A DNA stretch of 34,729 bases from Chloroflexota bacterium. GTDB lineage: Bacteria > Chloroflexota > Anaerolineae > UBA4142. Position 1 is the stretch's first letter, and every line of letters starts with the position of its first letter. The position numbers and the translations under genes are program-made. Location: assembly GCA_023381515.1 (NCBI GenBank), contig JAMCQI010000034.1:1-34729 (forward strand), given 5' to 3'. Below the pieces are notes generated by a model. It was not told the DNA's origin and did not search any database. It saw only the letters and a program-made list of their open reading frames with translations. Below, one piece after another: positions 1 to 34,729 of this stretch.

Positions 1-78
1 TATCAGCCGACGACGCGGGCGGCGTCCGGCTCGTTTCTTGCCGTCGGGTTGTTCGGTTGTCAGGGTCGCTTCGGCCAC
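1..78 (-). CDS. Start of a FliL-like protein (partial, cut by window edge)
   Basis: Only 26 codons are present, beginning with GTG at 78 just after the stop of the OmpA-domain remnant. An AGGG ribosome-site-like run lies about eight bases upstream. The translated piece starts MAEATLTTEQPDGKKRAG and becomes strongly basic (RRPRRRLI) at the edge, as in the cytosolic tail that precedes the single membrane helix of FliL. FliL genes commonly follow motB, and the upstream remnant is a MotB/OmpA-type domain, so FliL is the best guess. No membrane segment or conserved domain is visible because the window ends here, so any small basic membrane protein would also fit. Confidence 0.35.
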   Translation of the reverse strand, partial: MAEATLTTEQPDGKKRAGRRPRRRLI

Positions 79-80
79 GG

Positions 81-266
81 TCAAGCCCTTTCAGGAAGGA
101 TGACGATCTCGACTCGTCGGTTCCGGGCCCGCCCGGCGGGGGTCGAGTTGGAGGCGATCGGGTGGGGGGACCCGAAACCTTCGGCCACGAGACGGTCCTC
201 GGCCACACCGTCTACATGCGCCATGCGCAGCACCACTGCGGACGCCCGGGCGGCGGAGGTTTTCAG
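81..266 (-). pseudogene. Decayed OmpA/MotB C-terminal peptidoglycan-binding domain
   Basis: The minus strand reads [17 protein letters not shown], then DRLVAEGFG, then [20 protein letters not shown] and a TGA at 81-83. This is the classic end of the OmpA-like domain (S..RA.AV, RL.a.GyG, ASN.T..GRA.NRRVEI), which binds peptidoglycan in MotB, Pal and OmpA proteins. A TAG at 267-269 sits where the family usually has the Trp of a SNWELS-type motif, suggesting a TGG-to-TAG change. Upstream of it no OmpA or MotB sequence is recognisable before the terminator at 435-476. It is therefore a 5'-deleted, stop-interrupted remnant. The FliL-like gene directly downstream favours MotB as the ancestor. Confidence 0.65.
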
Positions 267-434
267 CTAGGACCCGGCGGCGGGCCGGGCGGGTTTACGG
301 CTCCGCCCTAGCCGGCTGACGAGGCGAGCGCATCGCCGGCCGGGCGTTCGCGCCAGCTCGCGGATTCTTTCCGCGAATTGTAGCCTTGACTTGCTGCGGA
401 GCGATACAGTAGCCGGCTGGCGAATGGGCCGGCC

Positions 435-476
435 ATAAACAAAAACCCGCTGTCTTTACAGCGGGTTTTTGTTTAT
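435..476. terminator. Bidirectional Rho-independent terminator
   Basis: A perfect 19-base inverted repeat (435-453 and 458-476) surrounds a CTTT loop. The GC core CCCGCTGT/ACAGCGGG is flanked by A-rich and T-rich arms, giving a U-tract on either strand. It lies 17 bases past the stop of the minus-strand SnoaL-like gene, so it most likely ends that transcript. Confidence 0.9.
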
Positions 477-492
477 GTGTTTGATTTCCAGG

Positions 493-936
493 CTAATGCT
501 GCGGAACCGCCACGCCCATCTGCTTCAGGATGCCGGGCACTCCGCCGTCCGGCACCGCCTCGACTTCATAGTTCGAAAGCTTGTCCCCGCGCGCCGTCAT
601 TTGGACGTGCTCCTTCGGCAGAGCGATGCGCTTGCCGGTTGCAGGCACTTTCGGCAGGCCCGGAAGCGGCAGGTTCAATGCGCCGGTGTTGGTTCCAGTG
701 AGAGCAACCGTGCCTTCCGCCGATTTTTCGTCACCCTGTCCAGCCACGTAATTGAACCGAAGATCGGGCATGGCGTTCGCCAACGCGCGATGAACACCTA
801 TCCATTCTTGCGCCGTGATCGGCTGCGGCACCGCGCCGCTGAACCGAAAATCGTCGGTCAGCAAGCCCATCGCGGCATCCCAGTCCTGGTCCTCGATGGC
901 CTTGAGCACTTTCTGGGTGATCTGTTGTGCGTTCAT
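493..936 (-). CDS. SnoaL-like / NTF2-fold protein (ester-cyclase type)
   Basis: This 147-aa protein has the size and pattern of the SnoaL/NTF2-like superfamily: an N-terminal helix pair (VLKAIEDQDWDAAMGLLTDDFRF), a W-x-G-x-H stretch (EWIGVHRALANAMPDLRF), then beta strands with a G-T-N-T-G turn and a C-terminal GGVPGILKQMGV. Members include polyketide ester cyclases and many uncharacterised stress or catabolic proteins; no substrate can be assigned here. The start at 936 is chosen over an in-frame start at 972 because GGAGAGGAG stands right before it. The gene lies 74 bases downstream of the BTAD regulator on the same strand and is followed by a strong terminator, so the two may be co-transcribed. 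Confidence 0.75.
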   Translation of the reverse strand: MNAQQITQKVLKAIEDQDWDAAMGLLTDDFRFSGAVPQPITAQEWIGVHRALANAMPDLRFNYVAGQGDEKSAEGTVALTGTNTGALNLPLPGLPKVPATGKRIALPKEHVQMTARGDKLSNYEVEAVPDGGVPGILKQMGVAVPQH

Positions 937-1010
937 TATCTCCTCTCCTTCTCGTATCAGATTTGTCTGCATCTTAACCGGAGAGCGTCAAATGAACGTG
1001 AACGCCAGCG

Positions 1011-4000
1011 TTAAATCGATTCCCGTTCGAGCTGCGCGATATCGTCGAGCAATCGGGCGTAATGGCCGGCTTCCGCAATCTCGCGCGCCTCGCGTAGATA
1101 GGTCCACGCTTGATCCGGCGGTAGCAAGGGGGCGAGCCACATCCGGATTCGGACAGCCAGGTGGCTGGCGCCAATTTGATTCGCGCGCGCCAGGGCATCC
1201 GTCAACAGCTCACGCGCTCGAGCCGTATCCCCACGCTGTCGGGCTACCAATCCCAAGTTGGCGGTCAATCCGGCGATCCGTTCGGGAATTGTCAATTGCT
1301 CAGCGAGCTCTAGTCCTTCGGAGAAGAAGCGTTCGGCGGCATCCAGGTCATTTTGCGCGAGCGCGATCTCGCCCGAAGTCGACAGCAGATAGGATTGATG
1401 CGTGCGCGTGCCTTTTTCTCGCGCGAATTGCAGCCCCGTGCGTGCGAATTCGCTTGCCTCAGGATCGTTCAGCAAGTGCAAATGGTAAGCCAAATTGTTG
1501 TAGAGCAAGACGTGCCGTTGTAAATCAAGCGCCGTCTCATTTTCTCGAACCAGCGCGAGCGCTTGCCAATAGTAAGCGACCGCCTCAGCAATTTTGCCCT
1601 GCTGTCCGGTCACGCCCGCGAGCTGATATATCATTCTGGCTCGCGTGATCCGCGTTTCAAAACCACGCGGCGCGGCGAGCAATTCCTCTGCCAAGCGTAG
1701 ATGCGCTTCCGCTTGAACGGGATGCGCGCTTTCCAAGCCAAGCGCTGTTCCCCAGCAAATCTCCGCGCAAAGCGCGAGCTCCGGTGGACCAGCGCGCCGC
1801 AATTCTTCCGCCAGTTCAATGGCTTCCCGATAGCGCGATTGCGGGATGAGCGATGTGTTTAATGCAAGATGTGCCTCTTCCAAACGCGCTAGATCATGGC
1901 TGGCCTGTGCCAGCGTCACTGCAGACATGAAAGATTCAGATGCGCGTGCCGACTCCCCATGATTGAAGCGTGCCGTGCCCAGTGCAAGAAACAAGTCGGT
2001 CCGGTTTGTGTCATTGGTTTCAGCCTGAAGGGCTTGTTCATAAAACGCGATCGCCTCGGCCCACGCGGCAAGGCCGGCGGCGTATTGACCGGCGCGAAAA
2101 GCGCTATAAGCGACGCGGGCCGGCACGTTCGCCTCCACCCAGTGTCGCGCGATCAAGCCGGCTGCCTGATCCAGATGATCGCGATGAATCTCTTCCATCG
2201 CTTCGGCCACGCGGCGATGCAGCGCCAATCGGCGCAGGTCCGTCATCTTTTGCAGCACGACCTGCATCGTCAAGCTGTGATCGAACGCGTACAGCCCACC
2301 CTCACGCCCCAGCACCAGCAGCGCCGAGTGCAGCTCGTCGAACGCGTCCAGCACCGCGTCTTCCGTCAGCCCGGACACCCGTATCACCAAGCCCGCGTCA
2401 AACTCACGCCCGATGATGGCGGCCGCGTCCAGCACACGCCGCGCGCCGTCCGACAATCGCGCCAGACGCGCGACGATGAGTTGTTGGATGTTCTCCGGCA
2501 CCGCCGGCGGCGCCGGCGCTGCCGGCGCTGCCGGCGATGCATCCGCCTCCCTATCCAACAGCCGCCGCTCGCCGGCATAGCGCACCAATTCCGTCACAAA
2601 GAACGGATTGCCTTCTGCATACCGCACGAGCCAATGCGCAAGAGAATCGGCATGCGCCGGTTCCAGTCGCTCGGCCAGGGCGCGCAAATCCGTTGCTTCA
2701 AGCGCCTTCATTTCTAGTCGCAGCACGCGTTGTTCGCGATGCAGCGTTTGAAGCAGGGTCGCTAGTTTACTGCGCGGCTCGATCGGACGCGTCGCGGCGA
2801 CCAGGAGCAGTCCCGGCGGCGTCGCCTGCCTCAACAAATAGCCCAGCCAAGCCAGGGTGGACGCATCCGCCCAATGCAAGTCATCAAGAAAGAGAACGAC
2901 GCGCCGCCTTTGAGCCAGGCTCGCCAGAAAACGGTACAGCGCCTGCCACATTCGGGACTCGTCGCTTGTCGTCGATGGACTGGGTTCCGTCAGCAACTCG
3001 GGAACGAGCCGCGTCAGCTCGCTCCGCCAAATGGGCTCAAGATCAAGCTGGTCGCGATGCAAGCTCCATTCAGGCAGCGACGCCAATCCACGCAGCGCCT
3101 CGGCGATAGGTTGGTACGGCAGTCCGACTTCGAGTTCGTGCGCGCTGCCGTTCAAGACCAGCGCCGGCGGCTGTGCCGCGATGAACTCACGCACAAGCCG
3201 CGTCTTGCCGATCCCGGGCTCGCCGTCGACCAGAATCAACTTGCCGGCCGAGACAGCCTGCGACATGGTCTTCATCTCGTGGGCGCGCCCAATGAACGGC
3301 AATTCCTGCGCGAGCGATTCGGAGCGCGTCGAGGCGGGGTGGATATTGACGGCTGGGGGAGGCATCGGCTCGGATGCCAACGCGTCGGTGATGATGGAAT
3401 CGTACAACGCACGCGTCTCCGGCATCGGCGGGACACCCATTTCGGCGTCGAGCATCTTGCAAAGCGATTCGTATCGCCGGATCGCGCCCGGCCGGTCGCC
3501 GATCATATAGTCCAAACGCAGCGCCGTACGCTGGATGTCTTCCTGCAGTGGATCGAAAGCCAGGGCGCGGTTGACGGCATTCAGCGCCGCCGTCCAATCG
3601 CGCCGTGCTTCGTGCCGTTGTGCGAGCGCAGTCAGCCCGCGAATCGCGAGCTGCTCATAGCGTTCACGCTCGGCGAACACCCAATCGTCAAAGGTTGGGG
3701 TGTCCGCCAATGCAAATCCTTCCAGGAAACCGCCGTGATAGAGGTCGAGTGTGCCGGCCAACATCGTCGCATCGCCGGCGTGCGCCGACAATCCGGCTTC
3801 GAATCGGCGCGCGTCGATATCCGTCTCGGGAGTGAGCGAAAGCATTTCGTTCTCGATCACGAGCGCATCGCCGAGGCGCTTGCGAAGATCGTGCAGCATC
3901 GTTCGGAGGATTTGCTGCGCCGCCGCGCGGTCGCGATCGGTCCAAAACAAGCTGAGGATGTGTTCGCGGGAACAGGGTTTGGATTGCGCGGCAAGATAAT

Positions 4001-4124
4001 AGAGCAAGGCGCGGTTTTTGCGCCGCAAGCCTTCGAGCGGGCGGCCGTCTAATTCAAGCTGGGGTGGTCCGAGCAGGAGTATCGCCAAGCGCGGTACAGG
4101 CGCCGCGCCGTTTTGTATGCGCAT
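1011..4124 (-). CDS. BTAD-AAA-TPR transcriptional regulator (SARP/LuxR-like giant)
   Basis: This 1037-aa protein has an N-terminal OmpR-like winged-helix region (about 12-100), a BTAD helical domain (about 105-250), an AAA/STAND-type ATPase module (about 275-500) with Walker A GEPGIGKT at 301-308 and Walker B VVLFLDDLHWAD near 409-420, and a long tetratricopeptide-like tail (about 650-1030). Such proteins bind DNA and switch on neighbouring or secondary-metabolism genes after nucleotide-dependent, ligand-gated oligomerisation. The inducer is unknown. No strong ribosome site precedes the ATG at 4124, so translation may be near-leaderless. A weak promoter (TACAAT, reverse strand of 4177-4182) lies about 55 bases upstream. 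A nine-base GC repeat near 2503-2540 encodes an Ala/Pro-rich linker. The SnoaL-like gene follows and may be a target or operon partner. Confidence 0.9.
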   Translation of the reverse strand: MRIQNGAAPVPRLAILLLGPPQLELDGRPLEGLRRKNRALLYYLAAQSKPCSREHILSLFWTDRDRAAAQQILRTMLHDLRKRLGDALVIENEMLSLTPETDIDARRFEAGLSAHAGDATMLAGTLDLYHGGFLEGFALADTPTFDDWVFAERERYEQLAIRGLTALAQRHEARRDWTAALNAVNRALAFDPLQEDIQRTALRLDYMIGDRPGAIRRYESLCKMLDAEMGVPPMPETRALYDSIITDALASEPMPPPAVNIHPASTRSESLAQELPFIGRAHEMKTMSQAVSAGKLILVDGEPGIGKTRLVREFIAAQPPALVLNGSAHELEVGLPYQPIAEALRGLASLPEWSLHRDQLDLEPIWRSELTRLVPELLTEPSPSTTSDESRMWQALYRFLASLAQRRRVVLFLDDLHWADASTLAWLGYLLRQATPPGLLLVAATRPIEPRSKLATLLQTLHREQRVLRLEMKALEATDLRALAERLEPAHADSLAHWLVRYAEGNPFFVTELVRYAGERRLLDREADASPAAPAAPAPPAVPENIQQLIVARLARLSDGARRVLDAAAIIGREFDAGLVIRVSGLTEDAVLDAFDELHSALLVLGREGGLYAFDHSLTMQVVLQKMTDLRRLALHRRVAEAMEEIHRDHLDQAAGLIARHWVEANVPARVAYSAFRAGQYAAGLAAWAEAIAFYEQALQAETNDTNRTDLFLALGTARFNHGESARASESFMSAVTLAQASHDLARLEEAHLALNTSLIPQSRYREAIELAEELRRAGPPELALCAEICWGTALGLESAHPVQAEAHLRLAEELLAAPRGFETRITRARMIYQLAGVTGQQGKIAEAVAYYWQALALVRENETALDLQRHVLLYNNLAYHLHLLNDPEASEFARTGLQFAREKGTRTHQSYLLSTSGEIALAQNDLDAAERFFSEGLELAEQLTIPERIAGLTANLGLVARQRGDTARARELLTDALARANQIGASHLAVRIRMWLAPLLPPDQAWTYLREAREIAEAGHYARLLDDIAQLERESI

Positions 4125-4415
4125 GGATAAGTTTCATCGATCGCGTGCACATTCTAATGCTGCTTCGACGGGCGCAATTGTAGCATATCGTTGTGAGGAT
4201 GCAATGGGGGGACGGGGAAATGAGCCGGGGCATTGAGGCGAATGAACAATCGAATGTCGGGGCTCCAATAATATCGCGAACGGGCGATGGCTGGCCGTGA
4301 TTCACGGCTCTGAGGAGTCATCAAAGGATGCGTCGCTGGTTCAATTCGACGAGCCAGAACGGGGGGACGAGCAAAAGGTCAGATGAGGGCAAAACCAAAT
4401 TCGAATACCCGAATA

Positions 4416-4743
4416 TTACACCGTATATCGGTTTATGCCTGGCACTCGATCAAAATGCGGATCGCTGCTTGCCAGGTCCGCACAGCTGACCCGCCGCATT
4501 GCGGCGTAATGCAGGGCATCGCGCGGGCGGAGACGATAATTCACCATGCTGTCGTTCAAGGTATCCAGATCAGCAGTCAGTGCGTCGAGCACCGTTAGCG
4601 ACGCGTACGCACGCAGTTGCTGAAGTAGAGCCCTCACCCGCGGCGCGAATGTCGCCAACATCCTTACTTCTCAACAACAAGTACGGCAGTATTGTGTCCA
4701 GGTAAATCACACTGCCCGTGAACGCGATCAGCGGATTTGCCAT
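4416..4743 (-). pseudogene. Broken PIN-domain (VapC-type) toxin
   Basis: Two pieces of a PIN RNase are in different frames. The first starts at ATG 4743 and reads MANPLIAFTGSVIYLDT, carrying the first PIN aspartate, then LPYLLLRSKDVG. The second (4416-4661) reads PRVRALLQQL through LRPRDALHYAAM and LASSDPHFDRVPG, the usual PIN C-terminus with its acidic residues. The middle of the family, about fifty residues including the conserved internal Glu region, is missing, and the frame changes at the join near 4660. A functional toxin is therefore unlikely. The start overlaps the antitoxin stop by 16 bases, the normal coupling in such operons. Confidence 0.7.
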
Positions 4744-5000
4744 GCGCCGAATCTCTGCCAGTCGAGATCGATATCATACTCGTCAGGGGTACCGTGACCT
4801 GCGGCGCCATAGAGCCGGTCGGTTAGACCCGTTTCCGAAGCCAATGGCCGCGCCCCGGCAATCTCCTTCCGCATCAACTGCAGCTCGTGGATCAGAGTGT
4901 CGATCTTCGTCAGCATCTCACGCGCATCAGGAGAAATACCTGCAGGCTTGCGCGTCGCGCGTTTGACTGTGCGCTTTGTTCGTTTGCGAATTGAAACCAA
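4728..5000 (-). CDS. Antitoxin-like partner of the broken PIN toxin
   Basis: This 90-aa protein has a basic N-terminus (RKRTKRTVKRATRKPAG), a helical centre (REMLTKIDTLIHELQLMRKEI) and an acidic C-terminus ending DEYDIDLDWQRFGAW, the layout of toxin-binding tails in small antitoxins. It lies directly upstream of, and overlaps, a PIN toxin remnant. TTG at 5000 is taken as the start: an in-frame TAG sits nine bases upstream, and AGAGG precedes it by about seven bases. An ATG 28 codons in is the alternative. A good sigma70-like promoter is at 5095-5123. The antitoxin reads as intact although its toxin is damaged. Confidence 0.6.
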   Translation of the reverse strand: MVSIRKRTKRTVKRATRKPAGISPDAREMLTKIDTLIHELQLMRKEIAGARPLASETGLTDRLYGAAGHGTPDEYDIDLDWQRFGAWQIR

Positions 5001-5094
5001 CGTTAACCTCTAGTGGAAGGAGCCGCGCCCAAAGCATATCGCGGCGCCGTGCTTCGCGTTTAGCTTGACCGCCAATGCCCTACCCAGCGCGACC

Positions 5095-5123
5095 ATTTTA
5101 ACTCTCTCCACATGCCCAGTCAA
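5095..5123 (-). promoter_or_regulatory. sigma70-type promoter for the antitoxin/PIN operon
   Basis: On the minus strand TTGACT (5123-5118) and TAAAAT (5100-5095) are separated by exactly 17 bases. Transcription would begin near 5088, leaving about 88 bases of leader before the TTG start at 5000. Confidence 0.6.
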
Positions 5124-5177
5124 GCGAGCAAGGAATGTGAGTGTGAAAAAACGACCGCGTCAATGTGAGGAGTTGTT

Positions 5178-5813
5178 CTAACTCTGCTTTTCCTGCCTAT
5201 CCTTTTTCGCGCTGACCAACACCTCGTCGATCACGCCGTACTCGACCGCCTCCGGCGCATCCATGTAATAGTTGCGGTCGGTGTCGTGGACGATGCGCTC
5301 CATCGACTGTCCGGTATTCGCCGCCAGCATCTGGTTGAGCCGCTCGCGATCGCGCATGATCCGTTTTGCGTCGATCTCGATATCGACCGCTTGCCCTTCC
5401 GTGCCGCCCAGCGGCTGGTGGATGTGTATCGTCGAGCTCGGCAGCGCATAGCGGCGGCCTTTGGTCCCGCCCGAAAGCAGCACCGTCCCCATGCTGGCCG
5501 CCAGACCCACGCAGATCGTCGAGACCGGCGCATTCATGATATGCATCGTATCGTAGATCGCGAGCCCGGCGGTGACCGAACCTCCCGGCGAGTTGATGTA
5601 GAGCCGGATCTCCCGTTCCGGATTCTCGTTGTCCAGGAACAGCATTTGCGCGACCACCAAATTGGCGACGTCGTCGTCGATCGCCGTGCCCAAAAAGACG
5701 ATGCGGTTGCGCAGCAGCAGTGAAAAGATGTCGTACGCCCGCTCGCCCCGCCCTGTGTTTTCCACCACCATCGGGATGACGGCGCCGGGCGATCGATTGA
5801 AATTGTTCGTCAT
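5178..5813 (-). CDS. clpP: ATP-dependent Clp protease proteolytic subunit ClpP
   Basis: ClpP forms the tetradecameric serine-peptidase chamber that degrades proteins fed by Clp ATPases. The 211-aa product matches the family: [12 protein letters not shown] (oxyanion strand), nucleophile Ser107 in GLAASMG, His132 in IHQPLGG, and the [12 protein letters not shown]-terminal signature. At the position of the triad Asp (D in the DRDNF-type motif of Bacillus ClpP) this protein has Asn181 ([11 protein letters not shown]). The start at 5813 is preferred over 5855 because GGAGG lies six bases before it, and the N-terminus then matches usual ClpP length. No Clp ATPase gene is adjacent. A sigma70 promoter lies at 5858-5886. 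Confidence 0.95.
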
Positions 5814-5857
5814 GCCTATCCTCCGGATTGGTCCATTCACCGAATCTTGTCGCACAT

Positions 5858-5886
5858 AATATAGCCAGGTTGCCCCTTCGGGTCAA
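5858..5886 (-). promoter_or_regulatory. sigma70-type promoter for clpP
   Basis: On the minus strand TTGACC (5886-5881) and TATATT (5863-5858) are separated by 17 bases, giving a start near 5851 and a leader of about 38 bases that contains the GGAGG ribosome site of clpP. Confidence 0.7.
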
Positions 5887-6241
5887 CCGGCAAAAAGGCT
5901 AGCCTGTTGCTTTGACGACACGAGAGGCAACTCGTCGAGAAACCCAGAGGCGAGCGAAGAGGGGAGATCGAACGTCACGTCATCCGCAAGCACACTAACT
6001 CCGTCTAACGCCGCTCCCGAAAGTCAAAACTATCGGTGTGATTGCGAACCTCCGCGGTGTGCGCTTCCGCGGAGGTCATCTTTTATCCACGCGCGGCCCG
6101 AACGCCGCCGCCTGCCTTCGCCCTCCACCGCGTCGACCTTGTTCGCCGCCATCTCGCACAGCCGATACGCGGCGATCGCGCGCCGGGGCACGACTCGCGC
6201 TCAGAATGGCCGGCGGACTCGCCGCAATTTGCTCAGCGCGC
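5887..6241. other. Intergenic stretch upstream of clpP, no gene seen
   Basis: No convincing coding pattern was found on either strand. Short overlapping open frames in the range 6038-6593 are reflections of the membrane-protein gene or GC bias. The only clear structure is the hairpin at 6048-6076. Confidence 0.5.
6048..6076 (+). terminator. GC-rich hairpin, terminator-like on the plus strand
   Basis: A perfect ten-base inverted repeat (ACCTCCGCGG at 6048-6057, CCGCGGAGGT at 6067-6076) encloses a nine-base loop and is followed on the plus strand by CATCTTTTAT. No plus-strand gene ends here, so it may instead punctuate the end of the minus-strand operon finishing at 6242, where it lacks a U-tract. 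Confidence 0.4.
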
Positions 6242-6604
6242 TTACGCTTCTCCCGTTTGGATCCCCGTGCGACTTCGCGTCAGTGCCACCGCCAGCAGCG
6301 CCAGTCCCAGCACGATGATCAGGATCGCAAACTCGCCGCCCAACTCCAGCGGCAGATGCAGCACCGAACGCGAAAGATCGAGCAGCCCCCAAACGAGTGC
6401 GACGATACCTAACGTGATCGTCACGCCGCTGCTGGCGAGTCCCATTCGCGATCGCACTCCAACCAGGCCGAGCAAGATCACCCCGATGCCGAGCGCGTCC
6501 ATGCCGTTGGGCAGCCTGAGCAGTACGGCGCTGCCCCACCAGACAACGATCGCGCCCCAGGCCATCGTCTCGTGCATCCGATTCAGCGATTGATTGTTTT
6601 CCAT
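6242..6604 (-). CDS. Small four-helix membrane protein in the ECF-controlled operon
   Basis: The 120-aa product has four hydrophobic segments, about residues 15-32, 35-51, 61-80 and 91-110, with short loops (RSRMGLASSG, SRSVLHLPLEL) and a short basic C-terminus. No enzyme motif is visible and the family is not recognised. The start at 6604 is chosen because GGAGG lies six bases before it; a longer in-frame start at 6736 would overlap the upstream gene. It begins 37 bases after the CMD-like gene ends, so the two form an operon led by the ECF-type promoter at 6921-6950. The pairing suggests a membrane-linked stress or redox function, which is inference only. Confidence 0.7.
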   Translation of the reverse strand: MENNQSLNRMHETMAWGAIVVWWGSAVLLRLPNGMDALGIGVILLGLVGVRSRMGLASSGVTITLGIVALVWGLLDLSRSVLHLPLELGGEFAILIIVLGLALLAVALTRSRTGIQTGEA

Positions 6605-6641
6605 CCAGTCCTCCTTGAATAACAAATGGCGAGCGTCGGCT

Positions 6642-6899
6642 CTATCCGCAGCCACACCCGCCATTCCCTCCCCCCGCGGCCGGCACAGCCGCACAACTCC
6701 GGCTCTCGACGAACTTGTCCATCTTGCTCGCCGCACCCTGCCGTACCCGCCGGCCGATCTCGATCGCTTGCGCGATCTGCTTCGCGTCGACCCCGCACCG
6801 CAATGCCGTGTCGAACGTGCGCTCCAGGCACGGCTGGCAGTTCGCCGACACCGCCGCTCCGACCGCGATCAGCGCAAGAGTCTGATTGTCGAGCTCCAT
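6642..6899 (-). CDS. CMD/AhpD-like small protein with CxxC and Cys-rich tail
   Basis: This 85-aa protein looks like the core of the carboxymuconolactone decarboxylase / AhpD fold: a helical start, ANCQPCLERTF with Cys21-x2-Cys24, then GVDAKQIAQAIEIGRRVRQG. AhpD-type CxxC pairs act in peroxide-linked thiol chemistry. The C-terminus adds Gly-rich sequence with Cys69, Cys82 and Cys84 (GGNGGCGCG), unusual for the family and possibly metal binding. The start at 6899 has GAGGTGAT upstream. The gene heads a two-gene operon with the four-helix membrane protein and is preceded by a copy of the motif found before the adjacent ECF sigma gene, so it is probably part of that regulon. Confidence 0.75.
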   Translation of the reverse strand: MELDNQTLALIAVGAAVSANCQPCLERTFDTALRCGVDAKQIAQAIEIGRRVRQGAASKMDKFVESRSCAAVPAAGGGNGGCGCG

Positions 6900-6920
6900 C
6901 GTATCACCTCGCTTCTGACC

Positions 6921-6950
6921 CTATAGACGGAGGTCAGTCGGGAAACGATA
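6921..6950 (-). promoter_or_regulatory. ECF-type promoter motif before the CMD-like operon
   Basis: On the minus strand TATCG (6950-6946) is followed after 16 bases by CGTCTATAG (6929-6921). The same two blocks, in identical spacing, precede the ECF sigma gene at 7711-7740. CGTC-type -10 elements are typical of ECF sigma factors. Transcription would start near 6914. Confidence 0.65.
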
Positions 6951-6973
6951 CGAGAGTGCGGAGAACAGATCGC

Positions 6974-6999
6974 GTCACTGTGTCAGTGTCACTGTGTCA
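6974..6999. repeat. Short direct repeat of 12 bases
   Basis: GTCACTGTGTCA occurs at 6974-6985 and again at 6988-6999, two bases apart. It leads straight into the palindromic repeat that follows. Confidence 0.7.
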
Positions 7000-7040
7000 C
7001 TGCGAGGAGTTCCTCGCTACGCTAGGAACGACGAAGCAGT
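6999..7040. repeat. REP-like palindromic interspersed repeat
   Basis: ACTGC at 6999-7003 pairs with GCAGT at 7036-7040, and GTTCC (7009-7013) pairs with GGAAC (7025-7029), around a short centre. The sequence resembles the widespread bacterial TGCGAGG...GAAGCA(A/G)TCTC interspersed palindrome, recalled from general knowledge. It lies between the ECF sigma gene and the ECF-type promoter of the next operon. Confidence 0.5.
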
Positions 7041-7143
7041 CTCGCGCGTATGAGTAAAGCCTCTGCCTCACCCGCAGACTGTCCGGGCCTGCATCCACCC
7101 GCCCCGCACCCTTCACACACTCCCCGAAAGCAAACTCCATTCG

Positions 7144-7695
7144 TCACAGCCAATCCTCCGGCTTGCAGTGCGCCCTCAGCTCCCGCAACAGCCGCGACCG
7201 GCCTCGATGCAGCCGGATCTTGACCGTCTCCAAGCTCACTCCAAGAATCTCGGCGACCTCGGCGGCCGTTAGCTCCTCTAGATCTTTCAACACGATCACC
7301 GCTCGATAGGTCAAGGGAAGCTGCCGAAGAAGTCGTTGAAAACACTCGGTCCGCTGCGTTCGGAGGACTAGCTGTTCGAGCGAAGTTGCGTCCGCCGCTG
7401 CCGCTAACGCCTTGTCCTCGCCGTCAGTCGACTCATCCAGCGAGCGGGTGTGCGCGTCCTGCCGGAAAGACGCCGTTCGCATCCGGTCGATCGCAGCGTT
7501 CGTCGCGATGCGATACACCCAGGTCGACAATGACGCTTCACCGCGGAACGCCTTCAAGGCCTGATTGACCTTGAGCAATACCTCTTGCGTCAGGTCTTCC
7601 GCTTCCCGTTCGCCGACCATTCGCGTTAGATAGCGTTCGATTTTCGGCCGGTAGAGGTCGTGAATGCTCTCGAACTCCGATACGGTGTGGTTCAT
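7144..7695 (-). CDS. ECF-family RNA polymerase sigma factor
   Basis: The 183-aa protein has only regions sigma2 (about 10-80: EDLTQEVLLKVNQALKAF and STWVYRIATNAAIDRMR) and sigma4 (about 117-172: LPLTYRAVIVLKDLEELTAAE and GVSLETVKIRLHRGRSRL), the hallmark of ECF sigma factors that redirect RNA polymerase under envelope or oxidative stress. The start at 7695 has GGGAGA upstream. A motif with TATCC and CGTCTATAG precedes it, and copies lie before the neighbouring CMD-like operon and before a truncated paralogue, pointing to autoregulation. No zinc-finger anti-sigma gene is adjacent; the Cys-rich CMD-like protein or its membrane partner could play a control role, which is speculative. Confidence 0.92.
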   Translation of the reverse strand: MNHTVSEFESIHDLYRPKIERYLTRMVGEREAEDLTQEVLLKVNQALKAFRGEASLSTWVYRIATNAAIDRMRTASFRQDAHTRSLDESTDGEDKALAAAADATSLEQLVLRTQRTECFQRLLRQLPLTYRAVIVLKDLEELTAAEVAEILGVSLETVKIRLHRGRSRLLRELRAHCKPEDWL

Positions 7696-7710
7696 TGGGT
7701 TCTCCCAATA

Positions 7711-7740
7711 CTATAGACGGGGAGGAGAGGGGAAAGGATA
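7711..7740 (-). promoter_or_regulatory. ECF-type promoter motif before the sigma factor gene
   Basis: On the minus strand TATCC (7740-7736), 16 bases, then CGTCTATAG (7719-7711). Start near 7704, directly before the ribosome site. Autoregulation is inferred from the matching motif at 6921-6950. Confidence 0.65.
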
Positions 7741-7773
7741 CAGGTCGAGGGAGGTTTCCTTTGTAATGCGCCA

Positions 7774-7959
7774 CTACTTGTCGTGGAACTGTGGATGGAG
7801 GAACAGATTCCCTCGCTCAAGCGGCTCGGCGTACTCACGCCCTATCTTGGCGCCGGTGCTCCGCGCATGGCACAGCACCACGACTTGCCTCCCACGCAGT
7901 AGGATCGACAGCGTCTCGCGTTCCATTGGCGAGTGAAACCCGACGCGGGTGCATCCCAC
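7774..7959 (-). pseudogene. Fragment of a DprA/SLOG-like Rossmann protein
   Basis: An open frame of 61 codons reads VGFHSPMERETLSILLRGRQ, then VVVLCHARSTG and REYAEPLERGNLFLHPQF. This resembles the C-terminal half of DprA-related SLOG-superfamily proteins of unknown function (SGFhSP.Er..L.iLLRG.QPv.vCpAR...). The N-terminal nucleotide-binding part is absent in any frame, so this looks like a truncated remnant. The family call rests on recalled sequence pattern only. Confidence 0.4.
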
Positions 7960-8044
7960 AGGTACGTCTTCATTGACGCCAAGCGACGCGAGTCATCTGG
8001 AACCAGGGTGGAAATGTCCATGTGACATGCGGTCGCATTCGAAT

Positions 8045-8073
8045 TTCCCATTTTTCAAGAGCGCGGATACAAT
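8045..8073 (+). promoter_or_regulatory. Possible promoter for the DUF488 gene
   Basis: TTCCCA (8045-8050) and TACAAT (8068-8073) are separated by 17 bases, with a start near 8080 and a 20-base leader. The -35 element is weak (4 of 6). Confidence 0.4.
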
Positions 8074-8100
8074 GTCCTCCGTGGTGGAGAAAGCATTCTC

Positions 8101-8568
8101 ATGAGACTGATGACCTGCGGTTACCAGGGCGCCACGCCCTCGCAATTCTTCTCGACGTTGCAGAAGAACAAGGTCGAGACAATCGTCGACGTGCGCGAGC
8201 TGCCGTTGAGCCGCAAGCCCGGCTTCTCAAAATCCGCGTTGGCCAAAACTGCCGCAAGATACGGTATCCGTTACACTCACGTCCCCTCGCTCGGGTGCCC
8301 GCGCGACATTCGGCACGCTTACCGCAAGGACAAGGATTGGCGACTCTTTACAAAACGATTTCTGGCCTACTTGAAGACGCAAAAGCAAGCCTTGAACGCT
8401 CTTGCCGAGTTGGTCGAGCGCGAACGGTGCTGTCTGCTCTGCTTTGAAGCCGATCCAAAGGCTTGTCACAGGTCTTTTATTGCCGACAACCTCGCTGGAC
8501 GAGCGGGCACGAAGCTTTCAATAGTGCACCTCACGGTTCCATCCTCAGTCCGGCCTGCGTCGCGCTAG
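8101..8568 (+). CDS. DUF488 family protein
   Basis: The 155-aa product carries the DUF488 hallmarks: GYQG at 7-10, IVDVRELPLSRKPGFSKSAL at 28-47, a YTHVPSLGCP segment, and CFEADPKACHRS at 114-125. The biochemical role of DUF488 is unknown; the conserved Asp-Val-Arg and Cys-His-Arg residues suggest nucleic-acid or nucleotide binding. A GGAGAAAG-type ribosome site lies before the ATG. The gene is convergent with the truncated ECF sigma paralogue and their stop codons overlap (8565-8568). Confidence 0.85.
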   Translation: MRLMTCGYQGATPSQFFSTLQKNKVETIVDVRELPLSRKPGFSKSALAKTAARYGIRYTHVPSLGCPRDIRHAYRKDKDWRLFTKRFLAYLKTQKQALNALAELVERERCCLLCFEADPKACHRSFIADNLAGRAGTKLSIVHLTVPSSVRPASR

Positions 8569-8906
8569 TGCCGGCGCCCGGCCGAACCTGCTCGCGTCGG
8601 TACGCTGCTCCGCCGATCAGTGGCTGATCGGGAAGTCGACTCATCCAGCGAGCGAGTGTGCGCAGCCTGACGGTACGACGCAGTTCGTCTCCGGTCGATC
8701 GCGGCATTCGTCGCGATGCGATAGACCCATGTCGACAATGACGCTTCAGCGCGGAACACCTCCAACGTCTGATTGACCTCGAGCAGGACCTCTTGCGTCA
8801 GGTCTTCGGCTTCCCGCTCGCCGACCAGCCGCGTAAGGTAACGCTCGAACTTCGGCTGGTAGAGCCCGTGTTGCGCCAAGTCCAATTCGCTGTGATTCGT
8901 GGGCAT
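8565..8906 (-). pseudogene. Truncated ECF sigma factor paralogue
   Basis: The first 85-90 residues are nearly identical to the sigma factor at 7144-7695 (RYLTRLVGEREAEDLTQEVL, STWVYRIATNAAID, HTRSLDEST). After that point the frame runs into unrelated Arg/Ser-rich sequence and stops. Region sigma4, needed for -35 recognition, is missing, so it cannot act as a normal sigma factor. A copy of the ECF-type promoter motif remains upstream at 8917-8946, showing duplication of gene plus promoter, then 3' deletion next to the DUF488 gene. Confidence 0.8.
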
Positions 8907-8916
8907 TTCCCGCTAA

Positions 8917-8946
8917 CATAGACGCGGCGGCGGGGAAAAAAGGATA
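8917..8946 (-). promoter_or_regulatory. Third copy of the ECF-type promoter motif
   Basis: TATCC (8946-8942) and CGTCTATG (8924-8917) on the minus strand, with a 17-base spacer, one base longer than in the two other copies. It precedes the truncated sigma paralogue. Confidence 0.55.
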
Positions 8947-9041
8947 CGGGTGACGTCGGCCACGCCGATCATAATATGGAACGTCCGCCGGCCATCCGCT
9001 CGCGGAGAATGGCTTTCGCTTTCGCCCTGCTTCTTAACCAC

Positions 9042-10348
9042 GGCTGTTGCAAAGTCGTCAGGCGTGCCCCGCGAGGAGATCGAAAGCCTGTCGGGGGTTC
9101 GCATCAAAGTCGCGCCGCGCGTCGGGCACGTTTTTCACCCCGCGGCGTAGGAGCAAGCCCAGCACTAGGTTGTTGATGACAGCCATCGCTTCGGGGGCGT
9201 GCCCGCGCCGCAGAGTGCAGCGATCTTCCTTCAACGTATCATCGCGCCGATAATGGAGCCCATTCTCAATCATCCAATGCCGGCGAATCAATACTAAGAG
9301 GCGGTTGGGGTCGGCTTCTCGTGCGCTTAGGCGGGTCACCCCGTAGACCACTTCGTCGCTCTCCTTGTTGTCCTTCACGCGCGTGAAACGCTGTTCTAGC
9401 TTGAAGACCTGCTCAACGCCGGGCCAATCCAGGTAACCTTTCAACGCACCACTCACCGTGATCGTTCGCCGTTCAATCCGTCCATGGCCTTTCTCGACCG
9501 TTTCCGCTGTGCGAAAATCATCCTGCGACGCAGGACTGAAGCCCTTCCCCACCACCTCGGGCGCAAAGAGCTGCGCAATGTCCTGCCGAGTCTGCGGCTG
9601 ATTGTCCTTGATGATCCAGATAAAGCCTCCCCCGGCCTGCAGAATGTCCAGCGACAACTCCCGTTGCGCCAGCAGGGCATCCCCAGTGACGATTTTCCCC
9701 CGTAAATCCAGGCATTTCACCACCCGCCCCGCGGCTGGAATTTCATTTTCCTTGCTCCCCACTTCCACTTGGAACAGCACCCAGCCCTCTTCGGGTAGAA
9801 ACGCCGCCAGCAGATGGATGCCGTGCGACTGGCCAGCAGGAATCGTGCCGCGCATCGTTTTGCCGTCCAACGTAATCTGCACGCGGGTGCCTGCCTGTGG
9901 TTGACGGGCAAAGAACTCCCGGCTGAGCCGCTCGAACTCGTCGATCTGGATGGCGTGCCCCAGAATGCGGCTGTAGGTCGTGGCGTGCGGCGCCTGCTCT
10001 TGGGAAAGCGCCAGGAAACCGGCGAGCAGGGTCGCACGTCGCTTCACCCACTGGGCGATCCCGCGCAGGTGGTTCTCGCCCGCCAATTTCGCGAGGAGGA
10101 CCAAGACGAGCACGGTGGCAAGACAATACCGCAAACCGCGGGCATCCCGTTGATCGTGCAAGCCGCACATGGCCTCGACCAAACTGCCGACCTCGAAGAC
10201 CAGCCCCTCCGGCCGCACGTTGATTTCAAACGCAATTGAGGTATACTTGGCCATGGTGACCTCCTTCCGAGTGATAGGTCGTGGCAACTCCCTACCACCC
10301 TGGAGGATGGTCACTTTTCTTTAGTTGTCAAGGGACCTTGCAACAGCC
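9042..10348 (-). mobile_element. ISAs1-family insertion sequence, intact
   Basis: The element of about 1.3 kb is bounded by inverted ends GGCTGTTGCAAAGTC (9042-9056) and, on the other strand, GGCTGTTGCAAGGTC (10348-10334), 14 of 15 identical. It encodes one full-length transposase. I could not find a convincing target duplication next to these ends. Sequence on both flanks looks like the two halves of one DUF6941-like gene, so the element appears to have inserted into it. Confidence 0.85.
9058..10254 (-). CDS. ISAs1 family transposase
   Basis: The 398-aa DDE transposase has the N-terminal helical DDE-associated region (LVEAMCGLHDQRDARGLRY), catalytic Asp130 in TLDGKTMRG, Asp192 in IVTGDALLAQRE and Glu330 in RRHWMIENGLHYRRDDT, followed by the C-terminal PEAMAVINNLVLGLL typical of ISAs1. 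The start at 10254 is chosen because GGAAGGAGG lies five bases before it; a longer frame from 10314 lacks such a site. No frameshift or internal stop is present, so the element may still be active. The stop at 9058 overlaps the left inverted end. Confidence 0.95.
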   Translation of the reverse strand: MAKYTSIAFEINVRPEGLVFEVGSLVEAMCGLHDQRDARGLRYCLATVLVLVLLAKLAGENHLRGIAQWVKRRATLLAGFLALSQEQAPHATTYSRILGHAIQIDEFERLSREFFARQPQAGTRVQITLDGKTMRGTIPAGQSHGIHLLAAFLPEEGWVLFQVEVGSKENEIPAAGRVVKCLDLRGKIVTGDALLAQRELSLDILQAGGGFIWIIKDNQPQTRQDIAQLFAPEVVGKGFSPASQDDFRTAETVEKGHGRIERRTITVSGALKGYLDWPGVEQVFKLEQRFTRVKDNKESDEVVYGVTRLSAREADPNRLLVLIRRHWMIENGLHYRRDDTLKEDRCTLRRGHAPEAMAVINNLVLGLLLRRGVKNVPDARRDFDANPRQAFDLLAGHA

Positions 10349-10595
10349 CCGGGTTAGGATCACGTTGCAAGATGCAGACGGGAAACTGGTATTGTCAGTC
10401 GACGGCACAATGAACGTACCCAGCCATCAAGGCCCGGATCCGATCATTCTCAATCAGGTCATGCAGCTCCAAAATATCGTATTCCCTAGTTTTGGGAGTT
10501 ACGAATTCGTCGTGGAGCTAGACGGTCAGACCTTACCAATTAAAGTGCCTGTCGACGTTGTCGGCGCTACTCCTCCCGAGCAAAATCGGATATAA
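10349..10595 (+). pseudogene. 3' part of a DUF6941-like gene split by the ISAs1 element
   Basis: Outside the right IS end the plus strand reads VRITLQDADGKLVLSVDG, then QVMQLQNIVFPSFGSYEFVV and LDGQTLPIKVPVDVV. This resembles the C-terminal beta-rich half of DUF6941-type proteins (L.DaDG, l..l.fp..G.Yef.v.vdg). The open frame continues backwards into IS sequence and uses an IS-internal GTG, so it is an artefactual fusion. Just left of the element (8976-9041) a short piece MAFAFALLLNH resembles the preceding strand of the family but is frameshifted against its own upstream. The gene is taken as interrupted and decaying. Confidence 0.5.
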
Positions 10596-10600
10596 TAGAG

Positions 10601-10854
10601 ATGGACGAAGGGGACAAACTGCTTGAGCGCATGCTCAAAAGTCAACATGGTTAGGCCGAGAGGGATATTGAGAGATTGTATCTGACATTCGGTTTTCAAT
10701 TCAAAGAGGCCACGCGACACCGCAAGTACTGGCATCCTCGACACCCGGAGCTTACGCATTTGTGCCTCGCCACCGACAGGTCAAGTCACCCTACGTGGTT
10801 GCCGCCATACGCTTGATTATGCGGCTGAAAGAACTGGAGCAAGATCATGAATAA
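10601..10854 (+). pseudogene. hicA: HicA-type toxin with nonsense and frameshift mutations
   Basis: Read in frame from ATG 10601 the sequence gives DKLLERMLKSQHG, a TAG, then AERDIERLYLTFGFQFKEA, RHRKYWHPRHPEL and, after a one-base frame change near 10780, VKSPYVVAAIRLIMRLKELE and a TAA at 10852-10854. This is the HicA layout (small RNA-binding toxin: hGW...di..l...GF, H..Y.HP, Y...A..LI..L), with the stop replacing the usual Trp. Two independent lesions make it inactive. Its end overlaps the hicB start by eight bases, the normal hicAB coupling. Confidence 0.7.
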
Positions 10855-11158
10855 ACAAATGCCCCCTTATACGACCATAGTGCAACTCGCGTCAGCGCCG
10901 GAAGGCTTGTACTATATTGCACGTCATCCCGAAATTGAGAACTGCTTCAGCGACGGACAGACCGTAGAGGAGGCCTTGACGAATCTCGCGGAGGTGACGC
11001 AAATGACGCTTGAACATCTGCTCGAACACCACCTCCCTATTCCTAGCCCCCAACCGTTTGGCCTAAACCCGCGTGACCTGGGTCAGGACCGGGCGTCGCC
11101 GACCAACGGGAACCAAACGGCGCTGCCAGGACTGCAGGTTCTTCCGATACCATCATAG
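10847..11158 (+). CDS. hicB: HicB-family antitoxin
   Basis: The 103-aa protein begins with the HicB partial RNase-H-like fold (YTTIVQLASAPEGLYYIARH), has the GQTVEEALTNLAEVTQ helix, and ends with a Pro/Gln-rich, less ordered tail. HicB proteins bind and neutralise HicA and often repress their operon. Here the HicA partner upstream is a pseudogene, so HicB is an orphan that could still act in trans on another HicA. A Rho-independent terminator follows at 11176-11211. Confidence 0.75.
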   Translation: MNKQMPPYTTIVQLASAPEGLYYIARHPEIENCFSDGQTVEEALTNLAEVTQMTLEHLLEHHLPIPSPQPFGLNPRDLGQDRASPTNGNQTALPGLQVLPIPS

Positions 11159-11175
11159 CATCACGCAACGTTCGA

Positions 11176-11211
11176 CGCACTTGTTACCGTAGTGTGACAA
11201 GTGCGTTTTTG
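11176..11211 (+). terminator. Rho-independent terminator after hicB
   Basis: CGCACTTGT (11176-11184) and ACAAGTGCG (11197-11205) form a perfect nine-base stem with a 12-base loop, followed by TTTTTG. It ends the hicA-hicB transcript. Confidence 0.85.
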
Positions 11212-11390
11212 TCTCTAGGACATCTTGGGGCGCTCTTCCTGCGGCCACAGTACCGTGAACGCGTCGCGAGCGCGGGGCATCGCCGCCACGTGATATGTGA
11301 CGTTGTGGAATCGGCGCGGTCTGCACGCTCGGCGCCGGCTTCCACGACTGACTTGCGGACGCGGCAAAGATCAATGAGTCGATTGACAAG

Positions 11391-11405
11391 TTGAAGGACC
11401 TTCAA
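11391..11405. repeat. Perfect 15-base dyad before the small CxxC protein gene
   Basis: TTGAAGG-A-CCTTCAA is a perfect palindrome 15 bases before the ATG at 11420. It may be an operator or a small RNA hairpin. A TTGACA lies at 11383-11388, but no -10 partner is evident. Confidence 0.4.
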
Positions 11406-11419
11406 GAGGGGAACAAGAG

Positions 11420-11665
11420 ATGAACCGCGCGCCGGACTGGACCATTGCGAAATTCGAAATCTTCCTCGCCCACAACGATCTAACGGGCGAACAATTGGCC
11501 GAACTGCTGCCTCGCCGAACCGCCGGTGCGATTGAGGCCGTGCGAAATGGCATTCATTTGTTCCATACCCGCGGCGATGGGTCGATGCTGTCGGAGATCA
11601 TGCGGCAGCGAATCGAGCAGAACCGTGCGCGGCTGATCTGTCCGGTGTGTAAGGCGCAACTGTGA
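11420..11665 (+). CDS. Small protein with C-terminal CxxC, family not recognised
   Basis: The 81-aa product reads as a compact helical protein: WTIAKFEIFLAHNDLTGEQL, then AELLPRRTAGAIEAVRNGIH, then HTRGDGSMLSEIMRQ, and ends RLICPVCKAQL. The first part resembles a SANT/Myb-like or other small helix-turn-helix layout (aromatic-rich helix, then eLLP.RT..AI..vR), and the CPVC end could bind zinc, so a DNA-binding role is possible but not shown. The ATG follows AGAGGGGAACAAGAG. A perfect dyad at 11391-11405 lies just upstream. The coding pattern is convincing for a real gene. Confidence 0.55.
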   Translation: MNRAPDWTIAKFEIFLAHNDLTGEQLAELLPRRTAGAIEAVRNGIHLFHTRGDGSMLSEIMRQRIEQNRARLICPVCKAQL

Positions 11666-11941
11666 CAGCAGGATGATCGTTTATAGCGATCACGCGCTTG
11701 CTGAAAAACTGCTTCCAGGGCGTCCCTCGCATACCTTCGCGTTTGGCGGCGACCCGCGCTCACGCCATCGTAGACCGGGCCACCGGTTAATGGTCGTCGA
11801 TGAATGATGCGCCTCCGGGCGATGGGACGGCGTGGCGAGCCGTAACGCGGTAAACTGCGCTTCCAGGCGCTGGAACGCATACCGCGTGCAGTGAGTGAAT
11901 TGACTCATCCCCCTGGCCGCGGCATACTCTAATATGACACT

Positions 11942-12082
11942 GTGATCGACCTCGTCAAAGAATCGGCCGGTGGACTTGGCTCCAACGACGCGCTTATCGC
12001 GCTTGCCTGCCGAGACCGCGACATTCCGTTCCTCGCGAGCTTTGATGCCGACTTCGATCGGATCGCGTGGCTTAACGGATAA
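11942..12082 (+). pseudogene. C-terminal fragment of a PIN-domain toxin
   Basis: Forty-six codons read VKESAGGLGSNDALIALACR, DRDIPFLASFDADFDRI and AWLNG, the C-terminal PIN signature (f.DALIal.....i...aSfD.DFd.i..l). An in-frame TAA at 11933-11935 lies just upstream, and I see no N-terminal PIN half with its first Asp on the plus strand. It is therefore a remnant of a VapC-type gene, distinct from the broken one at 4416-4743. Confidence 0.6.
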
Positions 12083-12563
12083 AAGGGCCGGATGATCTTG
12101 TCGCGGAGCAGTAACCCCTGAACACTTAGCGAACACCACCTTCCCAGACCCGACCCCAACCGAAGGGCGTTAACCCACACGACATGTGACCTGGTCGCGC
12201 GTCTCTGGCGCGCCAGCTTGCCGGCATTACGTCGGTCCCCCGTTCCCTCATCCGTGTCAATCCGTACAGTCCGCGTCCCATTTCAGCCGTTCGTCGCCCT
12301 GCCGCTCGGCTCAGCCGGACTACGCCGAATACACAGCATGAATGTATTCGTTCTTCCTCGGAACAAAACAACCACCCAGCATATAAATCCGCCAGGTGGT
12401 CCTTTATGCGTCCCGGAATTCCGGTTCGCATCGGACAGGGTCAGTCAATCGTGACTGTCCGCGCCTCAAACCGATCTCGGCTGTAACCGGTTCCGATCAA
12501 ACGAACGCGCGAGCGTCTTTCAGAACCCGCATCAGCGGGTCTGGTGTTTCTGAGCCGTCGGTT
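12083..12563. other. Non-coding stretch between PIN fragment and MNT gene
   Basis: No convincing gene was found on either strand; the open frames here have no family-like pattern. One short hairpin, ACCCGC (12525-12530) with GCGGGT (12535-12540), stands 24 bases past the stop of the minus-strand MNT gene but lacks a clear U-tract. Confidence 0.45.
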
Positions 12564-12920
12564 TCAACCGATGGCGTCAATCGTCGCCTCGCTGGCTCGG
12601 AACAAAACCTGCGCTGTGCCTAGAATTTCTTCTTTCAACAGCCAATTGTGGCTTTGCTCTAAACCTCGCTGGCTGATCAGGTCCACCTTTCTGCCGAAGA
12701 GGCGCGACAGATCCAGTTGAATTTGAATGTGATCGAACAACCCCCAGTCAGCGTGGTCTGTAAAGGCGGCTAGAAAATCGAGGCCGCTGTCAGGGCCAAA
12801 ATCATCACGCAGCGCAGAACCGAATAACGCCAGCTCCTGAATCTTCCAGCGCTCGCAGAATTCGGCGATTTTGTCACTTGGAACTGCCAAAACGAATTTG
12901 CTGATCACGAAAATCATCAT
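12564..12920 (-). CDS. MNT-type nucleotidyltransferase-fold protein lacking one catalytic Asp
   Basis: The 118-aa protein matches minimal nucleotidyltransferases: AEFCERWKIQELALFGSALR, then DDFGPDSGLDFLAAF, then FGRKVDLISQRGL. These proteins are antitoxins that AMPylate HEPN toxins, or stand-alone enzymes. The usual SDxD pair is here SGLD, so the first metal-binding Asp is Gly, while the third acidic residue (KVDLI) remains. Activity is doubtful. The start at 12920 (one of two adjacent ATGs) is used because the frame upstream runs into the solo IS end at 12961. No HEPN partner is seen next to it. Confidence 0.7.
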   Translation of the reverse strand: MMIFVISKFVLAVPSDKIAEFCERWKIQELALFGSALRDDFGPDSGLDFLAAFTDHADWGLFDHIQIQLDLSRLFGRKVDLISQRGLEQSHNWLLKEEILGTAQVLFRASEATIDAIG

Positions 12921-12960
12921 ACAACACCCCGGATTGCTAGTCAACCAGAACCCCAGCCAG

Positions 12961-12975
12961 GGCTGTTGCAAAGTC
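12961..12975. repeat. Solo ISAs1 terminal repeat
   Basis: GGCTGTTGCAAAGTC is identical over 15 bases to the left end of the intact ISAs1 element at 9042-9056. Neither a partner end nor transposase sequence was found next to it, so it is a scar or end fragment. Confidence 0.65.
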
Positions 12976-13046
12976 AGTTGCTGACCTCCCGTTGCAACCT
13001 CTCGTTAACGCGACTCCCCCTTCGCCTGCAGGGAAGTGGGCCGGGG

Positions 13047-13101
13047 CGATGGAGCGTCTCTGAAGCCCGGCCAACGGCCGGGCGTAATGGTCGCTCCATC
13101 G
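13047..13101. other. Symmetric nested double hairpin
   Basis: An outer stem CGATGGAGCG (13047-13056) with CGCTCCATCG (13092-13101) and an inner stem GCCCGGCC (13065-13072) with GGCCGGGC (13076-13083) share one axis. Both unpaired sides are eight bases and the loop is three. All 18 base pairs are perfect. It could be a structured RNA, a cruciform or a recombination or protein-binding site. No coding sequence covers it. Confidence 0.6.
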
Positions 13102-13125
13102 AGGTCGGCCCCGCCGTACATAAAT

Positions 13126-13154
13126 CGATGCGCTCCGAGATTCAGAGCGCATCG
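13126..13154 (-). terminator. Terminator-like hairpin after the DUF5666-type gene
   Basis: CGATGCGCTC (13126-13135) pairs with GAGCGCATCG (13145-13154), a ten-base stem with a nine-base loop. On the minus strand it is followed by ATTTATG. It sits 30 bases past the stop of the gene at 13184. Confidence 0.5.
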
Positions 13155-13183
13155 TCCTTCATCGTACCGTTGCGAGCAAAGCG

Positions 13184-13993
13184 TTAGCCGCCGTGCTTGC
13201 CGGCACCGTGGTTCCCCTTGTTCGAGTTCCCGCCGTCTCCGCCGTTGCCGTTGTTGGGGTGGTCCTGCGATTGATTTCCGTCGCCCCCGCCGCCATTCGT
13301 GTGGCTGGGGTCGCCGTTCGAGTGCGGTCCCGAGTTTGCGCCGTTGCCGTTCAGCGGTCCGAAGAAAGGACCGGCTGGGCCGGTTCCCGCGGGCGGGCCG
13401 CCCTTGTTGGCGTCGCCGTCGTGCGGTTTGTTCTTATTGTCGCCGCCGATCGTTCCGGTGATCGGTTTGTGGCCGCCGAACCCATCTTCGTCGGTGATCG
13501 GCCTCGTCCCGGTGATCGTCTTGCCGTCGCCGATGCGATCGTCATCCGTGATCGTCATCGTCGCGGTGATCACGTCCCCGCGGTCGTCCCCTCTGCCTTT
13601 GTCGATTCCGTTCCCCTTGTCGTCGCCGGCTCCCAGTCCGGGTTTGATCTCCGACGCGAGGACCGAGCCGTCCGGCTGCAGCGTCCCTTCCACGTTGACG
13701 ATCATGCCCGGCTTCAAGTTCCCCTTGACTTCGGTCGTGATCCCCAGCGTCACCGTGACGCCCGTATCCAAAACGATCGTCGTCGTGCCCGTCACGCCCA
13801 CCGTGCTCGTGACGCTCTGGATCGTACCGGTGATCTCCACCGAGTTCGTGGAGGTGATATCCTGAGAGACCTCGATCGCCGCCGGTGCGGCGAACGGTGC
13901 CTGCGATTGGAACTTGGGGCTGTCCTGCGGCGTGCCAAGCGCAGCCGACAGCGCCGCCACGATCGCAAACAAGGCCTGCGCAATACTGCTCAA
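13184..13993 (-). CDS. Secreted DUF5666-type protein with Gly/Asn-rich tail
   Basis: The 269-aa protein starts with a signal-peptide-like segment (SSIAQALFAIVAALSAALG), then has one OB-like beta domain of DUF5666 type: VEITGTIQSVTST, TTIVLDTGVTVTLG, NLKPGMIVNVEG and DGSVLASEIKPG. The second half is low-complexity Gly, Asn, Asp and Lys, with repeated TITGTRPITDEDG-like units, ending HGAGKHGG. It is probably exported; the function is unknown. TTG at 13993 is taken as start because AAAGGAG lies eight bases before it; the longer frame from 14107 has no such site and would bury the signal segment. Confidence 0.65.
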   Translation of the reverse strand: MSSIAQALFAIVAALSAALGTPQDSPKFQSQAPFAAPAAIEVSQDITSTNSVEITGTIQSVTSTVGVTGTTTIVLDTGVTVTLGITTEVKGNLKPGMIVNVEGTLQPDGSVLASEIKPGLGAGDDKGNGIDKGRGDDRGDVITATMTITDDDRIGDGKTITGTRPITDEDGFGGHKPITGTIGGDNKNKPHDGDANKGGPPAGTGPAGPFFGPLNGNGANSGPHSNGDPSHTNGGGGDGNQSQDHPNNGNGGDGGNSNKGNHGAGKHGG

Positions 13994-14196
13994 ATCGTTT
14001 CTCCTTTCATCTTGGTTTCGCGCGGATCCAACAACTTGACGCCGCGAAACGGGCCGATCGGCCGCCCGCAATGCACGGCCGAATCCGGCTCCCGGGCGAC
14101 TTGCCATTCGGCATCTAGATTAACGCATCGAGCGAAGTCGAGGGTTAACACTGACTTAAATGAACTTTAAGCCCATGTTAAAATTTTTCCACCCTA

Positions 14197-14225
14197 TTGA
14201 CATAGCACAAATGTTCTGGTATAAT
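14197..14225 (+). promoter_or_regulatory. Perfect-consensus sigma70 promoter inside the left terminal repeat
   Basis: TTGACA (14197-14202) and TATAAT (14220-14225) with the ideal 17-base spacer point at the transposase gene. A CCGTT-TCGG-AACGG hairpin (14240-14253) lies at the start of the expected transcript. Confidence 0.8.
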
Positions 14226-14351
14226 AACCTCTGCAGTGACCGTTTCGGAACGGGGACAAGGAATCGTCCTCATTCGTGCTCAGAATAGCTACGATGCGCT
14301 GGCTCGTGAGGGGTAAATCGCCCCTTGCGAGTCGGTTTCTTAAGGAATAAA

Positions 14352-14424
14352 GGTGACCGCTCCCACGGCTGTGCTAGAATGGTGATGGCTAAATCTCCAT
14401 TCGCAAAGCCAAGGAGCGGTCGCC
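14352..14424 (+). promoter_or_regulatory. Hairpin that would hide the transposase ribosome site
   Basis: GGTGACCGCTCC (14352-14363) can pair with GGAGCGGTCGCC (14413-14424), 12 pairs including one G-U. The second arm covers the GGAG of the AAGGAG ribosome site and ends at the base before the ATG at 14425. The loop holds further pairing (AATGG with CCATT). Transcripts from the end promoter contain both arms and would be poorly translated. A TAGAAT at 14375-14380 could start a shorter transcript lacking the first arm. Confidence 0.6.
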
Positions 14425-16917
14425 ATGCATTGTAGCACAAGCTTTGGAATTGTCCCAATTCTCCCGCGCACACTCGCCCTTCTGCTCCTCCTCAGTCTGT
14501 TGCTGCAGACTAGCGGGTTGGCCTTGATCTCCTCGCACTTGCTGCCTCCACTGCAGATGACCCCAGCACGCCGGCATCAACTTCGCCGCCGGCAACGCGC
14601 CTCCCGGCGGGTGGGATTGCACTGCTACCTGTGGCCGTTCCTGCGCCACAGCGCCCCGCGTCTGCTGGCGCGTTGGACGTTGCTCAGCCTTCTGCTCCAC
14701 ACCCGTGGTTGGCTTGCCTTCACACCCCTCACCGCCAGCGTCCTGTTGATCCCGCTCGTGCAAACGGTGTGCGGGCTATGGCCCCTCTACGATCCGTCGC
14801 GCGCCCACGGGCTCCGGCGGGCACGGGGAGCGACTGAGCTCCAACGTCTCTACCAACTGACCGTCGTCTTGTTGTTCGTCAGCACCGGCCTGCAACTCGT
14901 GAGTCGATTGCCCACGACTCCGGATGGTCTGTTCCTCCCGATGGCTCTCACCACCTGGGTCACGCGTCCCGACGACGACACTGAAATCTCCATTGCCACA
15001 ACGCCGGCGAAGCAGTATACGGTCACCTTGCGCGGTGCCTTCACGCTGATCTGGGAACCCCGCGATGACTTCGAGCGTTGGCTGCTCATCTTGTTCCTGC
15101 GCCAGTTGCAGCCCCGCGGCGCGGCCCGTCCCCTGCTCACGCAACGGCAGATGGCCGAGGCCTTTGGGGTCTGTCAACCGGACGTCAGTCTCTGGGAACG
15201 CCACGTCCGCGCCCACAGTTGGCACTACCTCTCGGATCGCTTCCGGCATGCACTCCAGAGTGTCCTGCCGGCGGCGGCAATGAGTCAGGCGATTCTCCAG
15301 GTCTGGGTGCCCGCGTTTTGGTTGAGCGCCTGGGATGTCCGCGAACGGTTGATCCAACTGGCCGTCATCCCGAACCGCGAGGCCCTCGATGTGGAAGCCC
15401 TCCATGCCCTCGCCCAGCATACCGGCTTCAATCAGGTCCGCGATCTGCTCTTGGAACGCTTCCACCTGCAGAATGGCCAACTGATCGCCCGCGACCCTTG
15501 GTGGCTGAAAAACCTCTTGGCGCTGAATGAACGCCTCGTCGCCAAGTTGGAGCAAGGCGAACGACTCAGCCCACAAGAACTCATTGAAATCGAGCCCTGG
15601 CGCCTCAAAACGCCTGAAAAACCAGCGGATTCCGAGCCCGCACCCCTCGCCGCGGCTCTGAAGAGTGCGCTGTTTGATGCACCGGCCGAAACACCGATGC
15701 CCACCGAACCCGTCCGCTGCACCTACTGCGATAGCGACCAAGTCGCCCCCAAGAGCAAACAGCCCCGGCTCAAGACCATCGTCGACGCGTTCGGCCAGAA
15801 GCACGTCGTGGAAGTGCTACGCTACTACTGCAAAAACTTGGCTTGTCCCTACCACACTTTCACTCATCTACCGCACGGCATCCTGCCGCATTCGCCGTAT
15901 CCCGTCCAAGTCCGGGTGCTGGCTGTGGAAGTCTACGTCCAACTCTTGTCGACCTATCGCCGCAGTGCGCGGGTGCTGGAGGTGAAAGCGTCCACGGTGT
16001 ATCACTGGATCGCGTCCATCAGTCCCGCCGCCTTCTGCCTCGCCGCGTATCTCGGCGCCGTGCGCACCAGTGGCGTCATCGGGATTGATGATAAGTGGGT
16101 GCGAGTCTGTTCGCCCTCGGCCGTGCGCCCGCACGGGACCCGGCCGCGGGCGGTGTGGCGCTACGCGTATTTCGCCGTAGATGTGTACAGCTACGACCTC
16201 CTCGCACTCGAACTCTATCCCGAGCATGGTGACGAAGCCGTACGGCTCTTCCTCTTGGAACTCAAGGCGAAAGGTATTCGTCCCCGGGTCGTCGTGTCCG
16301 ATCTCGACCCGGCCTATGGCCGGATGCTGCCGCTGGTCTTTCCGCAGGCCGTGCACCACGAGTGTATCTTTCATGCCCTGCAAAATGCACTGAATCAAAT
16401 GACCCAGGTCTATGGACGCCATTACCAGGAAAAGGTTCCCGCAACCGCGCCGCTCCACGATGCGATCATCCACCTCTTCCAAGCGCAGAGCCAGAAGACG
16501 GTGCAGAAGCGGTACGCTGAATTGATGCAACTGCGCTCGGGCTATGTGACGCGGACCCCAGACATTGCCTGTGTCTTCGACAGCCTGGAACGGCACTTTC
16601 CCAAACTGGTCAATGCGATCGAGAGCGCCGACATTCCGCGCACCAACAATGCGACCGAGTTGGTGATCCGGCGTTTCGATCAGCACTACCAGGGGATGGG
16701 CGGTCTCGACAGTTTCCAATCGGCGCAGGTCTACTTGCGGCTCTTCGAGCTAGTGTACCGGCTGACTCCGTTTATGGACGACAACCCGGGTCACAAGCGC
16801 GGCAAGTGTCCGCTCGAACTCGCGGGGTATGATCTCAAACAACTTCCCATTGCGGATTTCTTTGCCAACTTGAAGCTGCCGGCACTCACCCTAGCGGCCC
16901 AGAGCCTGTCCCCATAG
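14425..16917 (+). CDS. DDE transposase with zinc ribbon (MULE/IS256-like catalytic core)
   Basis: The 830-aa protein has an unusually hydrophobic N-terminus (about 15-40 and 90-125), a helix-turn-helix-like piece near 236-260 (LLTQRQMAEAFGVCQPDVSL), a zinc ribbon (Cys432, Cys435, Cys469, Cys474) and a DDE core: Asp555/556 in GVIGIDDKW, Asp626 in VVSDLDPAYG, HHECIFHALQN, and Glu745 in RTNNATELVIRRFDQHY. This order and the C/H motif between the second Asp and Glu resemble IS256/MULE-type enzymes; the exact IS family is not assigned. AAGGAG lies eight bases before the ATG but can be locked in a hairpin. The frame is intact, so the element may be mobile. Confidence 0.85.
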   Translation: MHCSTSFGIVPILPRTLALLLLLSLLLQTSGLALISSHLLPPLQMTPARRHQLRRRQRASRRVGLHCYLWPFLRHSAPRLLARWTLLSLLLHTRGWLAFTPLTASVLLIPLVQTVCGLWPLYDPSRAHGLRRARGATELQRLYQLTVVLLFVSTGLQLVSRLPTTPDGLFLPMALTTWVTRPDDDTEISIATTPAKQYTVTLRGAFTLIWEPRDDFERWLLILFLRQLQPRGAARPLLTQRQMAEAFGVCQPDVSLWERHVRAHSWHYLSDRFRHALQSVLPAAAMSQAILQVWVPAFWLSAWDVRERLIQLAVIPNREALDVEALHALAQHTGFNQVRDLLLERFHLQNGQLIARDPWWLKNLLALNERLVAKLEQGERLSPQELIEIEPWRLKTPEKPADSEPAPLAAALKSALFDAPAETPMPTEPVRCTYCDSDQVAPKSKQPRLKTIVDAFGQKHVVEVLRYYCKNLACPYHTFTHLPHGILPHSPYPVQVRVLAVEVYVQLLSTYRRSARVLEVKASTVYHWIASISPAAFCLAAYLGAVRTSGVIGIDDKWVRVCSPSAVRPHGTRPRAVWRYAYFAVDVYSYDLLALELYPEHGDEAVRLFLLELKAKGIRPRVVVSDLDPAYGRMLPLVFPQAVHHECIFHALQNALNQMTQVYGRHYQEKVPATAPLHDAIIHLFQAQSQKTVQKRYAELMQLRSGYVTRTPDIACVFDSLERHFPKLVNAIESADIPRTNNATELVIRRFDQHYQGMGGLDSFQSAQVYLRLFELVYRLTPFMDDNPGHKRGKCPLELAGYDLKQLPIADFFANLKLPALTLAAQSLSP

Positions 16918-16931
16918 CAAAACGATTTCAT

Positions 16932-16969
16932 CTTGACACATTATAACAGAACCTTTGTTCTGTGTCAAG
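16932..16969. repeat. Palindromic right end of the insertion sequence
   Basis: CTTGACACA (16932-16940) and TGTGTCAAG (16961-16969) are a perfect nine-base inverted pair, and inside them ACAGAAC (16946-16952) pairs with GTTCTGT (16957-16963). The right terminal repeat therefore lies in a larger palindrome, which the left end does not show. Confidence 0.65.
16940..16968 (-). promoter_or_regulatory. Perfect-consensus promoter inside the right terminal repeat
   Basis: On the minus strand TTGACA (16968-16963), 17 bases, TATAAT (16945-16940). It points into the element, antisense to the transposase gene, and could produce an antisense RNA. Confidence 0.7.
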
Positions 16970-16991
16970 GGGCAATTCGAGAACCGTTGCG

Positions 16992-17344
16992 CTATTGGAA
17001 GGTCTGGGGTGGTATCGTGAGAGCCGGAAGGTTCAGGTTGGAACAGAAATCGGCATTCGGCAACGCCTTCAGATCAAAGCCCGCGAGTTCCAGCGGACAC
17101 TTACCGCGCCTGTTGCCCGGATTGTCGTCCATGAACGGGGTGGGGCGATAGACGAGCTTGAAGAGCCGCAAGGAGACCTGGGCTGAATCGAATGACGAGA
17201 CCGGACATGCGCTGGTAATGCTGATTGAAACGCTGAATCACTAACTCGGTCGCATTGTTCGTGCGCGGTGTCACTCTCAATCAACGCTTTTCCCAGACGA
17301 ATTGTGAACGAGCCATCGATTCTGGACATTGCGACCATCAGCAT
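16992..17344 (-). pseudogene. 3' remnant of a second copy of the same transposase, tail to tail
   Basis: The minus strand encodes, in shifting frames, PRTNNATELVIQRFNQHYQ, LVYRPTPFMDDNPG, RRGKCPLELAGFDLK, NADFCSNLNLPALT and a TAG at 16994-16992. These match the last ~110 residues of the intact transposase (RTNNATELVIRRFDQHYQ, FMDDNPGHKRGKCPLELAGY, NLKLPALT), including the stop position. Frameshifts and deletions break it, and the 5' part is missing. Similarity is clear from 16992 to about 17270 and weak to about 17344, only 35 bases from the last gene of the tubulin-like operon. Confidence 0.8.
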
Positions 17345-17378
17345 CGACCACTGTGCGTCCTGGGTTGTCTTGGGAATA

Positions 17379-18848
17379 CTATTGCTGCGCGCATTTCACT
17401 TTGGTGTTGTCTTCGATTGATTGGCAAACTAATATGGCTTCCTGGTCTTTCGTAATAGTGACAGTTCCAGGTATTGGCTGCTTATTGGGCACCGTAGGGT
17501 TCAAAGTGTAGACGCGAGCCTCCAGCGGGCTGTAGCAATACTGACCGTCGGCAGCAACCGAAACTTGTCTGGCTCCGGTAAAGTTGACTTGCAGTGAAGC
17601 CCCGATGTAGTTGACAATATATACACCATTCAAACACCTCGCGCGGGCAGGTATCGCAATTTCGCTCGTTGCTGTTATCGGTTTTGTAGTTCGAATGACG
17701 GCTGCGTTTCGCGTGTCGTTGCCCGAATCTGCTCGCTTCCAACCTGAGGGGAGGGATGCTTTAGGGGTAAATTCTGTTCCTTGCGGACTGACGACTCGCA
17801 CTTCGTATAAGTAGCCTTCGGTGTTCGTCACGCCAAACGTGAGAGTGAAGAACCCGCCGCTCGCAATATGGACGCTGGCAGTAATGGGCGTTGACGGGAA
17901 CCAACTTGCTGGCTCGCCGTTTTCTAATGCCAAATCGTTGCTTAGCGAAAGCTGCACTTCGGCAGTGGACAATGGGAGAAGCTGATCTCCCAGAACTCTT
18001 CCGACAAGCTCGCGCTTGATGTTGAAATAGAATCTTTGTTGATCGTCGGAAATCGCACTAGGAGCGGTGAACACTTGCATGGCCTCAATCATATCTGGCT
18101 GGAGTTTATGCCACCTCAGCGCTATGGTCGCACCCGGTCCTGCTGGAACGTTGCCAGCAGGGTTGAGCCATGGAGCGACCCCACTCGCCTTCAGACACGC
18201 TTTAGACGTGAGCGGCTGTTGTGCGGTGATGACAAAGTGGCCCTGCGCGTCTGCGACGCCGCCTTGACCAACGGGAATGGTAGACTCGCATCCATCCGTC
18301 AGCTCAACCTTGGCACCAGGGATGGGTTCTGAACTGCCCTCCTTATAGACGTAGCCTTGGTATTTCCATGGCGGCCGCGTTGGCGTGACGCTTGGCTCTG
18401 GTTTGGAAGTCGCGGTAGGCGTCAGTGGTGACACAGCGGTGGGCGTCCGAGCTTCTTGAACGACTTCAGTCGGTGCCACAGTCCGCGAGCCGGAAGGTGC
18501 TTCGGCATGTCCACTTTGGACAGGTGTCGACACGGTAGGAGATGACGCAGCTTGTTGGCCGAGATACTGTGACAGACTCAAATCCAATGGATTGACCACG
18601 ATCACAAGAACGAGAGAAAGGACAAGCACGGCGGCGACGGCTCCGAAGGCGCCCACAATCGTGCGAACTCTTTTCTTGCGCCGAATCCTCTCGTTTTGCT
18701 TTTCTTCGACCAATCGCCCCAAATCACCTAGATCGGCTTGCGCTTCTCTGGCCTTGTCCAAGATGACTTCAATCTGGTCGTCATCCTCTCCGGCCCGCAA
18801 CAACTGTTCGGCGAATTGATCTACCGGATCGGAGTCCCCTCGCTCCAT
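17379..18848 (-). CDS. Single-span membrane protein with carboxypeptidase-regulatory-like outer domain
   Basis: The 489-aa protein starts with an acidic helical cytosolic part (VDQFAEQLLRAGEDDDQIEV), a basic stop (RIRRKKRVR), one membrane helix at about 63-85, a Pro/Thr/Ser-rich linker, and an extracytoplasmic beta domain of the CarboxypepD-regulatory / Cna-B type (YQGYVYKEGSSEPIPGAKVE). Further beta-rich sequence follows (SVHIASGGFFTLTFGVTN). It is last in the tubulin-like operon. The ATG at 18848 is one base after the kinase stop with GGAGG nine bases upstream; a GTG at 18857 inside the kinase frame is less likely. It probably links an outer domain to the cytosolic kinase or tubulin-like partners; this is inferred from position. 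Confidence 0.8.
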   Translation of the reverse strand: MERGDSDPVDQFAEQLLRAGEDDDQIEVILDKAREAQADLGDLGRLVEEKQNERIRRKKRVRTIVGAFGAVAAVLVLSLVLVIVVNPLDLSLSQYLGQQAASSPTVSTPVQSGHAEAPSGSRTVAPTEVVQEARTPTAVSPLTPTATSKPEPSVTPTRPPWKYQGYVYKEGSSEPIPGAKVELTDGCESTIPVGQGGVADAQGHFVITAQQPLTSKACLKASGVAPWLNPAGNVPAGPGATIALRWHKLQPDMIEAMQVFTAPSAISDDQQRFYFNIKRELVGRVLGDQLLPLSTAEVQLSLSNDLALENGEPASWFPSTPITASVHIASGGFFTLTFGVTNTEGYLYEVRVVSPQGTEFTPKASLPSGWKRADSGNDTRNAAVIRTTKPITATSEIAIPARARCLNGVYIVNYIGASLQVNFTGARQVSVAADGQYCYSPLEARVYTLNPTVPNKQPIPGTVTITKDQEAILVCQSIEDNTKVKCAQQ

Positions 18849-18849
18849 T

Positions 18850-21800
18850 TCATTCACCCTCCCAAGGCTTCTGCTTCTTCAGGTCGTCAAATTCCTTGAA
18901 GCGAACCCTCGCACTCATGCGATCCCCTGTTTTCTTGTGCTTTGTATTTTCCAGTATCGAGTGATCGAACTCGATGATCCTGTCTCTCAACATGGCCGGC
19001 AGTCTCTTGAGCGTTACGTCCTTATGAAATGCCAGATATTCTTCGATCCAACCTTTCGTGTGGGGATCCAGCTCCTTGGCGCTTGTGGCGAGATCTATGA
19101 GAATAGACGGGCTCTGGCCGTGGAGCGCTTCAAAGCGGCTGTCAACAGAAGCGAAATACTCTATATCTCCTCTGAGGGACCTCAGGTTTTCTTCTAGCCT
19201 TGGGGAAACTAGCTGCCTGAACGATTCTGCTTTCTCTTTCGCCTCCGAATAGTGGCCCTTCTGCACCAGGTCTCGGATCTGGGACTCGAGTTGACGATAC
19301 TCCTCGTCATTTCTCTTGGTCTGCCCTGCGTTTGCTTTGTCGATCTGAGTCTTCAGACCCCGCTGCAGCTCCTCCGCAGCCCCCTTCCACCATGGTGCGA
19401 AACTCAAATGGTCTGCCAATTCGACCGCCTGGTTCGTTATGTCCAAAGCAGCATTTGGTTCCTTCTGTGCCCTGTCACGCGCATCGCGATACAGAACCTC
19501 AGCCCGCAAACGGTCGAGTCGCTGTGCTTCACGACTCTCGAGCGCTTCGAGAGTCGGCTCGAGAGTCTTTGTGGCATGCAAGGCGAGCAACGTAGCAAGC
19601 CTGCCGACAGCGATCTCTACAAGCGATCCTTCTTCGACGGTGGGGAGTCCCTCCCATGCCGCTTGGTCTTCGCTACTGGGACGACTCAACCAGCGATCGC
19701 GAAGCACAGCGATGTCTGCGTTTAATCGGTAGAGCTTTGACGCACCGTCTTCTGTGTCATATAGCCCCCGGCTGACGGCGCTTGCAAAGCCATACTTTTC
19801 GTCAGCGCTTACCCAATCTCTGGCTCTCAAGTCCGCTTCGATCAAACCCAGCAAGCAGTCAAACCATGCGATGCGGCGCTCGCGAATTGTTTTGCTTAGA
19901 TTCGCGAAGCTTTTGTGAAGGACAGATTGTTCCGAAAGCAAATCTCGCGGCCAGTCCGCGAGTACCTCATCGCATTCGGATTGCACGGAAACGAGGCGAG
20001 CATTGGCGTTTTCCAGTTCAGACAATTTGCCTAATTCCCAAGTTGAAATGGGAATCTGCAACTTGCTTTCAAGCTCGTGTCTTTTTCTTTCCAGTTGCTC
20101 ATATCGGCTTGACTGGTTCTTGAGGTTATCAGATCTTCGGTCGACTTCCCTGCTCCAATCGGAGACATCGAATTCTTGCGAGACTCTTTCAAAGAAGTCT
20201 TTCGCAAGCTCAAACTGTCCATTGTTGATTGCCAGTTCTGCTTCTCGAAACAGGTCTTCTTTTCGCAGGGAGTCAATTTGGTCAAGCTCTTTCTCGATCT
20301 CACTAGTCAGCGAAGCGAGAGACATTTCAGGACTATCGTACAACTCAAGTTTGACCGTCCTGGCGTTATCCAAGATGGCTCGGGCGTGATGTAGATTTCG
20401 CGACCGCGCGGCCTCGTACTCACCCCGCAGTTCTCTTTGCTTCCGAATGTCGCCTTGCACCCTGTCAATCATCTCGGTGACTTTCGATTTCGAAGCAAGC
20501 AGTGCGCTTTGGGCTGATACGTTTTCTAGCCTCAGCATTGACGGGTAGCGGTCCAGCGTCAGTTCCAAGGACTTGGACATGCACGTGAGATCTTGAGGCA
20601 AACGCAGTTTGTCTACGTTGCCCGCTTGCTTTAGGGCTTCGACATCTTTTTCGAAGAGTCCGACAAGGAGAGATTCCCATTGGGGCAAGAGGCTGCGAAT
20701 GTCGTTATCGGCGACAAAGTATCGCTTCGCCAGATCCAAAATGCCAATCGACTCGAGATTGAATGATCCGGCCCTGGTGTCGAACTCCATCTTAAGTGCT
20801 TGCTTGATGCGCTCGTGTTGCCGCGCTCCCCAGGTACTCTCGCGACGATCTTCCCACTGGCGCAAGTGTTCTAGGGCCAGACACGCCGCTGGTAACACCT
20901 CCGGAAGACCTGGAGACTCAATGATCTGTTGCAGCACTAGACTGAGACGAGCGCGTTCCCGTTCTTTCGTTAGACCTCCTACTAAATCTGCTCGTGCTTG
21001 GCCAGACCAGTACAGGCTTGCCGGCTGCTCCTCCGGAACTCCAACGGACGCCAAACTTAGCCCTCGATTCAACTCGTTCCATGCGTCCGCGAAGTTTTCT
21101 TGCTCCATCAACCCGAGCGCAGTTCGGAGGCATTTGTTAGATTCTTCGGCAGTCCTCGACAACTTGCCCACTTGCTCCATGGCGAAGTATCGTGGGGCAA
21201 GCAAACCAGCCTTCTCAAGCTCGAGTTCGTACGGAATCAACCTCCTGATTCTGTCAATGCGGTCGTAAACCGATTTTGCTTGATTGAACTCATGCTTGCC
21301 GCACAATTCTCTTGCCTGATGGTCTTGGCTGCGCGCTTCAGCTTCGCAGATAATATAGAGCAAGCCCGTCTCTTCCGCATAGAGTTTCGCGAACAAGGTC
21401 ATTGCCGTTGACTCGCGTTCTTCATCGTCATTCGACGCGGGATGGCCTCCCCCGGCGGTGAGAGAAATTCTAGCCGAACCCAAATGACTCATCGTCTCAA
21501 ATAACCTGCCAGCCGACAGAGCGTTCCGCGCATCCTCCAATGCCTGTGAGAAAGCTAGTTGAAGGACTTGGGCGTTGAAAGCCGTTTGCAGCATATCCCA
21601 AAACTGTTTTCGGACCGATTCAAGTTCACCTGTTTCAAGACACTGGATCACTCCGGGCCTTGCGGCCAACGCGTGTTCAGAGTGATCGCCCGCCAAAACG
21701 GGAAGAATGTGTTCTCGGAACAGCATCTCTTCTTCACCCAGCGACTGACCAAATCGCGCCAATAGGCGCCAGCGCTCAATCTCATGGCTGCTACCGTGAG

Positions 21801-22950
21801 TCTCGCCGTGCATTTGGCGAACACGCTCAATCTCAGCGATTGCCTTGCCATAGAATCCGTTCCTGAGGTCACTAATCGCACGCTGACTCAAACCGGAGCT
21901 CAATTCTTCGCGAGCCTTCCGCCCTTGACCAAACAGTTCTTGCGCCGAACCGTATTCATCCGAACTGGGCCTGAAAACTCGAATCACATCGAGGCTGACC
22001 AGCGCCTTTTCTGCTGATGCGAGAGCTTCGAGCGGGCTTTCTTCACGCTTGAGCATACAATTCGCTAGACTTTCCCGACCAAGCCCTAAGAGCACTTGCG
22101 GTGCAGTGTCGATGAGGCTCCGCTCATTTTGGAGGTCGCGGAGCAGATCTCCCGCCTGTGTGTAACCGGGGGTCCCTTTCCGGAGCGCGCGCCTTACGAT
22201 CTGCTGCATACCCCACGTGAATTCCTCCCATGCAGGGTGATCTTCAGGTTTCACGGCATCCCGGTCTGATTCGGAGGGCGGCGGAGTTCCCAGCATAAGC
22301 TCGTACCAGAATGAACCAAACTGGTTGAGATCGTGTCGCCGTCCTGACTCGTCAGAAATCGGAACTACATTCCAGTCGAGAACAATCAATTGCGGTATCC
22401 GGTTTTCGTCCCACAGAAGATCACCCAGTTTGCGGTCTGGTGCGGCTCGTCCAATCCGATGAAGAGTTTGAAGCAGCTCGACGTACTGCACCGCCGCATC
22501 GACGCACAACCGTTCGCGCACGGCGGAGTTTCTCGCGCTTACGTAATCCAACAGCCTCTTGGCCGTCCCCTTTTCCAGCCTGAGGTCGACGAACTCCATA
22601 ACGAGTACTACTGGCTCTCCTTCCGTTCGATCGAGCGAATCAATCCGTGGCACTTGACGAGCGCCGTTGTCCCACAACTGCCTGAGCAAATTATGCTCGC
22701 TGATGAACCTGTTTCTGAGCTGCAGGCTGTCTTCTCGGGCAACCTTGACCGCCCACACCTCGCCTTTTTTGTGAGAGACACTTTCACTAACTGTCACCGC
22801 TCGGAATACCTGGGCCGTGTGACCCCCGCCGATGACGTCACCTAAGAGGTACTTGAATTCGCCGGTATAGGTTTTCACGATTCGCTCGCGAAGGAAACTT
22901 GGCGTCTTGCCCTTGTTCCGCGGTTGTAGGGTTGCATCGCCGTTCATCAT
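18850..22950 (-). CDS. Divergent Ser/Thr protein kinase-like protein with long helical tail
   Basis: The 1366-aa protein begins with a kinase fold: glycine loop IGGGHTAQVFRA at 40-51, Lys69 in VWAVKVA, helix-C Glu85 in ISEHNLL, hinge VVLVMEFVD, catalytic loop APDRKLGDLLW with Asp172 and Lys174, and DWN (192-194) in place of DFG. The usual loop Asn is replaced by Asp/Leu residues, so it may be a weak kinase or a pseudokinase. Residues 300-1366 are almost entirely helical, TPR- or coiled-coil-like, with no membrane helix. The start at 22950 follows AGGAGATGTGAG; the longer frame from 23250 would overlap the upstream gene in another frame. It sits 49 bases after the CAP-VWA-tubulin gene and one base before the last membrane protein. 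A role in phosphorylating or scaffolding the tubulin-like proteins is inferred. Confidence 0.85.
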   Translation of the reverse strand: MMNGDATLQPRNKGKTPSFLRERIVKTYTGEFKYLLGDVIGGGHTAQVFRAVTVSESVSHKKGEVWAVKVAREDSLQLRNRFISEHNLLRQLWDNGARQVPRIDSLDRTEGEPVVLVMEFVDLRLEKGTAKRLLDYVSARNSAVRERLCVDAAVQYVELLQTLHRIGRAAPDRKLGDLLWDENRIPQLIVLDWNVVPISDESGRRHDLNQFGSFWYELMLGTPPPSESDRDAVKPEDHPAWEEFTWGMQQIVRRALRKGTPGYTQAGDLLRDLQNERSLIDTAPQVLLGLGRESLANCMLKREESPLEALASAEKALVSLDVIRVFRPSSDEYGSAQELFGQGRKAREELSSGLSQRAISDLRNGFYGKAIAEIERVRQMHGETHGSSHEIERWRLLARFGQSLGEEEMLFREHILPVLAGDHSEHALAARPGVIQCLETGELESVRKQFWDMLQTAFNAQVLQLAFSQALEDARNALSAGRLFETMSHLGSARISLTAGGGHPASNDDEERESTAMTLFAKLYAEETGLLYIICEAEARSQDHQARELCGKHEFNQAKSVYDRIDRIRRLIPYELELEKAGLLAPRYFAMEQVGKLSRTAEESNKCLRTALGLMEQENFADAWNELNRGLSLASVGVPEEQPASLYWSGQARADLVGGLTKERERARLSLVLQQIIESPGLPEVLPAACLALEHLRQWEDRRESTWGARQHERIKQALKMEFDTRAGSFNLESIGILDLAKRYFVADNDIRSLLPQWESLLVGLFEKDVEALKQAGNVDKLRLPQDLTCMSKSLELTLDRYPSMLRLENVSAQSALLASKSKVTEMIDRVQGDIRKQRELRGEYEAARSRNLHHARAILDNARTVKLELYDSPEMSLASLTSEIEKELDQIDSLRKEDLFREAELAINNGQFELAKDFFERVSQEFDVSDWSREVDRRSDNLKNQSSRYEQLERKRHELESKLQIPISTWELGKLSELENANARLVSVQSECDEVLADWPRDLLSEQSVLHKSFANLSKTIRERRIAWFDCLLGLIEADLRARDWVSADEKYGFASAVSRGLYDTEDGASKLYRLNADIAVLRDRWLSRPSSEDQAAWEGLPTVEEGSLVEIAVGRLATLLALHATKTLEPTLEALESREAQRLDRLRAEVLYRDARDRAQKEPNAALDITNQAVELADHLSFAPWWKGAAEELQRGLKTQIDKANAGQTKRNDEEYRQLESQIRDLVQKGHYSEAKEKAESFRQLVSPRLEENLRSLRGDIEYFASVDSRFEALHGQSPSILIDLATSAKELDPHTKGWIEEYLAFHKDVTLKRLPAMLRDRIIEFDHSILENTKHKKTGDRMSARVRFKEFDDLKKQKPWEGE

Positions 22951-22999
22951 CTCACATCTCCTGACTCGCTCTTTTTGTCCCCAGGATGACTTGATTTGC

Positions 23000-25900
23000 T
23001 CATCTGCTGCCCGGCCTATTGGTGTTTCTGGCGCGTCGCGCCGCGAGCTCATCCATAGCGACCAACCGCAGAAATGCAACGATTTCAATGCCGCCGGGAC
23101 GCTCCTGTTCTTCCCACGCATAGAGGGGCACCGCCTCTCGAGTCGCATCCTCGCGCGCCGAGTCCGGCAATACGAAACGCGCCGCGTCCAGTCTTCCCAG
23201 CCGGTCGGCGAGCGCCACATCGTCATGTTCGAGTTCCATCTCGACGGCATGGCCGAGCTCGTCCAGATTGGATCTGATGTGGGCTGGATCGTTCAACGGA
23301 AGCCCTAAGACAAAAGTTCGCATTGCGACGACGAGCGGCGCCTCGATTTTGGTTATGTCCTCCGGCAAAGCGAGCGCGACATCCACCGACTGGTTTGACA
23401 AATACAGACGATAGCGGTACTTGTTATCGGACTGCGGCAGCATCTCGCGCCGGACAAGTCCACCCAGAACCGCCAACGCAAAAATCCGAGCTCTCGCGTG
23501 ATTTTCCAGCGCCGCTACGAATAACGGATTGGAAATACGCGACGGCATCTCAAGGTCGCGCATCATCCGCTGTTCCAATACAAGAGCATTCTGTTCGGCC
23601 GGAAAAACGTGTGCTGGTTCGCGCCAGCCAATCTGCCCCTGGGCGCCGCTTTCCGAAATCCCAAATGCCCAGCGATACGTGTCGTTCGCTTGCTTCCGAA
23701 GCAGGAATGCCGACACAGGCACAACCTCGGTAATCGAGAGCAATCCGCACGTCAACGGTTCGGTGATCGGAACGACCTCGACCCTCGGTCCCTGAAGCGA
23801 TTCCTCCACTTTGCGACGTAGTGTCTCAGCTTCCGACACATTGGCATTTACGTTCACAAAGTACTTTGTCTGGTATTGATTGGGAATCACGTTAACGGCT
23901 TGCGGCGTTTCAGGCGGCGCAAGCGTCGGCTCAATGGGCGCAAGCGGAACGGCACGCTCGCACATCGCCTTCTCGGTTGCTTGAAGATGATCTGCATTCA
24001 GTAGTTCCCGGCTCAAGATCTCCGCTAGCAGCATGTCCTTTCGGTCCCATAGACCCTTAAGCAGCACTCCGGCAAGCTCTTCCAGATGATCCGCAAGTAC
24101 ACGAGCGTTCGAATTGCCAGGTGACACAAGATTGTCTTCCCATGTCACAAAATTTAGTCGGACTCGACGCTGGCCGTTCTCGTCCGTAACCTGCCAGTAG
24201 AACCGGTCATAATGCTGGTCGACGAGGGGATTCAGATAGTCGTGGTATATCTGGTCGATCAGATCATCCGAAACGAGGTACCGCCGCGATTCGATCTTCG
24301 CCATCTCGGCGCGCTGCATGCGGCGATCTTGCTCGCGTAACCGCAGAATTTCGTAGGCGCCTAGCTGGTTCGGTTTGCCTCCGGCTACGAGGCAAGCCAT
24401 GTCATAGAGTTCGGACCTTAGTTCTCGCGCCCCCGCCAGAAACGCATCGTAAACATCGCAGAGAGTACGGGCTTGGCCTGACTGTTCTTTGATCACTGCC
24501 GATTCAAGCGTTCTCAGTTGTGAGGCAATTCCAGCAAGTATGCCTTCCACTTTCTCCAGCAAGGCCGGCGCGTAGCCGATTTTGCCGCAGCGAGCCTGTT
24601 CGATTGTGCTTCCCTCCCGTCCATTGAGCACTCGCAGCACGGCATCTGCGAGAAAATCATGGAACAGGGTTCGGCGCGCGTGAACGAATGCGTCTGGGTC
24701 CTGTTTGTCGATCGTCACGAGGAACGTCTTTGCGCGAGCGCGTAATTCTTCGAGTTGTCCTCCCTCCCACGCATCGACGAGCGGCCAGATTTCGTTCAAC
24801 GGTGGATTCAGGCTCGCGCTCCAATTGAGCACCTCGTGCGCTTTGTCTTCGAGCGTAAAGCCTCTTGTCTCTTCCATGTTGAACTCCGCGGTGAGTGGCA
24901 AGTCGGTGCCGACATAACGCGGGGACGTGACATATGCACGTATCAGGGCTTGACCAAAGCGCGCTCGAAGCTCGGCAACAATATCGGGCAGCGGCAAACG
25001 GTAAACAAAGTTACCCACGGTGCCGAGGACCGCTTCGCCGCGATTCGTCTGCACGTTCACCGCGTAGGAACGCGTCGTCTCGCGGAATTTCTCCAGTGCG
25101 TAGTCGCGAGATCGGCTGGCGGGGTCAAGAAGCAAAATCAGCACATCCGCGAGCGCAGGGAAAACCCCATATTCTGGACGTGTGCCGGCGAGATACGCCG
25201 CGGTATCGAGCAAATAGACGTTGTCAAACAAACCTACTGTACAGTAGCCATTCAGTACGCTTCCCGGTGCGCTATCCTTGTACTGCATTGGATACGGTCG
25301 ATCTTTGGCGAGCTGAAAGCGACCGATCTCACGCAGCGCGGCGAAGGAATTGATCCTTTGTCGCTCCGGATTCGCGTGGGGAATTGCGCGGAAAGCACCC
25401 TCGCCGACCAGGAATGCTTCGATGGCGACTGAGGCTTTGATGCCGGCAGCCAGGGCCGCATGCCGGACGATGTACGCGATGTCGTTGATCGTTCCGCTGC
25501 CGGTGCCGCCTCCGAGTGAACCGACGATGATGACGTGGGCGCGGTAGTTTTCCTCAATCGGTTCCTTCACTGCGCCGAGATTGTCGCACAATTGTTTGAA
25601 AAGGCCGGTCTCTGGTCGGTCCTGCTGTATTGTTCGGACAAGTGCCGCGCGCCCCATCGGGCGATTGGAATGTGTGCCGCGCGCAATGTCGCGATCCACA
25701 ACGCTAAGGTGTTCACGATAATCCTTTGCCGGGAACCAACTGCGTATTTCCGGTTCCGCGGTCCCGTCTGTCGCTATTTGATCGATAAGCGTGTTCAGGT
25801 CTTCGGTAAGGACGGTTTTTTCCGACGCGTCCAGCTCCACGCCGGCGAATCGTATCGACGTTTGTCTATCCCCGGCTGTTTCAGATTCCGCGGTATCGAG

Positions 25901-28900
25901 CAGGAGCAAGCGCACGTTTTCTGGCATTCGGTTGCCGCCCGCGTCTAGCAAATTCTTCTTTAATTGAGTTAGAACCCACCGTCCCGTGCCGCCCAGACCA
26001 ATGATGAGAGCATTGTCAGGATTCCAGATGATTGGTGGGGCGAATTGGGAGATGAAGCCAGGCCGCGGCGGCGAAAGTGGCGGCGGTGGTGGAAGGGGTG
26101 GCTGGGGGATCACAGTTTTCCTCCGACAAAGCAGCCAACACAGAAACAGCAATGGGATCAACGGTAGGAACCATGGCCATAATTCAACAGCTCCACCAAA
26201 GACTCGCACGTTGCAGGTAAGCCCTGGTGGCAGGTGGTTGCCGGAGGGATCCCAAGGCTGTTGCAGTTCATGCTGCCATATCTTTAGCATCTCGGGGTAC
26301 TGAATATCGTCCGTATCCAAGCCGTTGTATACGATGAGCCCTCTACCATCAAAAGCGTATGCGTGCACAAAGCCTTGCTGGTTGTTCACGTTTCGGGCCT
26401 GGGCGTCGCCGCACCACGCATAGTTCCGAGTCATCATCACATTCGCGTCGCCGATTTCGGTGTCTCGAGTGATCGCGCTGGCGTCGACGTAGCTTGGCGA
26501 ATTCGGATCACGACTCATCATGGGATCGTCACTTACAATTGCAAAGATGCCGCTGTTCGAACCTCGGCCGCCTGGGTTATCAGTCACGAATGGATAGGGT
26601 AACCACGAATAATCTACCGAAAACGAGTTGCCGATGCCATAACCCCAGCTGCCACAGACATCGGAATCATAGATGATTAGTTTGCCTCCATTGTTAACCC
26701 AATTCACCAATGCGACCTTTTGCGAGGCCGAGAGCTGTGCGCCGATATCACAGACCTGTGAGATCACCACCGTATCATAGTTGGCAAGTACGTCGGTCGT
26801 GACCTGTGAAGCATTTACGTCCATAAAACTGAACCCGCGTGGTCGCGGCATGAAATTAGCGGCGTCGAGAATCGCCACGTTCACGCTGCCGCTGACCCCG
26901 ACAGTTGCGCTGATGTTGGCTACGGCCCCCACGATTGGACTAACCGCGGTAGGCGCGACATTCGAGCCGGAGTTGCCAGCAAAGGGCGTTTTGGTCAGCG
27001 CGGTCGAGCCGGTGCCGAGCGGCGCCGCCGCGACCGGCAACGCGCACATTGATGCAGCAAGCGCTTGCCCAACGAAGAACGCGAGCACAAACAGATATAT
27101 GAAGAGCAAGAAACAGGGTAGCCAGCACCAGCGCCGATGTGTCTTGATTTCGTAAAGCCAATCTATGTGACGCCAACGCGATAGCAGAAACCAAAGTAGC
27201 AGCACCAACAGAGGCAGCAACAGCGGCGGCAGCCAGATGTACCAATCGTTGCAGTACGCCCCGCCATCCAAAAGAAGTTGCTTGAGAATGCTGGGCGGCG
27301 CACTGGGGGTGAACGGCGGCAAAGGCGTTGCGGCTGGACCAGGAGGAAGCACGAAAGAAGTTGCTGAGGGCGTTGGACTCGGTCCTGGTGTTATGGTCGA
27401 CGGTGGCGGCGCTACTGTCCCAACAATGAGCGCATAGGGTGTCGGCGGCGACCCGGGAGCGACCTGGCCACCTTCATCCAAGACGGAATTCTCGAGGTAG
27501 CCATTGCAGTCAATTCCCGCTGCGCCGATGTGTCTAACGACTCTTTGACCGGCTGCGCTTATGGGCACACTCAGCTGATAGGACAGGGCCAAAGTCTCGC
27601 TCTTCCCGATGCGTGGCAATTCCCAAACAACCTTGCCTGGACTTGCGAGTTGGCCGCCACTGCTGATGTTGGAGAGCTGTAGGAGACCATCCGGCGCGAA
27701 TTCGTCGGCGATCCGGAACTTGAGCGAGGCAGCATTCAGATCTGCGTTGGTTGCGGACAGAAACAGGTCGCGCAATTGGTCAGTACCTGGATCTGTAAAG
27801 AACCGACGAGTGTCGACACCCATCGCCGATACGTCTGCATCTTTGATCTTTCGCTCGTCGGCGATGTTGAGCGTGTTGGCAACAATGTAAATCGGGTAGA
27901 GAGTTCCAACTTCGCGCGCAGCGTTCTTTGTAGCGGTAGCGGTCACCGGATCATTGTCGTGCAGCAGCAAGAATATTGCTTTGGCACGATCCTTGGGAGT
28001 CTTGTCGAGAATCTGCTTGGCAAGGCGAATTCCTTCCGCGATGTTGGTGTCTCCTTGCGGAACAATGCCGTCCACTGCTTTGAGTGCCAATCCATAGTCT
28101 TGGGTGAGGTCTTGCAAGAGAAAGGCCTGAGGACCTGTCGTTTCCGTCTTGCTGGTCACAATCGCCAGTGTGGACAGCTCCGGTTTGGAACGGTCGCGAT
28201 AAATAGGTTGCTCCAGCTGGGCAAGCAGCTGGTGGGTGAAGTCGCGCGTTTTTGCCCAGTTTGATCCGTTTTGTCCATTGCCAGCGCTTTCAGAAATGTC
28301 AAAGACAAAAATAGCGTCTAGCGGTTGCGTGGGTATCCCTCGGCATTCCAGGATACTTGCCCCGGTCAGCTTGATGGTGACTAGGGCATTTTGGCCCGGC
28401 ACCAGCGTGCTGGGCTGGATGCTTTCAGCGATGGTGGTACTGTCCGGAACTCGTGGCGGAAGCCCGGGCGGAGGGACAGGATATGGCGTAGGAACCGTGA
28501 CCGTCGCGGCAGCCTGCGCTGGGTCGCCGCCTGTCTGCAAGTAGATGCTGTCGGTCGAGGTCAAAACGGCCGCACCATTCCGAAGTTCGACCTTCACAGT
28601 ATGTATGCCCTCGGCGGCCTTCAATTGCCAAGCCTTGGTCTGACCAAATGGCTCCCACGCGCCGAAAGAATCGGTATCATTCTTGAGTCTCATTTGCTGT
28701 GCCCATCCAGCGCCGTGGAGGCTAAGCGATACATCGGGCGAAGTTGTCAATATCGCGTCACTGTTGATGATTAGTGGGTAGACATCTTGGCGTTCGCCAA
28801 ACAGCTGTGCCCAAAAGTGCGTACATGACCCACTCCCACAGCCATTGACACTGCCTGGATCGTAGGCATATCCGACCCCGGTCTCACGAGGACTCGTACT

Positions 28901-29326
28901 GAGGATGTTCGCCCGGTGACCAGGGCTATTCATCCACGAGCGAACCACTGCCTCTGGCGTGGCTTGCCCTTCGGCAATATTCTCTGCGATGAAAAGCCAA
29001 GCGTAGCCTGCGGCGGTTGCGCGAATCCCTGGATTGGAATTGGTTTGCGGATTGATGTGATTGAAGAAACCTATCGATGCCATTGCACGTGCTTGCGATT
29101 CTGCTGCCGAGTCGAGTTTAAGATCCTCCTTCAATGGCAGCAGACCCGCCTGCACTCGTTCACGATTGGTGAGCTCGACAACTTGCTGCCCGAATGTCGG
29201 TCCAGCCGGAATCGAATCCGACCGTGCAAGAGTCGATTGAGGGACGAACTGAAATGCTACCAAGAAAAACACGAAACATGAGGCGAACAAGAACTCGATG
29301 AAACAATGACGCCGAAAGCCCCTCAT
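23000..29326 (-). CDS. CAP-VWA-membrane-amidotransferase-like-tubulin fusion protein
   Basis: One intact 2108-aa frame holds, in order: a signal segment (about 9-34); a CAP/SCP domain (about 49-185: LTNRERVQAGLLPL, FNHINP, ENIAEG, SWMNSPGHRANIL, HFWAQLFG); a beta linker; a VWA domain with MIDAS-like DISES (343-347) and QGDTNIAEG; a Pro/Thr/Ser linker; membrane helices at about 696-716 and 735-761; an amidotransferase/ThuA-like Rossmann domain (about 813-1035: DTVVISQVCDIG, WVNNGGKLIIYDSD); a third helix (1049-1067); a poly-Pro linker; and a tubulin-like domain from about 1103 with GLGGTG (1110-1115), LLLLDTAESE, RPMGRAAL and GGGTGSG (1272-1278). Positive charges flank the helices so that CAP, VWA and amidotransferase-like parts are outside and the tubulin part is inside. 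The start at 29326 follows GGAGG. The function is unknown; the design suggests an outside-to-cytoskeleton link. Confidence 0.9.
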   Translation of the reverse strand: MRGFRRHCFIEFLFASCFVFFLVAFQFVPQSTLARSDSIPAGPTFGQQVVELTNRERVQAGLLPLKEDLKLDSAAESQARAMASIGFFNHINPQTNSNPGIRATAAGYAWLFIAENIAEGQATPEAVVRSWMNSPGHRANILSTSPRETGVGYAYDPGSVNGCGSGSCTHFWAQLFGERQDVYPLIINSDAILTTSPDVSLSLHGAGWAQQMRLKNDTDSFGAWEPFGQTKAWQLKAAEGIHTVKVELRNGAAVLTSTDSIYLQTGGDPAQAAATVTVPTPYPVPPPGLPPRVPDSTTIAESIQPSTLVPGQNALVTIKLTGASILECRGIPTQPLDAIFVFDISESAGNGQNGSNWAKTRDFTHQLLAQLEQPIYRDRSKPELSTLAIVTSKTETTGPQAFLLQDLTQDYGLALKAVDGIVPQGDTNIAEGIRLAKQILDKTPKDRAKAIFLLLHDNDPVTATATKNAAREVGTLYPIYIVANTLNIADERKIKDADVSAMGVDTRRFFTDPGTDQLRDLFLSATNADLNAASLKFRIADEFAPDGLLQLSNISSGGQLASPGKVVWELPRIGKSETLALSYQLSVPISAAGQRVVRHIGAAGIDCNGYLENSVLDEGGQVAPGSPPTPYALIVGTVAPPPSTITPGPSPTPSATSFVLPPGPAATPLPPFTPSAPPSILKQLLLDGGAYCNDWYIWLPPLLLPLLVLLLWFLLSRWRHIDWLYEIKTHRRWCWLPCFLLFIYLFVLAFFVGQALAASMCALPVAAAPLGTGSTALTKTPFAGNSGSNVAPTAVSPIVGAVANISATVGVSGSVNVAILDAANFMPRPRGFSFMDVNASQVTTDVLANYDTVVISQVCDIGAQLSASQKVALVNWVNNGGKLIIYDSDVCGSWGYGIGNSFSVDYSWLPYPFVTDNPGGRGSNSGIFAIVSDDPMMSRDPNSPSYVDASAITRDTEIGDANVMMTRNYAWCGDAQARNVNNQQGFVHAYAFDGRGLIVYNGLDTDDIQYPEMLKIWQHELQQPWDPSGNHLPPGLTCNVRVFGGAVELWPWFLPLIPLLFLCWLLCRRKTVIPQPPLPPPPPLSPPRPGFISQFAPPIIWNPDNALIIGLGGTGRWVLTQLKKNLLDAGGNRMPENVRLLLLDTAESETAGDRQTSIRFAGVELDASEKTVLTEDLNTLIDQIATDGTAEPEIRSWFPAKDYREHLSVVDRDIARGTHSNRPMGRAALVRTIQQDRPETGLFKQLCDNLGAVKEPIEENYRAHVIIVGSLGGGTGSGTINDIAYIVRHAALAAGIKASVAIEAFLVGEGAFRAIPHANPERQRINSFAALREIGRFQLAKDRPYPMQYKDSAPGSVLNGYCTVGLFDNVYLLDTAAYLAGTRPEYGVFPALADVLILLLDPASRSRDYALEKFRETTRSYAVNVQTNRGEAVLGTVGNFVYRLPLPDIVAELRARFGQALIRAYVTSPRYVGTDLPLTAEFNMEETRGFTLEDKAHEVLNWSASLNPPLNEIWPLVDAWEGGQLEELRARAKTFLVTIDKQDPDAFVHARRTLFHDFLADAVLRVLNGREGSTIEQARCGKIGYAPALLEKVEGILAGIASQLRTLESAVIKEQSGQARTLCDVYDAFLAGARELRSELYDMACLVAGGKPNQLGAYEILRLREQDRRMQRAEMAKIESRRYLVSDDLIDQIYHDYLNPLVDQHYDRFYWQVTDENGQRRVRLNFVTWEDNLVSPGNSNARVLADHLEELAGVLLKGLWDRKDMLLAEILSRELLNADHLQATEKAMCERAVPLAPIEPTLAPPETPQAVNVIPNQYQTKYFVNVNANVSEAETLRRKVEESLQGPRVEVVPITEPLTCGLLSITEVVPVSAFLLRKQANDTYRWAFGISESGAQGQIGWREPAHVFPAEQNALVLEQRMMRDLEMPSRISNPLFVAALENHARARIFALAVLGGLVRREMLPQSDNKYRYRLYLSNQSVDVALALPEDITKIEAPLVVAMRTFVLGLPLNDPAHIRSNLDELGHAVEMELEHDDVALADRLGRLDAARFVLPDSAREDATREAVPLYAWEEQERPGGIEIVAFLRLVAMDELAARRARNTNRPGSR

Positions 29327-29540
29327 CGTAGCCCTCCATGGTATCATGGCATCTATGAGTTACCTGCAACCCGGCCGGCCAATTCGATCACTCGGCAGGA
29401 GCGGGCATCTTGTCCGATCTTCTGCCCCCAATGTATTGCTGAGCTTCAGTAACACAACGAGAAGAAGTGACTTTCCTCTTCTACAGCACGGACGAAGGAA
29501 CGACGGTCCACGGAGCCTTGCCCTGAACTAGAACACTGAT

Positions 29541-29750
29541 TCAGGCGACACTTGATGGAGAAGTTATTCGCACACAGGTGCTTCCCTCAATTCTAATGAC
29601 CGCGTGCATCTTCGCCACTGCGCGTCTCGAGTCGGGGTAGTACGTGAAACCGACAAGGCCATGGCGGAAGGCGCCGGGTGATTCCTTGATTGAGTTCACC
29701 CGTAGGATGCTGTGAGCCGGCAGGTGGCGAATCAACTCGCCACCCGCCAC
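29541..29750 (-). CDS. Possible small protein in the operon gap
   Basis: A 69-codon frame starts with GTG at 29750, 16 bases after the stop of the tubulin-like gene, and reads GGELIRHLPAHSILRVNSIK, GLVGFTYYPDSRRAVAKMHA and VIRIEGSTCVRITSPSSVA. Composition is protein-like and it lies in the operon direction, but there is no good ribosome site, no recognised family, and its first codons lie inside the hairpin at 29723-29744. It could equally be chance. Confidence 0.25.
   Translation of the reverse strand: MAGGELIRHLPAHSILRVNSIKESPGAFRHGLVGFTYYPDSRRAVAKMHAVIRIEGSTCVRITSPSSVA
29723..29744. repeat. Perfect hairpin just after the first tubulin-like gene
   Basis: GGTGGCGA (29723-29730) and TCGCCACC (29737-29744) with a six-base loop, 22 bases past the stop at 29766. 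There is no U-tract, so it is more likely an mRNA-stabilising or processing structure, or an inverted binding site, than a Rho-independent terminator. Confidence 0.6.
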
Positions 29751-29765
29751 GTTGATCCAACAGGG

Positions 29766-32700
29766 CTATTGCACTTCATTCCGGATCATCTCGCGCAGAC
29801 TGGTCGTCTCGTCATTGAGCGCAAGATACAGAGCCGTGTAGAGATCGCGCTTCTGGCGATCGGGGTGCCGAAGGCGATCTACTTCTCCTTCGACTTCAGT
29901 GCCTGTCTCAGAAACGTAACGATCGACTGTCTGACCTCCTACGAGCCTTTCTCGCTGTGCGGCAATGTACTGTGCCTCGGCAATCAGCACCTTGATCCGA
30001 TTTTGTTTTTCAACCGACTTGGACTCAAGAGCCATCTTCAGCTCCGGTGTCAGCTCTGGCCCCTTGTCAAAGATTTCTTGGGCTTGCTTGCGACGAACAT
30101 CCTGCACTGCCCGCCTCACGCGATCAAAGTCAATGGGGCGAGTTATTCCCTCCCGCATATCTTTCTCGACGTAGTTGAATGTGCCCAACGCTGCGAGCAG
30201 GCTCACTTCTCCGCTCTTGGTCAAGCGAATTTCCTGAGCGGGACGCTTCGGTTGGGTCGGATCTTTCGTTGTCTCTTCGGGCAGAACTAACTGAAGATAG
30301 TTCTTGGTCACCCCACCCTCTTGCTCCGCTCCAGTGGTAATGAGCTCGAATGCGTAACAATTGGCGAACAGTCGGAATCGATCGATGTTCTCCAGCTGAA
30401 TGACCACCTTGTCTTCGAACATCCGGGCTTTGTGCTCCAATTCGGTTTGCGCACGATCTTCATATTTGACAGAGTTCACCTCAGCCGGGTAGAGGTGGAG
30501 AATGTCACGCCCCCGTCCGGCTACCGGCCCGGTACCGCGCCACAACATATAGTCTCCCTCCGCTTCCCAGAAGGATTCCATACTCTGGACCGGGATGAGA
30601 TCAATATTGTAAATGAGCGTCAGTTTGTACCGATCTGCCGACTGCACAAGCTGGGCGAACCGATCGTCTGCCACTTGAGAGCGATCAGCCACGTCGCGCT
30701 TGAGCTGGAAGAGGTAATCTTGATCGTCGGCCGACTCGCCGAACGCGACGCGCAAATAGTTGGAAGGAATGGGGCTGGCGGGGGCACGCTTGCCGAACTC
30801 GAGCAAGATGCCGCTGTTGTCAAAGAGCTTCTCGCCCAGTCCGTCTTGGCCGCTTGAGGCGAACTTGCTCTTTAGATATTTGAGTACCGATTCCCGTTTC
30901 CATGCTTCAGCGAAAGCCTCGCGGGCGCGGTCGAGAATCAGATCTACGTTGTGTTTACGGACGTTGCCTGTCAGCGCACTGGATTTGCTTTCGCCATCCT
31001 TGTGTACGACCACGTTCAAGCCGATCGAGAACTCGGTCCGCGCACCCGTCTGCGTTGCCGTCACTTGCCACGATAGATCGCGCAGCATTTCGTTGACCTT
31101 ATCGCCTCGCTGAACGGCGTACTCATGGAACAGACGCTGTTCATAGCCGGGATCGAAGTACGGTGATTGAGGATTGACGCTGGGCACCGCTTGGCGTACC
31201 GGGATTTTCTCTTCATTGAGCCGGTTGACCAGCACCTGTTTGTTCCCCGTTACCAGATCGGCATAGAGACTGTTTTGGCCGACGCCCAATGCGTTAGACC
31301 AAATCATGGCTTTGGTATGCGCGTCCTGCACGTATTCCCTCAATGCCGTGATGGTCGTGACTGCCATGAGCTCGATTGTCTCTAGGCGCAGGGTATCGAT
31401 GAGCCGCTGCTCCGAGTTGAGGTAGTTTTCTTGAGCTCGAGTTGCCGCCCCCGGAAAACGGCTGGACGCTTGTTTCTCCATCTCCGCAAGCAGTTGTTGG
31501 GCTCCACGCATCGCGTCACGCCGCGCCCCTTGGCTTTCACGCATTTCACGTGCCTGCCTGAGCAAATCCAGAAAGAGGTCCAACTCTTTCGCCACGCCGT
31601 CGAGGAAGTCAATTAGGAAGCCAAGTTTGCCTCCGCGCGACTGCCGATAGTCCTGAGTGCTGCTGCCATTGAGGATGTTCGCGGCGTAAAGGTTAAGCAG
31701 CACGCGGAAACGATCGAGATGAATCCTGTGATATTCCTCTATCGCCTTGCGATACTCACCCCCGTCACGCCGACCATCAGGTTTCTCCGCACCAAGGTGT
31801 TGTGCCTTGTAGTTCTTCACACCGTCGATGATCCGACGCAGCCCGTCCTGCGGCTTTTCGCGCGACACCTTGTTGCTCGGCGGAACGATCTCTAGCAGTT
31901 GCTGATTGATTGTGGCTTCCACCTTCTGCGCGACGCCGGCTGACGCGGCGCCCGAAGGCGTATAGGCGAGCGACCAAGTCTTTAGATCGCGGCCCGCTAG
32001 CTCGGAGACGATATCGTCTTTGTTTTGGGGGCTGTAGCGCGCAGTAACGCCAACGATATCCTGCACCAACGCAGTATTCTCGGCTCCCCGCGTGGCGTCC
32101 TGGTTGTCCGTAACCGACTGCACGCCCAAGAACGCACGCGCCTCCGCATTGCCGGGCTTGCCGTCGCCCGCTTCGATGTTGCGATTGGGCGCGAGGCGAA
32201 TTGGTACTCCGTCTTTGTCCTTGTCTTTCGGATCACAGCCCAAGAAAGTATCCAGCGCGTCGAGCGCAAGTTGATGCGAGAAAGCTTCGATGATGTAGTA
32301 GAGAGGTAGAACGAAACTGAACGTCCCGAGCGCACTGTATGTCGCCGTGACCTCGCGATTCCCTTGATCGGAAACAACCTTGTTGAGGTTGATCTGGTGT
32401 TGTGCAAAAGCATGTCCGCCTTCCTCGTCCAATGCCGCTACGATCGTATCTGCAATAGTTGGAGCAACGCCGAGGTCGAGCGGAACCGCGCTAAGGTCGT
32501 TCTTGGCGCGTCGCCCGTCAATGTAGTAGAGGAAATCGAATAGCTTGCTTTTGATGCGTCCCTGCCACACGTCACGCCCGTCGGCCACCACGTTCGTGCC
32601 ATGATAGTACATCGGGTATCCGTTCTCCCAATCGAATTTCACCATGAACCGCTTGTTTTCTCGCATCGCCGCGTAGGCTCGCGCACGCATGTCACGCGTT

Positions 32701-33356
32701 ACGCCACCCGGGATAGTTTGGAAGGCCTCCGGCATTGCCAGGAATCCGCGCAATGCCACGCCAAGCGTCATCTTGATGTCGGCGATTTGTCTCAGTAGGT
32801 AGGCAATGTCCACGAACATTCCGGCACCAGTGCCGCCCGCCACGGAACTGACCAGCATCACGTTGATTGTCTTGGTGCCGGCTGCCTTTTGAACCCGGGT
32901 CATGGATTGCCAGAGCATCTGGTAAATCTTGGAAAGACCTTCACCCTTCTGCACGTCGCTGAAGATTGCCAGTCGCCCGAATTGGCGCAGCATGCCCGCG
33001 CCACGTTCTAGAAAGAACAGGTTCTGCGGAAGTGTCTCCAGGTAGTAGCCTGCCTGCAGCCAAGACCCGACGTGAGGATGCTTGCCTTTCGCGACGTCTT
33101 GGACATAGGTGTAGACATTCCCGCCAATCCAAACGTACTCTCTGTCGCCGAGTTTGACTGCCGATGCAGCGCCAGACGACGTTTGCACTGCGGCAATGCC
33201 GGCCTGCACATCGCTCTCGCGTTCGGTGTCAAAGGCAAGTAACTGCACCTCTTCAGGCATCACGCCGCCGTGTGTCGCAAGTAGGTCCTGCTTGACCTGT
33301 GTTAGTACCTTGACCCCGGTCCCGCCGAGGCCAACGATCAATGCCGGTGTGGCCAT
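29766..33356 (-). CDS. Tubulin_2-type (FtsZ-like) GTPase-fold protein
   Basis: The 1196-aa soluble protein starts directly with a tubulin/FtsZ-like nucleotide fold: GLGGTG (9-14, the T1 loop), LLAFDTERES (39-48, matching the FtsZ NTD strand), a GMLRQFGRLAIF segment (121-132) typical of the tubulin-like Pfam family Tubulin_2, and the signature AGGTGAG (173-179) corresponding to GGGTGTG. The C-terminal two thirds are long and helical, far longer than FtsZ. I could not place the catalytic T7-loop acidic residues. No membrane segment is seen. The start at 33356 has GGAGG eight bases upstream. It lies 60 bases after the edge membrane protein and before the CAP-VWA-tubulin fusion; two paralogous tubulin-like domains suggest co-polymerisation like an alpha/beta pair (inference). 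Confidence 0.88.
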   Translation of the reverse strand: MATPALIVGLGGTGVKVLTQVKQDLLATHGGVMPEEVQLLAFDTERESDVQAGIAAVQTSSGAASAVKLGDREYVWIGGNVYTYVQDVAKGKHPHVGSWLQAGYYLETLPQNLFFLERGAGMLRQFGRLAIFSDVQKGEGLSKIYQMLWQSMTRVQKAAGTKTINVMLVSSVAGGTGAGMFVDIAYLLRQIADIKMTLGVALRGFLAMPEAFQTIPGGVTRDMRARAYAAMRENKRFMVKFDWENGYPMYYHGTNVVADGRDVWQGRIKSKLFDFLYYIDGRRAKNDLSAVPLDLGVAPTIADTIVAALDEEGGHAFAQHQINLNKVVSDQGNREVTATYSALGTFSFVLPLYYIIEAFSHQLALDALDTFLGCDPKDKDKDGVPIRLAPNRNIEAGDGKPGNAEARAFLGVQSVTDNQDATRGAENTALVQDIVGVTARYSPQNKDDIVSELAGRDLKTWSLAYTPSGAASAGVAQKVEATINQQLLEIVPPSNKVSREKPQDGLRRIIDGVKNYKAQHLGAEKPDGRRDGGEYRKAIEEYHRIHLDRFRVLLNLYAANILNGSSTQDYRQSRGGKLGFLIDFLDGVAKELDLFLDLLRQAREMRESQGARRDAMRGAQQLLAEMEKQASSRFPGAATRAQENYLNSEQRLIDTLRLETIELMAVTTITALREYVQDAHTKAMIWSNALGVGQNSLYADLVTGNKQVLVNRLNEEKIPVRQAVPSVNPQSPYFDPGYEQRLFHEYAVQRGDKVNEMLRDLSWQVTATQTGARTEFSIGLNVVVHKDGESKSSALTGNVRKHNVDLILDRAREAFAEAWKRESVLKYLKSKFASSGQDGLGEKLFDNSGILLEFGKRAPASPIPSNYLRVAFGESADDQDYLFQLKRDVADRSQVADDRFAQLVQSADRYKLTLIYNIDLIPVQSMESFWEAEGDYMLWRGTGPVAGRGRDILHLYPAEVNSVKYEDRAQTELEHKARMFEDKVVIQLENIDRFRLFANCYAFELITTGAEQEGGVTKNYLQLVLPEETTKDPTQPKRPAQEIRLTKSGEVSLLAALGTFNYVEKDMREGITRPIDFDRVRRAVQDVRRKQAQEIFDKGPELTPELKMALESKSVEKQNRIKVLIAEAQYIAAQRERLVGGQTVDRYVSETGTEVEGEVDRLRHPDRQKRDLYTALYLALNDETTSLREMIRNEVQ

Positions 33357-33416
33357 CTTGAAACCTCCTCTGAAGGGTTGAATGACGAGAGCGCTAGATT
33401 GTGAGACTCGCAGCCG

Positions 33417-34729
33417 TCAGTACTGCATGTACTTGATATAGTACTTGTTGCCAAGATCGCAACGTGAGCCGTAGGACCTGTCCTTGAAGATTTGAGATCC
33501 CCCTCTCGACATTTCGGCTTCGATATCCACTGCTTCGCGCTTTGGAAGCTGCACGCGTTTGACCGTCAGTTTCTTGATCCCCGCGGCTGCGGGGAGATCC
33601 CGGCTGGTGTAAACGACGCGGTTTACCTTAAGGGATCGGAGTGCCTTCGTTCCGTTTGGGAGGTTGGTGCCTATCCCATCTTGAATGTAGATGGAGCCGC
33701 TAAGCATGTAACCGTGGTGGTCTCCAATGAAGCGTGCGGTTCGTTGAGCAAAAAGGGCACCGAGCGCCAAAACAACCAACCCGTCGACAACGTAAGGCAA
33801 CCAATTGTCATCTCGCTCGACCACAAAGTGTGAAGTCGACGCTGCCACAGAACATCCTTCTCCTAAAGAAAGGGTGTTCGGGGTGATGTCGATCAACCAC
33901 TTTCCCCGGGTGTCCAACCCGTTTCCCTCGAGATGCAACTCGCCCTTTTGGTTCGCGGGTCGCAGTTTGATGTCCTTGGGATCGACCGCTTTACCATTCG
34001 GATCGGTGACTTTGACTCCGACCAGATCCGTTGGCGAGATACCCGCGGCAGCCGCATCGAACAACTGCGCCTTTTCGTTCCGTAATTCGAAATCCAACTG
34101 CAGAGGTGAATATATCGGAAACCAAAAGTAGATAGGCTGCTGCTCTTCAAGCTTGCCTGTGGTCGAAGCGGCGCTGAGCGCTGTTGACGCTTTCACGCTG
34201 GCAGCCCTGATTGCATCCGCCACGTCAAAGTTCGTGAAATGGCTTCCCTGGGCGTCGACTGACGAGGCGCTCAAATCAGCCGAGTACAATCCGGCGCTGG
34301 CCGGTGTCCATTGTCCGCGGTAAATCCCGTTGTCCATGCGGGCCAGCGGCACTGTTTCTGTCACGCCGCTGCTCCTGAACGTGAGCGCAGCGCTTAACGC
34401 ATAGCGTGAATCCGGTATTTCGGTGATCGGATTACGTTCATCGTCCACAAATCGCACACCAACGTTGTTTGGGCTGCTCTGACACAACTGGGAAGGGAGC
34501 GCATCGATCGTGAACGTGACTGGCTTGACTGACCATGTTGCAGCATTAAAATCGAAAATCGTAATTGTCTTGCCGGAAGGTTCGTTGCTGGTTCCGGTTA
34601 GGTGCAAGACGCGTTTGGCATCTGACTGGGCGAGGTACACGCCGCTGAATACACCCGGCTGAGCCTCGGATAGGCTGATTCGCTCCTCCGTTCCAGAATC
34701 GCTCTTGATTGACGCCTGCACGGTCAATC
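33417..34729 (-). CDS. Membrane protein with extracytoplasmic beta domains (5' end outside window)
   Basis: About 437 codons remain and the frame runs off the window edge, so the true N-terminus is missing. The visible part is beta-rich with Ig-like repeats typical of surface VWA-associated regions (QPGVFSGVYLAQSD, MDNGIYRGQWTPASAGLYSA, TDPNGKAVDP), then one membrane helix (about residues 309-327 of the visible part: LPYVVDGLVVLALGALFAQ), then a cytosolic domain of about 105 residues with several beta-like stretches (SLKVNRVVYTSRDLP, KKLTVKRVQLP) ending KYYIKYMQY. It precedes the tubulin-like gene by 60 bases and is the first operon member seen. A signal peptide and a VWA domain may lie upstream; this is a guess. 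The cytosolic tail could contact the tubulin-like proteins. Confidence 0.75.
   Translation of the reverse strand, partial: LTVQASIKSDSGTEERISLSEAQPGVFSGVYLAQSDAKRVLHLTGTSNEPSGKTITIFDFNAATWSVKPVTFTIDALPSQLCQSSPNNVGVRFVDDERNPITEIPDSRYALSAALTFRSSGVTETVPLARMDNGIYRGQWTPASAGLYSADLSASSVDAQGSHFTNFDVADAIRAASVKASTALSAASTTGKLEEQQPIYFWFPIYSPLQLDFELRNEKAQLFDAAAAGISPTDLVGVKVTDPNGKAVDPKDIKLRPANQKGELHLEGNGLDTRGKWLIDITPNTLSLGEGCSVAASTSHFVVERDDNWLPYVVDGLVVLALGALFAQRTARFIGDHHGYMLSGSIYIQDGIGTNLPNGTKALRSLKVNRVVYTSRDLPAAAGIKKLTVKRVQLPKREAVDIEAEMSRGGSQIFKDRSYGSRCDLGNKYYIKYMQY

Follow-up and report, generated by a model that had tools for sequence, protein, structure and literature searches.

A membrane-anchored FtsZl1 paralogue with CAP and VWA domains in a Chloroflexota operon

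What role could be served by a single protein that joins CAP and VWA domains, through the membrane, to a tubulin-like domain? The question is raised by a long reading frame in the window under study, a 34,729-nucleotide stretch of DNA from a Chloroflexota bacterium, which the initial annotation had read as a direct outside-to-cytoskeleton transducer or as a surface-anchored filament base. Our analysis identifies the protein as a membrane-anchored FtsZl1 paralogue in an operon of a known kind; the object had thus been rightly recognized, and the meaning attached to it holds in part.

The chain and its domains

The frame lies on the minus strand, which the initial annotation had omitted, and is indeed uninterrupted over the claimed 2108 residues (Table 1). 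The first ATG upstream, at 29347, yields a stop-free frame of 2115 residues (23000-29347, minus strand), and the in-frame ATG at 29326 has the sequence GGAGGG 5 bases upstream and is the better start; residue numbers are throughout those of the 2115-residue version, counted from the ATG at 29347. Apart from P0002, the window's own record, the protein search returned 17 relatives, the best being P0003 (62% identity over 87% of the length), while P0007 aligns across 99% of the length with 38% identity. Since relatives with the same domain order recur on many separate contigs, a frameshift or an erroneous join of two genes, the latter a concern of the initial annotation, can be rejected.

Table 1. 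Features of the fusion gene and of its neighbours (window positions)
Feature	Position	Strand	Remarks
CAP-VWA-TM-TM-GATase-like-TM-tubulin gene	23000..29326	minus	2108 aa
Signal peptide or N-terminal anchor, aa 17-35	29243..29299	minus	hydropathy
CAP/SCP domain, aa 50-186	28790..29200	minus	
VWA domain with MIDAS DISES, aa 340-536	27740..28330	minus	
Transmembrane helix 1, aa 704-722, out to in	27182..27238	minus	hydropathy, charges
Transmembrane helix 2, aa 741-759, in to out	27071..27127	minus	hydropathy, charges
Conserved extracytoplasmic domain, GATase/ThuA-like at best, aa 820-1035	26243..26890	minus	alignment, weak ThuA score
Transmembrane helix 3, about aa 1052-1075, out to in	26123..26194	minus	hydropathy 1052-1070; model helix 1063-1074
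Tubulin/FtsZ-type nucleotide domain (Tubulin_2), about aa 1108-1474	24926..26026	minus	Pfam, model
T4 loop GGGTGSG, aa 1279-1285	25493..25513	minus	canonical here, degenerate in most membrane-type paralogues
Mostly helical insert between tubulin subdomains, about aa 1499-1819	23891..24853	minus	model secondary structure; spanned by alignment range
C-terminal tubulin/FtsZ-type subdomain, about aa 1826-1941	23525..23872	minus	model; VIA-align ranges end at model residues 776-845
Soluble FtsZl1 paralogue, 1196 aa, T4 loop AGGTGAG	29766..33356	minus	Tubulin_2 E 1.5e-43
Diverged protein-kinase-like domain and long helical region	18850..22953	minus	start re-set from 23250; motifs shared with relatives
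Membrane protein, one hydropathic helix (70-88), CarboxypepD_reg-like part below cut-off	17379..18857	minus	
5'-truncated membrane protein	33417..34727	minus	related to gene upstream of soluble FtsZl1 in L001, L002, L004

The CAP and VWA domains named in the initial annotation are both recognized by Pfam above the curated cut-offs (CAP 58-181, E 6.9e-16; VWA_2 346-461, E 7.8e-8), and the MIDAS motif DxSxS of the latter is present as DISES at residues 350-354. The CAP fold is confirmed by the PF00188 match and by structure comparison (rmsd 1.1 over 122 to 4ifa, a Bacillus SCP-domain protein), and is common also to the YkwD-type CAP proteins (TIGR02909), for which the score is 85.3 bits, under the 171-bit cut-off. 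The His/Glu tetrad, which we take to be the metal-site motif of CAP domains, is incomplete in the window copy: its first histidine, kept in all 12 other CAP-bearing rows aligned, is replaced by glutamine, and a bound metal is therefore doubtful even though the fold is present. Against the NCBIfam profile of DalA, a peptidoglycan-binding lipoprotein associated with the divisome, the CAP part scores 39 bits, the cut-off being 200; the link to DalA consists in that weak score, and the word CAP does not occur in the DalA paper. The other extracytoplasmic domain, described initially as amidotransferase-like, is a genuine conserved unit, in which 65 columns are invariant when 9 copies are aligned, and may at best have that fold, as the ThuA score is weak (E 0.0014, 19.3 bits for a cut-off of 33.4) and a ThuA match is found in one of the nine members. 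A search of PDB sequences with the profile of this domain gave nothing better than E 0.25. The N-terminal model (pLDDT 74, pTM 0.38) produced fold-search rows which cover the CAP and VWA parts and barely the GATase-like one.

Hydropathy agrees with the three membrane helices proposed at the outset, and the topology then deduced from charges is followed by most of the proteins that could be scored. Indeed, the loop between helices 1 and 2 and the flank after helix 3 are positive in the window protein, and the same signs are kept, respectively, in 28/29 and 24/29 proteins; these 29 are the scorable ones among 38, the others having a tubulin domain that starts before residue 700 or matches weakly. 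This charge pattern puts the CAP, VWA and 820-1035 domains outside and the tubulin domain inside the cell. Two more hydropathic windows, at 1297 and 1865, fall inside the well-folded tubulin model and were not taken as membrane helices.

The cytosolic part matches Pfam Tubulin_2 (PF13809) at 1114-1385 (E 1.3e-30, 107.3 bits for a curated cut-off of 27), and its predicted structure has a tubulin/FtsZ fold, which bears out the assignment made in the initial annotation. In this model both tubulin subdomains are present and are separated by a large helical insert, model residues 400-720 being mainly helical with two strands at 617-635. The fold is thus common to FtsZ (TIGR00065), CetZ and the fusion protein, which differs from both in the insert and in being fused to the membrane part. 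The NCBIfam FtsZ profile TIGR00065 did not match the fusion protein at E 0.1, none of the 16 weak matches of the cytosolic profile among PDB sequences (best E 0.025) is FtsZ or tubulin, and a profile alignment to FtsZ spans only 73 columns (probability 5.8%, E 0.0066). No FtsZ-like T7 motif NxDxxD was seen by eye in the fusion protein; T7 and the presumed guanine-contact aspartate (A1400-D1401) were placed by eye from the motifs of FtsZ and not by a computed alignment. The D1401 position is Asp in 69/70 membrane-type rows versus 36/74 unfused ones.

Operon context and the FtsZl1 family

Directly upstream of the fusion gene lies that of a soluble FtsZl1, in which no hydropathic helix was found, and downstream lies a gene for a kinase-like protein. 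In 11 aligned sequences of the latter the motif DWN is invariant, DRKxxD occurs in ten (DMKLEN in L012) and A[V/I/A]K also in ten, L005 being without that stretch. Pfam finds no kinase match in the window's own protein, while among seven relatives the Pkinase profile places the L012 counterpart above cut-off, those of L002 and L010 below it, and the other four not at all. Among the scanned counterparts of the 5'-truncated membrane protein, a filamin-type repeat scores above cut-off only in L002, an operon which also includes a metallophosphoesterase.

Statements on published work refer here to excerpts of the papers cited. FtsZl1 was described by Makarova and Koonin in 2010, encoded in operons that also include vWA proteins and kinases, filament formation being left open (PMC2875224), and its link to vWA is also cited in a paper on archaeal membrane proteins (PMC5898192). 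In a phylogeny from 2023 the Tubulin_2 proteins were put to one side on account of their divergence (PMC9871819). A Tubulin_2 domain followed by a helical region, in an operon with vWA, is common to that family and to the window, where the downstream gene has kinase-like motifs in place of the protein kinase of the 2010 operons; unlike the 2010 proteins, the window has the vWA part, the membrane helices and a second FtsZl1 in one chain, as well as a CAP domain (PMC2875224). The fusion thereby bears on an objection by a reviewer in 2010 that FtsZl1, a cytoplasmic protein, is separated by the membrane from secreted vWA or outer-membrane proteins and will not complex with them, since here vWA and FtsZl1 sit in one chain across the membrane. 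The reviewer also asked how a protein without T6-H7 elements fits the known filaments (PMC2875224), a question on which the model bears through the two predicted subdomains and the helical insert between them, whereas in 2010 no C-terminal tubulin similarity was detected in FtsZl1 (PMC2875224). Similar in composition are the GAP1-N2 systems of Kaur et al. 2020, firmicute neighbourhoods in which, as here, two tubulin genes accompany a multi-TM protein with an extracellular vWA, and for which regulated assemblies were suggested; those systems keep the parts as separate genes, and the term "CAP domain" has no occurrence in that text (PMC7159879). Our literature search, which covered titles and abstract openings and few subscription journals, found no paper combining FtsZ, CAP domain and Willebrand, no published description of the trans-membrane fusion, of its CAP domain or of the split between soluble and membrane clades, and no report of biochemistry on any family member. 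The fusion protein belongs to the published FtsZl1 family and operon context, and its architecture itself was not found described.

When genome contigs were scanned, 15 loci were found, of which 13 are from Chloroflexi/Chloroflexota or a subgroup (Aquidulcis included), one from Aminicenantes and one from Elulimicrobium (Elulimicrobiota). A membrane-type copy is found in 13/15 loci, L012 and L014 having the soluble copy only. Of the 13 loci that could be assessed, 8 have the soluble gene immediately upstream of the fusion (window, L001, L002, L004, L005, L007, L010, L015; in L004 it is broken into three frames), and in L054 the gene at this position is truncated by the end of the contig and encodes an FtsZl1-type C-terminal piece. 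Gene order differs in the other four: L011 has three genes in the order soluble, VWA part, tubulin part; one frame in L048 and three in L049 intervene between the soluble and fusion genes; and in L013 about 10.5 kb of the same contig separate the end of the soluble gene from the fusion gene downstream. L006, L008 and L009, with at most 1.5 kb of upstream sequence, fall outside the 13 (a cut 459-residue upstream frame in L006 has no match), and L003 and L059 are repeats of L049 and L009. A 3513-residue frame of L046 with two Tubulin_2 domains seemed a natural fusion of the soluble and membrane forms; as it crosses a stretch of assembly N, read as X, between its halves, the join was not used as evidence and the locus was left out of the gene-order count, its halves being counted elsewhere as one unfused and one fused row.

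Two paralogues and their possible role

In a tree of 93 tubulin domains, 55 soluble ones are split by one branch from 38 membrane-type ones (32 fused and 6 C-terminal pieces), a branch with support 90/83, under the starred level, and with two long, possibly falsely joined rows at its base. The T4-loop threonine is present in 71/74 unfused and in 10/70 membrane-type domains, numbers which reflect few evolutionary events and are not independent counts. In the remaining 60 it is replaced by Phe (28), Met (20), Leu (9) or otherwise (three), in some cases with a deletion. Membrane-type paralogues have thus mostly lost this threonine, and the window copy is an exception: the ten rows that have it are the window, P0064, L054 and seven L013-type relatives (P0070-P0076, of 12 close to L013), and of the 47 rows in which a CAP, GATase-like or CxxCH part occurs, the window is the only one to have it, its sister P0003 having Leu. 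The canonical GGGTGSG loop of the window, together with the seven of 12 L013 relatives, means that the idea of an inactive partner may not apply to the window copy.

The reading that we favour, giving it about an even chance, is that the protein, under control from the cell surface, anchors the soluble FtsZl1 at the membrane or nucleates it, the two forming a two-tubulin system. The CAP, VWA and second extracytoplasmic domains would bind cell wall or surface ligands, and beyond the three helices a complete cytosolic domain of the tubulin type would pair with the soluble FtsZl1 encoded just upstream. The latter would likely be a GTP-dependent polymer, of which the membrane copy may be anchor, nucleator or end cap, while switching, and with it the putative direction of signalling, would involve ligand binding at the MIDAS metal outside and the kinase-like protein inside. 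Points that speak against this reading are the canonical T4 loop of the window copy, the T7 motif not seen by eye, the short profile alignment to FtsZ, the branch support under the starred level and the four loci with another gene order. Judging from the relatives, this may be a little-studied kind of system in which the cell surface is coupled to a cytoplasmic tubulin-type protein, and the gene pair offers a small system for testing whether a surface ligand drives a bacterial tubulin-type polymer.

Somewhat unlikely in our judgement, though the first of the alternatives, is that the protein is a trans-membrane signalling scaffold of a conflict or stress system, the tubulin parts being switchable signalling assemblies with no cytoskeleton. 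The neighbourhoods of Kaur et al. (PMC7159879), the kinase-like gene and the metallophosphoesterase of L002 point in this direction; however, no GAP1-type GTPase was found among the 14 window frames scanned, the upstream part of the operon running off the contig end, and PADLOC returned no match to the fusion protein and two weak ones (PD-T4-6, mad6) to the kinase-like protein. A surface adhesin or wall anchor, whose tubulin domain would be static and nucleotide-independent, is less probable still. The degenerate T4 loops, the weak DalA score and the Foldseek rows of the VWA region, where pilus adhesins (7w6b, 6m3y) are found among many other VWA proteins, are consistent with it, but the T1-loop glycines and several site-adjacent residues (D1289, E1340) are conserved in membrane-type and unfused groups alike and the window's own T4 loop is canonical. 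Finally, the role that Makarova and Koonin put forward for FtsZl1, in a machine that remodels membranes or forms vesicles, is very improbable: family and vWA context are the same and the operon has a kinase-like gene, but that proposal rested on gene context (PMC2875224) and no membrane-bending part was recognized in the fusion protein.

Variation and occurrence of the fused form

With two further searches, which added soluble and simpler fused forms, the pooled set reached 146 Tubulin_2 domains, 144 once two near-identical ones were removed. A long N-terminal extension is present in 65 rows, of which just 27, window included, have CAP, so that this domain is optional. Within the 65, scored by the extracellular parts that purpose-made profiles recognized, the combinations are CAP+VWA+CxxCH (16), VWA+CxxCH (12), VWA alone (12), CAP+VWA+GATase-like (9), VWA+GATase-like (6), none recognized (6) and four combinations once each. 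A bolder version of the anchor or nucleator reading, which we regard as possible and rather doubtful, is that these are single-chain transmembrane tubulin receptors, in which interchangeable surface modules (CAP, VWA, GATase-like, CxxCH with beta-propeller) would directly control the assembly of a cytosolic tubulin pair, the membrane paralogue being a non-exchanging cap or nucleator and the soluble one a dynamic GTPase. Such a class would be the counterpart, in bacteria, of asymmetric tubulin pairs, with the receptor built in.

The fused form looks rare. A Tubulin_2 match was found in 41 of 350 evenly drawn Chloroflexota genomes, above cut-off in 38, and frames above 1500 residues with an above-cut-off match occur only in G001, the centre of the draw, and in G275, where there is an N gap; this count is too low, as a weaker fusion in G333 (L048, 1569 residues) surfaced only on reading its locus. 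A plasmid search gave 71 records, none covering 80% of the query; in the ten rows listed the coverage does not exceed 7% and is confined to the CAP region. A separate FtsZ proper is present in 14/16 related genomes with Tubulin_2.

Surface modules of the relatives

Many relatives of the window protein were observed to have a CxxCH motif in their extracytoplasmic domain (see table), which from sequence is a possible c-type haem site, and in those scanned with Pfam the motif is accompanied by a PD40 propeller. This suggests that the surface modules are swappable, and perhaps redox-sensing.

Variation around the tubulin-like domain

The T4 loop of the window protein is canonical, in contrast to its near relatives, including the sister P0003, in which the T4 threonine is lost. 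Elsewhere (proteins P0026 and P0027, and L011:5275-8850) the tubulin-like domain is itself interrupted by a VWA domain, presumably on the cytosolic side, preceded N-terminally in P0026 by a weak CarboxypepD_reg-like piece. A simpler fusion family (P0065-P0076 and L013), with the order VWA-TM-Tubulin_2, comprises proteins of ~1350 aa, one having 1217, and two members bear a source name, Aminicenantes and Desulfobacterales.

Neighbouring genes

The kinase-like domain encoded in the window has DWN and DRKxxD instead of the DFG and HRDxKxxN usual in protein kinases; Pfam detected no kinase domain in this copy, and both variant motifs are common to the operon relatives.

Positions of features in the window and in related loci
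Feature	Position	Remark
CxxCH carriers, loci	L001, L002, L004-L010, L011:2826-5291, L046, L049	
CxxCH carriers, proteins	P0012, P0013, P0019, P0077-P0084	and others
T4 loop, GGGTGSG	25493-25513	aa 1279-1285
Kinase-like gene	18850-22953	
Transposase-like genes (two)	9058-10314 and 14425-16917	DDE_Tnp_1 above cut-off; IS66/MULE-like below cut-off
BTAD-AAA_16-TPR protein gene	1011-4124	probably a transcriptional activator
Calcineurin-like metallophosphoesterase	L002:3402-4307	two genes upstream of the L002 soluble FtsZl1 (unfused Tubulin_2 paralogue)
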